Positions 1-64,000 of a stretch of DNA of 64,000 nucleotides are shown in pieces (within the stretch, counting starts at the first letter, position 1; the number at the start of each line of letters is the position of its first letter). The translations under genes were made by a program, and so were the position numbers. Source of the stretch: Oceanispirochaeta crateris (GTDB lineage: Bacteria; Spirochaetota; Spirochaetia; DSM-2461). The DNA lies in contig NZ_CP036150.1 of the NCBI RefSeq assembly GCF_008329965.1, forward strand, positions 2,956,439 through 3,020,438. Direction: 5' to 3'. The notes below the pieces were generated by a model. The model was given only the letters and a program-made list of their open reading frames with translations. It was not told the origin of the DNA and did no database searches.

Positions 1-1792
1 AAGCAGGAAACCGTTGACGATCCGGATAAAACCGACCTAGAGACTCTTCCCCGTAGTGAATATCAATGGCATCACAATTTGTGAAAATCACATAGGGAGG
101 CATCATACCGATAGCCCGCTCACCACGGGCCCAGCGAGTGGATGGTTCAAGGACAACATTCTTTTCTGGAGAAATCTGGCTTGAATAGAAGTAGGCCGCC
201 GGTTTTGGGAAACGGAACATATCCATGACACCGTGGTAACAGATTCTGTCCCCTGATCCAAACTGATAATGAGTGTTATAATCAAAGGCACACCAACCGA
301 TGGCGCCTGAAATTGCGGAATCTCGACGAGCATGATCCTGAACACGGGTATGACGCAGAGCATGTTCCACCAACCGTTCTTCCTGATCAAAGGACTTAGT
401 GGGATACATATGACCATTATATTCTGATATAAGATAGGGAACTTTTTCTTTCAAGCCAGTGGCGGTATGCGGATCGATCAGAACGGAACGTTCTCCTTCA
501 TGGGTAAAATCATTGAAGGTGTAAACATCTTCAAGGAATTCGCTCCCCTCTTTAAATCGAATCCCGCTGGTTGGGCGGCTGGGATCCAGATTCCTGCTTA
601 GATTATTCGTTCGTGTATAAAATTCCCCATGATCATCGGATTCATTGATCCTGACACCCCAAGAAATAATTGAAGGATGATTCCAGTCCCGGCGAATCAT
701 TGATTCTAGCATGTCACAGGCTTTATCCTGCCATTGTGTGTCCCCAATGAATTGCCACCCCGGCAATTCTTCAAAAACCAGAAGTCCAATCTCATCGCAA
801 CGACTAAGAAAATAAGGACTAGCAGGGTAATGGGAGGATCGCGTACAATTCAGAGCCAACTCGTTTTTCATTATCTCTGCATCTCGCTGCTGAGCCCTTG
901 CTGGCATGGCATATCCAATGTATGGAAAGGACTGATGGCGATTAAGACCCGTGAGTTGTATTCTTTGCTTATTGAGAAAAAATCCATCTTCGGTAAAAGA
1001 GATTTCCCGAAATCCGATTCTAATACTCCGGGTATCTTCAACACCTTCGGCTCTAAGGCTTATAAGCAGGTCATATAAAAAAGGATTTTCCGTATCCCAT
1101 AGAATCACAGGGATTTTCGGGGTACCGGTCAAAGTAAGAACCGATTCGCCGGGGACCAATTCCTGTTCTTTTTCAAGGGAAGCAACAACGTCTCTATCTT
1201 TCATAAGATCTGCTTTCAAATGAACAAGCCTGGTTTCTCCTGTATCATTTTTAACAAAGAGAGTATGGCTGTATTCTCCGAGGACACGGTCCGAAAGGAC
1301 ATAATCAGTCTTACTGTTTACTATAAATATTTCAGGATGAAAAACCAGAGTAACATCACGGTAAATCCCTCCATAGCATAGGTAGTCCAGAACATGCCCG
1401 AATGGAGGTATATGCGGATTTTCCCGGCTGTCGACTTTTACTGTCAGTAACAGAGGATTCTCTTGGGTAACAGACAAAGGCAGTTCTATAGTAAAAGGAG
1501 TGAATCCACCTTGATGGGACCCTACCGCCAAGCCATTAACAAAGACTTCAGCCGAAACCATAACACCATCAAACTGCAGCGACCATTGCCCGGCTTCCTC
1601 CTTAGGAGGCAGAAGGATTTCTTTCTGATAAGTATAAATATCCTGATAGATCTCTTCATCAAAACAATTTAAAGGGATCTCTTTTACCTGGTGTGGAAGA
1701 TGAACTGTCTCACCTGAGATTTTATGGAATGGATATGATTCTTCAAAACCTTTGCAGAATATCCAATGATTCATTAATGGTATATTTTTCAT
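1..1792 (-). CDS. Glycoside hydrolase family 2 (beta-galactosidase/beta-glucuronidase-like), C-terminus cut by window edge
   Basis: Open frame of about 597 codons that leaves the window at base 1, so it is partial. The start is an ATG at 1790-1792 behind AGGA. The N-terminal ~170 residues read as the GH2 sugar-binding jelly roll (FDGVMVSAEVFVNG, GSHQGG). The acid/base region HPSIISWGVRINES puts the Glu near residue 384, and SEYNGHMYP puts a likely nucleophile Glu near residue 457; both spacings fit GH2. The later segment IGWCAFDYNTHYQFG is typical of the GH2 barrel. There is no signal peptide, so it probably acts in the cytoplasm on an imported oligosaccharide. It follows the ABC permease genes at 1842-3559 on the same strand. 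The exact substrate cannot be read from sequence. Confidence 0.9.
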   Translation of the reverse strand, partial: MKNIPLMNHWIFCKGFEESYPFHKISGETVHLPHQVKEIPLNCFDEEIYQDIYTYQKEILLPPKEEAGQWSLQFDGVMVSAEVFVNGLAVGSHQGGFTPFTIELPLSVTQENPLLLTVKVDSRENPHIPPFGHVLDYLCYGGIYRDVTLVFHPEIFIVNSKTDYVLSDRVLGEYSHTLFVKNDTGETRLVHLKADLMKDRDVVASLEKEQELVPGESVLTLTGTPKIPVILWDTENPFLYDLLISLRAEGVEDTRSIRIGFREISFTEDGFFLNKQRIQLTGLNRHQSFPYIGYAMPARAQQRDAEIMKNELALNCTRSSHYPASPYFLSRCDEIGLLVFEELPGWQFIGDTQWQDKACDMLESMIRRDWNHPSIISWGVRINESDDHGEFYTRTNNLSRNLDPSRPTSGIRFKEGSEFLEDVYTFNDFTHEGERSVLIDPHTATGLKEKVPYLISEYNGHMYPTKSFDQEERLVEHALRHTRVQDHARRDSAISGAIGWCAFDYNTHYQFGSGDRICYHGVMDMFRFPKPAAYFYSSQISPEKNVVLEPSTRWARGERAIGMMPPYVIFTNCDAIDIHYGEESLGRFYPDRQRFPA

Positions 1793-1841
1793 TATGTTCC
1801 TCTTATTAAAAGCCCTTATCAAGATTTGCTCTCATTGGGTA

Positions 1842-2678
1842 TTACCCCTTTACTGCACCTTCAGTTAAACCTTTGTGAATATGTTTAGAAAACATAAAAT
1901 ATGCAATCAATGAAGGAAGCATAACGATAACAATTGCAGCACTCAGATTTTGCCAAGAGCCAAACCGGCTGTCACTGAAGTGCATAAGAGCAGTGGTCAG
2001 AGTGCTCAGTCTATTTGCTGGCATATATAAATAAGGGATATACATATCGTTCATGATGGTCACCATCTTGAAAATCCCGAGAGTCGTCGTTGCAGGAATA
2101 ACCAACGGAAGGATAATAGACCAGTAAACCCTCAAAGGAGAACAACCATCAAGGAAAGCACTTTCGTCGAGACTGATGGGAATCTTATCTATAAATTGCA
2201 AATAAATGTATAACTGCATCATGTCGGCCGCAATATATATCATCAAAGCAGACCATCTGGTATTATACAAACCCAATAGCTTAATGATTCCAAAGCGACT
2301 GATTTCCGTCACATAGGGGGGAATTAGCATTCCTAACATAAAAAGGAAAAAATAGATCTTTTTCAGTTTGAAGTCAAAACGATTGATGGCAAATGCAACA
2401 CCTGAAGCAATGAGAGTATTTGCTAAAACGCTGAGCGTAACCAGAAGGATCGAGTTATACAATCCTTTAATGATATTGGCTTTGCCAAAAACAACCATAT
2501 AGTTTTTTATGCTAGGGGATAGGGTTGGTTTCAATGGAAAATCGGTCCCCAACTCAATAGGCGTCTTAAAAGACGCAAAGAATGTTATGGCAACAGGAAT
2601 AATGATCACAACAGATAGAAATACGAAAATAATTTGCATAATAATAGTGTTAATATTTATTTTTTTGCGAATCATCAA
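1842..2678 (-). CDS. Carbohydrate ABC transporter permease, MalG/UgpE-like
   Basis: 278 residues with about six hydrophobic segments. The EAA-type loop that contacts the ATPase is visible as SLDESAFLDGCSPLRVYWSI near residue 180, close to the family form EAAxxDGA. The length is normal for a MalG-class inner-membrane subunit. The start overlaps the stop of the upstream permease by 4 bases (ATGA), indicating translational coupling. No ATPase gene is in this cluster; such spirochaete and Firmicute cassettes commonly share an MsmK/UgpC-type ATPase encoded elsewhere (family knowledge). The GH2 gene downstream suggests uptake of the glycoside that enzyme cleaves. Confidence 0.93.
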   Translation of the reverse strand: MMIRKKININTIIMQIIFVFLSVVIIIPVAITFFASFKTPIELGTDFPLKPTLSPSIKNYMVVFGKANIIKGLYNSILLVTLSVLANTLIASGVAFAINRFDFKLKKIYFFLFMLGMLIPPYVTEISRFGIIKLLGLYNTRWSALMIYIAADMMQLYIYLQFIDKIPISLDESAFLDGCSPLRVYWSIILPLVIPATTTLGIFKMVTIMNDMYIPYLYMPANRLSTLTTALMHFSDSRFGSWQNLSAAIVIVMLPSLIAYFMFSKHIHKGLTEGAVKG

Positions 2679-3559
2679 TGTACCCTCGCTCTGACAATCA
2701 TGTCCTGTATTTTGCTAAAACCTATAATCATTATTATCAAAAGGACAGCCATAGCGGAGGCAAGGCCATAGTCGTTATATAAGAAGGCTGTATTTAAGGT
2801 ATGGAGTGTGAACGTTGTGCTGGCAAAACCAGGTCCGCCGCCTGTCATGACAAATGGAATGTCAAACTGCTGCATAGCACCTCTCATATTCATAAAGAGA
2901 ACCAGTTCAATAACCAGAATAATTCCAGGAATTACGATGTATCTGAATTGATTCATTTCTCCGGCACCATCAATTTTGGCGGCATCGTATAGTTCCCTAG
3001 AGATAGACTGTAATGCCACATAAAATAGGATGATATGGAAACCTGAAAATCTCCAGATGGAGACCGCAACCAATACAAAATTTACGATTGCAGGATCACT
3101 CAACCAACGAATGGAAGACTCTATCCCCAAAACTTTGAAGGTCATGTCAACGGCACCAATCATCGGAGAGAAAACTGATGAGAACATATAAGAAACTGCA
3201 ACACCATTGACGATATAGGGTACTAAAATTAGAATTTTATAGAAGTTCCCGTTCCTGATTCCCTTATCAAGCTGATAGGCCAAAAAAATTTCAATGGGGA
3301 TAAAAATCAGATGGAAAAAAAAGTAAAGGGCATTATTTTTAAGACTACTTAGAGCAACACCGCCATCAGTAAAAAACTTTTGGAAATTGTATATTCCTAC
3401 AAATTTTTTTACAGAATGGATTCCATCCCATGAAACAAAGCTGAGATAAATCAAATTTATTAATGGATAGACAACAAAGAGAATCATGAGAATTGTGGGG
3501 ACAGTAAGGAGTACAAAAAGAGAAATGTACTTATCTTTGCCTCGAATATTTGTATACAT
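2675..3559 (-). CDS. Carbohydrate ABC transporter permease, MalF/UgpA-like
   Basis: About 294 residues with six hydrophobic segments, starting after a short cytoplasmic N-terminus. The EAA loop is seen as SRELYDAAKIDGAGEMNQF near residue 205. I prefer the ATG at 3557-3559, which has GGGAA just upstream; an in-frame TTG at 3580 would add seven residues. It pairs with the MalG-type gene at 1842-2678 (4-base overlap) to form the transmembrane channel for a sugar imported by the binding protein at 3693-4973. A strong hairpin at 3639-3669 separates it from that binding protein. Confidence 0.93.
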   Translation of the reverse strand: MYTNIRGKDKYISLFVLLTVPTILMILFVVYPLINLIYLSFVSWDGIHSVKKFVGIYNFQKFFTDGGVALSSLKNNALYFFFHLIFIPIEIFLAYQLDKGIRNGNFYKILILVPYIVNGVAVSYMFSSVFSPMIGAVDMTFKVLGIESSIRWLSDPAIVNFVLVAVSIWRFSGFHIILFYVALQSISRELYDAAKIDGAGEMNQFRYIVIPGIILVIELVLFMNMRGAMQQFDIPFVMTGGGPGFASTTFTLHTLNTAFLYNDYGLASAMAVLLIIMIIGFSKIQDMIVRARVH

Positions 3560-3638
3560 AGACTTCCCTGGTTTCCACAAGCGAAAAGAATGATTTTATC
3601 CTTTTTTGACTGTCGGGAAAATTTAAAAATAAAGAAGA

Positions 3639-3669
3639 CTTCAGCAAGTTTGAAACAAACTTGCTGAAG
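3639..3669 (-). terminator. Intercistronic hairpin after the sugar-binding protein gene
   Basis: Perfect 14-bp inverted repeat, CTTCAGCAAGTTTG at 3639-3652 and its complement at 3656-3669, with a 3-base loop. Read on the minus strand it lies 24 bases after the binding-protein stop and is followed by a T-rich stretch (TCTTCTTTATTTTTAAA). It can act as a partial terminator or as a 3' mRNA stabiliser, giving more binding protein than permease. Confidence 0.75.
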
Positions 3670-3692
3670 ATTAAATTAAAACTTATGACGAT

Positions 3693-4973
3693 TTAGAAGA
3701 GTCTTTCTCTAGCAGCTTTCCACTTGCTATTGAGTTCGGTCAACATAGTTCCGAGATCTTCCCCGGCAATCATTTTCTGACCCATCACTTTATAGTTAAA
3801 CTGAATATCATCTACGATAGCCTGGAATTCTTCGCCTCCACCATCATAGACAACAAACTGGACCTCTCCACCTTTGACCTGACCTGGAATAGCAGATAGA
3901 ACAGGAATGGGATTCTCAATTCCTTTGATAGTTGAGATTCGATCGGTATATTTAAGATATTCTGGATAATAATTACTGGTGAGAAACCAGTTCACAAACT
4001 TCTTGGCTTCCTCAACATTTTCACTCTTTCCGTTAACACCCAGGATTCCATCAGGCTGAGCCACAGTGAGCAGTGGACTATTTACATCATCACGCATGGG
4101 CATATAAAACATTCCGATATCGCTCATGTCACCATTCATATCAGCGACGATCTCGGTGAGTGCCCAAACACCACCAAAAATGGACGCACCTTGTTTAGCT
4201 GCAAACATATTACGGGCCTGATTCCAGCCGATACCAAGGGGATCTGGACCAAAAAGCTTCTTTGAATAGAGTTCATCAATAATTTGATAGGATTCATAAA
4301 AAGGAGTTCCCTCTGAAAAAGGCTCATCCTGAGAAGCCATGACATTCCAGTAATTACCATCATTGGCAACGAGACTTGGCATGAACTCATTGAAGGGATA
4401 GGTTGACCAAGCATCCTTGGCTCCCATCATAATAGGAATATATTCCCCTTTTTCTTTGATCAGTTCAAAGGCCTCAACCATTTCATTCCAGGTCTGGGGA
4501 ATGGCAATTCCATACTCTTTAAAAATGCTCTTGCGATAGTATACGAATTCATTCTGAACATATGATGCAAGACCGATGACTTTGCCGTCTTTTGTCATCA
4601 TATCAGAAAACTTATTTTTCTTTGCGGCATCCAAGTCACTCAAGTCAGCGAGGAAGTCAGAAAACTTGGTAACCATCCATGGTTTCATGTAGGTTAAATC
4701 CGACATTTCATTGGCAGAATTTCGGATCTTCATCATTTCATAGTATTTGGTTGAGCTATTGAAATACTCCAGTTCTATCACCACGCCGGATTCTTCTTTA
4801 GAATACGCATTGGTAACATTATTTACATCATTGAGATAGTCATAGACTGAATCTCCAACAACTGGGAATTTAATGACAGTTTTAGCCTCAACAGAATCAG
4901 ACTGACCAGCGGCAAATACTCCCCCGACAATTAGAACAGTGAAAGTAATCAATAATAAAAATTTGGATTTCAT
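3693..4973 (-). CDS. Extracellular sugar-binding protein of ABC transporter (SBP family 1)
   Basis: 426 residues. The N-terminus is a signal peptide (MKSKFLLLITFTVLIVGGVF) ending in AAGQSD, with no lipobox Cys, a pattern common in spirochaetal binding proteins. The body has features of type-1 solute-binding proteins: FVYYRKSIFKEYGIAIPQTW (hinge region) and GIGWNQARNMFAAKQGA. The start ATG at 4971-4973 has GGAG 7-10 bases upstream. It should bind a saccharide in the periplasm and deliver it to the permeases at 1842-3559. It lies 64 bases after the response regulator gene (5038-6627), which probably controls it. The sugar is unknown. Confidence 0.92.
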   Translation of the reverse strand: MKSKFLLLITFTVLIVGGVFAAGQSDSVEAKTVIKFPVVGDSVYDYLNDVNNVTNAYSKEESGVVIELEYFNSSTKYYEMMKIRNSANEMSDLTYMKPWMVTKFSDFLADLSDLDAAKKNKFSDMMTKDGKVIGLASYVQNEFVYYRKSIFKEYGIAIPQTWNEMVEAFELIKEKGEYIPIMMGAKDAWSTYPFNEFMPSLVANDGNYWNVMASQDEPFSEGTPFYESYQIIDELYSKKLFGPDPLGIGWNQARNMFAAKQGASIFGGVWALTEIVADMNGDMSDIGMFYMPMRDDVNSPLLTVAQPDGILGVNGKSENVEEAKKFVNWFLTSNYYPEYLKYTDRISTIKGIENPIPVLSAIPGQVKGGEVQFVVYDGGGEEFQAIVDDIQFNYKVMGQKMIAGEDLGTMLTELNSKWKAARERLF

Positions 4974-5037
4974 TTATCTTCTCCTCGTTTTTATTCTAGA
5001 ATGCCCCTCACCCTCTGAAAATGATCTATCTTTTGCT

Positions 5038-6627
5038 CTATTGATCAATCTTTAGTTTCTCTCGATACCTTCCTGGAGAAAGACCTGTAATTTTTTTAAA
5101 GATTCTTGAAAAGTGTTCCACCGAGCGATAACCTGTTTTCTCTGAAATAACATAGATAGGCTGAGGCTCTTCCTTTAACAGCTCACAAGCATGAGAAATT
5201 CTGATTTCTGTCAAAACATCACTAAACTTCTTATTCAATTCATGAGAAAAAAGATAACTGAGATAGGTTTTATTCACTCCCGCCTTAATCGCGGCTTGTT
5301 CTAGGCTTAAATCGGGAGACTGGTAATTGTCCAATAAATACTGATGAGCCGTTTTTACAGGTGATTTTATATGATCAGAAACAGAAGTTAAACGTTCATT
5401 CTGCAAATATTCCAGCTCTGACTCCATCACTTCAATGAGTTCATCCATGGATCTGGTTTCCTGTAAACGATTTAGAATGCGTGTCATTTCCTGAAAACGA
5501 CGGCCAATAGCAAAAGATTCCCCTTCCAATAAAAAACGGCGGAAACACTCGAGGGCTGTATAGATTGCTTCCATTGGCGATGAGAAAGAAGAATCTTTGA
5601 ATTCTTCTAAAAATGCATCAACCGCTTGTTGAAATCTAACACTGTCTGTGATTTTCAATATGGTCATCAAGCGATGAACTTTCTGCTCCAGTTTTACTGG
5701 ATAGGAGGAATGACCAGAACCATGCCTATCACAGTTTAGGGGCGTAACAATTTTTAAACCTGGATTAAAGAATCGTTGATTCACCAATCGAACAGCTTCT
5801 GAATAGATTGCAGGAACATCTTCTACAGTCCACTTCTCCTTCCATGAAACACCTACAAAGCATGACATACCAAGGTACTGTTTTATTGAACTGCTGATAT
5901 TCTGCAAAAGACTGTTCACTTTCATTTCAACATAGGCATCATTTCGCGGATTGGAATAAGAAAGAATAAGCACATATTCTTTGGAGCTAAGTGAAAGACT
6001 GTAATGATGTTTACGTCCTTGAATAATTTGTGTGATTACAGCGAGAGTTAAATTGATCAGATTTTCTGGTGATATACGGTCCGTCTCAAGGTTCTGATAA
6101 TCGAGAGCCAGATCACATACAATTAGAATATCATCATGCAATAAAATGGAAGACTTAATGAGAATCTCTTTTGAGGATTCTTTCTGGTTGTAAAGCAATG
6201 TTCGAAGTAGCGTGTCCTGATCAGGTAGTGGGTGTCCTTCACGGTCCTGTGGTGTAATTTTTTTTAGCAGAGGAAGCAGATGCTCTGCATCCAGATCTTT
6301 TTTTAGTAAATAATCACAGGCGCCCAATTTAAATGCCTCGCGAACATAATCATAGTTATCAAAGGCACTAAGAACAATAATATGAAGTTCCGGATAAATT
6401 TCATGGGCTGCTTTAATCAAAGAAAGACCATCCCTCTCAGGCATTTCTATGTCAGTTATAAGGATATCGATTTTCCCGTCCTGATAAAGGAATTTCAAAG
6501 CATCTTCGCCATTAACAGCCACTCCTGCAATCATAAAACCTTCTTGTTTCCAATTGACAAGAGAATGAAATGACATCCTGACAAGAGGTTCATCATCAAC
6601 AAATAACACGCGGTTCATTCTAGACAT
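5038..6627 (-). CDS. Response regulator with REC and AraC-type DNA-binding domains (YesN-like)
   Basis: 529 residues. The N-terminal receiver (about 1-125) has the acidic pair VDDEP, the phospho-acceptor Asp in DILITDIEMPERDG near residue 57 and the Lys in CDYLLKKDL. A long central region of unknown fold follows (~130-420). The C-terminal ~100 residues are a double AraC HTH (LSLEQAAIKAGVNKTYLSYL; ISEKTGYRSVEHFSRIFKK; GLSPGRYR). Two starts are possible: 6627, or 6618, where ATGA overlaps the kinase stop. It pairs with the kinase at 6615-8309 and most likely activates the downstream sugar transporter genes. Confidence 0.93.
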   Translation of the reverse strand: MSRMNRVLFVDDEPLVRMSFHSLVNWKQEGFMIAGVAVNGEDALKFLYQDGKIDILITDIEMPERDGLSLIKAAHEIYPELHIIVLSAFDNYDYVREAFKLGACDYLLKKDLDAEHLLPLLKKITPQDREGHPLPDQDTLLRTLLYNQKESSKEILIKSSILLHDDILIVCDLALDYQNLETDRISPENLINLTLAVITQIIQGRKHHYSLSLSSKEYVLILSYSNPRNDAYVEMKVNSLLQNISSSIKQYLGMSCFVGVSWKEKWTVEDVPAIYSEAVRLVNQRFFNPGLKIVTPLNCDRHGSGHSSYPVKLEQKVHRLMTILKITDSVRFQQAVDAFLEEFKDSSFSSPMEAIYTALECFRRFLLEGESFAIGRRFQEMTRILNRLQETRSMDELIEVMESELEYLQNERLTSVSDHIKSPVKTAHQYLLDNYQSPDLSLEQAAIKAGVNKTYLSYLFSHELNKKFSDVLTEIRISHACELLKEEPQPIYVISEKTGYRSVEHFSRIFKKITGLSPGRYREKLKIDQ

Positions 6628-8309
6628 CCGATTATCTGGGGAAGAGGAAGACGCAGAGTAAAAGTAGTGAGTCCCTCGTCTAAAGAGACAGACACACCCC
6701 AGGGGCGGCCATAGCGCAAAAAGATCCTTCTTTGGATATTCCTGAGCCCCTTGTGTTGATCAATCTCCTCCGTGATGGAATTCTCTAAAGCAGAATCCAG
6801 AATCCTCTCAATTTTTGAAAGGTCTGCCTGCCCTGAGTCATCTTGAATCCGGATAAGCAATTGGTTTATTTCCGAGCTAGCACTTATAAAAAGATGTCCT
6901 CTCTGATCTGATTTTCTAAACCCGTGCTGAATTGCATTTTCTATGATAGGTTGCATAATCATTTTCATGATGACCAACTCCTTCAGGTTATCTGGAACCT
7001 GAATTGAATAATCAAAAAGATCTCCAAAACGAATTTTCTGTATATGAATATATCCGGTAACGCAATCCAATTCGTTCTCCAAAGTTGTAAACATTCCCGT
7101 TCTGTGAAGTAAACCGTTGACGATGACCATCAACTCCTTAGTCATTTTCACAACTTCTTCATTTCCACGGACTTGAGCTAAGATTTTTATCGAATTGAGG
7201 GTATTGATAAGAAAGTGAGGATTAATCTGAAACTGAAGGGCCTCGAGTTCCAATTTCAACGTTTCTTGATTCAAGTTTACCAATCTACGGTTCATTTGGA
7301 AGAAGGAGTCATAGATCTGTTGAATCTCTAACTGATAAGCCTCATTTATGATAATATTTTGATCACAACTCTGCTGCCATAATCCAATTTGCCCCATCCT
7401 ATGCGATAGCTTAGATATAGGTTCCAGTATGGAGAATGCAAGCCGTTGGGTAAAAACCAGAAAAAATAGAAAAATACAGATCATTATTAAACAGAAAACA
7501 AGCGTAAACATCTTTAAGGCATTAAAAATTTTTCCCAAATAGCTGAATGATGTTTCGAAAACCCAGGGACTTCTTTTAATGGGATATATATTTTTTGCTC
7601 GCGTTTGGCTAAAGTCAGATTTTTCAGAATCAAAAAAGAGTACATCCCCTTGATGGTTCAATAAAGCATAAGATTCTTCACGGCCTTCGGTACGTCGTTT
7701 TAAGCTGTAAAGACTGTCGGAATTCATCGATAATATGATGGCTTCGACGCTGGAAAACCCTGTATGCTGAGGAGGAGCAATAACAAGATTGATCCTGGGA
7801 ATGGATGACCGTTCTCTCGAGAGAGGAGTTAATTCTTCTATGATGATGACATCACCTTTATGTGTTTGCGCATCCTGATACCATTTTTCTTTTCTGATCA
7901 CCTCGGCATCAACTAAAGGAGTATAGAAAAACATTTCTCCTTCATGTTTAAAAAAGAAAGAAATAGAGTCAATTTTGTCATTATAATTGGAAAGATTATC
8001 CAAATTCCCTTCAATTTCAAATATTAACTGAAGTTTTTTATCCCGTTTTTGTTCAAGACTGTAGTCTGAAACTGTTTGAATCAGATATTCGTTATGGGCG
8101 ATAGTAGCCAAAAGAAGCTTTGCTTCTCTGAGTTCATTTTCAACATTGGAAACAATCTGCTGCTGAACAGAAACAACCTTATCCCGGACAATATTGATCT
8201 GAATATTAACAAGGATTAAAAAGAGAAGAGATTCCAGGATAGAAACTGGTAAGATGATATATAGAATCAGTGCTTTTCGAAAAACCTTCGTTATGCTCTC
8301 TTTTTGCAT
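6615..8309 (-). CDS. Membrane sensor histidine kinase (YesM-like, His_kinase/HATPase)
   Basis: 564 residues. TM1 is at ~12-37 and TM2 at ~270-295, enclosing an extracytoplasmic sensor of about 230 residues. A HAMP-like linker follows (LEPISKLSHRMGQIG). The phospho-His box is LQFQINPHFLINTLNSIKI, and the ATPase N box is MQPIIENAIQHGF. The G1 region reads IRIQDDSGQ where DxGxG is expected, so the ATP lid is atypical. It overlaps the partner response regulator by 4 or 13 bases depending on that gene's start. With the sugar cassette downstream it probably senses an extracellular saccharide. Confidence 0.92.
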   Translation of the reverse strand: MQKESITKVFRKALILYIILPVSILESLLFLILVNIQINIVRDKVVSVQQQIVSNVENELREAKLLLATIAHNEYLIQTVSDYSLEQKRDKKLQLIFEIEGNLDNLSNYNDKIDSISFFFKHEGEMFFYTPLVDAEVIRKEKWYQDAQTHKGDVIIIEELTPLSRERSSIPRINLVIAPPQHTGFSSVEAIILSMNSDSLYSLKRRTEGREESYALLNHQGDVLFFDSEKSDFSQTRAKNIYPIKRSPWVFETSFSYLGKIFNALKMFTLVFCLIMICIFLFFLVFTQRLAFSILEPISKLSHRMGQIGLWQQSCDQNIIINEAYQLEIQQIYDSFFQMNRRLVNLNQETLKLELEALQFQINPHFLINTLNSIKILAQVRGNEEVVKMTKELMVIVNGLLHRTGMFTTLENELDCVTGYIHIQKIRFGDLFDYSIQVPDNLKELVIMKMIMQPIIENAIQHGFRKSDQRGHLFISASSEINQLLIRIQDDSGQADLSKIERILDSALENSITEEIDQHKGLRNIQRRIFLRYGRPWGVSVSLDEGLTTFTLRLPLPQIIGCLE

Positions 8310-8532
8310 AAAATGAGTATCAAAGAAAATCCTTTATTATTCAATAATCATCTTTCACAAGAAAGATTGATTTCTGAAAATACTTATTAGCTTACATAAA
8401 TTCTTTTTTGACTTATAATTTTACAGTCGGATGAGAAGAAGTTTTTCACAAAATGCTACAATAATGAGAATGGATCATCAAAAATAACAAAAAGTAGGTC
8501 TATAATTCATAAGAAGAACAAAGGATCTTAAT

Positions 8533-10791
8533 ATGAATAAAGAGCTTCATTCTAAGAACAAGAACATAGAGGATGTACTGAATCTCATTCCTTCAATGAT
8601 TTGCACAACCACAAAAAAAGGAACTTTTGAAAGTGTGAATTCTGCATTTTCTGAAGGGCTTGGTTATTCACAAAAAGAATTGCGATCAATGTCCTTCTTT
8701 GATTTAATTCATCCAGAAGACATCGCACCAACTGAAAGTAAAATGGATTCTCTGCGTTCTGATAACAGTAAAATTATATTTACCAATCAATACAGAACTA
8801 AGAGTGGATCATACAAATTCTTCGAATGGGAAATGACCTGTTCAACTGATGGCACCTATTTTGCTGTTGCCCATGATATTACAGAACACATGGTAGCAAA
8901 AGAATCTCTGAATCAATATAAGCATATAGTTTATAGCTCTACAGATATGATCGCTTTCATTGATAAACAATACAACTTAATAGCCGTCAATGAAGCATTC
9001 TCTAAAGCTTTTAATTTGACTCCTGAAGATTGTATAGGAAAACAATTGGTCAGTGTTTTTGGTAAAGACATGTTTAATAACGCCATAAAGCCTCTCGCTT
9101 CCAAATGCCTGGAAGGAAAAGAAATAAAACAGGAAAACTGGCGTCATTATCCAGCTTATGGAAGACAGTATGTTGAAGCGGCTCATTACCCATATCGAAA
9201 CCATGAAAATGAAATTATGGGGTGCGTTGTATATGTGCGGAACAGAACAGCACAAAAGCTGGCACAAGATGCTTTAAACGATGAACGACGCCGACTTGAG
9301 AGTATTATCGATGGTGCAAATATTGGCACCTGGGAATGGAATATCCAGACAGGAGAAACAATATACAACCAGAAATGGGCTCAGATCCTAGGATATACAA
9401 TTGATGAGCTGGCTCCCATTAGCGTCAAAACTTGGGAAAATCTGGCCCATCCTGACGATCTAAAACAATCAGGAGATCTCCTTAAACGCCATTTTTCAGG
9501 AGAGTTGCCATATTATGATCTTGAATGCCGGATGAAGCATAAGAACGGCAGTTGGGTCGCAATACATGACAGGGGGAAGGTTGTTACCAGAACCGCAGAT
9601 GGAAAACCGCTGATGATGTATGGCACACATTCCGATATTACAGAGCGGAAACAGATTGAAGAAGAAAGACAGAGATTACAAAAAATAGAATCTCTTGGGA
9701 TTCTGGCAGGAGGCATTGCACATGACTTCAATAACCTTCTTGCTGGTATTTACGGCTATATTCAATTAGCAATGCTGGAAACCAAGGAAGAGAAAGTAAA
9801 AAACTATCTCGCAAGGTCTTTGAGCAGCACAGACCGGAGCCAAACCCTAACTCAACAACTGTTGACATTTGCCAAAGGCGGTTCTCCCATAAAAAGAATT
9901 GCAAAACTTTTTCCATTGATTAAGGATGCAGCACAAATGGCTCTCAATGGATCAGCAATTTCCAGCCACTTCTTGATAGATGAAAACCTATGGTCCTGCA
10001 ATTATGATAAAAACCAGATAACTCAGGTCATAGACAACATCACTATAAATGCCATACAAGCCATGCCTAATGGCGGAATGATTGAGTATTCTGCCCGTAA
10101 TATTGTTTTAACCAGAAAAGAGAATCATTCGCTAGCTGCCGGAAACTATGTGAAAATATCAATACGTGACAACGGGATTGGAATGTCGAGTGAAATTCTA
10201 CCAAGAATTTTCGATCCTTATTATACAACAAAGTCAAAGAGTAATGGTCTCGGCCTTGCAAGCTGTTTCTCAATTATCAAAAGACATAATGGTTGTATAG
10301 ATGTTGAATCAACACTGGAAGAAGGAAGCACTTTTCATATTTACTTACCTGCATTCACAGAAAACTACACAGAAAAACCGGAAAAATCTAAGAAAGTCTC
10401 ATATGCACAAGTTAAAACAATCTTAGTCATGGATGATGAGGAACTAATACGGGAAGTAATAAAAGAACAACTAGAAACCTTAGGGTATACTGTAGTTCTC
10501 ACAGAAAATGGAAATGAAGCAATAGATTTTTTTAAGGCAGAGACGGCGGCAAACCGCAAGCTTGCAGGAATGATATTCGACCTGACTGTTCCCGGAGGGA
10601 TGGGAGGGAAAGAAGCAATCAGGAAGATTAGAGAAATATGTTTGGACACGCCGGCTTTTGTTGCCAGCGGATATTCGACAGATCCCATTATGGCGAATCC
10701 TGAAGGGTATGGATTCAATGCAAGTATTAGTAAACCCTTTATGATTCAAGACCTAACAGAAATGCTCGAAAACCATTTGAAAAGGGTTTGA
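8533..10791 (+). CDS. Soluble hybrid sensor histidine kinase: three PAS domains, HisKA/HATPase, C-terminal receiver
   Basis: 752 residues with no hydrophobic segment, so cytoplasmic. PAS domains lie at about 10-125, 130-245 and 255-375; the third has the PAC-like end YGTHSDITERKQ. The H box is GGIAHDFNNLLAGIYGYIQL (~395), the N box NITINAIQAMPNGG, and the G boxes IRDNGIGM and SNGLGLAS. The C-terminal receiver (~630-750) has MDDEE, the phospho-acceptor in MIFDLTVPGGMGG and the Lys in SISKPF. The start ATG has AAAGGA upstream. It stands alone and divergent from the sugar locus. PAS ligands (redox, heme, small molecule) and the output partner cannot be told from sequence. Confidence 0.92.
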   Translation: MNKELHSKNKNIEDVLNLIPSMICTTTKKGTFESVNSAFSEGLGYSQKELRSMSFFDLIHPEDIAPTESKMDSLRSDNSKIIFTNQYRTKSGSYKFFEWEMTCSTDGTYFAVAHDITEHMVAKESLNQYKHIVYSSTDMIAFIDKQYNLIAVNEAFSKAFNLTPEDCIGKQLVSVFGKDMFNNAIKPLASKCLEGKEIKQENWRHYPAYGRQYVEAAHYPYRNHENEIMGCVVYVRNRTAQKLAQDALNDERRRLESIIDGANIGTWEWNIQTGETIYNQKWAQILGYTIDELAPISVKTWENLAHPDDLKQSGDLLKRHFSGELPYYDLECRMKHKNGSWVAIHDRGKVVTRTADGKPLMMYGTHSDITERKQIEEERQRLQKIESLGILAGGIAHDFNNLLAGIYGYIQLAMLETKEEKVKNYLARSLSSTDRSQTLTQQLLTFAKGGSPIKRIAKLFPLIKDAAQMALNGSAISSHFLIDENLWSCNYDKNQITQVIDNITINAIQAMPNGGMIEYSARNIVLTRKENHSLAAGNYVKISIRDNGIGMSSEILPRIFDPYYTTKSKSNGLGLASCFSIIKRHNGCIDVESTLEEGSTFHIYLPAFTENYTEKPEKSKKVSYAQVKTILVMDDEELIREVIKEQLETLGYTVVLTENGNEAIDFFKAETAANRKLAGMIFDLTVPGGMGGKEAIRKIREICLDTPAFVASGYSTDPIMANPEGYGFNASISKPFMIQDLTEMLENHLKRV

Positions 10792-10991
10792 GTATTGGAC
10801 ATCATTTTTGCATAAGGACAATTAAAAAAAATCCCTATATGGTTATGATTCCAATGGAATCCCACCAAATTAAAATCACCATAAATTTCCGATATTCTGA
10901 ATTGAAGCCCCTTGGTGGTAGAGTCGTGATTTCTAATTCATGACGATTCTCTGACACTAGAACACTTTCACTGAAAAAAAGCTCCTGCGTC

Positions 10992-12371
10992 TCAGCTATT
11001 CACAGGAAGATTCTCAATATTCCTGTCATCAGAAATGTTTTTGAAGATCATGATCCCTTCCCCATGAGCCCAAAAGGCACCAATAAACTGACCGAGGGCC
11101 AATGCGGCTATAATGCCCGTGAATCCAGCAATCCTAGCCCCCAGAAAAGAGAGGGGAATGATAACCAGAATATATGCAAAAAAATTAAGCCGTGCCGAAG
11201 ACCGGGGATGACCCGAGGCATTAAGAGATTGATTGATCCAGGTCATATAGCTGAGGGCCGCTGCCGCAAAGGCTGTGATTTTTAAATAGAGGACGATCAG
11301 AGCAACAACCTGAGCCTCGGAGCTGAAGATTCGAGCCAGGGGTGCTGCCAGAAATTGAAGGAGTAAAATTACCAGAAGGCCGTAAACCAGAGACAGCCTC
11401 AATGATATTTGCCGAATCCGATGGACTCTATCCATTTTTCCGGCTCCCCAGTTTTGTCCTACCATGGGAACAAGGGCAATGGAGAAGGCCATCATAAAGA
11501 TTTGAATAAAGCTTTCTATTCTGCTTCCTGCGGCAAGGGCTGCTACCGCGGCGGCTCCTCCACTGGAAGCAGCTAGGCTTGTGAGAACTCCCCGGGTCAA
11601 AGGAGGGAGCAGTTGTGTCATAGCCGCAGGGATACCGACATGCAGGATGCGCCCCCAGGATTCCCGGATTTCCCTCATATGAGGTCGGGAAAATTCCACA
11701 AGACCCGCATGAAAATGGAGGAAGCTGAGAGTGGCAATCATTCCAATAAAACGGGAAAGAACAGTAGCATAAGCGGCACCTTTAATACCCATGGCTGGGA
11801 CAGCGAAATATCCGAAAATAAAGATAGGGTCCAGGATAAAATTCAGAACGGCAATGACCAACATAACAATCAAGGGTCTAATCATGTCCCCTGTAGCTCT
11901 GAGGCTACTATCGCTGATGGGGGGCATCATGATGGTCATGGCCCCCAGATACCAGATAAACATATAATCTTTGACAAGCCGAAGAGACTCTCCTGAGGCT
12001 CCCATAAGTCTGAAAAGGGGGTCCATAGTAAAGAGACCTGTAATGCTGACAAGTCCTACAAGAAAAATGGAGAGGAGGATACCATCTGTGGCTGTTCTCT
12101 TCATGAGGTGATGATTCCCCTGCCCCATGGCCCGGGAGATAACAGAACCTGCTCCCAGACTGATACCAGATGAGGCTGAACCGATTACCATGATGACCGG
12201 AAAGGTAAAGCCCATGGCAGCCAAAGGCTCTGTTCCCATTCGGGAGACAAAATAAGTATCCGTAATATTAAAGAGAATAATCCCCAAAAAACCACCAATA
12301 CTGGGCCAGGTAAGAGAGAGAAGCTGCTTGAGAAGAGGCCCTTCAATGAGGGTTGGTTTGTGCATTTTCAT
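10992..12371 (-). CDS. MATE family efflux transporter (NorM/DinF-like)
   Basis: 459 residues, about 12 hydrophobic segments in two homologous halves, the usual MATE length. Diagnostic stretches include LTWPSIGGFLGIILFNITDT and FVSRMGTEPLAAMGF near the N-terminus and ALVPMVGQNWGAGKMDRV in the second half. It should export cationic drugs or metabolites in exchange for Na+ or H+ at the inner membrane (family knowledge). It starts 22 bases after the stop of the acid-sugar kinase gene on the same strand, so the two may share a transcript. The Shine-Dalgarno is weak. Substrate unknown. Confidence 0.92.
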   Translation of the reverse strand: MKMHKPTLIEGPLLKQLLSLTWPSIGGFLGIILFNITDTYFVSRMGTEPLAAMGFTFPVIMVIGSASSGISLGAGSVISRAMGQGNHHLMKRTATDGILLSIFLVGLVSITGLFTMDPLFRLMGASGESLRLVKDYMFIWYLGAMTIMMPPISDSSLRATGDMIRPLIVMLVIAVLNFILDPIFIFGYFAVPAMGIKGAAYATVLSRFIGMIATLSFLHFHAGLVEFSRPHMREIRESWGRILHVGIPAAMTQLLPPLTRGVLTSLAASSGGAAAVAALAAGSRIESFIQIFMMAFSIALVPMVGQNWGAGKMDRVHRIRQISLRLSLVYGLLVILLLQFLAAPLARIFSSEAQVVALIVLYLKITAFAAAALSYMTWINQSLNASGHPRSSARLNFFAYILVIIPLSFLGARIAGFTGIIAALALGQFIGAFWAHGEGIMIFKNISDDRNIENLPVNS

Positions 12372-12393
12372 TGGAGATGATTCTATAGTAGTT

Positions 12394-13842
12394 TCATACT
12401 AACAGGAAGAGACGGACAACCTGGAGTAAAGTATCATCCTGCCCTACATTCCCAGGAAAGATAACATAGGGGATTCCAGGAAAACGACTTTCCTCGGCAC
12501 AGCGCCAAACAGGAATACCAGGTGCAGCCTGTCCAAGAACTTCAGCTCTTTGAATTTCCAGAGCGTGAACAGCCATATCATGACTTGTGATGCCTCCCTT
12601 GCTTAGAATAAAAGAAGGGCGGATGTCTAAAGAGCGGACGATCCTAACCAGTGAGGAAGATATCCGTGCGGAAAATTCAAGATCAGTCAGCCCTTCACTA
12701 CTTTCAGATGCCGATAGAAAACCACCGGAAGGATTGTCTGTATAGAGGCAGGGAGTCTGTCCTGCAAGAAGACTTTCCCGGAGTTTCACCGAGAGAGAGC
12801 TTATTTCTCTTTCTAGAGAATCCTGGTCAAGCGCGCTTCTAACATTGAAGGGGAGAGCTTCCACGAGCTGTGAATCAAACAAGGCTTGCAGTTGCCGGCG
12901 ACTTTTTCCCACATATGATCCAGCAATGACCAGCCCGGGACGTCCGTCGTCCACAGGAGAAAGCATCTCTTTTTTTGTGAGAAATGGACGGGCATCCAAA
13001 CCGGCAAGAACCCGTACAAACGCGGCGGCTGAACGAAATATAAAGCGTTTACCCCGGGATGCCAGCTCTGAAAAAGCACAGAAAAAAACCTTTAAGTCTT
13101 CATAAGAAATGGTGTTGACGATAACCCGCTGGTAATCTGTACAAGTGAAAAGGAGTTCTCGAAGAGAGTCCAGATCCCCCTTTCGAAGCAGTTCCAGGGG
13201 AATGGAAAGAACATCCTTCGCCAAGACTTTCCCTTGAGTTTTTTCCTGCACATAATCTTTCAGATCTGAGGAATGAAAGGCAAAGCTGGAATCTTTTGCA
13301 AATTCAGTCTGGGCCGCAGGAACAAGAAACTCCCCTTCTCTAACATAGTGGATGTCCTTCAGAGTGAAGCGGCCTCCCTCAGGAAAGAAGGGGATTAGGA
13401 TTTCTCCATCCATTAAACCCTCCGGCTCCAAAGCAGCCGCCAGGGCTTCCGTCTCCAGAGGATAATGTCCCCGCAGGGTGGAATCACTTCGGGAAATAAC
13501 AAGAAGTTCTCCCGGCGCCATAGCTTTAAGATCCCGTCCCAATCTGCGGTGAAGCTCTTCAGTCTTCAAGGCTGAGAGAGAGCGTGAATTTGTAAGAATA
13601 TAAACCGTGGGAGAGATGTCATTTAAGGCGTTTTGTAGACTCTGGTGATCAAACCCTGTATAGACAGGAAGGTCATACACGGTTTGAGATCCTGTAGGAT
13701 CATCGTCCAGGATAATGACCTTTTCATATGTTTTGCGGAGGTTCTGTACTGCGGCCAGCCAACGTTTGTCCCGCTCACTTTGAGGGAGAGAATATTCCGG
13801 CAGAGACTCAAGAATCTTTATATTTAGTTTTTTATGATTCAT
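12394..13842 (-). CDS. Four-carbon acid sugar kinase family protein (DUF1537; OtnK/DtnK-type)
   Basis: 482 residues, the normal two-domain length. The N-terminal domain carries the family signature KVIILDDDPTGSQT (~45) and SRSDSTLRGHYPLE (~135). The C-terminal nucleotide-binding domain has LVIAGSYVGKSRRQ (~310) and SKGGITSHDMA (~420). Known members phosphorylate D-threonate, D-erythronate or related 3-oxo acids using ATP. The start ATG has AGAGG 6-10 bases upstream. The usual partners (PdxA2 dehydrogenase, aldolase, GntR regulator) are not adjacent here, so the substrate stays open. A MATE exporter gene follows closely downstream. Confidence 0.9.
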   Translation of the reverse strand: MNHKKLNIKILESLPEYSLPQSERDKRWLAAVQNLRKTYEKVIILDDDPTGSQTVYDLPVYTGFDHQSLQNALNDISPTVYILTNSRSLSALKTEELHRRLGRDLKAMAPGELLVISRSDSTLRGHYPLETEALAAALEPEGLMDGEILIPFFPEGGRFTLKDIHYVREGEFLVPAAQTEFAKDSSFAFHSSDLKDYVQEKTQGKVLAKDVLSIPLELLRKGDLDSLRELLFTCTDYQRVIVNTISYEDLKVFFCAFSELASRGKRFIFRSAAAFVRVLAGLDARPFLTKKEMLSPVDDGRPGLVIAGSYVGKSRRQLQALFDSQLVEALPFNVRSALDQDSLEREISSLSVKLRESLLAGQTPCLYTDNPSGGFLSASESSEGLTDLEFSARISSSLVRIVRSLDIRPSFILSKGGITSHDMAVHALEIQRAEVLGQAAPGIPVWRCAEESRFPGIPYVIFPGNVGQDDTLLQVVRLFLLV

Positions 13843-14077
13843 AACGACCTCTTTATTATTTTCTTTGACCCTTAAGTAACATCTATCTTGAATCGTAACG
13901 GCGAGTAAAACATTTCTTGTGATTTATCTGGCTCAAAAATAGTATTTCATCCATGCATTCCTATAATACTAATCCCTCTTGATGTAACAACAACTGTACT
14001 TATACTAAAAAACACCTGGACTATTTTAAACGAATGCCTTTTGGATTCGGGGAAATAGCGTTCTATTGAATCGATTC

Positions 14078-15583
14078 CTACTTAAATCTTTTTTGACAGT
14101 AAACAGTAATATCCTTCAAAGACTCAATACGGCGGGACATGTTTCCATCCCGAATATAAAACTGTTCATTTTTTCCTCCGCTTTTGCTGGTCATCGTAGT
14201 AAACAGAGGCTGTGAAGAAGACCTGACTGACACTTGGCAGATGTCTTTTCCATGGACTTCAATAAACTTAACATCTACATTCCTACTGACAAACGTTCCG
14301 TACATAGCTGAAGCAAGATTTCTCAAATGAAGTTCAAAGGTATCTCTATCTGGATGCTTAAGACTCTGGTAGTCCTGTTGAAGTCCCAAAGGTTTTCCAT
14401 CGTCACTTACACCGATAAGAAGATCTCCACCCGCACTATTTCCAAAAGCTGCAATGGATTTCATGATGACTTCTTCCAGTTTTTTATTGACACAGTTATC
14501 CCTGTAATCCCAGCGAAGAGAAGACTTAAACTCCAGTTTTTTACTCTCACCCTTCTCAATTACCTGCAACAGAAGCTCTTCCTCAGAAAGACGACGCCGT
14601 TCACGGTAATTTCCAAGAAAAAATAGGATGATCAACACCAGAAAAAGCAGAAAAAACGGGATTGCCGCCAGGACATAGAAACGGTCAAACTGACTGAAAA
14701 ATAGATCGGACTCGGGAAGTATGAAACCAATAGAGCTGCCATATTCATTAAGCTCATATAATAAAACAAACCACTTTTGCTCATCATATTCAATATGGTA
14801 TAGATTCTCCATTTCTGAAGAAGAAATTTCTTCCAGAACATGTTTGGTCAGATCATAATAATAATTATAATTTTCAGAGCCCTTTTCACCAAGACTGCCG
14901 GACCATCCCTTCAAAGGAGCACTATTCAAGGGAATCGTTATAAACTCACTCTTGCTAAAGGATGAAAAGAGAATGCCATCTTCATCAAAAATATCTTTAT
15001 AGAATTCAATAAAACGGAGGAGGGAAATATCAAGTGAGATTGTTTTTCCAGATGCAGAAGGCATCTCCAGAGTCACTGAAAAACCAGGTTCTCCTGTAGA
15101 AATTAGAGAGTGTATATTTGAAAGAAAGATAGTATCCGAATTTGATTTGGAGTCTTCTGGCAAATCCTTCATTTCTAATGGGATCTGTCTTATTTCTTCG
15201 TTTCCATTAATTTCACGGAGAATAAACCGTCCTTCCTCCAGAATGAAAGAATGATACTTCATCCCACTTCTGTAATTAATAGCGGCCACACCGGGTAATG
15301 ATCCAGATACAGCTCTGTTTAATAGGTTAAGGTTTGAATCTTCAAAATTCTCTGAAAAATCACCCGCTTCAATCCAGAAGGCTGAATTTGATAAAAAGTT
15401 GATCCATTCCGGCAAAATTGTCTGCATCTCACGATAAGGCCTGGAAACAATAGAATCAGACATGCTGTCATTCAGAAAATCTTTCAGCCGATTACTTCCT
15501 GCCATTACGAAAATGAGAAAAAGAGCTAACAGAATAGAAACAAAGGATAGAATCAGACTTTTATTGCTTTGAAAGAAATTCAC
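14078..15583 (-). CDS. Membrane-anchored AlbA_2 (Schlafen-like) domain protein with extracytoplasmic sensor region
   Basis: 501 residues. TM1 lies at ~9-30 (SLILSFVSILLALFLIFVMA) and TM2 at ~305-330 (FYVLAAIPFFLLFLVLIILF), enclosing ~270 residues outside the membrane, laid out like a histidine-kinase sensor. The cytoplasmic part (~345-500) is an AlbA_2 domain: GESKKLEFKSSLRWD, then IAAFGNSAGGDLLIGVSDDG. AlbA_2 domains usually sit in soluble ATP-binding or regulator proteins, so a transmembrane sensor-AlbA_2 layout is uncommon. The start is GTG with AGGAGAAG upstream. No defence genes are adjacent. A role in ligand-controlled nucleic-acid or nucleotide binding is a guess. Confidence 0.8.
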   Translation of the reverse strand: MNFFQSNKSLILSFVSILLALFLIFVMAGSNRLKDFLNDSMSDSIVSRPYREMQTILPEWINFLSNSAFWIEAGDFSENFEDSNLNLLNRAVSGSLPGVAAINYRSGMKYHSFILEEGRFILREINGNEEIRQIPLEMKDLPEDSKSNSDTIFLSNIHSLISTGEPGFSVTLEMPSASGKTISLDISLLRFIEFYKDIFDEDGILFSSFSKSEFITIPLNSAPLKGWSGSLGEKGSENYNYYYDLTKHVLEEISSSEMENLYHIEYDEQKWFVLLYELNEYGSSIGFILPESDLFFSQFDRFYVLAAIPFFLLFLVLIILFFLGNYRERRRLSEEELLLQVIEKGESKKLEFKSSLRWDYRDNCVNKKLEEVIMKSIAAFGNSAGGDLLIGVSDDGKPLGLQQDYQSLKHPDRDTFELHLRNLASAMYGTFVSRNVDVKFIEVHGKDICQVSVRSSSQPLFTTMTSKSGGKNEQFYIRDGNMSRRIESLKDITVYCQKRFK

Positions 15584-15699
15584 AGCTTCTCCTGATCATT
15601 CAAATGGATTTTTTTAGATACAATATCATTGAATTGAGAAGAGAATAACCTTTTTAAACATGCGTTGCAAACTTCCATCCTGATATGCCCAAAGCGAGA

Positions 15700-15956
15700 T
15701 TATCCAGAGTTGCATTTAATTCTCAAATGATTGGATTTATTCAGACAGATACTTTCATCATTCTCGGCGAGAATCTCTCCTGCATGGTCAGGATGACACA
15801 ATTCAAAAATTTTAACCTTCTTTACATCTTTGTCAAACTTAGCCATTGTTGTCTGCAGATCATGAACCGCGGGAATTTTCCAATCCAGTGCACCCACAGA
15901 CTCTTTAAAAAATCTTGAACTGTTTTTTCAAAATCATAGAGACTTTTACTTCTCAC
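15700..15956 (-). pseudogene. Frameshifted, truncated DUF302-family gene
   Basis: The minus strand encodes WKIPAVHDLQ and KIFELCHPDHAGEILAENDE, which I recognise as the core of one DUF302 subfamily. The preceding codons (SLYDFEKTVQDF) lie in another frame; a one-base change in the T-run at about 15907-15912 breaks continuity. After AENDE the expected conserved Pro-Met-Met-Pro/Cys segment is missing and the frame ends about 15 codons later. Intact members are about 130 residues; here only about 85 codons remain. It appears to be a decaying remnant with no obvious partner nearby. Confidence 0.6.
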
Positions 15957-16093
15957 ATATATTTACTTGCATACAGTATTTTAAATATATACTGCATACA
16001 AACAGATCTCTGGCCAAACTCTTTTGTAATTTCTTCTTTAAAATAATTTTATATTTATTAACCAATTTCTGAATGTATTACCACACTCTTGTA

Positions 16094-17317
16094 TTAGCTG
16101 GTTTCAAGACTATGCAATAATTTTAACGCTGGTTTAAAATCGGGGGCTAGTTTTAAAACAATCCGGCAATCCTCAATGGCCGATTGCAGTTTTCCTGCAG
16201 CGGCCAGAGTTTCTGCCCTGGCCGTAATGAACTCAATATTGTATGGCTCTGCTTTGATACACTCTTCAATGTCACTCAATGCGTCTGAAAGATTTCCATT
16301 GACTCGAGCATGCACGGCTCTATAATAACGGGCTTTTGTTTGTCCCGGATTTAATTCAATCGCCTGATTAAAATCTTCAAGAGCTGCGTCTTGCAAATTA
16401 CTTGAAAAATAAGCCATTCCTCTATGAACAAGAATAACTGCCCTTATATCATTATTGATCTTACGAAGAAGTATCGTGGAATAGATCTCAATTGCCTCAC
16501 TGTAGTGATTCTCGTTATGGGCAAGGAGTCCGCGGAGCAAAAGAGTATCAATGGTCTCCTGTATAATACTAGGGGGCTGATTTTTCTCTGGTGCCCTGGA
16601 TTCGGATTCTCTATCCTTTTGTGGATTCTGGCTGATACAATCATAAAAGTCTTTTCGCCGCTGATTGAGTGCGGAGTTGAGTTCTCGCTGGTAAGCCCTT
16701 ATTTCCTGAAACATAATATCAGACAGTGTAAGGTTCGCATTCAGTGCCGCAAGTTTTCTTTTCAATGGTTCATCAAGAGGTGAAAATTCTGACTTATAGA
16801 CCAGCTCATGTTCAACTTCTGCCCAGGCTTCCTGTAGGATGGTACGGACCTGAATTTCACAAACTAAGGGATTTAAAAAATCGAGGATGGGTGAATCGGA
16901 AGAGTAAGTATCCTCGGGTAGAACAATGAGAAAATGAACTGATTCATAACCAAAATATTGATAAGGATACTCTGCTCCTTTAACCTCATACTCTGTGATC
17001 TGAAATAATTCCTGAAGCATATTGGAAATAGCCTCAATCTCTTCCAGAAAAGGGCATATAATTCTGATTCCAAGAATATCTGTAATAGCTAGGGGCTTTT
17101 TGTCTTTACCCAAACTGATATTTCTAAGAAATTTTGCATGCCAGCTGGAAAATTCTTTGACACGATGACGAACCGTTACGGATAAACCCTTTTCATGAGC
17201 TCCAGCATAAATCATATCGTTCAGAATATTGAGAGTGGCAGAGAATGCAGGAAGAGCTTCATTATAACGGGTCTCCAGTTTTTCCTTAGCTTCGATGTGA
17301 AAGGTTGCTTCATCCAT
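16094..17317 (-). CDS. RelA/SpoT-type (p)ppGpp synthetase domain protein with C-terminal TPR repeats
   Basis: About 407 residues from the ATG at 17315-17317 (AGG upstream); an in-frame TTG at 17329 would add four. The N-terminal ~210 residues match the RelA_SpoT synthetase fold: ITDILGIRIICPF (~85), GYESVHFLI (~130) and CEIQVRTILQEAWAEVEHEL (~160). The catalytic-type residues and the EIQVRT box are kept, and no HD hydrolase domain is present, so it resembles a small alarmone synthetase. Residues ~265-405 form three to four TPR units (AVILVHRGMAYFSS, AIELNPGQTKARYYRAVHA, AIEDCRIVLKLAP). The TPR part probably mediates protein contacts or regulation. It precedes no clear operon partner. Confidence 0.88.
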   Translation of the reverse strand: MDEATFHIEAKEKLETRYNEALPAFSATLNILNDMIYAGAHEKGLSVTVRHRVKEFSSWHAKFLRNISLGKDKKPLAITDILGIRIICPFLEEIEAISNMLQELFQITEYEVKGAEYPYQYFGYESVHFLIVLPEDTYSSDSPILDFLNPLVCEIQVRTILQEAWAEVEHELVYKSEFSPLDEPLKRKLAALNANLTLSDIMFQEIRAYQRELNSALNQRRKDFYDCISQNPQKDRESESRAPEKNQPPSIIQETIDTLLLRGLLAHNENHYSEAIEIYSTILLRKINNDIRAVILVHRGMAYFSSNLQDAALEDFNQAIELNPGQTKARYYRAVHARVNGNLSDALSDIEECIKAEPYNIEFITARAETLAAAGKLQSAIEDCRIVLKLAPDFKPALKLLHSLETS

Positions 17318-17350
17318 ATTTACCTGCAATTATAGTATACTAATAGTTTT

Positions 17351-18313
17351 TTAAGAAACAAGAATTATATTCCCTTTGGCCCCGGGCGTCATGATCATTT
17401 GATGTGCAGTCGCCGCTTTATCCAGAGAAAAGGTCTGGCCTACAATTGGTTTAATTGCGCCATCATTCAAGCCCTGATTCAAAGCGTCATAGATCTCATT
17501 CAGCTCTTCAGGGAGAGCGTTCTTTAACATCATTCCCATAATGACGGCATCTTTTACCATAGCATCTCTGGGAGATATTGTAATTTCTCCCCTGTTACCA
17601 ATGATAACGATCCTTCCCTTTTGAGAGAGGATCTTAAGATCCTTGTCTAAATTAACATTTGCCAACATCTCCAATACGATATTCGCACCAGCTCCTTTGG
17701 TGATCTCTAAAATCGAATCAAGATAAGCACCAGAGTTATGGTCTAGTACAAATTCAACGCCCTGCTCTCTAAGGAGGAGACGTCCTTCCTTTGTACCTCC
17801 CGTAGCTATGACAGGAACCCCAATAGAGTTTGCAATCTGTACTGCTGCGAGGCCGACTCCACCTGTGGCTCCATGAACGAGAAGCCACTCCCCTGGCTGA
17901 GGTTTAGCTTTTTGAATCAAAGCTCTATAAGCCGTTGAATAGGGAGTCCCCAGGCAAGCACCGGCTTCAAAGGAGATATGATCCGGTAATGGGTGGATTT
18001 GATTCTCAGCACACAACGCCTCCTCGGCATAAGTGCCGCTTAAAGACCCTGTAAGAAAGACACGGTCTCCCTCTTTAACTGAAGAGACTCCCTTGCCTAA
18101 CTCTATTACAATACCAGCTCCATCGTTCCCAGGAGTGTAGGGAAGAGAGGGCTTATTGGCATACATTCCAGAACGGATATATGTGTCCACGGGATTCACA
18201 CCGATTGCTGCAATACACACAACAACCTGACCTGGCCCTGGTGAAAATGGCTCCAGTTCTTTGATCTTTAAAACATTTTCCTGACCAAAATCGTCCACAA
18301 CTATGGCTTTCAT
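17351..18313 (-). CDS. Quinone oxidoreductase / zinc-independent alcohol dehydrogenase (Qor-like MDR)
   Basis: 320 residues, normal for the QOR subfamily of medium-chain dehydrogenases. The N-terminal GroES-like part has GVNPVDTYIRSGMY and PGNDGAGIVIELG. The NADPH-binding Rossmann motif is LVHGATGGVGLAAVQ near residue 145. Zinc ligands of classical alcohol dehydrogenases are absent. The expected reaction is NADPH-dependent reduction of quinones or enones in the cytoplasm. The start ATG has GGAGGG upstream. It lies 33 bases upstream of the alarmone synthetase gene on the same strand, so co-transcription is possible but there is no functional link I can name. Confidence 0.9.
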   Translation of the reverse strand: MKAIVVDDFGQENVLKIKELEPFSPGPGQVVVCIAAIGVNPVDTYIRSGMYANKPSLPYTPGNDGAGIVIELGKGVSSVKEGDRVFLTGSLSGTYAEEALCAENQIHPLPDHISFEAGACLGTPYSTAYRALIQKAKPQPGEWLLVHGATGGVGLAAVQIANSIGVPVIATGGTKEGRLLLREQGVEFVLDHNSGAYLDSILEITKGAGANIVLEMLANVNLDKDLKILSQKGRIVIIGNRGEITISPRDAMVKDAVIMGMMLKNALPEELNEIYDALNQGLNDGAIKPIVGQTFSLDKAATAHQMIMTPGAKGNIILVS

Positions 18314-18535
18314 TCCAACCCTCCAGATACTTTAACATTATCAAACTTGATGATTCTGCTATCCATCCTAAGTATAAATGATAAGTGCTGAGAAATGAAA
18401 TGAAAGCTCATGTTCGATCCGGGATAGTTCATGGATTTATAAGCGATACCTATGGCCTCTCCCTTAGCAAGGGAAGTAATAGGATAGGAATCTGCGTTAA
18501 ATTCCAGAATCTCCCAAAATAAAAGACAATACGGT

Positions 18536-19399
18536 TCATTTTCGAATATCCAGAAAATTCAGCTCTGCTTTTCCAAGAATATTCTGTTTTTCAATAGCAG
18601 TCATGAAAGATTCAAAATTGATATCCCTACTACTATGAGCAGGTAATTCTTCGGGGAATCCTGACAAAGCAAAAATCGCAATCGTATATTTGTGAGAACC
18701 AGGCCCCTTGCTACATGGAGAAGTGTATGAAATGGCATTCCCGTCCTTATTGGAACCCATATACCAATCTCCCTGATCAGCCATTCCATGGGGTATTTCC
18801 ATTATTGAAGGTTCGATCCCCCACAACAATAGGTAGGAGTTTACATGGGAACGATCACCGGGGTTTGGAAAATGGTACATAACAATTGCCAATGACCCTG
18901 TACCTTCAGGAATATTTGTCCAGTTTAAAGGAATTGATTTTTCAATATTGTTATCCTTTTTCTCACACTTATACTGGTTGAATAATTCCCCTTTCTCATC
19001 GATAGCAGGGCTGAACAAAGAAAATTCGGCAGGGCCAAAGTCTTGTTCCAAAGAAGAGAAGACCGGGACCGAAGGTTCCCGTTTTTCCCCTTGTATATGC
19101 CTCGGACCATCAGGTGGTGGAACAAGAGTTCTCAACTGTTCGGCATCAAAACCATTGTTATTAATTATTGTATCAAGATCAGGGCCACCTTTGATTCCGG
19201 CTTCTTTAAAATCAGCATGAATTGCAAGGGCATCATCGAGACTCAAAGATTGAGGATCATAATGATCGAGGATTTCCTCAACAGTCGATTCAAGATCTGA
19301 TCCATCGGATTGTCCATTTGCATTTAAACCGAGGACAACTAAAAAAAGAAAAATCAAAATAATACTACTTTTCAGAATACCAAATTCTTGTTGATGCAA
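18536..19399 (-). CDS. Secreted YbhB/YbcL-type PEBP (Raf kinase inhibitor-like) protein
   Basis: 287 residues, starting at a TTG with GGTAGG upstream. A signal peptide (ILKSSIILIFLFLVVLGLN) ends in ANGQSD, like other secreted proteins in this window. A ~90-residue low-homology linker (EEILDHYDPQSLSLDDALAI) precedes the PEBP domain at ~125-285, seen in FSLFSPAIDEKGE, PLNWTNIPEGTGSLAIVMY and DWYMGSNKDGNAISYTSPC. The canonical Asp-Pro-Asp ligand loop is replaced by FPNPGDRS. PEBP proteins bind anionic ligands; bacterial roles are poorly known. The N-terminal extension roughly doubles the usual length and is the odd part. Confidence 0.85.
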   Translation of the reverse strand: MHQQEFGILKSSIILIFLFLVVLGLNANGQSDGSDLESTVEEILDHYDPQSLSLDDALAIHADFKEAGIKGGPDLDTIINNNGFDAEQLRTLVPPPDGPRHIQGEKREPSVPVFSSLEQDFGPAEFSLFSPAIDEKGELFNQYKCEKKDNNIEKSIPLNWTNIPEGTGSLAIVMYHFPNPGDRSHVNSYLLLWGIEPSIMEIPHGMADQGDWYMGSNKDGNAISYTSPCSKGPGSHKYTIAIFALSGFPEELPAHSSRDINFESFMTAIEKQNILGKAELNFLDIRK

Positions 19400-19562
19400 T
19401 TTACCCTACCTTATCAAGATATATACAAATCTTATAGTAATTAACCCGAGACATTGTTAATGGATAGTAAACTATGTAAAAGATATGTAAAAAGAAAATA
19501 CGATGTATAAAAAATTAGTTCGGATTTGATCTCACCTGTATTAATTGCTTAGTCTTCTAAAT

Positions 19563-20894
19563 ATGAAAATAGATATATTAGTCATAGGTTCTGGAACAAG
19601 CGGTTACACTGTTGCCAACGGTCTCAAAAAAGAAGGTAAAACTGTTGCTGTGGCAGATCGGAGAAGTTTTGGCGGAACCTGCGCCAAAAGAGGTTGTCAG
19701 CCCAAAAAATATCTTGTTGCAAATGCAGAAATCGTTCATTTGGCAAAAGGGCTTGAAGGGAAAGGCCTAAAAAAAGCACCAAGTGTCGCATGGAAAGACC
19801 TCATGAGTCTAAAAAGAGAGTTCACTGATAAAGTATCTTTCAATACAGAAGAGGGGTTTAAAACTGCCGGTATTGATGTATTACATGGGGATGTATATTT
19901 TACCTCTCCTCAGAGTGTCATAGTTGGAGATTTACCCGTTTCTGCAGATAAAATAGTCTTAGCAGTAGGAACAATACCGACTCCTTTGACGATTCCAGGG
20001 GGAGATTTTACTGTAGATAGTGAGTACTTCCTTGATATGGATAAAATGCCGAGGAAAATCATCTTTATCGGAGGCGGATACATTTCCTTTGAACTGGCTT
20101 CTGTTGCCCATCAAGCGGGAGCAGAAACGATCATACTTCATCGTTCCGTTCAACCTCTCAAGCATTTTGATCCAGATCTCACCAGAATCCTTGTCAAGAC
20201 GATGAAGGAAGAAGGTTTAAATCTGTATACAGAACATCCTGTCAAAAAGATTGAAAAAAGTAATTCAGGTTTTAAGGTGATCGCAGGTGTGGATGAGTAT
20301 TTTGCAGATCTCGTGGTGAATGCAACAGGCCGAACCCCCGATTTGAACTCACTGAACCTGGATGTCGGAAATATAAAATTCGGAGCAAAAGGCATAGACG
20401 TTAACGACTACCTACAGTCGTCTTCCAACCCCAATGTCTTTGCTGTTGGAGACTGCGTAGCCTCTGGTCCGGATCTGGCAACCGTTGCAGATATGCAGGC
20501 TGAGATTGTAGTTCAAAACATTCTAAATAAGGATTCTGTAATTCCTGATTACTCAAATATTCCCAGTGCTGTTTTCTCACTCCCGGCTATGGCATCAGTC
20601 GGGATTTCTGAGGAAGAAGCCATTCAAAAAAAACTGGATTTCAGAGTCAAAATGATTGATCAATCAAATTGGCCTTCATCAAAGAGGATCGGTCAAAAAG
20701 CTGCGGTGAGTAAAGTCATTATTGAGGAAAAAACGGAACAGATTCTGGGCGTACATATACTGGGACACAATGCAGCAGAAGTCATCAATACATTTGCTTT
20801 AGCCATCAAGTTTGGTCATACCACTGAGGAACTGCGCACCGTACTATGGGCCTATCCAACACATACGTCAGATATGAAATATAGCTTTAAATAA
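19563..20894 (+). CDS. FAD/NAD(P)-dependent disulfide oxidoreductase (glutathione/mercuric reductase-like)
   Basis: 443 residues from the ATG at 19563; a TTG at 19545 is possible but less likely. FAD motif DILVIGSGTSGYTVANGLKK is at the N-terminus. The redox-active pair is in FGGTCAKRGCQPKKYL (CX4C as in class I enzymes). The second Rossmann motif is KIIFIGGGYISFELASV (~165), followed by NATGRTPDL and VFAVGDCV. The C-terminal dimer domain ends with AYPTHTSDMKYSF, where classical enzymes have HPT-E, so the catalytic His-Glu pair appears changed. Substrate unknown. It faces katG across a shared bidirectional terminator. Confidence 0.9.
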   Translation: MKIDILVIGSGTSGYTVANGLKKEGKTVAVADRRSFGGTCAKRGCQPKKYLVANAEIVHLAKGLEGKGLKKAPSVAWKDLMSLKREFTDKVSFNTEEGFKTAGIDVLHGDVYFTSPQSVIVGDLPVSADKIVLAVGTIPTPLTIPGGDFTVDSEYFLDMDKMPRKIIFIGGGYISFELASVAHQAGAETIILHRSVQPLKHFDPDLTRILVKTMKEEGLNLYTEHPVKKIEKSNSGFKVIAGVDEYFADLVVNATGRTPDLNSLNLDVGNIKFGAKGIDVNDYLQSSSNPNVFAVGDCVASGPDLATVADMQAEIVVQNILNKDSVIPDYSNIPSAVFSLPAMASVGISEEEAIQKKLDFRVKMIDQSNWPSSKRIGQKAAVSKVIIEEKTEQILGVHILGHNAAEVINTFALAIKFGHTTEELRTVLWAYPTHTSDMKYSFK

Positions 20895-20984
20895 AATTGA
20901 TTGATCCAGCACAATGGTCTGTGACCTATGAATCAAGATGTTGTCCCACGATCTAAGTGCTTTTCAAACCTATGTATACCCAAA

Positions 20985-21018
20985 AAAACCGGAGGAATCC
21001 TAAGATTCCTCCGGTTTT
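20985..21018. terminator. Bidirectional Rho-independent terminator
   Basis: A perfect 15-bp stem (AAAACCGGAGGAATC at 20985-20999 and its complement at 21004-21018) with a 4-base loop. A-rich and T-rich flanks on both sides let it serve both the oxidoreductase gene on plus and katG on minus, which converge here. Confidence 0.9.
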
Positions 21019-21056
21019 AAAAAATCTATAATTCCTGAAGATTATTTCGAAGAACC

Positions 21057-23291
<2,235 letters not shown>

Positions 23292-23469
23292 TTACTATAC
23301 ATTCATTGAAAAATAAACTCGTATTAATATTTGACCCCTTATTTCACTTTTAAAAAAACTTCTTCAATGAACTCAATCATATGGTCTTAAAACTCTGACA
23401 TATTCTGGATTTCATGTGTTAAGATGGTTTGTTAAGTAAAGACGACTTACTACATGGAATGATAAAAAT

Positions 23470-24528
23470 ATGAACAAAAAGACTATCCAAGCGCCACGGG
23501 TCATTGCCTGGGAAATTACACGATCTTGCCCATTGGCATGCCGTCATTGCCGTGCTTCAGCACAAAACACACCATATGATGGAGAACTCTCTACAGAGCA
23601 AGCCTTCAAGGTTCTGGAGTCTATTGCCTCCTTCTCAAAGCCCATCATAATCCTAACAGGGGGAGAACCTATGAACCGTCCTGATATTTATGAGATTGCC
23701 AGGCATGGAACAGAACTGGGATTGCGCATGGTTATGGCTCCCTGTGGTCTTCAGGTAGACTCTAACACGGTGACAAAAATAATTGATTCAGGGATTAAAA
23801 GAATTAGTTTAAGTTTGGATGGTATGGATGCCAAGACCCATGATTCTTTCAGAGGAGTAAAAGGGGCATTTGAGTCTGTTATGAAAGCTGTAGAGGCTGC
23901 GAAATCCGGAGGACTAGAGTTTCAGATAAATTCTACCATTACAAAACTCAATTATAAACAATTACCCCAAATCCTCGAACTGGTTATGCAAATGGGTGCC
24001 GTATCATTCCACCCCTTTCTGCTCGTTCCAACCGGTCGTGCAGAAAATCTTGTGCAATACGAGATAAATCCTGAAGAATATGAAGAATTACTGCTGTGGA
24101 TATACCAAAAAAGCCGACACCTTCCCATACAAATGAAGCCAACCTGTGCTCCCCACTATTACAGGATTCTCCGGCAGGAAGAAAAAAAAGCTAGTCGTAA
24201 CGTAATTCCCTCTACCCACGGTTTGGATGCTCTTACGAAGGGATGTATGGGTGGCCAGAGCTTTGCCTTTATCTCTCATATAGGTAAAGTTCAAATATGT
24301 GGATTCATGGAGGATGAGGCAGGAGACCTAAACAAAACAAATCTCGATTTCCACCCCATCTGGGACTCATCAGAACTCTTTAATGAAATGAGAGACATTG
24401 ATAGTTACCATGGAAAATGCGGGATTTGTGACTACAGAAAAAATTGCGGCGGTTGCCGTGCCAGAGCCAAGGCAATTACCGGGGATTACCTTGGGGAAGA
24501 ACCTTTTTGCATCTACCAACCGACATGA
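23470..24528 (+). CDS. ahbD: Radical SAM/SPASM protein, AhbD-like heme synthase (Fe-coproporphyrin III decarboxylase)
   Basis: 352 residues. The radical SAM cluster motif is CPLACRHC (CX3CX2C, ~15-22) in the context WEITRSCPLACRHCRAS, followed by ILTGGEPMNRPDI. The C-terminal SPASM-like cysteines are in CMGGQSFAFISHIGKVQICG and CGICDYRKNCGGCRARA, ending EEPFCIYQP, the arrangement of AhbD and its relative NirJ. AhbD converts iron-coproporphyrin III to heme b without oxygen, in the siroheme-dependent route. A ferrochelatase gene follows after 13 bases. Assignment among AhbD, NirJ and related SPASM enzymes is by motif and neighbour, so the gene name is probable rather than certain. Confidence 0.78.
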   Translation: MNKKTIQAPRVIAWEITRSCPLACRHCRASAQNTPYDGELSTEQAFKVLESIASFSKPIIILTGGEPMNRPDIYEIARHGTELGLRMVMAPCGLQVDSNTVTKIIDSGIKRISLSLDGMDAKTHDSFRGVKGAFESVMKAVEAAKSGGLEFQINSTITKLNYKQLPQILELVMQMGAVSFHPFLLVPTGRAENLVQYEINPEEYEELLLWIYQKSRHLPIQMKPTCAPHYYRILRQEEKKASRNVIPSTHGLDALTKGCMGGQSFAFISHIGKVQICGFMEDEAGDLNKTNLDFHPIWDSSELFNEMRDIDSYHGKCGICDYRKNCGGCRARAKAITGDYLGEEPFCIYQPT

Positions 24529-24541
24529 AGAATAATATACA

Positions 24542-25537
24542 ATGATAAACACAGAATATGATGCACTACTATACCTCTCTTTTGGAGGTCCTGAAAAATC
24601 TGATGACGTATTGCCATTTCTTCGGAATGTTACAAGAGGGAAAAATATCCCTGACAGAATCCTTACAAGGGTGGCCATGAAATATGAGTTATTCGGAGGA
24701 AAGAGTCCCATAAATGAATGTAACCGCAATGTCATTGATGCACTGAAAAAAGAACTGGATATAGCAGGGATCAAACTGCCTATCTATTTCGGAAATCGAT
24801 TCTGGTCTCCTACAATTGAGGATGCTCTTCTTCAAATGAAAGCAAATGGAGTCAAAAAAGCCTTGGCATTTGTGACTTCCCCCTACGCCAGCTATTACGG
24901 CTGTTGGCAGTATGTCCATGAGATCCAAACCTCTCTGAATAGAATTGGAGGCGGCATCACCATTCATAAACTGAAACCTTTTTTCAATGATTCCCTGTTT
25001 ATCAGAGCATTGAGTGAAATTCTGAACTCTTATCTGGAAACCGCCTCTCAATTATCCCGTCGAATTATTTTTACGGCTCATAATATCCCACAGGATATGA
25101 TCAATAGTGAAAGGTATGTGCAGGAATTAGAAGAAAGCGCAAAACTAGTGATGGAACAAATCTCTAACAAGGTTCCTTATACTATTGCTTATCAAAGCAA
25201 AAGTAGAAATACCAGCAATGAATGGCTCTCTCCAGAGTTACAGGATGTAATACACGAGTCTTCCATTTCTTCATTTCAAGAAATCATTATAATGCCTTTT
25301 GGATTCTTATCTGACCATATGGAAGTAATCTACGACCTGGATATAGAAGCCGCCGAACTGGCAAAGAGTGAAGGCCTCAAATTTTCACGACTAAAAACAG
25401 TTGGAAACTCATCGACTTTCATTTCTATGATAAAAAGGCAAATCGAGGAACAGATGAGCACAGACCTTCCTTCACCTCCTTTGAATGAGGAAAAAGTTTC
25501 TTGCCCGAACTGTCAGACCCCCTGTGACACTCTTTGA
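24542..25537 (+). CDS. hemH: Ferrochelatase (HemH/CpfC)
   Basis: 331 residues, normal length. Diagnostic segments are LYLSFGGPEKSDDVLPFLRN at the N-terminus, RFWSPTIEDAL, the metal-site His in FTAHNIPQDM (~180; usually FSAHSIP), and GFLSDHMEVIYDLD with the conserved Glu (~270). The C-terminal tail CPNCQTPC has three cysteines that could hold a metal cluster as in some ferrochelatases. It inserts Fe(II) into a porphyrin. Next to an AhbD-like gene the likely porphyrin is coproporphyrin III. It is 13 bases after that gene and should be co-transcribed. Confidence 0.9.
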   Translation: MINTEYDALLYLSFGGPEKSDDVLPFLRNVTRGKNIPDRILTRVAMKYELFGGKSPINECNRNVIDALKKELDIAGIKLPIYFGNRFWSPTIEDALLQMKANGVKKALAFVTSPYASYYGCWQYVHEIQTSLNRIGGGITIHKLKPFFNDSLFIRALSEILNSYLETASQLSRRIIFTAHNIPQDMINSERYVQELEESAKLVMEQISNKVPYTIAYQSKSRNTSNEWLSPELQDVIHESSISSFQEIIIMPFGFLSDHMEVIYDLDIEAAELAKSEGLKFSRLKTVGNSSTFISMIKRQIEEQMSTDLPSPPLNEEKVSCPNCQTPCDTL

Positions 25538-25548
25538 CTCAATAGATA

Positions 25549-27447
25549 TTAGACGATTTTTTTATGAGATTTCCCTCTGGTTCTGATAAAAATGATCCCA
25601 CCCAATACAAAACCAATGAGAATGGAAACAAATTGAGGAAACGCAATGAGTACTCCAATTATGGATACAAGGACTCGTTCATGTCTTTTGAGTTCTCCAT
25701 AACCCAGAATATACCCTTCTATCGCGGAGGCAACAAAGAAAACACCAACAAAAACACTGCTTCCAAAAAATAGAATTTTCCACAACGTACCCTGGAGGAT
25801 AAGTGCCGGTTGAAAGACGAAAAAGAAGGGAATTATAAATAATACAAATCCCAATCTCATACTGGTCCAGGCAGTTTTCATCCCATTGGCTCCGGCTATC
25901 CCGGCGGCAATGAAAGCTGTGATTGCAACAGGAGGAGTCAATCCTCCCAGTCCTGCAAAAAAAATAAGGAACAAATGGACGGCAATCTCTGGAAGGTGTC
26001 CTATAGACGCCACTGCGGGAGCCATAGTAACTGCAAGAAACAGATAGGAACTACGCTGCAGTCCTAACATCCCCATAAAGAGATTAAACAGGGCGCCTAA
26101 AATGAGAACGGCTAAAATATTGTCAGATCCAAGAGAAACAATCCAAGCCGTCAGAGCTGAAGCCATCCCTGTCTTATACAAACTAACTAATATAAAACCT
26201 GTCCCTAAGAAGATAGCCAATCCATAAGAAAGCTGTCTACCTGCTATGATGAGAAGCTGTGCCAACCGTTCTTTCCCTGGTTTTCCAGCCCTCCGGAGAA
26301 AACTCAAAACAAGGACTAATCCAGAAGTATAAAGAGGAGTAATAAAACCCCATTTCATATACAACAGACCAAATATGAGGAAAGCTACAGCCACCATAAA
26401 GGGCCATCCATCCTTCATGATGATCAATAATCCAGGAGATTCTTCATCTGAATTGTTTTTTAATTTTCTTCGTGCGGTATATCCATCGATTTGGACGAGT
26501 AAGCCAAAATAGTACAGCATGGTCGGTAGAAAAGCGGCAACAATGATTTCTGAGTACTCAAAATTCCCAACCATAACAGCTATAAATGCCAAACCTCCCA
26601 TTACCGGAGGCATTGTATCACCACCGGAAGAAGCACAGGCTTCCGCAGCGGCGGCATACTCTGAGGAATATCCGGCCTTTTTCATAGCAGGTATGGTTAT
26701 GGATCCTGTCGTCATTACATTCGCAGTAATACTTCCGGATAAACTTCCAAATAATCCACTGGCTATTACAGCTGTTTTTGCAGGACCTCCCCGGAATCGA
26801 CCGAACAGGGCATTCGCCAGTTTCAAGAAGAAATCGCTTCCTCCCAGAACCTGCATGGTGGCTGCAAAGACATAAAATCCAAACATAGATCGCCCGATTA
26901 ACACAGCAGGAACACCCAGAATACCATCTTCACCAAATGAGAAATCGAGAATCAATCGGGTAAACGGTATGGAGACTCCATAAAGTGGGCCGGAAAATCG
27001 GTCTGCAAAAAGTGAATAGGCCATACAAACTAAAATAACGGCAACATAATTCCATCCTGCAGCCCGTCTCCCCGCTTCCAGGGATAAGAGAACCAGCAAA
27101 ATAGCTACTATAGTTTGAATATTTGAAGGGTTGGACATCCACAATCCATAGCTAATTTCATCTGAAGAAAGGAAACAATAGACAAAAGAACACATGAAAA
27201 CGGCTGCAAGCCAAAAATCGTACCATCGAGGACCTGTCTTATCCTGTATCCCCTTATGACCAATTCCTAGAAAAATCATGGGACTCAGAGCTGCATAAAG
27301 CAGATAGGAGTAGTCCGTTGTCAAAAGAATTCTTCCAAATACAGAAAATCCAAACCAGTAGGAGATATAGAGAGCCACTGCAATAATAGTGGATACAAGA
27401 AAAAAGGATTTTACGCACAATGTAAGTTTTTCATTTTGATTGATCAT
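25549..27447 (-). CDS. TRAP transporter fused small/large permease (TAXI type, DctQM fusion)
   Basis: 632 residues from the ATG at 27445-27447, 10 bases after the binding-protein stop; the open frame continues upstream into that gene but without support. About 16-18 hydrophobic segments. The N-terminal four form the Q-type part; the remainder is the M-type permease with GLFGSLSGSITANVMTTGSI, ACASSGGDTMPPVMGGLAF and GLGGLTPPVAITAF, classic TRAP signatures. TAXI-TRAP systems import dicarboxylates, glutamate or other organic acids using an ion gradient. Paired with 27458-28690. A weak Shine-Dalgarno fits translational coupling. Confidence 0.93.
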   Translation of the reverse strand: MINQNEKLTLCVKSFFLVSTIIAVALYISYWFGFSVFGRILLTTDYSYLLYAALSPMIFLGIGHKGIQDKTGPRWYDFWLAAVFMCSFVYCFLSSDEISYGLWMSNPSNIQTIVAILLVLLSLEAGRRAAGWNYVAVILVCMAYSLFADRFSGPLYGVSIPFTRLILDFSFGEDGILGVPAVLIGRSMFGFYVFAATMQVLGGSDFFLKLANALFGRFRGGPAKTAVIASGLFGSLSGSITANVMTTGSITIPAMKKAGYSSEYAAAAEACASSGGDTMPPVMGGLAFIAVMVGNFEYSEIIVAAFLPTMLYYFGLLVQIDGYTARRKLKNNSDEESPGLLIIMKDGWPFMVAVAFLIFGLLYMKWGFITPLYTSGLVLVLSFLRRAGKPGKERLAQLLIIAGRQLSYGLAIFLGTGFILVSLYKTGMASALTAWIVSLGSDNILAVLILGALFNLFMGMLGLQRSSYLFLAVTMAPAVASIGHLPEIAVHLFLIFFAGLGGLTPPVAITAFIAAGIAGANGMKTAWTSMRLGFVLFIIPFFFVFQPALILQGTLWKILFFGSSVFVGVFFVASAIEGYILGYGELKRHERVLVSIIGVLIAFPQFVSILIGFVLGGIIFIRTRGKSHKKIV

Positions 27448-27457
27448 AGTTGCTGTT

Positions 27458-28690
27458 TTATTCCGGGTATACTGGATCTGCTCTTTCTGTAAGGGAGGGA
27501 TGTTGTCCCAATTTGGGGATTTTCTGAACGACCTTATAACTCTGCCAGAAAGATAACCACTCATCATTCAATGGATTCACTTCAATGTTTTTATCCTTCG
27601 CTAGAAGTTTGGCCTCCGAATAGGCTATTTCATATCTTTTTAAAAGCCTCAGATTCTCTTCCTGCCTTATCCTGTGAGCATCTGTCCAAAGCCCCAGATC
27701 CTCTAAATACCGAATCAACCCCGGATGAACTGGAACAAATGTTGTCTTAAGTGCTTCCATCAAATGATGAAGGCTCATATACCTGTTTGTTCCGTAATTG
27801 TCTTCATAATCTTCAAAATGTTCATCAAGCCACTGAGCCAAATGATAGATAAGTTCTTCATCCGTATTTTCTGAAGTAATATTGAAGATATACCCCACGC
27901 TACCCCAATGCTGCCGGGCCTCATCAATACCGGATTCAATCAAACCAAATGAGTATAAAGGACTAATCGATTGCCAGCGTTTGGCTCCAGCAGGATCTTG
28001 GTCTGAATTCAAATCCAGAAGGCGAAGACCATGGGGAGCGGCAGCGAGTTCATTCATGAGTGGAGATGCAGGAAAGCCAAAGGCAACATCGGCTCTTCCT
28101 TCTGAGACAGCTCTCATTGCGCTTTCAAAACTACCGGCATTTATCCATTCAATAGAAGATTCATCCACTTGGATCCAGGCTAATAGGGAACGATATGGGT
28201 TTAATGTAGATTCCCTCATATTCCACACTGAAAACTTCGTGCCAACTGTGATGTCATAGATTGTTTGTATTTCAGAATCACTGCGAACAAAAAAACCCGA
28301 GTTAGCCAAATCATGTATCCAAACAATTCTGGGTTGAAATCCCCCATTTTCGTCGGTGGCCTGATCTTCAAGGCCTTCGATGATGTGACTCAAAATACTC
28401 TTAGATCCTGAGCTTAACAACATTTTACCCGATTTTACGAGTCCCATGGATATCCCATGATTTGTTTCCGGAATGACACGAACTGCCATACCTGTATCAG
28501 CTTCCAAAACCGATGCCCAACTCACATACTTTGCTAAGCCACTCCGCCCGGGTGCTGCAATGTGCATTTGCTCCGGCCAGTTCCATTGACCTGATTCTTT
28601 AGGTGCAGATTTACTGCAGCCCATTAACACTATCAGGAAATAAAAGCAAAGCGAGAAGTGCCCAACTGCTCTGTGGAAGTTCTGTCTCAT
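27458..28690 (-). CDS. TAXI-family TRAP solute-binding lipoprotein
   Basis: 410 residues. A lipobox ends the signal peptide (FYFLIVLMGCSKS), so it is probably lipid-anchored. The TAXI family core is visible as MHIAAPGRSGLAKYVSWASV near the N-terminus, then RVIPETNHGISMGLVKSGKM and ADVAFGFPASPLMNEL. The C-terminus (VPVHPGLIRYLEDLG) resembles the FHPGAIRYYKE end of TAXI proteins. It binds an organic anion outside the membrane for the fused permease directly downstream. No metabolic gene adjoins, so the ligand is unknown. Confidence 0.9.
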   Translation of the reverse strand: MRQNFHRAVGHFSLCFYFLIVLMGCSKSAPKESGQWNWPEQMHIAAPGRSGLAKYVSWASVLEADTGMAVRVIPETNHGISMGLVKSGKMLLSSGSKSILSHIIEGLEDQATDENGGFQPRIVWIHDLANSGFFVRSDSEIQTIYDITVGTKFSVWNMRESTLNPYRSLLAWIQVDESSIEWINAGSFESAMRAVSEGRADVAFGFPASPLMNELAAAPHGLRLLDLNSDQDPAGAKRWQSISPLYSFGLIESGIDEARQHWGSVGYIFNITSENTDEELIYHLAQWLDEHFEDYEDNYGTNRYMSLHHLMEALKTTFVPVHPGLIRYLEDLGLWTDAHRIRQEENLRLLKRYEIAYSEAKLLAKDKNIEVNPLNDEWLSFWQSYKVVQKIPKLGQHPSLTERADPVYPE

Positions 28691-28812
28691 TTATGATCCT
28701 TTCTCATACCATCTTTACATATAAATGAGATTCAGTCTAATAAGTTCTAAGCCTTAAAAAGAAAAGCCCTTTACTTTACAAAGAGGAATAACAGTCTCTA
28801 TAATGACGCGCA

Positions 28813-30489
28813 ATGGAATCCAAATTAAAAAAACTCGTGTATATTCTATTGCTATTTCAAGCTTTTTTTTTAAGTGCTCATTCTCAGCCACAAGGAACTT
28901 TCAGACCTGATATACAGATATTAACGATCCCACAATGGGAGGAAATTGTTCCAGAAATACAACGGGGAAAATTTCACCCTGAGTTTCTAGAAAATACAAA
29001 GCGAAATACAAGTCAGTACTTTCATCTCAAATTAAAAACACAACAAAGAAGTGAAGATTTTTCTCAGTACAAGATTTTACAGTTTGTCGATAATATGACA
29101 TGGATTGAGCTCCATTATCAGCATCCAGTCACAAAAAAATGGCATAGTTTCTCGACTGGGGACATTGTTCCCATGTCGCAGAGAGATTTACCTTCCACCA
29201 CCCTGGCCCTTCCTTTTGAATGGCCAGAAGGAAGGGATTTGGATCTTTATATTCATGCAGAATCATATCAGTTTAGGAATTTAGATTTCCAAATTGTTTC
29301 ACAAGATCAATTTCTATCGACTTGGGGTAAAAACTTCACATTTATTATAGTTTTACTGACCATGTTACTCTTATCTGGTTTGGTGAATATGTCTCTTTTT
29401 TCCATTCGACGGACCTGGTCTTACTTTCACTATGCCATGGCAATGCTAACCCTGATGACAGCTCTAGCCGGGAAAAACCGCGTACTGTCCTTTCTCTTCT
29501 TTCAGAATACGGGCTATACATATTTTATATATACACTTTTCAACTCTTTAACAGTCCTTTTTGCCCTACTCTTTACAATCTCTTTCTATGATGTAAAAAA
29601 ACTTTGGACAAAGAATATAGTCTTAACATTCAGCTCTCTATTAGCCTGCATTGCCCTCATTAGTATTTTTCACAGCACACCCTTATTGGGAGATATAATG
29701 AATGTCATCATCATCCCATCTCTGATGACAATCTTGATCGTTGCTCTAAAAGGCTACTCGAGGAACAACCTTTCTTCCAGATTGATCCTCTTTAGTATTA
29801 TTCCCATTGCTCTAGGAGTTGTTATTGATAACTTAGCTGTCTATCTGGAGTTTACTCTGTTTCCAGTTGGAAAGATTTCCCAGATTATCGGGGTTTCAAT
29901 ACATCTGATCTTAATGAATATGGGGCTAACCTTAAAGAATAAGGAAAATACCAGGATTCTGGAAGAAAGAGCATCCCTGGATTCCCTGACAAAACTACTG
30001 AACCGGAAAAGCCTGGATGATTACATCCTGCAACTTGAAATGGATAGGTCCCAATGTCCCATAGGAATCGTCTTTATGGATTTGGATAACTTTAAGTTCT
30101 TCAATGATAAATACGGTCACCTTATGGGAGACCAAATATTAATAGAGACCGCATCCTATCTGAAATCCTCCACACGTCAAAATGATCTGATTTTTAGATA
30201 TGGGGGAGATGAATTTCTCATCCTCCTGCCTTCTACAGAACAGAAAGAGGGAGCCCTCTTATGCAAGAGGCTTCATGAAGATTTTAGCGAGATGGCAATT
30301 CAATTGAACAAAGGAATCAGCGAAAAAAATGTTCAACTTTCCCTTTCTGCAGGAATGACACTTTATGAAACTCCTGCACGGGGAGGGTTATGGAAGGCAA
30401 TAAGACAGGCGGATAGGGCTATGCTTTCTGCCAAGAGTCGTGGAAAAAACCAGATTGTGCTTGATGATTTAAACCCTTCAGCTGTCTAA
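28813..30489 (+). CDS. 7TM-DISM diguanylate cyclase (GGDEF)
   Basis: 558 residues. A signal peptide leads to an extracytoplasmic 7TMR-DISMED-like region (~25-175), then seven hydrophobic segments (~180-375), a short helix and the GGDEF domain (~385-550). The active-site motif is FRYGGDEFLILLP, with an RQND inhibitory (I-site) motif five residues before GGDEF, so the enzyme should make cyclic di-GMP from GTP and show product inhibition. DISM extracellular domains often bind carbohydrates (family knowledge). It is divergent from the TAXI-TRAP genes and followed by a chemoreceptor. Confidence 0.92.
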   Translation: MESKLKKLVYILLLFQAFFLSAHSQPQGTFRPDIQILTIPQWEEIVPEIQRGKFHPEFLENTKRNTSQYFHLKLKTQQRSEDFSQYKILQFVDNMTWIELHYQHPVTKKWHSFSTGDIVPMSQRDLPSTTLALPFEWPEGRDLDLYIHAESYQFRNLDFQIVSQDQFLSTWGKNFTFIIVLLTMLLLSGLVNMSLFSIRRTWSYFHYAMAMLTLMTALAGKNRVLSFLFFQNTGYTYFIYTLFNSLTVLFALLFTISFYDVKKLWTKNIVLTFSSLLACIALISIFHSTPLLGDIMNVIIIPSLMTILIVALKGYSRNNLSSRLILFSIIPIALGVVIDNLAVYLEFTLFPVGKISQIIGVSIHLILMNMGLTLKNKENTRILEERASLDSLTKLLNRKSLDDYILQLEMDRSQCPIGIVFMDLDNFKFFNDKYGHLMGDQILIETASYLKSSTRQNDLIFRYGGDEFLILLPSTEQKEGALLCKRLHEDFSEMAIQLNKGISEKNVQLSLSAGMTLYETPARGGLWKAIRQADRAMLSAKSRGKNQIVLDDLNPSAV

Positions 30490-30769
30490 AATCTTAATCC
30501 TCTATTTTTAACCTAGGCAACACCCCGAGTGTCGCCTCAATTCCGTTTCACAGTGAATTTATAAGCATCTTGAGACAACTAACATCCTTTTCATTTGAAC
30601 TATACACCTACCATCGCTTATCTTTTGTTATGTCAGATATCTCCATAAGAATAGGTTAAGAAAAGCCTAAAAATAGCGCTTCTGTCAATTGTGAATCACT
30701 GATTATTTTGCTATTCTGTGGACCCCATTGATACGAGTGTGATTGAGACATAATTTTGAGAGGACAATT

Positions 30770-32839
30770 ATGAAGATAAGTATGCGAATAGTGTTAAGCG
30801 GTAGTATTATTCTTTTTCTAAGCCTGTTGGGTTTTGGTGTCGGTTCAAAAATAACGGCATCTAATATTTTGGAATCACAAATAAATTCAACACTAAAGAT
30901 ACAGGTTGAAATGAGCGCCAGACTTGTTGAAAACTATATCGAGCAAAATCTATCAATCCTCACAGAACTGGCCATGCGTGAAAGTACAAAATCCATGGAT
31001 TTCAATGTGCAGGACAAAAATCTGACGCCGGATATAGAACGTCTTGGTTTTCTTGGTTTGGGTATTGTTTCTAAGGACGGTCAAACCAGATACATTGACT
31101 CAGATACAACGGCAGACCTGAGTGACAGGGACTACGTAAAACGAGCTTTCAATGGAGAAGCCAACATGTCTGATGTTATTATCAGCAAGGTAACAAATAG
31201 TTCTGTCATCATGTTTGCAGCTCCAATTTTTGTAGAGGGAGTTGTTCAGCAGGTCCTCATTGCCAGAGCCGATGGTAACCATCTGAGTGTTATTACCAAT
31301 TCCCTGGGATATGGACAGCATGGCTATGCCTATCTACTGAACACAAGTGGAATCGTTACAGCACACTCAAATAAAGAATTTGTGATCAATCAGTTTGACC
31401 CCATCAATGAATCTAAAAGCAACCCGGATCTAAAGTCATTAGCCACCGCTTTTGAGGCGATGATCCAAACAAAAATAGGGTTGCAGCATTACTCTTTTAA
31501 TGGAAAGAATATCATCAACGGTTACCACCCCGTAAAGGGTTCTCCATTTATCATCTCCATCGTCGCGATACAGGATGAATTTTTTGCACCGATGCAAACA
31601 CTGACCAATCTTTTTATTGCCTTGGCTGTAGTCATTCTCACTTTATCGATTCTTGGATTCCTCTTCATAGGTAAAACTTTGAGCCGACCCATTATACAAA
31701 CAGCCATGATCCTCAAGGAAATCTCTGAAGGTGCCGGAGATCTGACAGAAAGAATTGATATTTCTTCAAAAGACGAAATTGGCGATATGGCAAGATATTT
31801 CAACCTGACTCTTGAAAAAATACGGAGAACCGTCTTACAGGTAAAGAATCAATCCCAACTTCTTAAAGATGCCGGTGTGAATCTGTCCTCTAATATGGTC
31901 GAGACAGCAGCAGCTATAAATGAAATTACGGCCAATATCCAGAGTATTAAAACCCAAACGGTGAATCAGTCGGCCAGTGTGACCGAAACAAGCGCCACAA
32001 TGGAACAAATCACAAAAGGAATTGAAAAACTAAACCAGTTGATTGAAGATCAGTCGGCCAATGTAACCGAGTCGTCATCAGCTATTGAAGAAATGATGGC
32101 CAATATAGGAAATGTAACACATACACTTGTCAATAATTCTGAAAACATCAAGAGATTGACAGACTCTTCTGAGGACGGAAAGCACCTTTTAGATGGCATA
32201 TCCTTTTCCATTAAAGATGTCGCCAAAGAATCGGAAGGACTATTGGAAATCAGCCAAATCATACAGCACATTGCAAGCCAGACAAACCTCCTCTCCATGA
32301 ATGCAGCCATAGAAGCGGCTCATGCAGGTGAATCAGGTAAGGGTTTTGCAGTCGTTGCCGATGAGATTAGAAAGCTGGCAGAATTATCCAGTGCACAAAC
32401 AAAAACAATCGATAAAGCCTTAAAGAATATTATAAATTCCATCACGGGAGTCACTCATTCCTCTGAAGAAGTATTATCTAAATTCACAATAATTGAAGAG
32501 GAAGTGAAAACTGTTGGAGAACAGGAAACGAGCATCAGAATGGCCATGGAGGAACAGACCGAAGGAAGCAAGCAGGTTCTGGAAGCTATCATGATGCTCA
32601 ATGACATTACTCAAAAAGTACAAATGAGTTCAGAAGAGATGCTTTCCGGTAGTAAGCAGGTATTAATGGAATCTAAAAACATGAACGATATTACTCAGGA
32701 AATTGCAAGCGGAATGAACGAAATGGCAAGTGGGACTGACCAGGTAACAGTCGCTGTAAACCAAGTGAATGAATTGAGTACAGAGAATAATACAAGCATC
32801 GAGGCATTAATTGGGGAAGTCAATAAATTTAAGGTGTAA
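30770..32839 (+). CDS. Methyl-accepting chemotaxis protein with double-Cache sensor
   Basis: 689 residues from the ATG at 30770 (GAGAGGACA upstream); an upstream TTG at 30743 is unlikely. TM1 at ~10-30, an extracytoplasmic dCache_1-type region (~35-275; [40 protein letters not shown]), TM2 at ~280-303, HAMP ([20 protein letters not shown]), then a long coiled-coil signalling domain with the hairpin tip [20 protein letters not shown] and [10 protein letters not shown]. It has no C-terminal CheR/CheB tether peptide. It reports ligand binding to CheA/CheW for flagellar control. Confidence 0.95.
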
Positions 32840-32979
32840 GTACATCGCAGGACATCCAGTTTCCCTTGAAACATATGTTAAGGGATACGAGAGCACCTAC
32901 CGGTCTATTGGATTGGAATTAGATCTTAGAATCATTCATACTTAAAGTTACTCAATAGGTCTATTAAGAGGAGATTGTA

Positions 32980-34101
32980 GTGGAAAAAAAATATGTAGTT
33001 TTTATTGTACTCATTCTCTTTATTTTACCCTATGCACTTTTGGCACAGGTGACCGTAATAACACCGACTGTTGTCCCAACGGGAGATCCTGCCTTAGATG
33101 ATTTTATGAATGACGCTCTTGCAACAGTCACCAATGAATTAACAGCGGAAATCAATACTCAGATTCAGCCCTATATCGGACAGGAAGATCTGGCACTGGG
33201 GTTTGCCAATGCGGGAGCGACCTCAACACATACGGGTACACAGCGAAATTATAATGATTATAAAATTTTTGCTCTTACCTTAGGTTCTGGTTTTGCATTC
33301 TCCGCCCCATCTACCAATAGTGTCGTTATTGCAGAAGCCATAAACAACATTGAAACAGAGGGTGATATCTACTTCGGTGCTGCCGCACAACCTATAACAG
33401 CCACCCTGGGTATTAACATGGATCACTTTGTTGAAAATCTTTATGGAGCCGTCAAGTTCGGTTATGCGGATATTTCTGCCGGAACCATCAGCGATGATTT
33501 TTCCTTTAAGACTCTTAGCCTTGGTGCTTTTTTAAACTACCAGTTCCTTGATGGAAGAAAGCTCCCTCTGGGAATATTGCGCTGGCGCGGATTGTCTTTA
33601 GGAAGCGGTGTTCTGTACCAGAGAAACAAATCGGGGTTTAAGATAAATTTTCCGGTTGATCCGGTTTCTACAGGAGATATTTCTGATGGTAGTAATACCT
33701 ACAATGCAGAAATCAGCATAAACCCCACACTGACCATGGGGGTAACTTCCAATTCTTGGACTATTCCTCTTGAGGCAACAACCGGGGTCCGCCTCCTTTG
33801 GCTCCTCGATTTAAACATTGGAGCAGGGGTCGATGTCGCCTTTGGAAATTCCGAAGTCAAAGTGAATCTGGACAGCCCGGTCGTTGCCTCAGAGAGTTCT
33901 GATCTATTGGAATTTAACGATGGATCGGCGAACATTGATCTTGGAACGAATAGTGATGGACCACAATTTATCCGTCCCCGTCTGACTGCGGGGCTTGGAT
34001 TGAATATCGGTCCGGTTAAACTCGATATACCTCTGATGTACTACTTTGACAGCGAAGGAAACAGTTTCATGATGGGAGTGAATGCTGGAATTGTCTGGTA
34101 G
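32980..34101 (+). CDS. Secreted beta-barrel-like outer membrane protein, unknown function
   Basis: 373 residues from a GTG with AGGAGA upstream. The signal peptide (VVFIVLILFILPYALLA) ends before QVTVITPTV. The mature protein alternates short amphipathic strands with Gly/Asn/Asp-rich turns (GVTSNSWTIPLEATTGVRLL, RPRLTAGLGLNIGPVKLDIP) and ends in an aromatic (GVNAGIVW), as outer-membrane barrels do. I recognise no named family. It lies upstream of the OmpA-like and PKD-like genes on the same strand, but a separate promoter precedes those, so it is probably its own unit. Confidence 0.7.
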   Translation: MEKKYVVFIVLILFILPYALLAQVTVITPTVVPTGDPALDDFMNDALATVTNELTAEINTQIQPYIGQEDLALGFANAGATSTHTGTQRNYNDYKIFALTLGSGFAFSAPSTNSVVIAEAINNIETEGDIYFGAAAQPITATLGINMDHFVENLYGAVKFGYADISAGTISDDFSFKTLSLGAFLNYQFLDGRKLPLGILRWRGLSLGSGVLYQRNKSGFKINFPVDPVSTGDISDGSNTYNAEISINPTLTMGVTSNSWTIPLEATTGVRLLWLLDLNIGAGVDVAFGNSEVKVNLDSPVVASESSDLLEFNDGSANIDLGTNSDGPQFIRPRLTAGLGLNIGPVKLDIPLMYYFDSEGNSFMMGVNAGIVW

Positions 34102-34274
34102 AGATTCTTCAGTTAGCCGGCTTTATCCACACACTTTCTTAAAGCGACAGAGATTCCTCTGGTAATTGTCAAACTGCCAACTCTTTTGGTTCGCCTGCGC
34201 CAATGCAGAATAAATTTCTGAGCTATCAAAAAAACAGAAAGCAAGTCCGAATCTATAAAGTTGACAGTAAAGCG
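34102..34274. other. Intergenic stretch with no convincing gene
   Basis: Between the barrel-like gene and the OmpA promoter. The minus strand (34123-34314) has a 63-codon frame ending AQANQKSWQFDNYQRNLCRF that reads protein-like but has no ribosome binding site and no family I recognise; it may be a gene remnant or chance. Confidence 0.4.
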
Positions 34275-34303
34275 TTGAATTTTTTAAAGTACATTTGTAT
34301 ACT
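34275..34303 (+). promoter_or_regulatory. Sigma-70-type promoter for the OmpA-like gene
   Basis: TTGAAT at 34275-34280 and TATACT at 34298-34303 with a 17-bp spacer, about 118 bases before the OmpA-like start. The same TTGAAT-17-TATA layout precedes the lipoprotein gene at 42111-43043. Confidence 0.65.
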
Positions 34304-34421
34304 ATTACCCGCACACATTAATGAATATGTATTTTCATATATGCATTGGTGTGCATTTTTTATGTGTCTTTAAAATTTTTCCCGATTTTTAAGATATGTG
34401 AAGACAGAAAGGAATCATACT

Positions 34422-36014
34422 ATGAAAAGAAACAAGATTTTAAAACCCTGTATACTCCTGGCTATGGTAGTCATCGGAAGTCAATCCATTTGGTCCCAAC
34501 AGTCCGATCGATTACCTCTGGTAAATGAACACCAGCCCTTGAATTGGGAAGATATAAGTTTGTCATTACTGGTCAAGGAGGTCGAAGCCGCTGCTAAGGA
34601 CGAGAAGTTAGAAGATTTCGCAGTTGTTGTCCGAGACAATACCATCTCGATTACCTATCGGGACCTGCAATTTCCACCGGATTCACCGGAGATTACACCT
34701 GAAACGAAAACCAAAATTGAAAGTCTTGCAAAAACACTCGAACGGTTCTCGAACCTGAGACTTTTAGTGGAAGGCCACACAGCCCAAGTTCCAGAGGATA
34801 CTGACGATGGGACCCTTTTATCCGGTCAGCGAGCAAATGCGGTGGCAAACACGATTGCAGGCACAGGCCTCTTTCCCCGAGAAATGATTTCTGCAGTAGG
34901 TCAGGGGCAATACCTTCCTATTGCCGACAATGATACGCCCGAGGGCCGGGCATTAAACCGTCGGGTTGAGATCTCTATCTCTGATGAAATAGAAGAAGAA
35001 CGGACCGCACCCCAATCGGTTTGGTGGAAACAGCTAACCGACTGGAAAAATCCAGGAGCTGCAGTTTTTGTTGTTGATTCCCGATTGACCGACGAAGCCG
35101 CAGTTCGGCAAGTTCTGACCGAGGAAGCCGGACGGACCGGCGCTGAGATTGGCGAACTACCCATATTTCAAACCAACCAGGGTATTGCTGTTACTTACGA
35201 CCAAGCCGAATTCACCGAACTGAATCGGCCAACTCTCGCTACCAGTAATGAAATGATTTTTATTTCCGATACACTGACAAAGCTTGATCCCGATACCCAG
35301 GTAAGAATTGGCGGCTTTGGTGAAAGCATCCCCGAGGAGCAGGTCTCCGATCGTCACTACTTTCTTGGCCTAGTGGCAGCCAAGGATTCAAAGATTCAAC
35401 CATCATCAACTCTTATCGGAGACAAACCTCAGACCTTTCTTTTTGTACAGGACTGTGCTGAGGCAACTGGCATCATCCATGGTTTTGAAATCTCAGCAAA
35501 TGGATCATTACCTTATGCCCGTTATGGTGAATTTTCCGATGCTGGTATCGGTGCCGGAGCCAAGTTTGATATTTTGATTCCTAAATTTCAACATCTCCAT
35601 GGCTTAGCCCCTCTTCGTTTTGGCCTAGCCGTGGAAGGATTATATCACATCCCGGACCAGACCAGTTCGGTCGAAAGTCTTAATGAATTTGATTGGATGG
35701 TTACTGTCGGCTACGCCGTTGAGGTGAGCCCTAGATTTTTCATCACTCCCCACCTCGGCTATGGAGGAACAGTTCAAGTCCTGGAATATACCCAGGAAAA
35801 AAGCTCCACGGCCTTTACACCGGTAAATGGGCAATCCCATTACAGTCAAACCTTGGGCCTCGAATTGGACCTTGCCTTAAAACCGGCCTCATGGATTATG
35901 GGAGAAACCACACAGCTGGGATTATTCCTCCGCCCCGGATATCGGATATTTTTCGATGAAAACTTTTTAGGCCATTCGGTCACGGCTAAAGTCGGCGTCC
36001 GATTCTATTTCTAA
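34422..36014 (+). CDS. OmpA-domain protein with C-terminal barrel-like region
   Basis: 530 residues from the ATG at 34422, which has AAGGA upstream. Signal peptide to about residue 25 (LLAMVVIGSQSIWSQ). An OmpA-like peptidoglycan-binding domain lies at ~70-195: LRLLVEGHTAQVP, SGQRANAVANTI and GRALNRRVEISI. A second, weaker OmpA-like half follows (~215-340; EMIFISDTLTKLDPDTQVRI). The C-terminal ~190 residues look like a barrel (PRFFITPHLGYGG ending TAKVGVRFYF). This order, OmpA domain before the barrel, is the reverse of classical OmpA. It lies 16 bases before the PKD-like lipoprotein gene and is probably co-transcribed. Confidence 0.83.
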   Translation: MKRNKILKPCILLAMVVIGSQSIWSQQSDRLPLVNEHQPLNWEDISLSLLVKEVEAAAKDEKLEDFAVVVRDNTISITYRDLQFPPDSPEITPETKTKIESLAKTLERFSNLRLLVEGHTAQVPEDTDDGTLLSGQRANAVANTIAGTGLFPREMISAVGQGQYLPIADNDTPEGRALNRRVEISISDEIEEERTAPQSVWWKQLTDWKNPGAAVFVVDSRLTDEAAVRQVLTEEAGRTGAEIGELPIFQTNQGIAVTYDQAEFTELNRPTLATSNEMIFISDTLTKLDPDTQVRIGGFGESIPEEQVSDRHYFLGLVAAKDSKIQPSSTLIGDKPQTFLFVQDCAEATGIIHGFEISANGSLPYARYGEFSDAGIGAGAKFDILIPKFQHLHGLAPLRFGLAVEGLYHIPDQTSSVESLNEFDWMVTVGYAVEVSPRFFITPHLGYGGTVQVLEYTQEKSSTAFTPVNGQSHYSQTLGLELDLALKPASWIMGETTQLGLFLRPGYRIFFDENFLGHSVTAKVGVRFYF

Positions 36015-36030
36015 ACACAAGGAATTTGCA

Positions 36031-37614
36031 ATGAATAAAACAAATAATACACCAGGAATATTTCTTAAGACCGGCCTTAAAGCTTGCGTTCTGGTCCTTA
36101 TTTTCATCCTGAGCTCCTGTTCCGAGATGCTTACCAGTAATCCAAACCGTCCACCCATATCTTTGATGGAGCAAAGTGATTATACACTTTACCCAGGTAT
36201 AGAGCAGCTGCTGGATCTAAGTGATTCAGTAGATGCTGACAACCAGACTCTCACTTATAAATGGGAGGTGATTACTGAACCATCAGAGAATGCTGCACGC
36301 CTTGTCGTTGATACGACGGATTCGTCAAAGGCAGTATTCTCTTCAGAAATTCCGGGTCAATACAAACTGCTTGCTGCAGTTGTAGATGAATATAATCTTC
36401 AAGATGATACCTTTGTCACTATCACGGTTACACACAATGCTCCCACAGCCCTGGCCGGAACCGGTGCCGTCAGATATCCGGGTGTTCCGGTTACTTTGAG
36501 TGCCAGTGCTGAAGATGATGATCCGGATGGACCTGAATCTATGACATACAGCTGGGAAGTGGTAAGTCAACCGGCCCTGAACAGCGAATACTTTCTTAGC
36601 GATGGAACGACTTTGACGCCTACTTTCACCACAAGCTTCTATGCCGTTGGTGAAACAGATTATGTAACTGTACCAAGCTATCTTGGTGATTACACACTTA
36701 GGTTGACTGCAACTGATGAGTGGGGTTTGACGGGGACTTCTGATGTAACAATAACTGTTGCCAATGCTGCGCCGGGGGCAGATGCGGGAGTCGACTCAAT
36801 TGGAGCGATTGATGCTGATGATCCCCTTACTTTAACAGGCTCGGGAGGTGGCGCTGAGGAGACCTCCCGCCGTAATACCTGGCAGTACCGATGGAGTGTT
36901 ACGGATCAGCCCGAAGGTTCAGCACTGTCCCTAAGCAATACAGACTGGACCAATCCATCGGATCCCGATAGCACCAACACCGCAGTGGCAGATTTTACAC
37001 CGGAGACATCGGGAAGTGATGCGAAGCCTGGTGAAGGGGTCTATACTTTAGCTCTTGAGGTCCGGGATGAATACGGGGCAACCAGTACAGATTCGATGAT
37101 TGTTGCGACCAGCGGCAATACCACACCGGTGGTTGGAGCACCGCTTATAACAGCAAGCGATGGGATGTTTGGTGATGGATCATCAGGCGCTCCCTACCGC
37201 GATGATGATACAAGTGGTTCTGATGACAGTAATGATACAGTCAACCTTGATGGTGTCATCGCGACCAATGCAGAAGACGACACAATGACCGTCACCTGGC
37301 AGCTGCACTCACTCCCAACGGGTGTCGAGCAGCTCCGCTTTCGGGTCGACGGAGGTGGAGATCAACTGTATAGCCCCGGGGACACATTGAAGAGTCAGGA
37401 TGTCGTGGACGGTTTAGAAGCGGATTTTGAGCTTGATATTGCTCCCGCGACTAACCTGACCGGAGCGTTTGTGAACACTGACAGCACCAAAGATGACGCT
37501 TCTTCCTATCCTGATGCGGATTGGGATGTAGCTATAAGTATCATAGCCAATGATGGCGCGGTATCGAGTGACCCGGAAGTTCAATATTTTGATTTCTACA
37601 CACCCACACCGTAA
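36031..37614 (+). CDS. PKD-like repeat lipoprotein
   Basis: 527 residues. A signal peptide ends in a lipobox (IFILSSCSEM). The body is a chain of three to four Ig/PKD-like repeats of ~90-110 residues, each with the pattern D-x-D...LTYKWEV...P...G.Y.L...V.DE (LTYKWEVITEPSE, MTYSWEVVSQPA, WQYRWSVTDQPEG, MTVTWQLHSLPTG). Such repeats make extended surface stalks for adhesion or carbohydrate/protein contact. It is acidic and Thr/Ser/Asp-rich with few cysteines. It follows the OmpA-like gene by 16 bases with an AAGGA site, suggesting an OmpA-anchored surface pair. Ligand unknown. Confidence 0.83.
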   Translation: MNKTNNTPGIFLKTGLKACVLVLIFILSSCSEMLTSNPNRPPISLMEQSDYTLYPGIEQLLDLSDSVDADNQTLTYKWEVITEPSENAARLVVDTTDSSKAVFSSEIPGQYKLLAAVVDEYNLQDDTFVTITVTHNAPTALAGTGAVRYPGVPVTLSASAEDDDPDGPESMTYSWEVVSQPALNSEYFLSDGTTLTPTFTTSFYAVGETDYVTVPSYLGDYTLRLTATDEWGLTGTSDVTITVANAAPGADAGVDSIGAIDADDPLTLTGSGGGAEETSRRNTWQYRWSVTDQPEGSALSLSNTDWTNPSDPDSTNTAVADFTPETSGSDAKPGEGVYTLALEVRDEYGATSTDSMIVATSGNTTPVVGAPLITASDGMFGDGSSGAPYRDDDTSGSDDSNDTVNLDGVIATNAEDDTMTVTWQLHSLPTGVEQLRFRVDGGGDQLYSPGDTLKSQDVVDGLEADFELDIAPATNLTGAFVNTDSTKDDASSYPDADWDVAISIIANDGAVSSDPEVQYFDFYTPTP

Positions 37615-37619
37615 TTTTT

Positions 37620-37675
37620 TAGCCCTGAGTTACTCCATGCCTCAGTGAATGAGAGCGTGGAGCAACTCAGGGCTA
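37620..37675. terminator. Long hairpin between convergent genes
   Basis: TAGCCCTGAGTT at 37620-37631 pairs with AACTCAGGGCTA at 37664-37675, and inner CTCCA/TGGAG and CTCA/TGAG segments pair as well. Neither strand has a clean U-tract after the stem, so it may be a weak terminator or a 3'-end stabiliser. Confidence 0.55.
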
Positions 37676-37759
37676 AGCCATCCTATATTTATTTACTTTT
37701 CACCATCTGATGAAAGATTCAAGCCGACAGGGCTGGCTGAAAATCTTCCATTTTCAATA

Positions 37760-39235
37760 TTAATCTGCATCCCGAACAAGTAAAGCATAGTTATAGAGTA
37801 CAATATAATCTGCCGCATTTTCTGAGGCACTCAAATCAAAGAGTGTGGTCTCATCAGATGGATCAAAATCGTAGGGATATTCTTCTCCATAGAGTTTAGA
37901 CCAAAGTTCTCGGGATAGTGCAGGAGCCTGGGTGGCTGTACCTGTAACATCCTTGTAATCATTTCGCATAGCACCTGGCCCATGTGTGTCGACGAAGTCG
38001 GCCACAGTAGCGTCTACAGTGACGAAAGACTCTACTTCATTTTCCATAGGATCATTGACATCTTCCGGAGGAGGTCCCATCTGTTCTCCTCCTTCGGGTC
38101 CCTGGCCGGCAGGCACACCGCCTGTCATCAGATTAATACCATAGGCTTTACCGAAGGCAAAATAGAGTGCCGTGTCTGGAAAGTCACCACAGGTTGTACT
38201 GGTCCACATATAGCTATCGGTCCGGCTCAAGTCAAAGTAATCAGAGTCAGTTGCCGGAAGCTCAGAAATGCCGTACTGAACGATGCTCTGAAGTTCCTTG
38301 GCATCGGGAAGACGCCAGTCACTGTATCCAAGATATTGAGCTGCATTCATGTTCTGAACCCAGACCAGAGTATCCACCCAGGTACGTCCAAGACCAAAAT
38401 TCTCATCATCCTCAGAACGAAGAGTTCCATCATCATTCACTGCACCGCTGTCTTTCTGAGACCACATTAAACCTGTGGCCTGGTCGGTGATGGTGCCATC
38501 CCTATTGTCAGTAAAATCATTGACACCATAAACACCTTCTTCGCCGCGTACTGCCCGGACTCCTGCCGGAATGGAAGAACCCGATGTTGAACCATCAAGG
38601 GAATAACCGTCCCCATAGGATTTCAGATGACCGTCCGCCCAGTTAAATCCATAATTTTTTTCCATCTCTTCATATTCATTTTCAGCAGGGATTCTGGTGA
38701 CACTGCTAGTCCAATAAGACCCAGTATATGGCCGACCTTCATCATAAAAAAAATCAAAATAGTCAGAGTCTATATAGGGGACACTTTGGTTGGTATCCCC
38801 GACATTCAATTGACCATCGAGATTAGCAAGAGAAAAGGATTCTTTAATCGTAGGGAGTCTCCAATCAGTATACCCTCCAAGTTCCAGCTTCTCGACATAC
38901 TCCATGGCTTCATCGTAGGTCATCTTATCTTTTGGCGGAGTTTGCTGCCACATAAGCCCTGTATTATCGTCGGTAACAGTACCATCACCATTATCGGTGT
39001 ACAAAGGCCTGATTCCCTCGTATTGAGCATCCTGGCCATACAAAGGATCTCCTGGCTCTGGTTCTTCGATAATATTACCATGGGTATCATAAAATTTAGT
39101 CTGCATAGCATCAGTCACTACAAATTTGACTTTTGGTGACTCTTGAGTCAGCTCTTTCCCATTTGTTTGACATCCTATAACGGTTATTGAAACACCGAGA
39201 ACAGCCGCGATAACAGCTGATTTAAAAAGATTCAC
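37760..39235 (-). CDS. Lipoprotein with two DUF1566 (Lcl C-terminal) domains
   Basis: 491 residues from a GTG with AAGGAG upstream. The lipobox is in VSITVIGCQTNG. Two homologous DUF1566/Lcl_C modules are plain: the first at ~80-230 (DNGDGTVTDDNTGLMWQQ, GGYTDWRLPTIKE), the second at ~240-370 (DNRDGTITDQATGLMWSQ, GYSDWRLPDAKELQS). A Gly/Pro-rich linker and a C-terminal ~100-residue tail of unknown fold follow. Lcl-type domains occur in collagen-like surface proteins and in many secreted proteins of aquatic bacteria; the function is not established. It faces the PKD-like gene and is divergent from the AraC regulator at 39337-40491, which may control it. Confidence 0.88.
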   Translation of the reverse strand: MNLFKSAVIAAVLGVSITVIGCQTNGKELTQESPKVKFVVTDAMQTKFYDTHGNIIEEPEPGDPLYGQDAQYEGIRPLYTDNGDGTVTDDNTGLMWQQTPPKDKMTYDEAMEYVEKLELGGYTDWRLPTIKESFSLANLDGQLNVGDTNQSVPYIDSDYFDFFYDEGRPYTGSYWTSSVTRIPAENEYEEMEKNYGFNWADGHLKSYGDGYSLDGSTSGSSIPAGVRAVRGEEGVYGVNDFTDNRDGTITDQATGLMWSQKDSGAVNDDGTLRSEDDENFGLGRTWVDTLVWVQNMNAAQYLGYSDWRLPDAKELQSIVQYGISELPATDSDYFDLSRTDSYMWTSTTCGDFPDTALYFAFGKAYGINLMTGGVPAGQGPEGGEQMGPPPEDVNDPMENEVESFVTVDATVADFVDTHGPGAMRNDYKDVTGTATQAPALSRELWSKLYGEEYPYDFDPSDETTLFDLSASENAADYIVLYNYALLVRDAD

Positions 39236-39336
39236 TCCAATACTCCTTAGTCATTAATTCTGATTTCTATTGTATATATTTCTAAGGTAATGAACTTCCG
39301 CTTCGACCGAAACGAAATAAGTGTTATTATCACTTT

Positions 39337-40491
39337 ATGTTTAATGCTCTGGATTTATTACTAGCCATGGGGCTTGCCTGGATGGTATCTGGTATATGCT
39401 TAATCACCCTGAACAGGGACCATATTGTATCTGCCCATTCGGCCATTTTTTTGTTATGTATTTTTGGATTAACAATCCTGGACAATCTATTCCGTCCCGA
39501 AATACTGCCTGATCCAATATTGTCAGGAATTTTAATATTAACCCGCAGCAGTTATTTTCTGATTGGACCGACTCTCTATCTTTATACAAACAACCTTCTA
39601 AATCAGAGAGAGAAACGACAAGTGGAATGGTTACATTACATCCCTTTTGCAATAATGGTAATTTATAAAGTCCTGAATCCCTCCGCACTATATCCTGAAG
39701 ATGTAACTTCAGGCATACCTGTGGGTACAGTTCTAGATCACATCCTGGATCTTATGGCGATTGTCTCGAGAGTTCTGTATAGCATTTTTGTAATCGATAT
39801 GATCAGAAGACATAAATCTACTGTGACAGACTTTTATTCAAGTAAAACCTATAGAAATACTCTCTCATGGTTATATTATCTGGTGATCTTTTATTTGGGA
39901 CTCTTTCTATTTAATTTCATTATTTTGCTTTTCCCCCCATCTGCTCATAGTTTTCACCAGACAACAGCTCTTATCATCCGGATTTTCCCGGCCCTACTCT
40001 TCATTTTTCTTTATTCACTCTTTGCTCACAATCAGTCTGAGATTGAAAGTTATGGTGATTATTTAAATAGGGGTAAGACAAAATCAGAGGAAACCAGGGA
40101 AAAGTACAAATCTTCCAATCTGTCTCCCAGGGAAACTCATCGAATATATGAACAACTCAATTTCCACATTAACCAAAATAGTTTGCATACTGATCCTGAT
40201 CTTACCTTAAGGACACTCTCTGAAAAGATGGGGATAACGACTCATCATCTCTCGGAGTCGATCAACAAAGAGTCAGGGAATAATTTCTATGGCTACATTA
40301 ATGGACTACGTATTAAAGAATTTCTCAAAGCTGTCAAGGAAGACAAATTCCCCTCTTTTACAATAACAGGTATCGCCCTGGAATGCGGATTTAAATCCAT
40401 AACGGCTTTTTACACAAATTTCAAAAAAGAGATGGGCATGACTCCTAAGGAATTTATCAAAGGTTTAGAAAAGAATGAGACCTCCCGGTAG
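39337..40491 (+). CDS. Membrane-bound AraC-family regulator (N-terminal 7TM-like region)
   Basis: 384 residues. The first ~235 hold about seven hydrophobic segments, a layout known from membrane-bound AraC regulators. A short polar linker leads to a double HTH of the AraC type (~290-375): LTLRTLSEKMGITTHHLSES and ITGIALECGFKSITAFYTNF, ending MTPKEFIKGL. It should bind DNA while anchored in the inner membrane and sense a membrane or periplasmic signal. It is divergent from the DUF1566 lipoprotein. A second, broken copy of its HTH is at 43366-43669 with high DNA similarity. Confidence 0.88.
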   Translation: MFNALDLLLAMGLAWMVSGICLITLNRDHIVSAHSAIFLLCIFGLTILDNLFRPEILPDPILSGILILTRSSYFLIGPTLYLYTNNLLNQREKRQVEWLHYIPFAIMVIYKVLNPSALYPEDVTSGIPVGTVLDHILDLMAIVSRVLYSIFVIDMIRRHKSTVTDFYSSKTYRNTLSWLYYLVIFYLGLFLFNFIILLFPPSAHSFHQTTALIIRIFPALLFIFLYSLFAHNQSEIESYGDYLNRGKTKSEETREKYKSSNLSPRETHRIYEQLNFHINQNSLHTDPDLTLRTLSEKMGITTHHLSESINKESGNNFYGYINGLRIKEFLKAVKEDKFPSFTITGIALECGFKSITAFYTNFKKEMGMTPKEFIKGLEKNETSR

Positions 40492-40612
40492 AATAGTTTC
40501 AGGACCAAAGGAAATGAAATATCTTTTGATCCTCCCTATGGGAGAGGAGAACAATCTAATATTTTCTTCCTGACCAGTTAGAATTTTTCTACTAATTTTC
40601 CCTATAAGAAAA

Positions 40613-41880
40613 CTATAAATTCTCTGTAAACCAATCTACATAAGGATGATTTTCCTCAGCTAAAGTACAAGTACCACCAGTAAATGAATCATGGGTAATA
40701 TCTGAAGAAAAATGGTTTCTCCATGATGATATATCCCAGTTGAATGAAGTCTCATCGTAGAACATCCCTGTTAAATCATCCGCATTATCCATAGCACAGG
40801 TAGAAATATCCTGATTAAATGAGTCTGCCAAAGCAAACATATAGCTCATATTACTAACACTATCCACAGTCCAATTACTGATATCCTGATTAAAATCACG
40901 TGCTTTATAGAACATCTTAAACATATTCTTGACACTGCCGACATTCCAATTGGACACATCACCGTTGAATTCTTTTGCTTCGCTGAACTTAAAGGACATG
41001 TCCGTTACACTGAGAAAAAATATTCTACTCCGTCAAATATTCCGGACATATCTGTTACGGAACTCACATCCCAGCCTGAAATATCTTGGTTGAAAGTTTT
41101 TCTGAGGACAAACAGATAGCTCATGTCTGTTATTCCGGATGTATCAACACCTGTGACATCTTCACTGTTATATATCATGAGTTGTAACTCTTCTTTTGTA
41201 AGTTTACTTCTAGTTACAATAATTTCATACTCTTTGATGATCCATCACTGGCAATGACGGTATAAGTCTGGTGCGCTGAAGTCATTTTGAGTAATCCCGC
41301 TAACCTGGGTAACACTATCTACTGTTACGTTTACACCGCTTGTGCTGAAGCTTGCAACCAATTCTGTCATATCTGTCCTACTCGGAACGATTGCAGTAAT
41401 ATCTGTCCCAGAAATTGTCGCTTCCACAACAGGAGACAACTCATCGAAAGAGAATACTAAGATATCATTATCTGAAGCAATGGCAACTGTTACCTGAGCA
41501 GTATAAGTCCGTTTATCTCCATTTTCTGCAGTGACAATATAACTGATTGTCGTTGAAAATCGTTGGAAGTTACTCCGCTAATCTGAGTAACATCACCGAC
41601 AGAGACGTTCTCCCCTGTAGTTGTGAAAGTAGCCACCAGAGAATATGTAGCCGTTCCAAATGGGAGAATTGCTGTAATCGTTGTATCCGATATAGCCGCA
41701 TCGACTGGTGTAGTAAGTCCTTCAAAAGTGAAGGCGGTAATTTCATTTGCACTACTTGCCGTTTCAGTTTCTAGTGAAGTCTCATTTTCTAATAGTGAAG
41801 GTCCTGAGGGAGATGGGCATGATATAATTATTAAAGAAGTAGAGTATGAACAAATTTCTACATTAGTGATCCTTGGATAT
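40613..41880 (-). pseudogene. BspA-like (DUF285 repeat) surface lipoprotein, multiply frameshifted
   Basis: Pieces in different minus-strand frames join into one protein. The N-terminal part has a lipobox-like LIIISCPSPSG but no clear start. Then come two cadherin-like/beta-sandwich repeats ending VTQISGVTSNDF and VTQVSGITQNDFSAP, and a C-terminal block of DUF285 repeats (FNQDISGWDVSSVTDMS, FNGDVSNWNVGSVKNM, FNQDISNWTVDSVSNMSYMF). Frame breaks sit near 41557, 41283, 41240 and 41010; the last also loses part of a repeat. Intact members are surface proteins implicated in adhesion. It lies between the intact and broken AraC copies. Confidence 0.8.
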
Positions 41881-42054
41881 TCTATTAGCCCATAATAAGT
41901 CAGTATGTAAGGATTGCCAAGTAAGTTATTATTTTTAATAACAATTCACTAATTTAGCTGGTATGAACCTATACGGTAAAAGATTAGTTATTTTTTATAC
42001 AGAACATTCAAAAATTGTGATATGGAAAATACTTGTAAGACCATCTGTACTTAT

Positions 42055-42093
42055 AGAAGACCAACTATCAAAACTAAGGATAGTCGGTCTTCT
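42055..42093 (-). terminator. Hairpin downstream of lipoprotein gene
   Basis: A 15-bp inverted repeat (42055-42069 with 42079-42093) with one A/C mismatch on plus that becomes a G-U pair in minus-strand RNA. It lies 18 bases after the stop of the lipoprotein gene at 42111. No strong U-tract follows. Confidence 0.6.
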
Positions 42094-42110
42094 TATATCA
42101 TGTTTTTATA

Positions 42111-43043
42111 TTAGTTATTAAGAGCGTTTAACCAATCAACAAATGATTTATGGGCTAAGGCCGAAGCGTCTGCCACTTCGCTCATCCATGTCTCTTTGTC
42201 CTTTTCAACCATCTCTGGAGTATAGATTCCTTTCCTTAATAGAGGATTCTCAGCAGGATCTTCTAAAAGATGTCTATTACCTGATTCTGCTATAAATGTT
42301 TGAGGATGCAAAACTTGGTTAAGAGTTTTTGGCTGAATCAAATAGTAGGTGTTTCTTGTGGCGACAGTATAGTAGGGTGTACATTTTGTCATGTATTCCT
42401 CAACTAATCCATGATCATTGTGGACCCTGATATAGGGGCGTTCTGCAACAATGATACCAAAGTCAGCACCGCTTTCTTCCAAACTGGCTTTGAACATATT
42501 GACTACTGATTCAGTATCATTCATAAAACCGGGAAACTGAAAGGTTGTGTGGTATCCATCGGCCACATTAATTGATGCCAATCCAGATTCAGCATGTTCT
42601 TCATTGCGTATTGGTTTACTGACTTTGTTATACGCATCTGTTGAAAGTAAGGTCTTTTTATCAATAATCTTAAAAGTGGTATTCTGCAATTCATCCAGAA
42701 GTACCTTCTCTTGTGCATTAATCTGATCACCTATTGGAAAGGGAATCTCTTCTGCATTAAAATCAATTTTTACATCATTTGAAACCAGAAAATCATTCGT
42801 ATCAGAGAAACTGAGTTTACTGTTTCCCATATAATCATCTAATTTTGCTGTTTCCAATCCCATTGTAGAATTGTAACCTAAAACAACTACAGATTCATAA
42901 TCTGCAACTTTTTTTGCGACGGATCTCGGTGCTTCATCAAAAAAAACATTTTGTCCTTCGTTTGCTGGGCAGGTTGTAGCACATGAACTGAGACTGAAAA
43001 TAATTGCAGTCGCCAGGAACAAGCTATACACTCTGAATTTCAT
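42111..43043 (-). CDS. Hypothetical lipoprotein
   Basis: 310 residues with a clear lipoprotein signal (SLFLATAIIFSLSSCATT) and a GGAGG site 5 bases before the ATG. I recognise no family. The mature part has a mixed alpha/beta composition, a segment VVVLGYNSTMGLETAKLDDY after the N-terminus, a central FGIIVAERPYIRVHNDHGLV and a helical C-terminus ending SFVDWLNALNN. Few cysteines. A promoter with TTGAAT and TATAAA lies upstream. It sits between a decayed surface gene and a decayed regulator, in the accessory region, but its own frame is intact. Confidence 0.7.
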   Translation of the reverse strand: MKFRVYSLFLATAIIFSLSSCATTCPANEGQNVFFDEAPRSVAKKVADYESVVVLGYNSTMGLETAKLDDYMGNSKLSFSDTNDFLVSNDVKIDFNAEEIPFPIGDQINAQEKVLLDELQNTTFKIIDKKTLLSTDAYNKVSKPIRNEEHAESGLASINVADGYHTTFQFPGFMNDTESVVNMFKASLEESGADFGIIVAERPYIRVHNDHGLVEEYMTKCTPYYTVATRNTYYLIQPKTLNQVLHPQTFIAESGNRHLLEDPAENPLLRKGIYTPEMVEKDKETWMSEVADASALAHKSFVDWLNALNN

Positions 43044-43109
43044 TTAATCCTCCAAAAATTGTGTTGATCTACAGACCAATCCTAAGACTGATCCTGTTGA
43101 GTAATATAT

Positions 43110-43138
43110 TTTATAGATGAAAAATTATGAAAATTCAA
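43110..43138 (-). promoter_or_regulatory. Sigma-70-type promoter for lipoprotein gene
   Basis: On the minus strand TTGAAT (43133-43138), 17-bp spacer, TATAAA (43110-43115), about 65 bases before the lipoprotein start at 43043. Confidence 0.6.
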
Positions 43139-43365
43139 CCAAAAAAAAAATGTATTCTCTCATAATTTAATAGGATCAAATTATGTAAAGAAACCTATAA
43201 TGATGTACTCGATCTATTTAATGGCACACCTACAAATGGTGAATCTGTACATACAGACCCGTTTGTCTAAAATCATTCAACAATTTTAAAGATGAGGAGT
43301 CTTCATTTTATGCTCTTTTTTTTCTCCAGGACAATTATTCCACTTACTTCAGCCATACTTTGGTA
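43139..43365. other. Gene-free stretch upstream of the broken AraC copy
   Basis: AT-rich DNA with a poly-A tract near 43140. A short plus-strand frame (around 43185-43269, DLFNGTPTNGESVHTDPF) is open but has no start or recognisable family. I see no other feature. Confidence 0.4.
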
Positions 43366-43669
43366 AACAAAAGAATCTGCATACCGATCATGATCTGACC
43401 TTAAGGGCACTCTCAGAAAAGATGGGGATATCCACTCATCATGTCTCTGAATCGATCAACAAAGAGTCTGGGAATAACTTTTATAACTATAGGGCTTCGA
43501 ATCAAAGAATTCCTCAAAGTGTCATGGAAGATAAATTTCCTACTTTTACAATAACAGGTATCGCCCTTGAATGCGGATTCAAATCCATATCGGCTTTTTA
43601 CTCCAATTTCAAAAAGAGATGAATATGACACCCAGGGAATTTATCAAAGGTTTAGACAAGAGTCTTTAA
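43366..43669 (+). pseudogene. Frameshifted second copy of the AraC HTH domain
   Basis: The DNA closely follows 40180-40491 of the intact AraC gene (LTLRALSEKMGISTHHVSES, ITGIALECGFKSISAFYSNF, then MTPREFIKGLDKSL in another frame). At least three frame changes occur: near 43490 (Tyr-Asn-Tyr/Gly-Leu-Arg), near 43530 and near 43615 in the A-run. The membrane part is missing. It ends at a TAA at 43667-43669, about 108 bases before the IS3 left end. It looks like the remnant of a paralogous regulator or of a segmental duplication. Confidence 0.8.
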
Positions 43670-43818
43670 CAATCAGATTGAACTGACATGAAAAAGAACA
43701 TCCAAAGAGTTAAAACAAAGAGGGACCATCAGGATAGTATAACGGTCTAAAAAATTAATACAGAAAAGCAGCAACATTAAGTTCACTCCAAAACCGATAT
43801 TTTAGAATAGGAGAGAAC

Positions 43819-44124
43819 ATGACCAGTCAAAAAAGAAGAAAACACGATAGTGCTGAAAAAGTTAAAATTGCTCTTGAGGCGATTAAAGAGGATTTGTCAA
43901 TAAATGAAATTGCCAGCAAATACAAATTGCATCCAGGTCAAGTGAGACAGTGGAAAAAAGAGTTTCTGGATAATGCTGAATCGGCCTTCAAGAATGATAA
44001 GGATGAAAAGAAACATCTTATAGATTTAGAGACAGAAAAAAATGATCTGGAAAATCTAATTGGACAACAAACCATTGAGATCAATTTCTTAAAAAAAAAC
44101 TTGAAGCGTTTGAACAAAGAATGA
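43819..44124 (+). CDS. IS3-family transposase OrfA (helix-turn-helix protein)
   Basis: 101 residues with an N-terminal HTH of the IS911/IS3 OrfA type (AEKVKIALEAIKEDLSINEI then ASKYKLHPGQVRQWKKEFLD) and a C-terminal coiled coil (LIDLETEKNDLENLIGQQTI). It binds the IS ends. The start ATG has AGGAGAG upstream. An A9 run at 44091-44099, read TTA AAA AAA AAC, allows a -1 slip that continues as KKKLEAFEQRMK into OrfB, giving an OrfAB fusion. Its stop overlaps the OrfB start by 4 bases. Confidence 0.9.
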   Translation: MTSQKRRKHDSAEKVKIALEAIKEDLSINEIASKYKLHPGQVRQWKKEFLDNAESAFKNDKDEKKHLIDLETEKNDLENLIGQQTIEINFLKKNLKRLNKE

Positions 44125-44963
44125 AAATACCCTTGGTATCAAAAAATGAAAAACTCTCCTTGGTCAAACAATGCGAACTATTATCTATTCCACGATCCTG
44201 CTTCTATTATACTCCCAGAGGCCGATCAGAACTCGATTTGGTCATTATGAGACTCATAGATGAAATATATCTTGAGAACCCCACAATGGGCAGCAGACGA
44301 ATGAGTAAAGAAATAACAAAGACTCATAAAATCAAAGTTGGTCGTCTGAAAATACGAAGATTGATGAGAGAAATGTGCATAAGTGCCATTTATCCAAAGA
44401 AAAATCTCTCAAAGAAAAACCCTGAACACAAAATATACCCCTATTTACTGCGGAACCTTTCTATTGATAGAGTGAATCATGTCTGGTCAACAGATATCAC
44501 TTACTTGAGGCTTGAAGATGGTTTTGTATATCTGACCGCTGTTATCGACTGGTATAGCCGCAAGGTTTTATCTTGGAAATTGTCAAATACAATGGAGGTC
44601 GAATTTTGCAAGTCTGTAGTAAAAGAGGCTATTGAAAAATACGGGGCTCCTGAAATATTTAATACGGATCAGGGTAGCCAGTATACAAGTGAAGAATTTA
44701 CAGATCTACTAAAAAATAATAACATAAAAATCAGCATGGACGGGAAAGGCCGAGCTCTTGATAATATTTTTGTCGAAAGATTATGGCGTACTGTTAAACA
44801 AGAGGAGGTCTATTTAAGAGATTACCGAGGGATAAAGGATGCAAGAAAATCTTTGAAAAAGTACTTTGAATATTATAATACAAAACGCAGGCATCAATCG
44901 TTGGATGATGAATATCCAGAGGATGTATATTATGGTAGAATTCAATCAAAGATGGCTTCATAA
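44121..44963 (+). CDS. IS3-family transposase OrfB (DDE integrase core)
   Basis: 280 residues. An N-terminal HTH_21-type segment (NPTMGSRRMSKEI) precedes the rve catalytic core. The DDE residues are visible: Asp in VWSTDITYL (~120), Asp in IFNTDQGSQYTS (~180) and Glu in DNIFVERLWRTVKQEEVY about 35 residues later, DD(35)E as in IS3. The frame is intact, so the element may still be active. It overlaps orfA by ATGA and could also be made as a frameshift fusion. Confidence 0.93.
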   Translation: MKIPLVSKNEKLSLVKQCELLSIPRSCFYYTPRGRSELDLVIMRLIDEIYLENPTMGSRRMSKEITKTHKIKVGRLKIRRLMREMCISAIYPKKNLSKKNPEHKIYPYLLRNLSIDRVNHVWSTDITYLRLEDGFVYLTAVIDWYSRKVLSWKLSNTMEVEFCKSVVKEAIEKYGAPEIFNTDQGSQYTSEEFTDLLKNNNIKISMDGKGRALDNIFVERLWRTVKQEEVYLRDYRGIKDARKSLKKYFEYYNTKRRHQSLDDEYPEDVYYGRIQSKMAS

Positions 44964-44988
44964 CCGAATAAAGTGAACTTAATTTTAA

Positions 44989-45147
<159 letters not shown>

Positions 45148-45178
45148 TACTTAAGAGTCTTAGATTCATATCAAAGAC

Positions 45179-45220
45179 CCGGCAGATGAAGTGAAGAACT
45201 GCATCTGCCGGATTTTTTTT
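45179..45220 (+). terminator. Rho-independent terminator
   Basis: CCGGCAGATG at 45179-45188 pairs with CATCTGCCGG at 45202-45211, followed by A and eight T on the plus strand. It is the original terminator of the truncated flavoprotein gene. Confidence 0.9.
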
Positions 45221-45282
45221 CCTGACCTGTCATCTAATATGATCCAGATTGTTAAAGTTTCTTTAAAAGAAATAATTTCTAG

Positions 45283-46041
45283 TTATTTGTTGGCTAACCA
45301 AATTATGGCTTGTTGCCATAATTTTTCATACCCTTCCCATTCAGCAAAAGCCTTTGGACACCAGTGAGGACCGATATCACTCATCCAGGCCATTGTTCGG
45401 CCCTTGCCATACTCCATTGTCGCAATGAGAGGGTGACCATAATTTGACTCAACTAAGAGCTGTGCTTCCTTTTTAAGAAGGGCTTCCTGATAACCAAGTA
45501 AATACGGCCAATCTCCTCCAACTCCCTTCAGAATTTGGTGATGGGGGTCTTTTATGATACTTATCACGCCTTCAGGAACTTCAACCCGATCATCATAAGG
45601 ATACACATCAACAGGGAGAATTGTTTCAATTGGAGTATTATGGTATTTTGCCGCTCCTTGAAAACCTGCAAAAGAGAGATAACCTCCGGCCATACAAAAC
45701 CCGCCACCATTTTTGACCCATTCACTTATCAGTTTTAAACGATTTGGAGAAACCTCCCCCTCTACAAAAACCTTTCTGTTCAGGAGTAGAGAGTTCGAAC
45801 CAATATCACTCAACATTATGACATCATACTCTTGCAAACCCTCTAATGAATCAGGGAATTCTTCTGTCGCCTGATGAGAAGGAAGATGAGTCAGATTGAT
45901 ATTTTCATTTTTTTCTAGCGCTTTTTTAAGATAATAGTGACCTGTTTCATAATTAGATGTAGAAAAATGGTCAAACCCTTTAATGTGGGAGCTATGTGAA
46001 ATCCACGACTCTCCAACCAATAATACATTATTCTTTTTCAT
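45283..46041 (-). CDS. Putative glutamine amidotransferase-like (class I GATase fold) protein
   Basis: 252 residues from the ATG at 46039-46041 with GGTGA upstream; in-frame starts at 46091 or 46116 would lengthen it. It matches the cytoplasmic GATase1-like family (DUF1355-type): VLLVGESWISHSSHIKGFD at the N-terminus, YDVIMLSDIGSNSLLL, then GGGFCMAGGYLSFAG, where the Cys sits in the nucleophile-elbow position, and a C-terminal GKGRTMAWMSDIGPHW. Members often sit in sugar-transport operons in spirochaetes and Firmicutes; the reaction is not established. It is the last gene of the ABC operon from 50824. Confidence 0.75.
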   Translation of the reverse strand: MKKNNVLLVGESWISHSSHIKGFDHFSTSNYETGHYYLKKALEKNENINLTHLPSHQATEEFPDSLEGLQEYDVIMLSDIGSNSLLLNRKVFVEGEVSPNRLKLISEWVKNGGGFCMAGGYLSFAGFQGAAKYHNTPIETILPVDVYPYDDRVEVPEGVISIIKDPHHQILKGVGGDWPYLLGYQEALLKKEAQLLVESNYGHPLIATMEYGKGRTMAWMSDIGPHWCPKAFAEWEGYEKLWQQAIIWLANK

Positions 46042-46161
46042 TTCTTCACCATGCTTGTTTTGTTTGACGAATCCATTTGAATTGTCTACCATTCCGCTTC
46101 CTGCTGGAACCATCAATTCAAACTTTTTTGCACAAGTCCTTCTAAGAAGGATGCCCCATAT

Positions 46162-47175
46162 TTATTCTTTTACTACAGGCTTCTTATTTACACTGAAGTA
46201 ATTTAAAACCATGACAAGAAGCAGGACACTACCCCAGATCAGAGAAATATAATAACTGCTTATATGGGGAAATCGGTTTATACCAGTTTCGAGCATTCTT
46301 AATAAAATGATAGCCAGAACAACACCACTAATCTTGCCTTTTCCTCCCAATGGGTCCACACCTCCCAAGACAACAATAAGAACGGTTTGCAGGGTATACA
46401 CTGAACCATAATCAGCACGAGCAGAATTATAATTTGCCAGCATAATCATTCCGCCTAAAGCAGCCGTTATACCAGATAACATATAAGTTTTTATCAGAAG
46501 TTTTGTTATTTTTAATCCACTAAACCTTGCTGCCGTAGGACTTGTTCCCAGCATATATAATTTTGTTCCAAAAACAGTTTTGGAGAGAAGGAACCATATA
46601 AAAACTGCCATCACTATAAAAAATATCAGCTGAACAGGAATAACTCCTCCCAATTTATTGTTTATGGTCTGTGAATATGCTCTGGAGAATTTGCTAACCG
46701 CATTTCCATTTGTGAGAACAACACTTATACCAGTAAACAATGCCCCGGATCCCATAGTTGCAAGAATGGGGGGAATATTCAGTTTGCTTACGAGAACACC
46801 ATTAAAAATACCGGCAATTGCACCTATCATTATTGCTAAAATAAACACTAATAATATTGAGAAAGCCGGCAATGTTCCGCCTTCACCTGTTAAAGACAAA
46901 AGTATAAAAGCCACAATTATAGAGGTCATGTTGGCGATCCCAACAACTGATAAATCAATTCCACCAGTCAACATACAAAGCATGACGCCTAAAGCCATTA
47001 ATCCAAATTCTGGAAATTGCGATGCCATCGTCTGAAAATTTAGTACAGTATAAAACTTCCCGAATCGGGTTATGGCTATAAAAATCATCCAAAGGGCAAT
47101 TAGAAAAACCAACCTTGTAATATGAGGATCATTTATTGACATGAATTTTATCTTTTTATTATTCAATAAATTCAT
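46162..47175 (-). CDS. Ribose/AI-2-type ABC permease (RbsC/LsrD-like)
   Basis: 337 residues, 8-10 hydrophobic segments, BPD_transp_2 family. Signatures: GLMALGVMLCMLTGGIDLSV (~60), GIFNGVLVSKLNIPPILATM, then TVLIVVLGGVDPLGGKGKI. Its ATG overlaps the stop of the second permease (ATGA). With 47172-48212 it forms a heterodimeric channel, as in Lsr and Rha transporters. Length is typical. Confidence 0.93.
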   Translation of the reverse strand: MNLLNNKKIKFMSINDPHITRLVFLIALWMIFIAITRFGKFYTVLNFQTMASQFPEFGLMALGVMLCMLTGGIDLSVVGIANMTSIIVAFILLSLTGEGGTLPAFSILLVFILAIMIGAIAGIFNGVLVSKLNIPPILATMGSGALFTGISVVLTNGNAVSKFSRAYSQTINNKLGGVIPVQLIFFIVMAVFIWFLLSKTVFGTKLYMLGTSPTAARFSGLKITKLLIKTYMLSGITAALGGMIMLANYNSARADYGSVYTLQTVLIVVLGGVDPLGGKGKISGVVLAIILLRMLETGINRFPHISSYYISLIWGSVLLLVMVLNYFSVNKKPVVKE

Positions 47176-48212
47176 ACTGCATTCCTTTTAGTAAATTTTT
47201 TATTACCAATGCCATTCATATTTGTTGATTGATAAATGCTGACACTCGTACCAATAATAATTAATGAACCGATAAAAATATTTTTGAAGGTAGTTGGTAC
47301 ACCAATAAGGATCAAAGAATTTTCGACAACTACGATAAGAAGGGTACCAAGAATAGCTCCAAATAATGTTCCCTTACCACCGGTTAATAAAGTTCCTCCA
47401 AGAACGATTCCTGCAATAATATTCAACTCCATTCCTAACATATTTGTGGGGTGGAATTGTTGCATCATGCTTGCACGGAAGATGCCGGCAACACTAACAA
47501 TCATACCCACAAGGATATACATAATGAATTTTGTTCTTTTAACTCTCACACCCGCTCTAATTGCGCTGGTTTCACTTCCACCAATGCAATAGATTCCACG
47601 TCCAAACATAGTGTAGCGGAGAATAAAGGATGTGAGCGCCAGAACAAGCAGAAAGAATAGAAAAGCAAAAGGCATTCGACTGGTTAGTCCCGAAACTGAA
47701 TTTGTTGCAATAAATAGAGATTTCTTACCAAATTCAACCATACCAGCAGGAATGGTTGTAAGCTGTTTCGAATTTAAAGCCCCCTGCATGATTCCCTTAA
47801 AAACACTGGCTGTACCCAGAGTAACGATTAGAGCTGGTAAATTAAAGAATGCTATGAACAAACCATTGAAAGCTCCAAGTATAGCTCCAATAAAAAGGGC
47901 AAGCAAAATTGCTGCCCAAATACTTCCGTTATAGTTTATGACCAATAACAACTTAGTCGTAGCATAAGCACTAAGGGATGCTAGAGCGGGAAAAGAGACA
48001 TCAATACCTCCAGAGATCAGTACTAGAAAGGCTCCAATTGCAAAAAGCCCTGGTACAATCATGGCAGAACTGATATCGACAAGATTATTTGAAGAAAAGA
48101 ATTGACCGGATCTAATCTCAATTAATAAACATAAACCTATAAGCACTATAAATACATATGTTTCATTTCGTCTTGATAATCGTTTTATTATTGTTGGCAA
48201 TGATGGTTGCAC
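47172..48212 (-). CDS. Ribose/AI-2-type ABC permease (RbsC/LsrC-like)
   Basis: 346 residues from a GTG with AGGAG 6 bases upstream. BPD_transp_2 signatures are LFAIGAFLVLISGGIDVSFP (~55), GAFNGLFIAFFNLPALIVTL and IIAGIVLGGTLLTGGKGTLF. It is the partner of 46162-47175 and lies 13 bases after the ATPase gene. Both permeases keep the family Gly-rich GGIDxS loop. A polytopic inner-membrane protein importing a pentose, 6-deoxyhexose or similar sugar. Confidence 0.93.
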   Translation of the reverse strand: MQPSLPTIIKRLSRRNETYVFIVLIGLCLLIEIRSGQFFSSNNLVDISSAMIVPGLFAIGAFLVLISGGIDVSFPALASLSAYATTKLLLVINYNGSIWAAILLALFIGAILGAFNGLFIAFFNLPALIVTLGTASVFKGIMQGALNSKQLTTIPAGMVEFGKKSLFIATNSVSGLTSRMPFAFLFFLLVLALTSFILRYTMFGRGIYCIGGSETSAIRAGVRVKRTKFIMYILVGMIVSVAGIFRASMMQQFHPTNMLGMELNIIAGIVLGGTLLTGGKGTLFGAILGTLLIVVVENSLILIGVPTTFKNIFIGSLIIIGTSVSIYQSTNMNGIGNKKFTKRNAV

Positions 48213-48224
48213 TGCATACTCCTT

Positions 48225-49709
48225 TTACATCATATAAGAAAGAATTGTTTTTTCATCAGTAGTATTAGGATCTAAATTGGCTGCGATTTCTCCTGATTTC
48301 ATGACAAGTATTCGTGAACAATTTTCCAATACTTCCGGCAGATCATCTGATATAATAATGACACCAAGACCCTTTGCAGCAAGGTCATGCAATATTTCAT
48401 GAATATCATGTTTAGAGCCTATATCAACACCAACAGTAGGCCCGTTGAGTATAATGACATCGAGATTACATGCTAACCATTTTGCTAGCACAATTCTTTG
48501 TTGATTCCCGCCAGAAAGTGTTTGGCAAGCATTACTTGGATCTGGAGTATCAATTGAGAGTTCCTTCACCCACTTATCTATCTCATCTTTCTTTTTATTG
48601 CTGTCAATAATACCAGCTTTAGAAGTAAGCTTATCAATTTTAGATATAACTATATTGTCTGAAATGCTTTGGGAAAGGAAAAGCCCTTCACTAAGCCGAT
48701 CTTCAGGAACGTAGCCAATTTTATGTTCTATTGCTGTTTGAATATTATTAATTTCTACCGGTTTTCCCTTAACATATATTTCTCCGGAATCCAGGGGTTT
48801 TGCCCCAAAAATGGATAATGCAAGATCAGTTCTTCCTGAATCAAGAAGCCCTGTTATACCCAAGATCTCTCCAGCTTTTAAAGTAAATGATATATTTTTA
48901 AAATGATTTTCCAGATATAGATTTTTCGCTTCAAATATAGGTTTTTCACTAAGATTCTCTGGAATGAAGTGTTTTTCTTCAAATTCACGTCCTGTCATAT
49001 AAAAACTGAACTTTTTAGAATCTAAATCTTTAGTTTCACCTGATGCGACGACAGATCCATTTCTTAAGATCGTAAAGAATTCAGAGATTTCAAAAACCTC
49101 ATTCAGTTTATGAGACACAAAAAGAATAGCAATACCCTGTTCTTTTAGCTTTAAAATGATATTAAAAAGTTGTTTCACCTCTAAGCGAGTCAGCGCAGTA
49201 GTGGGTTCATCCATAATGATAAGCTTGGTATTGAACATTAATGCCCTGCTGATTGCTATCATTTGTTTCTCTGCAACGGTAAGTGTACTGACATAAGCAT
49301 CTAGATCTATTGAGAAATTAATTTTAGCAAGAGACTCCTCTGCTATTTTACGCATCCTTTTCCAGTTAACAAAACGATGGCGATCAGCAAGTTCACTATT
49401 CAGGGCCAGATTTTCCATTACCGTCAGATTAGGAAAGACAGAAAAGTCTTGATAAATAACCTGTATACCGTTTGCTATGGCTTCAATAGGTGAAAATTTC
49501 CCGTATTTTTTTCCATTAATTTCCAGGTGACCTTTTGTGGGAGAATATACCCCTGATATAATTTTTATCAGTGTAGATTTTCCACTCCCATTCTCTCCAG
49601 CTAAACAATGGATTTCTCCAGGATTCAGTGAAAGAGAGACACCCTTAAGTGCCTGAACCCCTACAAACGATTTGTGGATATCGACGGTTTTAAGTAATCC
49701 ATCCGCCAT
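48225..49709 (-). CDS. Sugar ABC transporter ATP-binding protein, double-cassette (RbsA/MglA-like)
   Basis: 494 residues from the ATG at 49707-49709, which has GGGAGG directly upstream; a further ATG at 49721 lies inside that site and is less likely. First cassette: Walker A GENGSGKSTLIK (~40), signature LTVAEKQMIAIS, Walker B LIIMDEPTTAL. Second cassette: Walker A-like GLLDSGRTDLAL (degenerate), signature LSGGNQQRIVLAKWL, Walker B-like VIILNGPTVGVD, where the catalytic Glu is replaced (NGPT), so only one ATP site is fully competent. This asymmetry is usual in this family. It powers the two permeases downstream. Confidence 0.95.
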   Translation of the reverse strand: MADGLLKTVDIHKSFVGVQALKGVSLSLNPGEIHCLAGENGSGKSTLIKIISGVYSPTKGHLEINGKKYGKFSPIEAIANGIQVIYQDFSVFPNLTVMENLALNSELADRHRFVNWKRMRKIAEESLAKINFSIDLDAYVSTLTVAEKQMIAISRALMFNTKLIIMDEPTTALTRLEVKQLFNIILKLKEQGIAILFVSHKLNEVFEISEFFTILRNGSVVASGETKDLDSKKFSFYMTGREFEEKHFIPENLSEKPIFEAKNLYLENHFKNISFTLKAGEILGITGLLDSGRTDLALSIFGAKPLDSGEIYVKGKPVEINNIQTAIEHKIGYVPEDRLSEGLFLSQSISDNIVISKIDKLTSKAGIIDSNKKKDEIDKWVKELSIDTPDPSNACQTLSGGNQQRIVLAKWLACNLDVIILNGPTVGVDIGSKHDIHEILHDLAAKGLGVIIISDDLPEVLENCSRILVMKSGEIAANLDPNTTDEKTILSYMM

Positions 49710-49760
49710 ATTTCCTCCCATTTTTAGAAATATTTCAAAATATATAATTAAAAAAAATTT

Positions 49761-49789
49761 GCCCTGCTAAACTAAAAAGGTAGCAGGGC
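49761..49789 (-). terminator. Strong terminator-like hairpin after the sugar-binding protein gene
   Basis: GCCCTGCTA at 49761-49769 pairs with TAGCAGGGC at 49781-49789. On the minus strand it follows the binding-protein stop by about 20 bases and is followed by AAATTTTTTTT, a good U-tract. Partial read-through would still express the ATPase and permeases. Confidence 0.85.
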
Positions 49790-49810
49790 TAATACATTGT
49801 GTTGCGTTAT

Positions 49811-50824
49811 TTAGAATCCGAAACTAAGAACATTATCAGAATTGATAACGATCCAACCTTCTCCTTCAAGAACTTTAGAACTATTTTTCTTGAATTTGAG
49901 AGCTGTATATCCATCAACATCGAGGTCTACAGTTCCTGAGATTTCTTCTCCAGCAAGAACTTTCCTGGCTAATGAAATCATTGCTTTACCTGCAAGTGCT
50001 GGGTCCCAAAGAGTAAGGGATTTAACAACACCACTTTCGAGGAGGGCTTTATTATCAAGAGGCATACCTGTACCAGAGGTATAGGCTTTGTCAATCAACC
50101 CAAGTTCTTCAATGGCTCTCGCTACTCCAGGGGCATCATAACTGGAAGTTCCCATAACACCTTTTAGATCAGGATATTTTTTAAACAATTCCTTGGCAGT
50201 GTTATAAGCCACATCACCATTATCATTAGATTCTACCCTAGGTTTTTCATCAAGAAGCTGCATATTTGGATAGACTGCTTTTTGGTGTGCAACACCAGCA
50301 TCTGCCCATTCATTATGTGAACCATTGGTAAGGGAGGCAACCATAGTCGTGTACACTCCTTCTTCTCCCATGGCTTCTGCAAGATTATCCATAATGAAAG
50401 CGCCATATCCAGCATTACTAAAGGCTTCAATATCATAATCAATATTTTCTAAATCAGCACCTTCATGTGTAATAACAACAATACCCGCTTCACGTGCCTG
50501 GGCTAGAACAGGTTCTAGTGATTCTAGGTCAACAGGGACAACACAAAGAGCATCAACTTGTTGTGCAATCAAATCCTGAATCAACTGTGCCTGAAGGGTA
50601 GCATCAATTTCTGCAGTTCCCTTCTGATAAACATTAACTCCAGTTTCTTTAGCATACTCATCAACACCGACCTTCATTCTGACAAACCATGGATTAGAAG
50701 CATCCTTTGGAACGACTACTATTTCATAGTCTGTAGAGCTTTTTTCCTGCTGCCCACCGGCGAATAGAGGTGAAATTGACATTAAAACAATCGACAATAT
50801 AAGAATCTTTTTTTTCCAATTCAT
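49811..50824 (-). CDS. Periplasmic sugar-binding protein (RbsB/LsrB/RhaS-like, type-1 periplasmic binding fold)
   Basis: 337 residues. Signal peptide (ILILSIVLMSISPLFAGG) followed by QQEKSS, the A-x-G-Q spirochaetal pattern. Peripla_BP_4 features: IVVVPKDASNPWFVRMKVGV, QLIQDLIAQQVDALCVVPVD, VITHEGADLENIDYDIEAFS and GVMGTSSYDAPGVARAIEEL. The YDIEAF segment and the two-permease operon resemble RhaS/LsrB-type systems, so rhamnose, AI-2-like or a related sugar is plausible, but none can be fixed. AAAAGGAG precedes the ATG. Driven by the promoter at 50855-50882. Confidence 0.9.
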   Translation of the reverse strand: MNWKKKILILSIVLMSISPLFAGGQQEKSSTDYEIVVVPKDASNPWFVRMKVGVDEYAKETGVNVYQKGTAEIDATLQAQLIQDLIAQQVDALCVVPVDLESLEPVLAQAREAGIVVITHEGADLENIDYDIEAFSNAGYGAFIMDNLAEAMGEEGVYTTMVASLTNGSHNEWADAGVAHQKAVYPNMQLLDEKPRVESNDNGDVAYNTAKELFKKYPDLKGVMGTSSYDAPGVARAIEELGLIDKAYTSGTGMPLDNKALLESGVVKSLTLWDPALAGKAMISLARKVLAGEEISGTVDLDVDGYTALKFKKNSSKVLEGEGWIVINSDNVLSFGF

Positions 50825-50854
50825 TATTGGCTCCTTTTAGTTCAGATGCCCTTG

Positions 50855-50882
50855 ATTATATTATCAATCTCCTACTTGTCAA
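50855..50882 (-). promoter_or_regulatory. Near-consensus sigma-70 promoter for the ABC operon
   Basis: On the minus strand TTGACA (50877-50882), 16-bp spacer, TATAAT (50855-50860); both hexamers are perfect. It lies ~30 bases before the binding-protein ATG. Such strength predicts repression by a regulator unless the operon is constitutive. Confidence 0.85.
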
Positions 50883-51066
50883 CTTTTTTACTTAATTCAT
50901 GAACTGAGCCAATATGCGACTCCCTCTATGTTAAGAAATCTAAAATTTTCTGGATAAATATGAATCCTCTGCTAGAATAGAATCTAGATACATCCCTTAA
51001 TAGGTATTCACTTGAAGAGTTTTTTATGTCCTGATGAACCTAACTTAAAGGGCAGAAATAACAGCC

Positions 51067-51094
51067 TTGAAAAGGGTTATTACTAAAATAATAA
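51067..51094 (+). promoter_or_regulatory. Possible promoter for the RpiB-type gene
   Basis: TTGAAA, 16-bp spacer, TAATAA, about 22 bases before the ATG at 51116; divergent from the ABC operon promoter. Confidence 0.4.
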
Positions 51095-51115
51095 TGAAAA
51101 GAGAGGGTATGCGAG

Positions 51116-51673
51116 ATGAAAACCGTTAAAGAGAAAAAAGTTTTAGTTGGAGCAGACTTTGCGGGTTTTCCTTTAAAAGAAGCCGTTGTAGCAGATTTAG
51201 TAAAAAGAGGCTGGGAGGTCACAGATATAGGAGTTCGTAGCGCTGATGAAGAAGATCCTGAGATGTTTCATAGAATTGGCTTAAAAGTTGGAGCTAAAAT
51301 AGCAGAGAGAGAGTTTGAACGGGCCTTACTATTTTGTGGAACAGGGACTGGAATCCATATCGCTGCAAGTAAATGCCCCCATGTCCATGCCACAGTAGTT
51401 CAGAGTGTAGAAGCAGCAAAACGAGCAATAACAGGAAATAATGTTAATGTTTTGGCCATGGGTGCTTTTTATGTTGCTCCTCAGATGGGCATTGAGTGTG
51501 CTAGAGTTTTTCTTGAAAATGATTTGGGTACAGGTTGGGAATATTGGAAGAATTTTTATGAATTCCACAAACTGGCTTACGATGAATTAGAGGCTTTTGA
51601 TTATGAAAAATTTAAAAAAGCTGGTTTTGAAGTTGAGAGACTTGGTGACTTCCCCTTGGAATTAGAATTATAG
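51116..51673 (+). CDS. RpiB/LacAB-type sugar-phosphate isomerase
   Basis: 185 residues, slightly longer than RpiB (~150) through a C-terminal extension (EFHKLAYDELEAFDYEKF). Family features: KVLVGADFAGFPLKEAVVAD with the phosphate-binding Asp, the catalytic Cys in ALLFCGTGTGIHIAAS (~80), and NVNVLAMGAFYVAP. RpiB-type enzymes interconvert ribose 5-phosphate and ribulose 5-phosphate; relatives act on allose, galactose or tetrose phosphates (erythritol pathways). Divergent from the ribose-type ABC operon, it probably handles the sugar that operon imports. The C-terminal extension suggests a non-ribose substrate. Confidence 0.88.
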   Translation: MKTVKEKKVLVGADFAGFPLKEAVVADLVKRGWEVTDIGVRSADEEDPEMFHRIGLKVGAKIAEREFERALLFCGTGTGIHIAASKCPHVHATVVQSVEAAKRAITGNNVNVLAMGAFYVAPQMGIECARVFLENDLGTGWEYWKNFYEFHKLAYDELEAFDYEKFKKAGFEVERLGDFPLELEL

Positions 51674-51742
51674 TATATACAATGCATTGAGATTTTCCTT
51701 AGTTGAGAAGATCTCTTAAACTATATTTTCATACTACAAAAG

Positions 51743-51762
51743 ATGCCCCATTTCTGGGGCAT
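51743..51762 (+). terminator. Hairpin after the RpiB-type gene
   Basis: ATGCCCCA at 51743-51750 pairs with TGGGGCAT at 51755-51762, loop TTTC, followed by TTCACTTT. A modest terminator. Confidence 0.6.
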
Positions 51763-51933
51763 TTCACTTTACAAAAGAACTATTTCTGAACCCGTCCTAT
51801 TGTTTTTGACAGCAACAAAATTTGATTTCATTTCCACTCTACTCCTACCCAGCAAGCTCTATCTTGATGTAAAAATTATTCAAAGAATTAAGCACTGAGT
51901 TTCTCATACTAGGAATAAGTGTTATGCTAAATA

Positions 51934-52500
51934 TTGAAAGTGAAAAAGAACCATTCAAAGTACAAACTGGCAGCTTCCATAAAAAAACTAATGGAACAGA
52001 AATCCCTCGAGAAGCTAACCGTCAAAGAGATTGTGTCTCTTGCAGGGGTTACCCGTCAAACCTTCTATCGAAACTTCAATGATAAATATGATCTTGTGAA
52101 CTGGTATTTTGATGTCCTGGCAAAAGAATGTTTTGAGCAAATGGGTATTAGCTTATCAATGAGAGAAGGACTAATCCATAAATATGATTTCATCAGAAAG
52201 GAAGCAGTTTTCTTTAGTCAGGCCTTTAAATCATCGGATTACAATTCCATAAAAGAACATGACTACCAATTTATCTTATCATTTTATACGAACCTTATTG
52301 AAAAAAAGACGAAAAGACCATTAGATGAAGATATCCAATTTTTACTTGAAATGTATTGCCATGGTTCCATTGCGATGACAGTTGAGTGGGCCATTAATGG
52401 AATGCAGAAAACATCAGAAATGATGGCGGATTCCCTCATAGAAGCCCTTCCTATCAAACTTTCTGAGTTGTTGCACCCCGTATTAGTTAAAAATATATAG
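51934..52500 (+). CDS. TetR/AcrR-family regulator (DhaS-like)
   Basis: About 188 residues. The start is a TTG at 51934 or a GTG at 51940; neither has a good ribosome site and no in-frame ATG exists. The N-terminal HTH reads LTVKEIVSLAGVTRQTFYRN followed by NFNDKYDLVNWYF, as in the DhaS branch, regulators that respond to dihydroxyacetone or related ligands (family knowledge). The C-terminal ligand domain ends MMADSLIEALPIKLSELL. It precedes the iron alcohol dehydrogenase by 96 bases, so it probably controls that gene and perhaps the TRAP genes. Confidence 0.82.
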   Translation: MKVKKNHSKYKLAASIKKLMEQKSLEKLTVKEIVSLAGVTRQTFYRNFNDKYDLVNWYFDVLAKECFEQMGISLSMREGLIHKYDFIRKEAVFFSQAFKSSDYNSIKEHDYQFILSFYTNLIEKKTKRPLDEDIQFLLEMYCHGSIAMTVEWAINGMQKTSEMMADSLIEALPIKLSELLHPVLVKNI

Positions 52501-52596
52501 ATAAAACGTTACACATTAAACTCATTGTAACTTGTTCTTCCTGCGTTAAGCTCTCAAAATATAGGTAAAAAATATTCACAAGAGGTACGCAACGAT

Positions 52597-53745
52597 ATGG
52601 CAAACAGAATGACCCTTAATGAAACATCCTATCATGGGAAAGGAGCAATTGAAGCAATTGTAGATGAAGTTAAATCCAGAGGTTGGTCCAAGGCCTTAAT
52701 CTGTACCGATCCTGATTTAATTAAATACGGTGTGACAAGCAAAATTACAGATCTTCTAGACAAAGCCACACTTCCCTATGAGCTTTTTTCTGATATAAAA
52801 CCCAATCCTCCAATTGAAAATGTATTAAGCGGTGTAGAGGCATACAAAAAAGCTGCTGCTGATTACATTATTGCCATTGGTGGAGGTTCCTCAATTGATA
52901 CGGCGAAAGCTGTGGGAATCATCATTACGAACCCTGAATTTGCAGATGTTAGAAGTCTGGAAGGAGTCGCTCCCACAAGGAATAAGTGTGCTCCCATTAT
53001 CGCAGTTCCAACCACTGCCGGTACAGCGGCTGAAGTCACTATTAACTATGTTATCACCGACCAGGAAAAGAAGCGAAAATTCGTATGCGTCGATACAAAT
53101 GACATTCCTGTCATCTCCTGTGTTGACCCAGATATGATGATGAGCATGCCTGCTTCGCTCTGTGCTTCAACCGGTATGGATGCTTTAACTCATGCCATTG
53201 AAGGCTATATTACAAAAGGCGCTTGGGAAATGACCGATATGATGCACCTTAAAGCCATTGAAATCATCGGTCGCTCTCTACGTGATTCTGTAAAAGGAGA
53301 TGCCGCAGCCAGAGAAGATATGGCACTAGGGCAGTATATTGCCGGAATGGGTTTCTCCAATGTCGGTCTAGGGATCGACCATTCCATGGCCCATACTCTC
53401 AGTGCATATTATGATACCCCCCATGGAGTAGCCTGTGCAATTTTCTTACCAACAGTCATGGAATATAATGCTGAATTTTCTGGAGAGAAATACAAATATA
53501 TTGCTCAGGCTATGGGTGTCAAAAATACTGAATCTATGAGTCAGGCTGAGTATAGAAAAGCGGCTATTGATGCCGTTAAATCGCTATCTAAGGATGTTGG
53601 TATACCACAAAACTTGAAAGATATAGTGAAGGAAGAAGACTTGGATTATCTATCTGAATCTTCCATAGCCGACGCCTGTGCTCCTGGGAATCCTAGAACA
53701 GTTAGTAAAGAAGATGTTATAAAACTCTTCAAATCATTGTTATAA
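52597..53745 (+). CDS. Iron-containing alcohol dehydrogenase (FucO/DhaT-like)
   Basis: 382 residues, normal length for group III dehydrogenases. NAD-binding IIAIGGGSSIDTAKAVGII (~90) and VPTTAGTAAEVTINYV (~145); metal ligands are in DALTHAIEGYIT (Asp/His), GLGIDHSMAHTLSAYYDTPH (two His). Reactions include lactaldehyde/propanediol, 1,3-propanediol or butanol interconversion with NAD(H). With a DhaS-like regulator upstream and a DctPQM transporter downstream it may process an imported alcohol, aldehyde or acid. AAGAGG lies ~11 bases before the ATG. Confidence 0.93.
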   Translation: MANRMTLNETSYHGKGAIEAIVDEVKSRGWSKALICTDPDLIKYGVTSKITDLLDKATLPYELFSDIKPNPPIENVLSGVEAYKKAAADYIIAIGGGSSIDTAKAVGIIITNPEFADVRSLEGVAPTRNKCAPIIAVPTTAGTAAEVTINYVITDQEKKRKFVCVDTNDIPVISCVDPDMMMSMPASLCASTGMDALTHAIEGYITKGAWEMTDMMHLKAIEIIGRSLRDSVKGDAAAREDMALGQYIAGMGFSNVGLGIDHSMAHTLSAYYDTPHGVACAIFLPTVMEYNAEFSGEKYKYIAQAMGVKNTESMSQAEYRKAAIDAVKSLSKDVGIPQNLKDIVKEEDLDYLSESSIADACAPGNPRTVSKEDVIKLFKSLL

Positions 53746-54079
53746 AAATAAAAATTACCGGGCAATTGTCTTTTGTGCCCGGTTTAGAAACCCTTCCCAA
53801 GGCATATTATAGAGACCCTTTCAATCAAGCACTCTGATTATCTTCCATCATACACACATTATTCAAAGCACAGCCTTTCCCACCCCTACTGATTCAAACC
53901 ATTTCTCCTTCCAAAGAGAAGAGAACGAGTATGACATCAAAAGTTTGTTCATAATTTTAAACTAAAAAATAGTATATTCAGTTTCTTTGGGGCATCACAG
54001 AGTATAGAGTTTAGTAAATTCGAATGCTTTTGCGTCTTCGTGAAAGTATAAATCAGTATTATTTTTCTAGGAGGAAAAA
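53746..54079. other. Intergenic stretch before the TRAP genes
   Basis: It contains a GC-rich stem at 53757-53764/53776-53783 (ACCGGGCA/TGCCCGGT, followed by TTTAG), likely the terminator of the dehydrogenase gene, and AT-rich DNA upstream of the DctP start that should hold its promoter (TATAAAT near 54048 is a -10 candidate). No gene seen. Confidence 0.5.
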
Positions 54080-55108
54080 ATGAGGAAATTACTTTTAAGG
54101 GCTCTGGTCGTAGTAACACTACTAACTCTAGCGGCCTGTAGTAATGACAAAAAGGAATCTGGCAAAGCTTCTGCTGCAGCTGAGCCAAAAGTCATTAAAA
54201 TCAGCACCAAGTTCGTCGACGATGAACAAACTGCTATTTCTTTGAAAAAGGTTGTCAAAGAGGTCAATGAGAAAAGCGGTGGATCCCTTGAACTTCAACT
54301 ATTCACAAGCGGCGTTTTACCAATTGGAAAAGACGGTATGGAGCAAATCGTAGCCGGTTCTGACTGGATACTTGTTGATGGTGTCAACTTTCTTGGAGAT
54401 TATGTTCCAGACTATAATGCAATTACCGGTCCCTTCCTTTACAGCTCTTTTGATGAGTATTTTGCAATGACACAGACCGATCTTGTAAAAGAAATGAATC
54501 AGAAAATCGAAGAGGAAAACGGTATTAAAGTTCTCTCTCTTGACTGGGTCTTTGGTTTCAGAAGTATGATGACAAACAAGCCAATTAAGACACCTGCAGA
54601 TATGGAAGGATTGAATATTCGTGTCCCCACCAGTCAGCTTTATACTTACACCATTGAAGCCATGGGTGGAAATCCTGTAGCAATGCCCTACCCCGATACT
54701 TATGCCGCAATACAGCAGGGTGTTATCGATGGAGTAGAGGGTTCTATCATGACTTATTACGGAACACAGCAATATGAAAATGTTAAAGAATACTCATTGA
54801 CTAATCATCTTCTGGGTGTCTCAGCTGTTTCCATCTCAACTAAATTGTGGGATAAATTGACAGAAACAGAAAAAACAATTCTCGTAGACGCTTTTGAAAT
54901 GGGAAGAGAAGACAACTTGAAAGAAACCCTGGCAGCAGAAGGTGAGTTTATTGACCTTCTCAAAGCAGAAGGTGTTGTCTTTAACGAAGTTGACAGCGAA
55001 GCATTCCTTAAAGCAGCTGCGCCTGTTTATACCAGGTTCCCACAATGGACTCCCGGTATTTATGAAAGGATTTTGACTGAGCTTGAAAAAATCAAAGCTG
55101 CTCAATAG
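54080..55108 (+). CDS. TRAP transporter solute-binding lipoprotein (DctP family)
   Basis: 342 residues with a lipobox (VVTLLTLAACSNDK) and a strong AGGAGG before the ATG. DctP signatures: IKISTKFVDDEQTAISLKKV, SGGSLELQLFTSGVLPIGKD, then MEGLNIRVPTSQLYTYTIEA with the conserved Arg of the carboxylate-binding site, and MPYPDTYAAIQQGVIDGVEG. It probably binds a carboxylate or sugar acid. It is the first gene of DctPQM; a 13-bp hairpin separates it from DctQ. Confidence 0.94.
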   Translation: MRKLLLRALVVVTLLTLAACSNDKKESGKASAAAEPKVIKISTKFVDDEQTAISLKKVVKEVNEKSGGSLELQLFTSGVLPIGKDGMEQIVAGSDWILVDGVNFLGDYVPDYNAITGPFLYSSFDEYFAMTQTDLVKEMNQKIEEENGIKVLSLDWVFGFRSMMTNKPIKTPADMEGLNIRVPTSQLYTYTIEAMGGNPVAMPYPDTYAAIQQGVIDGVEGSIMTYYGTQQYENVKEYSLTNHLLGVSAVSISTKLWDKLTETEKTILVDAFEMGREDNLKETLAAEGEFIDLLKAEGVVFNEVDSEAFLKAAAPVYTRFPQWTPGIYERILTELEKIKAAQ

Positions 55109-55123
55109 AACTGTTATGTATTG

Positions 55124-55155
55124 AATAAGGTTTTCCTTTGGGGGAAAACCTTATT
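55124..55155 (+). terminator. Intercistronic hairpin between DctP and DctQ genes
   Basis: AATAAGGTTTTCC at 55124-55136 pairs with GGAAAACCTTATT at 55143-55155; 6-base loop; followed by TTATG, so the U-tract is poor. Likely a stabiliser or partial terminator giving more DctP than DctQM. Confidence 0.75.
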
Positions 55156-55180
55156 TTATGCTAATGGGAAAGGGTTTTAT

Positions 55181-55744
55181 ATGAAAAAAATTATTAGGAA
55201 TTTGGGCGTTCATTTTGAATTGTATATTGGCGCCGTCTTCTTATCTGTTACAACATTAATTGTCATAATGAATGTCTTCACCAGGTATTTTCTGCGCTTT
55301 ACATTTACATGGGCCGAAGAAATTGCAGTTGGGTGTTTTGTCTGGACCATCTTTCTAGGGCTTGCCAACGCATACAAAACAGGAGGCCTCATCGGTGTTG
55401 AACTTCTGACAAATCTGGTGCCTGAAAAAGGACGTCCGGTGATTGTGTTCATTACATCATTAATTGTTTCTACTATTTCAGGAACTATGTTTTTGTTCAG
55501 TTTTAAATACGTGATGGGCTCCACTAAAATTACAGCAGCTTTGGAATTATCTTACAAGTATATTTACAGTTCCATGGTTTTTTCTTTTGCTTTAATTACT
55601 TTATATTCCTTGTATTTTCTGGAACAGAGCTTCAGGAAAATGGTAACAGGTGCTGATATAAAATTTGTAGTAGAGGATAATCTGGAAAGTGACATTGTTG
55701 AGGAAGAGCAGACAACGATGAGTACAAATAAGGAGTCTGACTGA
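55181..55744 (+). CDS. TRAP transporter small permease (DctQ)
   Basis: 187 residues from the ATG at 55181 (AAAGGG upstream); a TTG at 55121 would place the start inside the hairpin and is rejected. Four hydrophobic segments in the DctQ layout: GAVFLSVTTLIVIMNVFTRY, FTWAEEIAVGCFVWTIFLG, then VIVFITSLIVSTISGTMFLF. The C-terminus is acidic (EDNLESDIVEEEQT). It stabilises DctM and presents the binding protein to it. Its stop overlaps the DctM start by one base. Confidence 0.92.
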   Translation: MKKIIRNLGVHFELYIGAVFLSVTTLIVIMNVFTRYFLRFTFTWAEEIAVGCFVWTIFLGLANAYKTGGLIGVELLTNLVPEKGRPVIVFITSLIVSTISGTMFLFSFKYVMGSTKITAALELSYKYIYSSMVFSFALITLYSLYFLEQSFRKMVTGADIKFVVEDNLESDIVEEEQTTMSTNKESD

Positions 55745-57033
55745 TGGAGGTATTAATTCCTGTAGGAGTATTATTTCTTCTGTTTTTTTTAAACGTTCCA
55801 ATAGCCTTTGCTTTAATGGGCTCATCTCTAACTTACTTTATCTTTTTTAACAACTCGATGCCTATGGAGATGATCATTCAACAGTTTGTCACAGCAGTTG
55901 AATCCTTCCCCTATCTGGCCGTACCCTTCTTTATCATGGTTGGTTCAGTAATGAATCATTCTGGAATCAGTAAGGCACTGATGGATTTTTCTGATGTTCT
56001 TGTCGGACATACAAAAGGCGGTTTGGCACAGGTAAATGTTCTGCTCAGTGCCTTGATGGGAGGGATCTCAGGTTCTGCAAATGCCGATGCGGCAATGCAA
56101 TCAAAAATTCTAGTCCCGGAAATGGAGAGAAAAGGGTTCTCTAGAGAGTTTTCTGGAGCAATTACAGCAGCCTCATCGGCTATAAGCCCGGTAATCCCAC
56201 CTGGAACAAATCTGATTCTTTATGCACTGATTGCCAATGTATCGGTAGGAAGTATGTTCCTTGCGGCATATATGCCTGGAATTCTAATGGCCATTGCATT
56301 GATGATCACAGTTCATATTATTTCAGTCAAAAGAAATTATCAGCCCAGTAGAAAACGGATGTCATCTCCAGCCGCGATTTTTAAGCAATTCTCAAAATCC
56401 GTATGGGCACTGTTTATTCCTTTTGCCATTATTATGGGAATGCGCTTTGGTATATTTACACCAACAGAAGCTGGAGGTATTGCCGTTGCCTTTGCAGTGG
56501 CCGTTGGTTTCTTTGTCTATAAAGAACTGACAGTGAAGCATATACCACTCATCCTAATGGATACAGTAAAGGGAACGGGAGCCGTTATGGCTATCATTGC
56601 CAGTGCCAAAGTATTTGGATACTATCTGACACTGGAGAGGATTCCCCAGATAATCACAGAATTCCTGATCAATATGACAGGCAGTCCTTTTGTACTGCTG
56701 CTTGTAATCAATGTCATGTTAATTTTTATTGGTATGTTCATCGAAGGTGGAGCCGCTCTGGTAATTCTCGCTCCTTTGCTTGTACCGGCTGTAAAATTAT
56801 TTGGTATTGATCCCGTGCATTTTGGCATTATCTTTATTGTAAACATAATGATCGGAGGCTTGACTCCTCCCTTTGGGTCAATGATGTTTACAGTTTGCTC
56901 TATCGTAAATATAAAACTGGAAGACTTTTTTAAAGAAGTCTGGCCCTTTATTATAGCTCTATTGTCTGTTTTGGTTCTTGTAACCTATTCAGAACCAGTC
57001 GCCTTGTTTACCTTGAGGCTCTTCGGAGGCTAA
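55744..57033 (+). CDS. TRAP transporter large permease (DctM)
   Basis: 429 residues, about 12 segments. Family signatures: PFFIMVGSVMNHSGISKALM, LMGGISGSANADAAMQSKIL, then ISPVIPPGTNLILYALIANV and IGGLTPPFGSMMFTVCSIVN. It catalyses ion-driven uptake of the DctP ligand. The short overlap with DctQ indicates coupling. A binding-protein/kinase/regulator cassette follows, 48 bases downstream, which may regulate this transporter. Confidence 0.95.
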   Translation: MEVLIPVGVLFLLFFLNVPIAFALMGSSLTYFIFFNNSMPMEMIIQQFVTAVESFPYLAVPFFIMVGSVMNHSGISKALMDFSDVLVGHTKGGLAQVNVLLSALMGGISGSANADAAMQSKILVPEMERKGFSREFSGAITAASSAISPVIPPGTNLILYALIANVSVGSMFLAAYMPGILMAIALMITVHIISVKRNYQPSRKRMSSPAAIFKQFSKSVWALFIPFAIIMGMRFGIFTPTEAGGIAVAFAVAVGFFVYKELTVKHIPLILMDTVKGTGAVMAIIASAKVFGYYLTLERIPQIITEFLINMTGSPFVLLLVINVMLIFIGMFIEGGAALVILAPLLVPAVKLFGIDPVHFGIIFIVNIMIGGLTPPFGSMMFTVCSIVNIKLEDFFKEVWPFIIALLSVLVLVTYSEPVALFTLRLFGG

Positions 57034-57081
57034 ATTTTTATTGCAAAGGAACTGATAGAGAATGGAGATTATTCCGGCACT

Positions 57082-58104
57082 ATGATAGTAAAAGCAAGAT
57101 TAAAAATTTTAATACTCTTCATCGTGCCCTTAATCATCATCATTCTGTATTTTTTAGTTAAGCTGCCAGGGTTTCTAATGGATACAGAATCTGAAAATCA
57201 AGTTTTAAAGATACATAGTCCTCTAAATGAAAGAATCATTATACCTATTATTAAAGAGTTTCAGGAGAGTACTGGTATTCTAACCGAATATACTTCTGCT
57301 GGAACTCTTGATCTTTTGCATTCTCTCGAAGACAAAGGTGATAAATATTTAATGGATCTCATGTGGGGTGGGAGCAAGGAATATCTGACGATTTATGAAG
57401 ATTTATTTGAACCCCTCTACTATGAATCCAGTACGGAATATACTCTCGGTTACAACCTGCTTCCTATTGTTTTGATATACAACCGCAAACTTGTATCAGA
57501 AGAAGAGGTTTCCCGCAGCTGGTCAGATATACTTCAGCCAAAATGGAAAGGTCGACTGGCCTTGGCTGATCCGGAGGGTTCTGGCTCAGCCTATATTGCC
57601 TTGTCTTTTCTTCTGGAACTGGGCATGGAAGAGGAATATAATTGGGATAATGCAGCAAAACTATATTATAATGTTGAAGGCAAAATGCTCTCAAAATCAT
57701 CAGAGGTTTACAATGGTGTGGCCGATGGTGATTTTGCCATTGGGATTACGATGGAAGAAGCTGCTATCAATCTAATTCACCAGGGCAAAGACATAGGAAT
57801 CGTTTATCTCAATGAAGGCACTCCAGTCATAAATGACTCCATAGCTCTTATGAAAGATGCCCGGCACAAGGAAGAAGCTAAGGCTTTTATTGAGTTTGTT
57901 CTAAGCAAGAAAGTTCAGACCTTCATGGTTGACCGGTTCTATTTAAGATCGGTGAGAAACGATGTCAGAGTTCCAAACGGCCTTTCATCTATGGATGAAC
58001 TGAATATATTCGATGCCTCTAACCTATCAACATTTGACAATCAGGAAATGATTCTTAATAAATGGCGCAATATTATCGCTGATTTCGATAAAATGGATTT
58101 ATAG
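57082..58104 (+). CDS. Membrane-anchored extracellular solute-binding protein (Fe/spermidine-type fold), sensory component
   Basis: 340 residues. One N-terminal segment (ILILFIVPLIIIILYFLVKL) works as an anchor or signal without lipobox. The rest is a type-2 binding fold of the SBP_bac_6/PotD kind: RIIIPIIKEFQESTGILTEY, DLMWGGSKEYLTIYED, WSDILQPKWKGRLALADPEG, then EAKAFIEFVLSKKVQTFMVD. No permease or ATPase adjoins. Instead its stop is one base from a sensor-kinase ATG, so it most likely binds ligand for the kinase, as in known SBP-kinase three-component systems. Ligand unknown. Confidence 0.85.
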   Translation: MIVKARLKILILFIVPLIIIILYFLVKLPGFLMDTESENQVLKIHSPLNERIIIPIIKEFQESTGILTEYTSAGTLDLLHSLEDKGDKYLMDLMWGGSKEYLTIYEDLFEPLYYESSTEYTLGYNLLPIVLIYNRKLVSEEEVSRSWSDILQPKWKGRLALADPEGSGSAYIALSFLLELGMEEEYNWDNAAKLYYNVEGKMLSKSSEVYNGVADGDFAIGITMEEAAINLIHQGKDIGIVYLNEGTPVINDSIALMKDARHKEEAKAFIEFVLSKKVQTFMVDRFYLRSVRNDVRVPNGLSSMDELNIFDASNLSTFDNQEMILNKWRNIIADFDKMDL

Positions 58105-58105
58105 G

Positions 58106-59878
58106 ATGGGCCAAATCCGAATTCCAATATTTCAGAAGCTCTACATTACGTACATTCTATGCAGCATTCTACCCTTAATTATAATGGGCGGTTTGATGTA
58201 TGGATTTTCATTGAATTTCATCAATAGAACTCTTAACGAGCAGACGATGAACAGCATCATATCTTTTCATGAAAAGATTCATGTTAGAGTATCGGCATAT
58301 GAAAATATTCTTCTGCAAATTCAAAATGGATTGAAGACTAGTGAGTCTCTGAACTCAGCCTCCAGATTAGAGACAGACAACAATGAAATCTATGAAATTA
58401 TGTATGATGCTCTTGAAGGTGAAGTAATAAAGCCTATTGTACACTTGACGAACTTAGACGGCAGTAGAGTTTTCTCAACATCCGACTTTCCAGAAAGCTA
58501 TAAGGCTGAATTGATGAACAAATGGGGGGTTTTCAGAGAAATCGAAGGTCAGACAAATGACCCAGTCATCTACCTGCAGGAAATGGATTATTCTCGTGAA
58601 GGAAAGACCATCATCAGTTTGGGAAGCAAACTCTATGATCAGGCAGGTTCGCCTACCGGTTACATTCTGGTGGAAATGTCCAGACAGGTCCTCTTTGAAG
58701 AAGCCAAAGTGTTTAATTCTGGCCTGTCTAATCATATGGTACTATTAGATGAAAACGGATATACGCTTTTTGATTCGATTAATAGTGAAATGGAAGGAAA
58801 ATTCCAGCAAGCCAAATATCTAGACCTGGAAAAAATTGGGAACCACTACCCCATAGATAGCCTGATAGGAAACAGTACATTTCTTAATCTTGAATACAGA
58901 GATAAGAAATTGAAAACGGTGACCAGAGTCAACGTTTCATCAAATATCTTCCATTCTTTTAACCGCATACTTACATTGATCATTGTTGGCGGAAGCCTCT
59001 TTAGTTTACTTGTGTCAATTATCCTTGCCAACGCACAAGCCAGATCAATATCCAGCCCCATTAAAGAGCTTATAAGCGTTATGGGTGAAGTAGAGAAAGG
59101 CGCTTTAGAAATACGAGCAAATTTAAGAAATCGGGATGAGATTGGCGAACTTGGAAAATATTTCAACCAGATGCTTGACCGGCTTAACATTTACATGAAT
59201 CAGGTCATTGAAAAACAAAAACAATTACGGACAGTGGAAATCAAAATGCTACAAGCCCAGATAAAACCTCATTTTATTTACAATACTCTGGATGTTATAA
59301 AATGGAGTGTAAAACTGGGTCATCAGCCAGAAGCAATCAGTGTTGTGACCAATCTAGCCCGACTACTTCGCTTTTCAATTGACAGCGCTGATGAATTCTT
59401 AACAATCCGCAATAATATTGAATTTATAAACAGCTATTTGACAATACAAAGAATCAAGTACAATAATAGTTTTGAAGTAATAACAGATATAGATGAAGCT
59501 CTGATGGATTATCGAATTCCAAGACTCATACTTCAACCATTTATTGAGAATTCCATAATACACGGATTTGGTAAAACAAATAAAAGCGATGGCATCATCA
59601 CAATTACCGGTCAGTTTAATAAATCCCGATCTTCTGACGGAAACAGTGAAAGCCAGTTTATTGAGTTTAGGATTTCAGATAACGGATTAGGAATGACAGA
59701 ACAGGAAATCCAAGAGCTGACATTTGAAAGACCAGAACACCATATTGGAATTTATAATGTAGACAGGCGAATAAAGATGTATTTTGGTGATGATTTTGGT
59801 GTAAGAATCAGCAGTCATTCTGGCGGAACCGAGGTGGTCATAACCATGCCGAAAACTATGACAGGAGAGATTATGTGA
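58106..59878 (+). CDS. Membrane sensor histidine kinase (YesM-like)
   Basis: 590 residues. TM1 ~12-34, extracytoplasmic region ~35-290 (Cache-like), TM2 ~290-310, HAMP (SSPIKELISVMGEVEKGALE), His box QAQIKPHFIYNTLDVIKWSV (~390), N box LQPFIENSIIHGFG, G1 ISDNGLGM intact. It overlaps the response regulator start by 4 bases (GTGA) and follows the binding-protein gene by one base. It phosphorylates the regulator at 59875-60675 in response to the binding protein or to its own ligand. Confidence 0.93.
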   Translation: MGQIRIPIFQKLYITYILCSILPLIIMGGLMYGFSLNFINRTLNEQTMNSIISFHEKIHVRVSAYENILLQIQNGLKTSESLNSASRLETDNNEIYEIMYDALEGEVIKPIVHLTNLDGSRVFSTSDFPESYKAELMNKWGVFREIEGQTNDPVIYLQEMDYSREGKTIISLGSKLYDQAGSPTGYILVEMSRQVLFEEAKVFNSGLSNHMVLLDENGYTLFDSINSEMEGKFQQAKYLDLEKIGNHYPIDSLIGNSTFLNLEYRDKKLKTVTRVNVSSNIFHSFNRILTLIIVGGSLFSLLVSIILANAQARSISSPIKELISVMGEVEKGALEIRANLRNRDEIGELGKYFNQMLDRLNIYMNQVIEKQKQLRTVEIKMLQAQIKPHFIYNTLDVIKWSVKLGHQPEAISVVTNLARLLRFSIDSADEFLTIRNNIEFINSYLTIQRIKYNNSFEVITDIDEALMDYRIPRLILQPFIENSIIHGFGKTNKSDGIITITGQFNKSRSSDGNSESQFIEFRISDNGLGMTEQEIQELTFERPEHHIGIYNVDRRIKMYFGDDFGVRISSHSGGTEVVITMPKTMTGEIM

Positions 59879-60675
59879 TTGATGTTGTAATCGTTGAAGA
59901 TGAATCCTACATCAGAAAAGGGATGGTGGTAACAACCCCCTGGGCAGAACTTGGCTGTCAGGTGATAGGTGAAGCCGGCGACGGATTGCAAGGTTATGAA
60001 CTGGTAAAAAAATTAAAACCGGATATTGTGATTACAGATGTCAATATGCCTATTTTAGATGGTATAGAAATGCTCAGGAAACTGGATGGAGTCTGCGATA
60101 CGGAATATATCATCATATCTGGATATAACGACTTTGCTTATGCCCAGCAAGCCATAAAATTAGGCGTCAGAGACTACCTACTTAAACCCATCGATGACGA
60201 TGACTTTTATGACACAATCAAAAGAGTCATTCTACAAATTGAAGAAAAGCGTAACATGACAAAACAACGGGATCAAAACCGGTTAATTCAGGAAGGAAAA
60301 GGAATTCTGGCAAAAGAAGCAGGCTTCGACGCACAGTATGACAGCAGACAAATATATGTTGTGAAAGCCAGGCAATGGATAGAAGCTCATTTCAGTGAGA
60401 ATATTAGCATTAAAGATGCAGCTCTGGAACTGAAAATTAGTGAAAGCTATTTGAGTAGGTTATTTAAGAACTATATGGGATATACATTTATTGAATATCT
60501 TACCGACTATAGAATCCGGGAGGCAATTGAGCTTTTAAAAGATCACCATATCAAGATTTATGAAGTTTCTGAGAAAGTTGGATATAATGATCCCAAATAC
60601 TTTGGAATCATATTCAAAAAGAAAATTGGTGTGTCTCCGATTACATTCAAGAATAGGTATATGTCTGAAGAATGA
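59875..60675 (+). CDS. Response regulator with REC and AraC HTH (YesN-like, short form)
   Basis: 266 residues from a GTG overlapping the kinase stop, with GGAGAG upstream. Receiver (~1-120): VEDESYIRKG, phospho-acceptor Asp in IVITDVNMPILDG (~54), Lys in RDYLLKPID. HTH (~160-265): ISIKDAALELKISESYLSRL and VSEKVGYNDPKYFGIIFKK, ending GVSPITFKNRY. It lacks the long middle region of the other regulator (5038-6627). It probably activates the dctPQM operon upstream. Confidence 0.94.
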   Translation: MIDVVIVEDESYIRKGMVVTTPWAELGCQVIGEAGDGLQGYELVKKLKPDIVITDVNMPILDGIEMLRKLDGVCDTEYIIISGYNDFAYAQQAIKLGVRDYLLKPIDDDDFYDTIKRVILQIEEKRNMTKQRDQNRLIQEGKGILAKEAGFDAQYDSRQIYVVKARQWIEAHFSENISIKDAALELKISESYLSRLFKNYMGYTFIEYLTDYRIREAIELLKDHHIKIYEVSEKVGYNDPKYFGIIFKKKIGVSPITFKNRYMSEE

Positions 60676-61060
60676 CCGTCTATTTCTAAGCCTGATTTTC
60701 CAAGTTTCCAAAAAAGCCACAAATCATTGAATACAGAGAAACGGATGAAAATACGAAATGTTTAGACAATTCTGCAAATGATGCCCTTCAGAAATGGGGA
60801 GGGATTACACCATGTCCCAGCCTTCTCTTATAAAAGAACAACCGTTTTATACGATTTAAACTAAATCCTCTTCCTGAAATGATTATGACCATATTTTATA
60901 AACGTTTTCCTGGTGGATTTCACCAAAAAGAATACAGGAGTAGTGCTTAGATTCTCGCCCGATGGGCAAAAGCTACAAAACAGGATATGGCAATGTATGA
61001 AATCATTTTTAAATTGTTTTTGTAACTATTTTATTGAAATATTGAAGTGAGGTCTGCTAC
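60676..61060. other. Gene-free stretch between the regulator and the riboflavin operon
   Basis: AT-rich, with no intact gene. A plus-strand frame at about 60883-61025 reads TIFYKRFPGGFHQKEYRSS, a stop, then ARWAKATKQDMAMYEIIFK; it may be a small decayed gene or chance. Confidence 0.4.
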
Positions 61061-61089
61061 TTGACAAAAGATCATTTCTTCACTAATTT
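61061..61089 (+). promoter_or_regulatory. Promoter of the riboflavin operon
   Basis: TTGACA at 61061-61066 with a 17-bp spacer to TAATTT at 61084-61089 (weak -10), placing the RNA start just before the FMN riboswitch. Confidence 0.6.
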
Positions 61090-61104
61090 TGTTTTCAAAC
61101 ATGA

Positions 61105-61232
61105 TTCTTCGGGGCAGGGTGAGCTTGTTATTAGCAATTCCCTACCGGCGGTTAAAGCCCGCGAACCGGCTGAAAAGCTGGTTGAACTGGTGAGATTCCA
61201 GTGCCGACAGTATAGTCTGGACGAGAGAAGAG
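61105..61232 (+). ncRNA. FMN riboswitch (RFN element)
   Basis: The conserved RFN blocks are present in order: CTTCGGGGCAGGGTGA (61107-61122), CCCTACCGGCGG (~61140), AAAGCCCGCGAACCGG, then GGTGAGATTCCAGTGCCGAC (~61190-61209) and GACGAGAGAAGA (61220-61231). The P1 stem pairs TCTTC at 61106-61110 with GAAGA at 61227-61231. A terminator follows directly, so FMN binding should stop transcription of ribDEBA. Confidence 0.96.
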
Positions 61233-61254
61233 TAAGGTAAAGTGGATAACCATG

Positions 61255-61291
61255 CCCCGGACAGGTCCAATCTGTCCGGGGTATTTTTTTT
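61255..61291 (+). terminator. Riboswitch-controlled Rho-independent terminator
   Basis: CCCCGGACAG at 61255-61264 pairs with CTGTCCGGGG at 61272-61281 (7-base loop), followed by TATTTTTTTTG. It is the expression platform of the FMN riboswitch. Confidence 0.92.
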
Positions 61292-61391
61292 GTTCTTCAA
61301 CCGCCCATTATCTTTTGGAATCCGGGTGAAAAACAAATTTCCCTATTCCCGTCTTTTTAGTCAATTCAAGCTCCGGAAAAGGAGCATTCTT

Positions 61392-62501
61392 ATGCAAATA
61401 GATGAAGTTTTTATGAGAGAGGCTCTTGAACTGGCAAAGAGGGGCTGGGATAAGGTATTCCCGAATCCTATGGTGGGAGCCTTAATAGTCAGAGATGGAG
61501 AAGTCTTAGCAAAGGGCTGGCATGAGCGTTATGGTGCTATTCATGCGGAAGCTGCCGCATTGGCTAACTGTCTTTGTGATCCAATCGGCGCTACCCTCTT
61601 TGTCACACTGGAACCATGCTGTCACAGCGGGAAAGGGAAACATAATCCTCCCTGTACGGATGCAATTATCCGGGCGGGAATTTCCCGCGTTGTCATAGCA
61701 AGAGTCGATCCGAATCCCAGTGTTGCCGGAGGAGGAATAAGTAAACTTCGCGACCATGGTATTTCGGTTCTTACTGGAGTTCTGGAAGAAGAATCGGCCC
61801 GCTTGAACAGGGTCTATGAAACCCTTATCAGGGAAGAACGTCCCTATGTTCATCTCAAAGCGGCCATCTCTCTCGATGGATTTCTAGCCGCCTCTGATGG
61901 AACGTCCAAGTGGATCAGCAGTGCTGAATCTCGAGACACTGTCATGCACTTTCGCTCCCAGTCTGATGGGATACTTACGGGCCGAGGTACTCTTTTTACA
62001 GATTTACCTTCCCTAACCGTTCGCGATGGTGAAAATAAGATATCTCCCGGTAGACAACCTGCCCGCATCTTCCTGAATTCCCGGGGCAAAATTCCCGAAG
62101 GATGGCAGAAAGAGGGAGGTCAGGTGCATATCTATCATAATCAGTGCTGTCTTATCCCGGAGAATATTAAGAGTGATGTCCACTTCTGTCCAGTTCCTGG
62201 AGACTCTAAAGGGCTCTCCCTTCCACATGTCCTCTCTGATCTGAGGAAAAAAAACATTCATCGTCTCCTTGTGGAGGGGGGATCAAAAACCTTTGGTTCC
62301 TTTCTCCGAAACGGACTGTGGGACAGGATGACACTTTTCGTTGCACCTATTCTACTGGGAGAGGGAATCCCTTTTTCAGATGGACTGGAGGTTTCTACTG
62401 TAGCATCAAAGCTGAAACTCCGTGATATGACATCTTCTCGTTGTGGTAATGATGTAATGTTCAACGGCTATAGGGAGGCTTTAACATGTTTACCGGTCTG
62501 A
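61392..62501 (+). CDS. ribD: Bifunctional riboflavin biosynthesis deaminase/reductase RibD
   Basis: 369 residues from the ATG at 61392 with AAAGGAG upstream. An upstream in-frame start would lie in the riboswitch terminator and is rejected. The deaminase domain (~1-145) has the zinc site IHAEAAALANC and EPCCHSGKGKHNPPC. The reductase domain (~148-365) has HLKAAISLDGFLAASDGTSK and LLVEGGSKTFGSFL. It deaminates and reduces the pyrimidine intermediate of riboflavin. It overlaps ribE by 16 bases. Confidence 0.96.
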   Translation: MQIDEVFMREALELAKRGWDKVFPNPMVGALIVRDGEVLAKGWHERYGAIHAEAAALANCLCDPIGATLFVTLEPCCHSGKGKHNPPCTDAIIRAGISRVVIARVDPNPSVAGGGISKLRDHGISVLTGVLEEESARLNRVYETLIREERPYVHLKAAISLDGFLAASDGTSKWISSAESRDTVMHFRSQSDGILTGRGTLFTDLPSLTVRDGENKISPGRQPARIFLNSRGKIPEGWQKEGGQVHIYHNQCCLIPENIKSDVHFCPVPGDSKGLSLPHVLSDLRKKNIHRLLVEGGSKTFGSFLRNGLWDRMTLFVAPILLGEGIPFSDGLEVSTVASKLKLRDMTSSRCGNDVMFNGYREALTCLPV

Positions 62502-63121
62502 TTGAGTGTATAGGAACTCTGGTTGCTAGACGTCCTATTCCCGGAGGGTTGTCTTTTCGCATCAGCCATAATTTTGATAAGCGCCTGACACAGGGCGCCT
62601 CTATCGCGGTCAACGGGGTCTGCTTAACCGTGAAAGAAGATAAAGAATCTGTCTTTACAGTGGAATGCTACTACGAGACTCTGAATAAAACGGCTCTTCC
62701 GAGGCTCCGGACAGGATCCTCGGTCAATCTGGAACAGGCTCTCCGCATAGATGGCGCCCTGGATGGTCATCTTGTTCAGGGACATGTCTCGGAAGTTGTC
62801 AGGGTTCTTGGAAAAACTCCCTGGGGAAAGGGAGTTGAGCTAAGGGTGGCTCTGCCCGTTAACAGACAGGGCTTGATTCCTGAGGGATCAGTGGCTCTCG
62901 ATGGTGTGAGTCTCACAATTGCCGAGCTTCGATCAAACTTTTTTTCTGTACAGCTTATTGGAGAGACTCTCGAGAGGACTATTCTGAAACAGAAAAAATT
63001 GGGAGAGCTTATCAACCTGGAGAGTGATTGTCTCCTGCGGGCTCGGTATCAGGAAGTGATGACAGGGCAGAACAAAGAATCAATTACGATGAGCCGTATG
63101 GCTGAATGGGGATATGTATGA
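62486..63121 (+). CDS. ribE: Riboflavin synthase alpha chain
   Basis: 211 residues; duplicated lumazine-binding barrels. The start MFTGLIECIGTL is diagnostic; the first half has GASIAVNGVCLTV and VNLEQALRIDGALDGHLVQG, and the second half LIPEGSVALDGVSLTIAEL. It dismutates two 6,7-dimethyl-8-ribityllumazine to riboflavin and the pyrimidine. Start overlaps ribD; stop overlaps ribBA by 4 bases. Confidence 0.96.
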   Translation: MFTGLIECIGTLVARRPIPGGLSFRISHNFDKRLTQGASIAVNGVCLTVKEDKESVFTVECYYETLNKTALPRLRTGSSVNLEQALRIDGALDGHLVQGHVSEVVRVLGKTPWGKGVELRVALPVNRQGLIPEGSVALDGVSLTIAELRSNFFSVQLIGETLERTILKQKKLGELINLESDCLLRARYQEVMTGQNKESITMSRMAEWGYV

Positions 63122-64000
63122 ACAAGCGAAGACTGACTGTTGAACAAGCAATAAAGATCATTGCCGCTGGCGGAATGATAATTATGACGGATGATGAGGA
63201 CCGAGAGAATGAAGGGGACCTGGTTTGTGCCGCCCGTTTTGCCGATCCGAATTTAGTAAACTTCATGGCATCCAAAGCCAAGGGATTAATCTGCTGTGCT
63301 CTGGAAAAGAGTCTCTGTAAACGGGCCGGATTGATTCCACTTGATACGAACGATGGTCCTGGGGCTCTGCACAATACAAAGTTCTGTACCCCCGTGGATG
63401 CCATTGAAGGCTGTACCACCGGTATATCCGCCTTCGATCGATCGACCACTTTGAAAAGGTTAGCTTCTCTAGACTGTCAACCTGGAGATTTTGCCCGTCC
63501 AGGGCACCTGCTCCCCATCATGGAAGCAGAAGGTGGGTTAGATTCAAGACAGGGACATACTGAAGCAACAGTGGAGCTCTGCCGTCAAGCAGGTTTAGAA
63601 GGGGCTGCTGTTATTTGTGAAATTATGGATGACGACGGTAGGATGGCCCGCTGGGACACACTGCTTGAAATGGCCGCAGAGTGGGATCTTGGAATCCTGA
63701 CAATAGAAGATTTAATCAGTTGGAAGGAGAAACAACATCCGGAGATAAGCCTAGAGCCGGTTCGTCTTCCCACGGAGAGAGGCCGTTTTTATATGGAATT
63801 CCTCAACCCTGCGAAAGGGGATAAATCAACAGGAGGGGAGCATATTTGTCTTGTTTGTCAGAATAAATCTGCATCATCCCATCCAGATGGTCCCCTTGTG
63901 AGGATTCACTCTGAGTGCCTGACAGGAGACCTTTTTGCTTCAAGCCGTTGTGATTGCGGCCGCCAGTTGGCGCTCTCTCAAGAATTGATCAGCCGTGAAA
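63118..64000 (+). CDS. ribBA: Bifunctional DHBP synthase / GTP cyclohydrolase II, C-terminus cut by window edge
   Basis: At least 294 residues, open at the right edge. The RibB part (~1-200) has the acidic motif MIIMTDDEDRENEGDLVCAA, GLICCALE and RQGHTEATVELCRQAG. The GTP cyclohydrolase II part begins near 240 with VRIHSECLTGDLFASSRCDC, holding the zinc Cys ligands. The start ATG at 63118 overlaps the ribE stop (ATGA). It makes both riboflavin precursors, 3,4-dihydroxybutanone 4-phosphate and the GTP-derived pyrimidine. ribH is expected next but lies outside. Confidence 0.95.
   Translation, partial: MNKRRLTVEQAIKIIAAGGMIIMTDDEDRENEGDLVCAARFADPNLVNFMASKAKGLICCALEKSLCKRAGLIPLDTNDGPGALHNTKFCTPVDAIEGCTTGISAFDRSTTLKRLASLDCQPGDFARPGHLLPIMEAEGGLDSRQGHTEATVELCRQAGLEGAAVICEIMDDDGRMARWDTLLEMAAEWDLGILTIEDLISWKEKQHPEISLEPVRLPTERGRFYMEFLNPAKGDKSTGGEHICLVCQNKSASSHPDGPLVRIHSECLTGDLFASSRCDCGRQLALSQELISRE

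Follow-up and report, generated by a model that had tools for sequence, protein, structure and literature searches.

A transmembrane dCache sensor joined to an AlbA_2 (Schlafen-box) domain: a candidate one-component receptor in Oceanispirochaeta crateris

Results

A gene for a two-helix membrane protein ending in AlbA_2

The window, meaning the whole 64,000-nucleotide stretch of the Oceanispirochaeta crateris genome analysed here, carries on its minus strand a gene whose product joins a large extracytoplasmic region to an AlbA_2 domain (Table 1). Kyte-Doolittle hydrophobicity of this protein is maximal at residues 10-28 (3.0) and 304-322 (3.2), leaving about 270 residues between the two transmembrane (TM) helices, and two such separate hydrophobic segments arose in just 4 of 2000 shuffles of the protein. 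Together with conservation at the protein level, this shuffle test ruled out a chance or artefactual open reading frame. Because the second helix precedes the positively charged motif NYRERRR, the AlbA_2 domain is placed in the cytoplasm. The first-pass annotation had proposed a large outside region and two membrane segments; hydrophobicity, shuffles and the structural model all agree with it. Thus, the fusion of a transmembrane sensor to AlbA_2 is confirmed, and the receptor layout is well supported.

Table 1. Features of the receptor gene and its product, in window coordinates.
Feature	Position	Strand	Remarks
dCache-TM-AlbA_2 receptor gene	14078..15583	minus	501 aa, GTG start
Ribosome-binding site AGGAG	15589..15593	minus	5 bases 5' of the GTG; read from the sequence
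TM helix 1	15500..15559	minus	residues 9-28; part of a long model helix, 4-72
Extracytoplasmic dCache (double-Cache) sensor	14684..15499	minus	residues 29-300; structure and profile matches
TM helix 2	14612..14680	minus	residues 302-324; then NYRERRR, positive
Juxtamembrane linker, short	14552..14611	minus	residues 334-344 helical; no HAMP found
Cytoplasmic AlbA_2 / Schlafen-box domain	14084..14551	minus	residues 345-500; Pfam, model and structure matches
E346 and E351	14531..14548	minus	equivalents of rat SLFN13 catalytic E205 and E210
E370 and K375	14459..14476	minus	probable SAMD9 E218 and R221 equivalents, by spacing only
D394	14402..14404	minus	SLFN13 D248 equivalent

Pfam, NCBIfam and PADLOC scans returned no other convincing family in the receptor protein. 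AlbA_2 relatives are publicly annotated generically, as 'ATP-binding protein'; we rejected an AAA or ATP-binding reading, as Pfam detected no AAA family in the window protein. The gene is the sole AlbA_2 gene found in the source genome, and a promoter and terminator scan gave scores no better than those of shuffles. No cognate kinase or partner gene adjoins it. Directly upstream, at 15600-15960 on the minus strand, lies a broken small gene, one frame of which contains DWKIPAVHDLQTTMAKFDKDVKKVKIFELCHPDHAGEILAENDES amid stops and frame breaks and resembles a DUF302 protein. Further upstream, a minus-strand gene at 16094-17329 encodes a RelA_SpoT alarmone-synthetase domain with C-terminal TPR repeats. 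Elsewhere in the window, a plus-strand gene at 8533-10791 encodes a hybrid kinase that combines PAS repeats with HisKA, HATPase and receiver domains.

The ectodomain is a dCache sensor

The first-pass annotation had left it to structure prediction whether the outside region adopts a Cache or another fold. In an AlphaFold2 model of the window protein, built on 50 family members, a long N-terminal helix of the ectodomain leads into two mixed alpha/beta modules, after which a further helix enters the second TM helix. This is the dCache arrangement, in which a long helix at the N-terminus precedes a pair of Cache modules, with a TM helix on either side. Residues 27-302 of the model matched 3lic best (Z 13.1 over 233 residues, 3.7 A), followed by the dCache structures 7prq (Z 13.1) and 3lif (Z 12.9), and when L064, a distant family member from Bacteroidota, was modelled too, its ectodomain matched 3lic with Z 15.1. 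The assignment comes from structure and profile comparison and not from Pfam, which detected no Cache domain (dCache_1) in the window protein and matched dCache_1 in 2 of 50 relatives, with a best E of 3.4e-5.

A profile of 13 ectodomains matched a profile of the ectodomains of other proteins from the same phyla with 99.5% probability (E 2e-22, 283 columns). These matched proteins mostly carry Pfam dCache_1 and are fused to an adenylate/guanylate cyclase or a histidine kinase. Because it is homologous to the sensors of cyclases and histidine kinases, the ectodomain is a true dCache relative, of a kind that elsewhere drives textbook outputs. The receptor thus shares its TM-dCache-TM layout with dCache chemoreceptors, histidine kinases and adenylate cyclases, and differs from them in lacking a kinase, cyclase or chemotaxis output. 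The related cyclase and kinase sensors also keep the DPRxRPWY amino-acid ligand signature, which is absent from the window ectodomain, so that ligand binding by this sensor is putative and the signature gives no guide to the ligand. A 975-aa relative (L115:1201-4125) combines a related first Cache module with GAF and HD_5 domains.

The AlbA_2 half retains a putative Schlafen-type active site

Pfam placed SLFN_AlbA_2 (PF04326) at residues 346-486 with E 8.8e-18 and 65.4 bits against a cut-off of 25.3. The AlbA_2 fold that had been proposed is borne out by the model, which has a pLDDT of 92-97 over residues 345-500, and by structure matches of this half to 3lmm (Z 13.7), to the human SAMD9 AlbA_2 domain with DNA (7ksp, Z 12.7), to the rabbit SAMD9 tRNase domain (9o0d, Z 12.2) and to SLFN13. 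Its role as the output of a receptor, on the cytoplasmic side, is likewise supported by Pfam, by the model and by the homology of the ectodomain to sensors with ordinary outputs.

The family sequence profile matched SLFN13 (5yd0, E 2.4e-5), and in this alignment, where the 5yd0 chain numbering is shifted by 13, SLFN13 E205, E210 and D248 correspond to E346, E351 and D394 of the window protein. In SLFN13, mutating any of the three lowers activity, both glutamates are indispensable, and tRNA cleavage needs these residues (PMC5862951). Eleven positions are invariant in 60 of 60 receptor-type relatives (E346, E351, K353, R357, D359, E370, K375, D404, D414, E417 and R421), a density typical of an enzyme, and column conservation is 67% in AlbA_2 vs 31% in the sensor. 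SAMD9 requires E184, E196, E218 and D241 as well as K198, K214 and R221 (PMC12331169); spacing suggests E346, E351, E370 and D394 together with K353 and K375 as possible counterparts. We rejected K367 as the equivalent of SAMD9 K214, since it is not conserved (K in 38 and P in 16 of 60), and K214 has no conserved counterpart in the receptor family. The output had been described as nucleic-acid- or nucleotide-binding; the conserved residues and the nearest folds point instead to an SLFN/SAMD9-type endoribonuclease.

The third catalytic position varies more: 54 of 60 relatives have Asp there, and the other 6 have Asn. Asn at 394 belongs, where it was read, to the probable Brachyspira family, occurring in most of that clade, and Asn is also found at the equivalent position in SAMD9L of some mammals (PMC12331169). 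This replacement would fit an AlbA_2 domain that binds RNA, DNA or a nucleotide without cutting, the signal controlling its tethering or titration at the membrane. We regard this as improbable, as the two pivotal glutamates are invariant in 60 of 60 members and Pfam found no nucleotide-binding family in the window protein.

Annotations have for years described AlbA_2 as a DNA-binding domain (PMC5445408, PMC6299218), and because that of human SAMD9 binds DNA in 7ksp, the protein could be a membrane-tethered one-component transcription regulator similar to ToxR or CadC, whose sensor controls DNA binding by AlbA_2. This reading is unlikely in our view. Pfam scans of the window protein and its relatives found no HTH or winged-helix domain, many of the invariant acidic residues make up an SLFN-type site, no adjacent target gene is conserved across clades, and the SAMD9 AlbA_2 domain is a tRNase despite the DNA in its crystals (PMC12331169). 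Both glutamates are also invariant in the receiver-AlbA_2 and GmrSD-AlbA_2 types compared; this indicates that the site is kept across AlbA_2 architectures and neither tells the substrate nor separates a nuclease from a DNA binder.

Each chain carries one AlbA_2 lobe, and the two-lobed pseudo-dimer core of Schlafen RNases was not found; a second lobe could come from a homodimer. A viral fold library gave weak AlbA_2-like and Cache matches only, chiefly from giant viruses.

The receptor type is widespread, with related signalling and restriction-like fusions

With each species represented by a single genome, a scan yielded 388 relatives of the same AlbA_2 subtype, of which the best 80 were kept for the family analysis. 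Among these 80 closest relatives, 49 are 480-600 aa long, nearly all with the order TM-ectodomain-TM-AlbA_2, a layout carried by Spirochaetota, Bacteroidota and Chlorobiota. Matches occurred in 18 of the 98 genomes related to the source genome, about 10 of which have the whole layout; one relative is 60% identical to the window protein over its full length, and eight others are about 30% identical. On the AlbA_2 tree, the receptor layout needs two changes and forms roughly one clade, and it may have had a single origin. The distribution is chromosomal and clade-wide: a spirochaete genus (g68, family f43) that is probably Brachyspira has exactly one copy in 26 of 26 genomes. In Bacteroidota the receptor is sporadic, since the full layout was present in 1 of 198 sampled genomes.

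Other fusions share the AlbA_2 subtype. Receiver-AlbA_2 proteins of Bacteroidota (L030:87-989, L037:77-979, L038:7770-8672 and L051:6765-7667) adjoin the receptor type on the tree and also have a signalling input; unlike the receptor, they are soluble and carry a phospho-receiver in place of dCache. No recognisable kinase gene lies beside their genes, and they are apparently orphan response regulators in which AlbA_2 serves as a two-component output. The idea that AlbA_2 can act as a signalling output thus finds support elsewhere too. GmrSD_N (DUF262)-AlbA_2 proteins of about 715 aa, from L045:4987-7116 and about 18 similar loci, fall outside on the tree and differ in being soluble, with a restriction-like N-terminus. 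Short AlbA_2 proteins of 256-272 aa (L117:1083-1850 and L125:1732-2547) have hydrophobic segments and no large outside domain.

Gene neighbourhoods argue against a defence role

The first-pass annotation had proposed a survey of homologues for conserved neighbours. Conservation was found in Bacteroidales, and no adjacent target gene is shared across clades. Besides L057, L064, L084 and L090, some 13 further Bacteroidota/Chlorobiota loci have the order ruvB-queG-receptor-Na/solute symporter-tadA. Here queG and tadA, two tRNA anticodon modifiers, surround the receptor gene, a pseudouridine synthase is also among the Bacteroidales neighbours, and truA-like genes lie near the receptor gene in two spirochaetes. 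These neighbours are weakly compatible with a tRNA link; those in Bacteroidales weigh little, because they belong to a single syntenic clade and so count as one event. In the probable Brachyspira loci (L108-L113 and L116), a thioredoxin-reductase-like gene adjoins the receptor in most of those read, and the neighbours in the window are unlike those of the 60% identical relative.

Bacterial Schlafen proteins have been reported to act against phages (bioRxiv 10.1101/2025.07.24.666596, as cited in PMC12839542), and among the GmrSD_N-AlbA_2 cousins the L045 protein matches the candidate defence family HEC-05. The receptor could accordingly sense phage entry at the envelope, the Schlafen domain then cutting tRNA and aborting the infection. 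We consider this quite improbable. The single copy throughout one genus and the conserved housekeeping neighbourhood in Bacteroidales speak against it, as does the fact that dCache sensors with known function mostly detect small molecules. PADLOC assigned 0 families to the window protein, L064 and L116, the receptor type had no phage and no plasmid matches, and PADLOC, phage and plasmid searches gave no sign of a mobile or defence island.

Discussion

Our model, towards which we lean slightly, is a one-component transmembrane receptor in which a dCache signal gates an AlbA_2 endoribonuclease, most likely acting on tRNA, and so lowers or re-tunes translation. We infer the nuclease output, the tRNA substrate, activation through a receptor dimer and dependence on a signal. 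The periplasmic dCache domain would detect a signal, and a continuous helix would transmit the resulting change to the AlbA_2 domain by way of TM helix 2 and the short HAMP-free linker. In the cytoplasm, AlbA_2 would act as a signal-gated endoribonuclease; since its SLFN and SAMD9 relatives cleave tRNA, this is also its most probable substrate. A receptor dimer could bring two AlbA_2 domains together, which is conceivable because dCache receptors are normally dimers; the rabbit SAMD9 domain forms dimers in crystals (PMC12331169). The RNA cutting would then lower or re-tune protein synthesis upon an outside signal. Several points count against this model: a membrane-tethered nuclease has to reach tRNA at the membrane, most of the probable Brachyspira clade lacks the third aspartate, the window sensor lacks the DPRxRPWY signature, and the two glutamates are shared with other AlbA_2 architectures.

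Both halves have well-studied kin. The SAMD9/SAMD9L tRNase domain has the same fold, likewise a single AlbA_2 lobe, and acids with likely counterparts in the receptor, and it too serves as a signal-gated effector, if the gating we propose holds. SAMD9 and SAMD9L differ in being cytosolic, STAND-type multidomain proteins, activated by virus or mutation, without membrane segments or dCache. SLFN11/12/13/14 share the domain fold and the aligned acidic triad; unlike the receptor, they have two pseudo-dimeric lobes, often a helicase, and are soluble, without a sensor or TM helix. In eukaryotes, the receptor RNase IRE1 unites an outside sensor, a TM helix and an inside RNase in one chain; the likeness would be one of logic only, as the folds are unrelated. 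The fuller proposal, a single-chain receptor ribonuclease of IRE1-like logic in which dCache directly switches Schlafen-type tRNA cutting, serving physiology and not phage defence as a core gene of an entire spirochaete genus, is tentative, and we put it somewhat short of an even chance.

A ligand-gated receptor of this kind had been put forward as new. The layout is not unique to this gene, belonging to a widespread family; the fusion itself was not found, as no paper describing Cache joined to Schlafen turned up in the searchable literature, a body that leaves out subscription papers and preprints. Both halves belong to known families; what appears new, judged by the literature searched, is their union in one-component receptors that end in a Schlafen-type domain. 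The outputs known for transmembrane receptors in bacteria comprise kinases, cyclases, diguanylate enzymes, chemotaxis and DNA-binding domains. If our reading is true, a Schlafen-output receptor would extend this range to the direct control of RNA, probably tRNA, and Schlafen nucleases would gain a physiological, non-immune role. The receptor would also offer a testable system for the switching of Schlafen nucleases, and the cell may thereby turn down translation directly upon an outside signal.

What the first reader, a model, noticed from the sequence alone, without database searches (positions are those of the whole stretch)
57082..60675. Binding-protein/kinase/regulator three-component cassette beside a TRAP transporter
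A Fe/spermidine-type binding protein with a membrane anchor and no permease is fused in operon (1-base gap, then GTGA overlap) to a YesM kinase and a short AraC response regulator, directly after dctPQM. The binding protein is probably a sensor, not a transporter part, and DctP has a different fold, so sensing and transport may use two separate proteins for one ligand.
Basis: partly seen in the sequence, partly recalled or inferred. Interest (0 to 1): 0.55.

Follow-up and report, generated by a model that had tools for sequence, protein, structure and literature searches.

The report
Organophosphate sensor cassette for TRAP importer
A spirochaete carries, in one operon, a TRAP importer that probably takes up glycerol phosphate and a membrane-anchored binding protein, kinase and regulator that probably sense a similar compound and switch the importer on; sensors of this kind are known, but I found none described with a TRAP importer.

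Summary
dctP-dctQ-dctM-SBP-HK-RR lie head to tail at 54080-60675, with the stated 1-base gap and GTGA overlap. The same six genes occur in one other Spirochaetaceae genome (SBP 75%, HK 72%, DctP 89% identical). "Fe/spermidine-type" is too loose a label: among solved structures the SBP's closest relatives are HptA, AfuA and VcA0625, which bind sugar phosphates. The DctP is 68% identical to FN1258, which binds glycerol phosphate. Of 27 related dctPQM loci, 18 carry a HAD-IIA phosphatase or a glycerophosphodiesterase; 81 control loci carry none. Both sides therefore point to an organophosphate. A 37-bp block upstream of dctP is conserved between the two genomes (35/37) and occurs once in each. 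The genome holds no orphan permease for the SBP. Best reading: a three-component sensor of the HptASR/PgtCBA kind that activates a TRAP importer instead of an MFS antiporter, with separate unrelated proteins for sensing and uptake. Relatives of the SBP-HK-RR trio sit beside AfuA-type ABC transporters, CUT1-type permeases and, here, TRAP. Ligand identity, SBP-HK contact and promoter control are inferred. This is a new variant of a known kind.

The parts
53947..53983 (+). 37-bp conserved block upstream of dctP, candidate binding site of the response regulator; TATAGA (54003-54008), a possible -10, lies 19 bp downstream
   Evidence: 35/37 identical to L039 2790-2826; best of 100 dinucleotide shuffles 24/37; one match with up to 3 mismatches in each of the two genomes; 10 or more mismatches in all 33 other loci scanned. 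Function inferred.
54080..55108 (+). dctP, TRAP substrate-binding protein of the glycerol-phosphate type
   Evidence: PF03480; 68% identical to FN1258/4PFB, Z 37.7; FN1258 binds glycerol phosphate (PMC11668362, passages)
55181..55744 (+). dctQ, small TRAP permease (longest ORF starts at TTG 55121; the in-frame ATG at 55181 is likelier)
   Evidence: PF04290
55744..57033 (+). dctM, large TRAP permease
   Evidence: PF06808, TIGR00786 above cut-off
57082..58104 (+). membrane-anchored HptA/AfuA-family binding protein, proposed sensor
58106..59878 (+). YesM-type histidine kinase: two TM segments, extracytoplasmic domain (about 40-285, weak dCache), HAMP, His389
   Evidence: PF06580, PF00672, PF02518; TM and H-box
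59875..60675 (+). short response regulator (REC + AraC HTH, 266 aa; phospho-acceptor Asp55)
   Evidence: PF00072, PF12833, PF00165

Best explanation
A dedicated three-component organophosphate sensor that controls a TRAP importer. The SBP, tethered by its N-terminal helix on the outer face of the inner membrane, binds a small phosphorylated compound (most likely sn-glycerol-3-phosphate or a close relative). It then changes its contact with the extracytoplasmic domain of the adjacent YesM kinase, as HptA does with HptS. The kinase phosphorylates the AraC-type regulator. The regulator binds the 37-bp block upstream of dctP and raises transcription of the whole dctPQM-SBP-HK-RR operon (positive feedback). 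DctPQM imports the compound. Sensing and uptake thus use two unrelated binding proteins. Shown here: gene order, families, conservation of the operon and of the block, the organophosphate signature of both binding-protein families and of related dctPQM neighbourhoods. Inferred: ligand, SBP-HK contact, phosphotransfer, DNA site and sign of regulation.
For: SBP: HptA is the top sequence hit (E 1e-23 alone, 1e-56 by profile); AfuA, VcA0625 and P5PA (all bind phosphorylated ligands) come next, ahead of iron binders at 1e-36. Foldseek ranks HptA first. The hydroxyls that contact phosphate in AfuA (Ser37, Thr150) align with Thr75 and Ser169. DctP: 68% to glycerol-phosphate binder FN1258; the two ligand arginines are invariant in 21 of 21 rows (Arg161, Arg181). 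Related dctPQM: HAD-IIA phosphatase in 10 and GDPD in 11 of 27 loci, 18 of 27 with either, against 0 of 81 control loci. Sensor side: SBP-ATPase-permease-inositol-monophosphatase-HK-RR operons in 4 loci of related spirochaetes. Control: operon organisation in two genera, plus the block unique to dctP. Precedents: HptASR-UhpT (PMC8774646, passages); PgtCBA-PgtP (PMC11077982, passages).
Against: No binding, expression or interaction data. The AfuA residues that hold the sugar ring (His205, Asp206, Glu229) are not conserved (Glu226, Ala227, Ile250), so the SBP is not a hexose-phosphate binder by that motif and its ligand is open. Ser/Thr at the phosphate positions is common in this SBP family, so it is weak evidence. 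VIA-align Z values for AfuA/HptA (30.7, 30.1) are tied with ferric binders (29.8). The kinase sensor domain gave no match to an HptS chain at E 0.1. The SBP sits on a long branch. Only two genomes carry the arrangement. No clear repeat inside the block was identified.
Confidence: 0.68

Rival explanations
1. The three-component system controls dctPQM but senses a different cue from the TRAP substrate, such as inorganic phosphate or a phosphodiester precursor, so the two binding proteins have different ligands.
For: Sugar-ring contacts of AfuA are not conserved; SBP relatives serve ABC operons with an inositol monophosphatase, so ligands vary within the family; the SBP branch is long.
Against: Both families are of the organophosphate type and the genes share one operon; HptASR and PgtCBA sense the substrate of the transporter they control.
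Confidence: 0.2
2. The SBP is a transport component: a second binding protein that feeds a distant ABC transporter or the TRAP membrane unit.
For: 70 of 86 examined family members lie within 6 kb of an AfuA-type ABC permease.
Against: No adjacent permease or ATPase. The genome's matches to an AfuA-type permease (6 at E <= 1e-5) lie in operons with their own partners or are CUT1-like; no orphan was seen. The SBP gene is joined to the kinase gene by one base and is membrane-anchored.
Confidence: 0.07
3. The SBP-HK-RR trio is a chance neighbour of dctPQM and regulates genes elsewhere.
For: 25 of 27 related dctPQM loci lack the trio.
Against: 48-nt gap, no terminator-like site, six-gene order kept in two genera, and a conserved block found only upstream of dctP in both genomes.
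Confidence: 0.05

Closest known systems
HptASR - UhpT (Staphylococcus aureus)
   Same: HptA-family SBP, kinase and regulator encoded together; no ABC permease for the SBP; adjacent organophosphate transporter of an unrelated family (PMC8774646, passages). HptA is the nearest solved relative of the SBP.
   Different: Transporter is UhpT, an antiporter, and the operons are separate; HptA is described as secreted, whereas this SBP has an uncleaved-looking TM anchor; ring contacts known from AfuA differ; kinase sensor domains not shown to be related.
PgtCBA - PgtP (Salmonella enterica)
   Same: Sensor, kinase and regulator for a small organophosphate (3-phosphoglycerate) that switch on a non-ABC transporter (PMC11077982, passages).
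   Different: Transporter PgtP (MFS, recalled). PgtC was not compared by sequence here.
CuaDSR / XylFII-LytS type two-SBP systems
   Same: One SBP for sensing, another for uptake of the same compound (PMC10384115, passages).
   Different: Both SBPs there belong to ABC-type families; here the uptake SBP is a TRAP DctP.
BctC-BctDE (Bordetella citrate TTT)
   Same: SBP-dependent signalling to a two-component system for a secondary SBP-dependent transporter (PMC5812351, passages).
   Different: One SBP does both jobs there; here a separate, unrelated SBP is the likely sensor.
FN1258-type glycerol-phosphate TRAP
   Same: DctP 68% identical; both ligand arginines kept.
   Different: The Fusobacterium and Cetobacterium operons carry a HAD-IIA phosphatase (and glpQ in one) where this one carries SBP-HK-RR.

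Membership tests
HptASR/PgtCBA-type three-component system | SBP of the HptA/AfuA family encoded with HK and RR | tested here: met
HptASR/PgtCBA-type three-component system | SBP has no ABC permease/ATPase of its own | tested here: met
   Locus. Genome: permease matches lie in operons with their own partners or are CUT1-like
HptASR/PgtCBA-type three-component system | Membrane kinase with extracytoplasmic domain plus AraC-type regulator | tested here: met
   PF06580 and HAMP, two TM regions; Response_reg and AraC HTH
HptASR/PgtCBA-type three-component system | Kinase sensor domain homologous to that of HptS | tested here: inconclusive
   Profile of 15 HKs gave no HptS-labelled chain at E 0.1; only weak dCache-like sensor matches
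HptASR/PgtCBA-type three-component system | Controls a nearby non-ABC organophosphate transporter | tested here: inconclusive
   Same operon and unique conserved block upstream of dctP; no expression data
HptASR/PgtCBA-type three-component system | Ligand-dependent SBP-HK contact | not testable with these tools
   needs protein work
AfuA-type hexose-phosphate binding protein | Sugar-ring contacts His205, Asp206, Glu229 | tested here: not met
   Align with Glu226, Ala227, Ile250 (alignment; residues from PMC4546632, passages)
AfuA-type hexose-phosphate binding protein | Phosphate contacts Ser37, Thr150 | tested here: met
   Thr75 and Ser169; hydroxyl kept, but common in the family
Ferric-iron binding protein (FbpA) | Tyr-Tyr iron ligands in the C-terminal lobe (recalled) | tested here: not met
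   No Tyr pair at the aligned stretch (Asp217-Gly221) against C. jejuni 1y4t; ligand positions recalled
Glycerol-phosphate TRAP (FN1258 type) | High identity to FN1258 with both ligand arginines | tested here: met
   68%, Z 37.7, rmsd 4.0, 306 aligned; Arg161 and Arg181 invariant
Glycerol-phosphate TRAP (FN1258 type) | Binds glycerol phosphate | not testable with these tools
   needs binding assay

The most novel reading that the evidence does not exclude
The HptA-like SBP, YesM kinase and AraC regulator form a portable organophosphate-sensing module that has been combined with AfuA-type ABC, CUT1-type and TRAP importers in spirochaetes (and with an antiporter in S. aureus). In this lineage a former ABC binding protein lost its permease, gained or kept a membrane anchor and became the dedicated sensor of a TRAP importer, so that two unrelated binding proteins read one ligand for two purposes.
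Probability: 0.45. Interest if true: 0.5.

Novelty: new variant of a known kind. Interest (0 to 1): 0.4.

Why it matters
It gives a concrete, testable case of an SBP-based sensor coupled to a TRAP importer, with a predicted ligand class, a predicted promoter site and clear knock-outs. It also shows that 'iron/spermidine' annotation hides organophosphate sensors, and that one sensing module sits beside transporters of different families, which helps predict substrates of unassigned transporters from their neighbours.

Tried and rejected
Iron/spermidine ligand: dropped, because HptA, AfuA, VcA0625 and P5PA all rank above iron binders by profile and no Tyr pair is present. FucO/rhamnose-type substrate for the TRAP: the lactaldehyde reductase at 52597-53745 is above cut-off, but about 330 bp with an 8-bp inverted repeat (53757-53783) separate it from dctP, and DctP points to glycerol phosphate; not pursued. 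Repeats in the conserved block: none convincing. Kinase sensor domain against HptS: no match. Named search in 84,980 species found only the BB7 record (two strict peptide patterns, so distant cassettes can be missed). Papers: searches listed none that describes an SBP-HK-RR system controlling a TRAP importer; listings only, except PMC5812351 (passages). Most subscription papers are not held, the PNAS HptA-HptS paper among them.

Results against the reading: 25 of 27 related dctPQM loci lack the trio; in the HK+RR tree two pairs without an HptA-like SBP in the same operon (L058, L081) fall among the SBP-linked ones; L170 has a TRAP operon of another type near an ABC-linked trio.
Full report
WHAT IS THERE. 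Six genes run head to tail on the + strand: dctP 54080-55108, dctQ to 55744 (likely start 55181), dctM 55744-57033, SBP 57082-58104, YesM-type kinase 58106-59878, AraC-type regulator 59875-60675. There is no terminator-like site between dctM and the SBP gene. The SBP has a single N-terminal hydrophobic helix and no cysteine, so it is membrane-anchored and cannot be a lipoprotein.

CONSERVATION. In 98 near relatives, 296 genomes drawn from the phylum and 394 from the class (overlapping samples), one genome besides the window's own, G020, has an ortholog (76%, E 1.5e-169). It carries the same six genes in the same order with the same GTGA overlap: SBP 75%, HK 72%, RR 78%, DctP 89% identical. The named-species scan found that same contig and no other. 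Upstream of dctP a 37-bp block matches 35/37 between the two genomes (window 53947-53983); 100 shuffles reached at most 24. It occurs once in each genome with up to 3 mismatches, and in the 33 other loci scanned the best match has 10 or more mismatches. This is what a dedicated operator would look like; binding is not shown.

SENSOR SIDE. By single-sequence search the best solved relative is HptA (E 1e-23). By a profile of 43 spirochaete SBPs the order is HptA 1e-56, AfuA 1e-54, VcA0625 5e-53, P5PA 1.5e-48, then iron binders from 1e-36. The AlphaFold model (pLDDT 90.2, pTM 0.81) has HptA and AfuA as its top Foldseek matches; VIA-align gives AfuA Z 30.7 (rmsd 3.1, 294 aligned) and HptA Z 30.1 (rmsd 3.2, 281 aligned), tied with ferric binders at 29.8. 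From the AfuA paper (PMC4546632, passages), the phosphate contacts Ser37 and Thr150 correspond to Thr75 and Ser169 here, whereas ring contacts His205, Asp206 and Glu229 correspond to Glu226, Ala227 and Ile250 (my reading of the alignment). So the phosphate half is kept and the hexose half is not.

WHERE THE FAMILY SITS. Of 86 distinct family members whose surroundings I examined, 70 have an AfuA-type ABC permease within 6 kb; 16 do not, and several of those lie at contig ends. I fetched surroundings for the top-scoring matches only: 40 regions after, all 16 matches (and earlier), and three plasmid records. Kinase-regulator pairs are frequent neighbours. Arrangements seen: SBP-ATPase-permease-HK-RR, with an inositol monophosphatase (PF00459) inside the operon in L170, L173, L174 and L176; SBP-HK-RR followed by a second SBP, permease and ATPase in L100-L103, L107, L108 and in Haliovirga; a lone SBP with HK-RR beside CUT1-like permeases in L099 and L104 (nearest NCBIfam models UgpA and UgpE, below cut-off) and, by BLAST label only, L177; and dctPQM-SBP-HK-RR in the window and L039. 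In the SBP tree (51 rows) the TRAP-linked pair falls in a 27-row clade (SH-aLRT 99) with these HK-linked SBPs and some plain ABC ones, on a long branch. The HK+RR tree (35 rows) is consistent, with two pairs (L058, L081) that break exclusivity. I read this as one sensing module that travels with different importers; the direction of change is inference.

TRANSPORT SIDE. DctP is 68% identical to FN1258 of Fusobacterium nucleatum (4PFB; Z 37.7, rmsd 4.0, 306 aligned). PMC11668362 (passages) states that FN1258 binds glycerol phosphate, held by two conserved arginines and a lysine; the arginines correspond to Arg161 and Arg181, invariant in 21 of 21 rows. In 392 phylum genomes 20 had a DctP match at E <= 1e-60 (23 matches). 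I fetched 20 of the 22 matches outside the window, and added 5 plasmid-collection loci, L039 and the window: 27 loci. Within about 3 kb, 10 carry a HAD-IIA phosphatase, 11 a glycerophosphodiesterase, 18 either one (families checked by profile in 7 of them). The same BLAST found neither gene in 81 other loci (59 + 13 + 9; about 1.19 Mb) from the SBP and kinase surveys. One Cetobacterium operon reads dctPQM-glpQ-MgtC-HAD-IIA and the Fusobacterium one dctPQM-HAD-IIA. The window's operon has SBP-HK-RR in that downstream place.

NO ORPHAN PERMEASE. A search of the window's genome with an AfuA-type permease gave 6 matches: two with their own SBP and ATPase (L078 and L180), two adjacent permeases with an ATPase (L181), and two weak matches that lie at CUT1 permeases (L081, L085).

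MECHANISM. Most likely the anchored SBP binds an organophosphate, alters its contact with the kinase, the kinase phosphorylates the regulator, and the regulator activates the operon from the block upstream of dctP. This follows HptASR-UhpT (PMC8774646, passages; PMC8399564, passage) and PgtCBA-PgtP (PMC11077982, passages). Separate sensing and uptake SBPs are known for cellobiose (CuaD and CuaA; PMC10384115, passages), and one SBP doing both for citrate in a TTT system (PMC5812351, passages). The steps from ligand to promoter are inference.

NOVELTY. The kind is known; the variant is the TRAP importer as output and the TM-anchored sensor SBP. Text searches listed no paper describing this combination; the library is open-licence only.

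Noticed in passing
window 61101-61236: FMN riboswitch (RF00050, 105.3 bits) followed by a strong terminator-like hairpin and then riboflavin genes (hairpin).
   Followed up: partly
L147 (G000:C1:481000-499000): A second dctPQM of the same DctP family in the window's own genome (DctP 41% identical), with a DeoR/GlpR-like regulator gene upstream instead of SBP-HK-RR.
   Followed up: partly
window 25549-28690: A long DctM-type permease (672 aa) overlapping an NMT1-like (TAXI-like, recalled) binding protein gene, another kind of TRAP system in the same genome.
   Followed up: no
L080, L082 (own genome): YesM kinase and AraC regulator operons with two RbsB-type SBP genes each beside a ribose-type ABC transporter; one SBP per operon may be a sensor, as in XylFII-LytS.
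   Followed up: no
L184 and L183 (NZ_CP143321.1): A Cetobacterium plasmid carries a stand-alone SBP-HK-RR cassette about 86 kb from a glycerol-phosphate-type dctPQM with HAD-IIA; control in trans is conceivable.
   Followed up: no
L182, L187 (NZ_CP084075.1): A 2.1-Mb Fusobacterium vincentii record filed as a plasmid looks like a whole chromosome.
   Followed up: no
L109, L110 (G156, G344): SBP match inside 649-662 aa open frames; fusion or frame artefact not resolved.
   Followed up: no
window 45283-50824: Rhamnose/AI-2-like sugar ABC operon ending in a GATase1-like protein, with an RpiB-like isomerase gene divergent to it.
   Followed up: no
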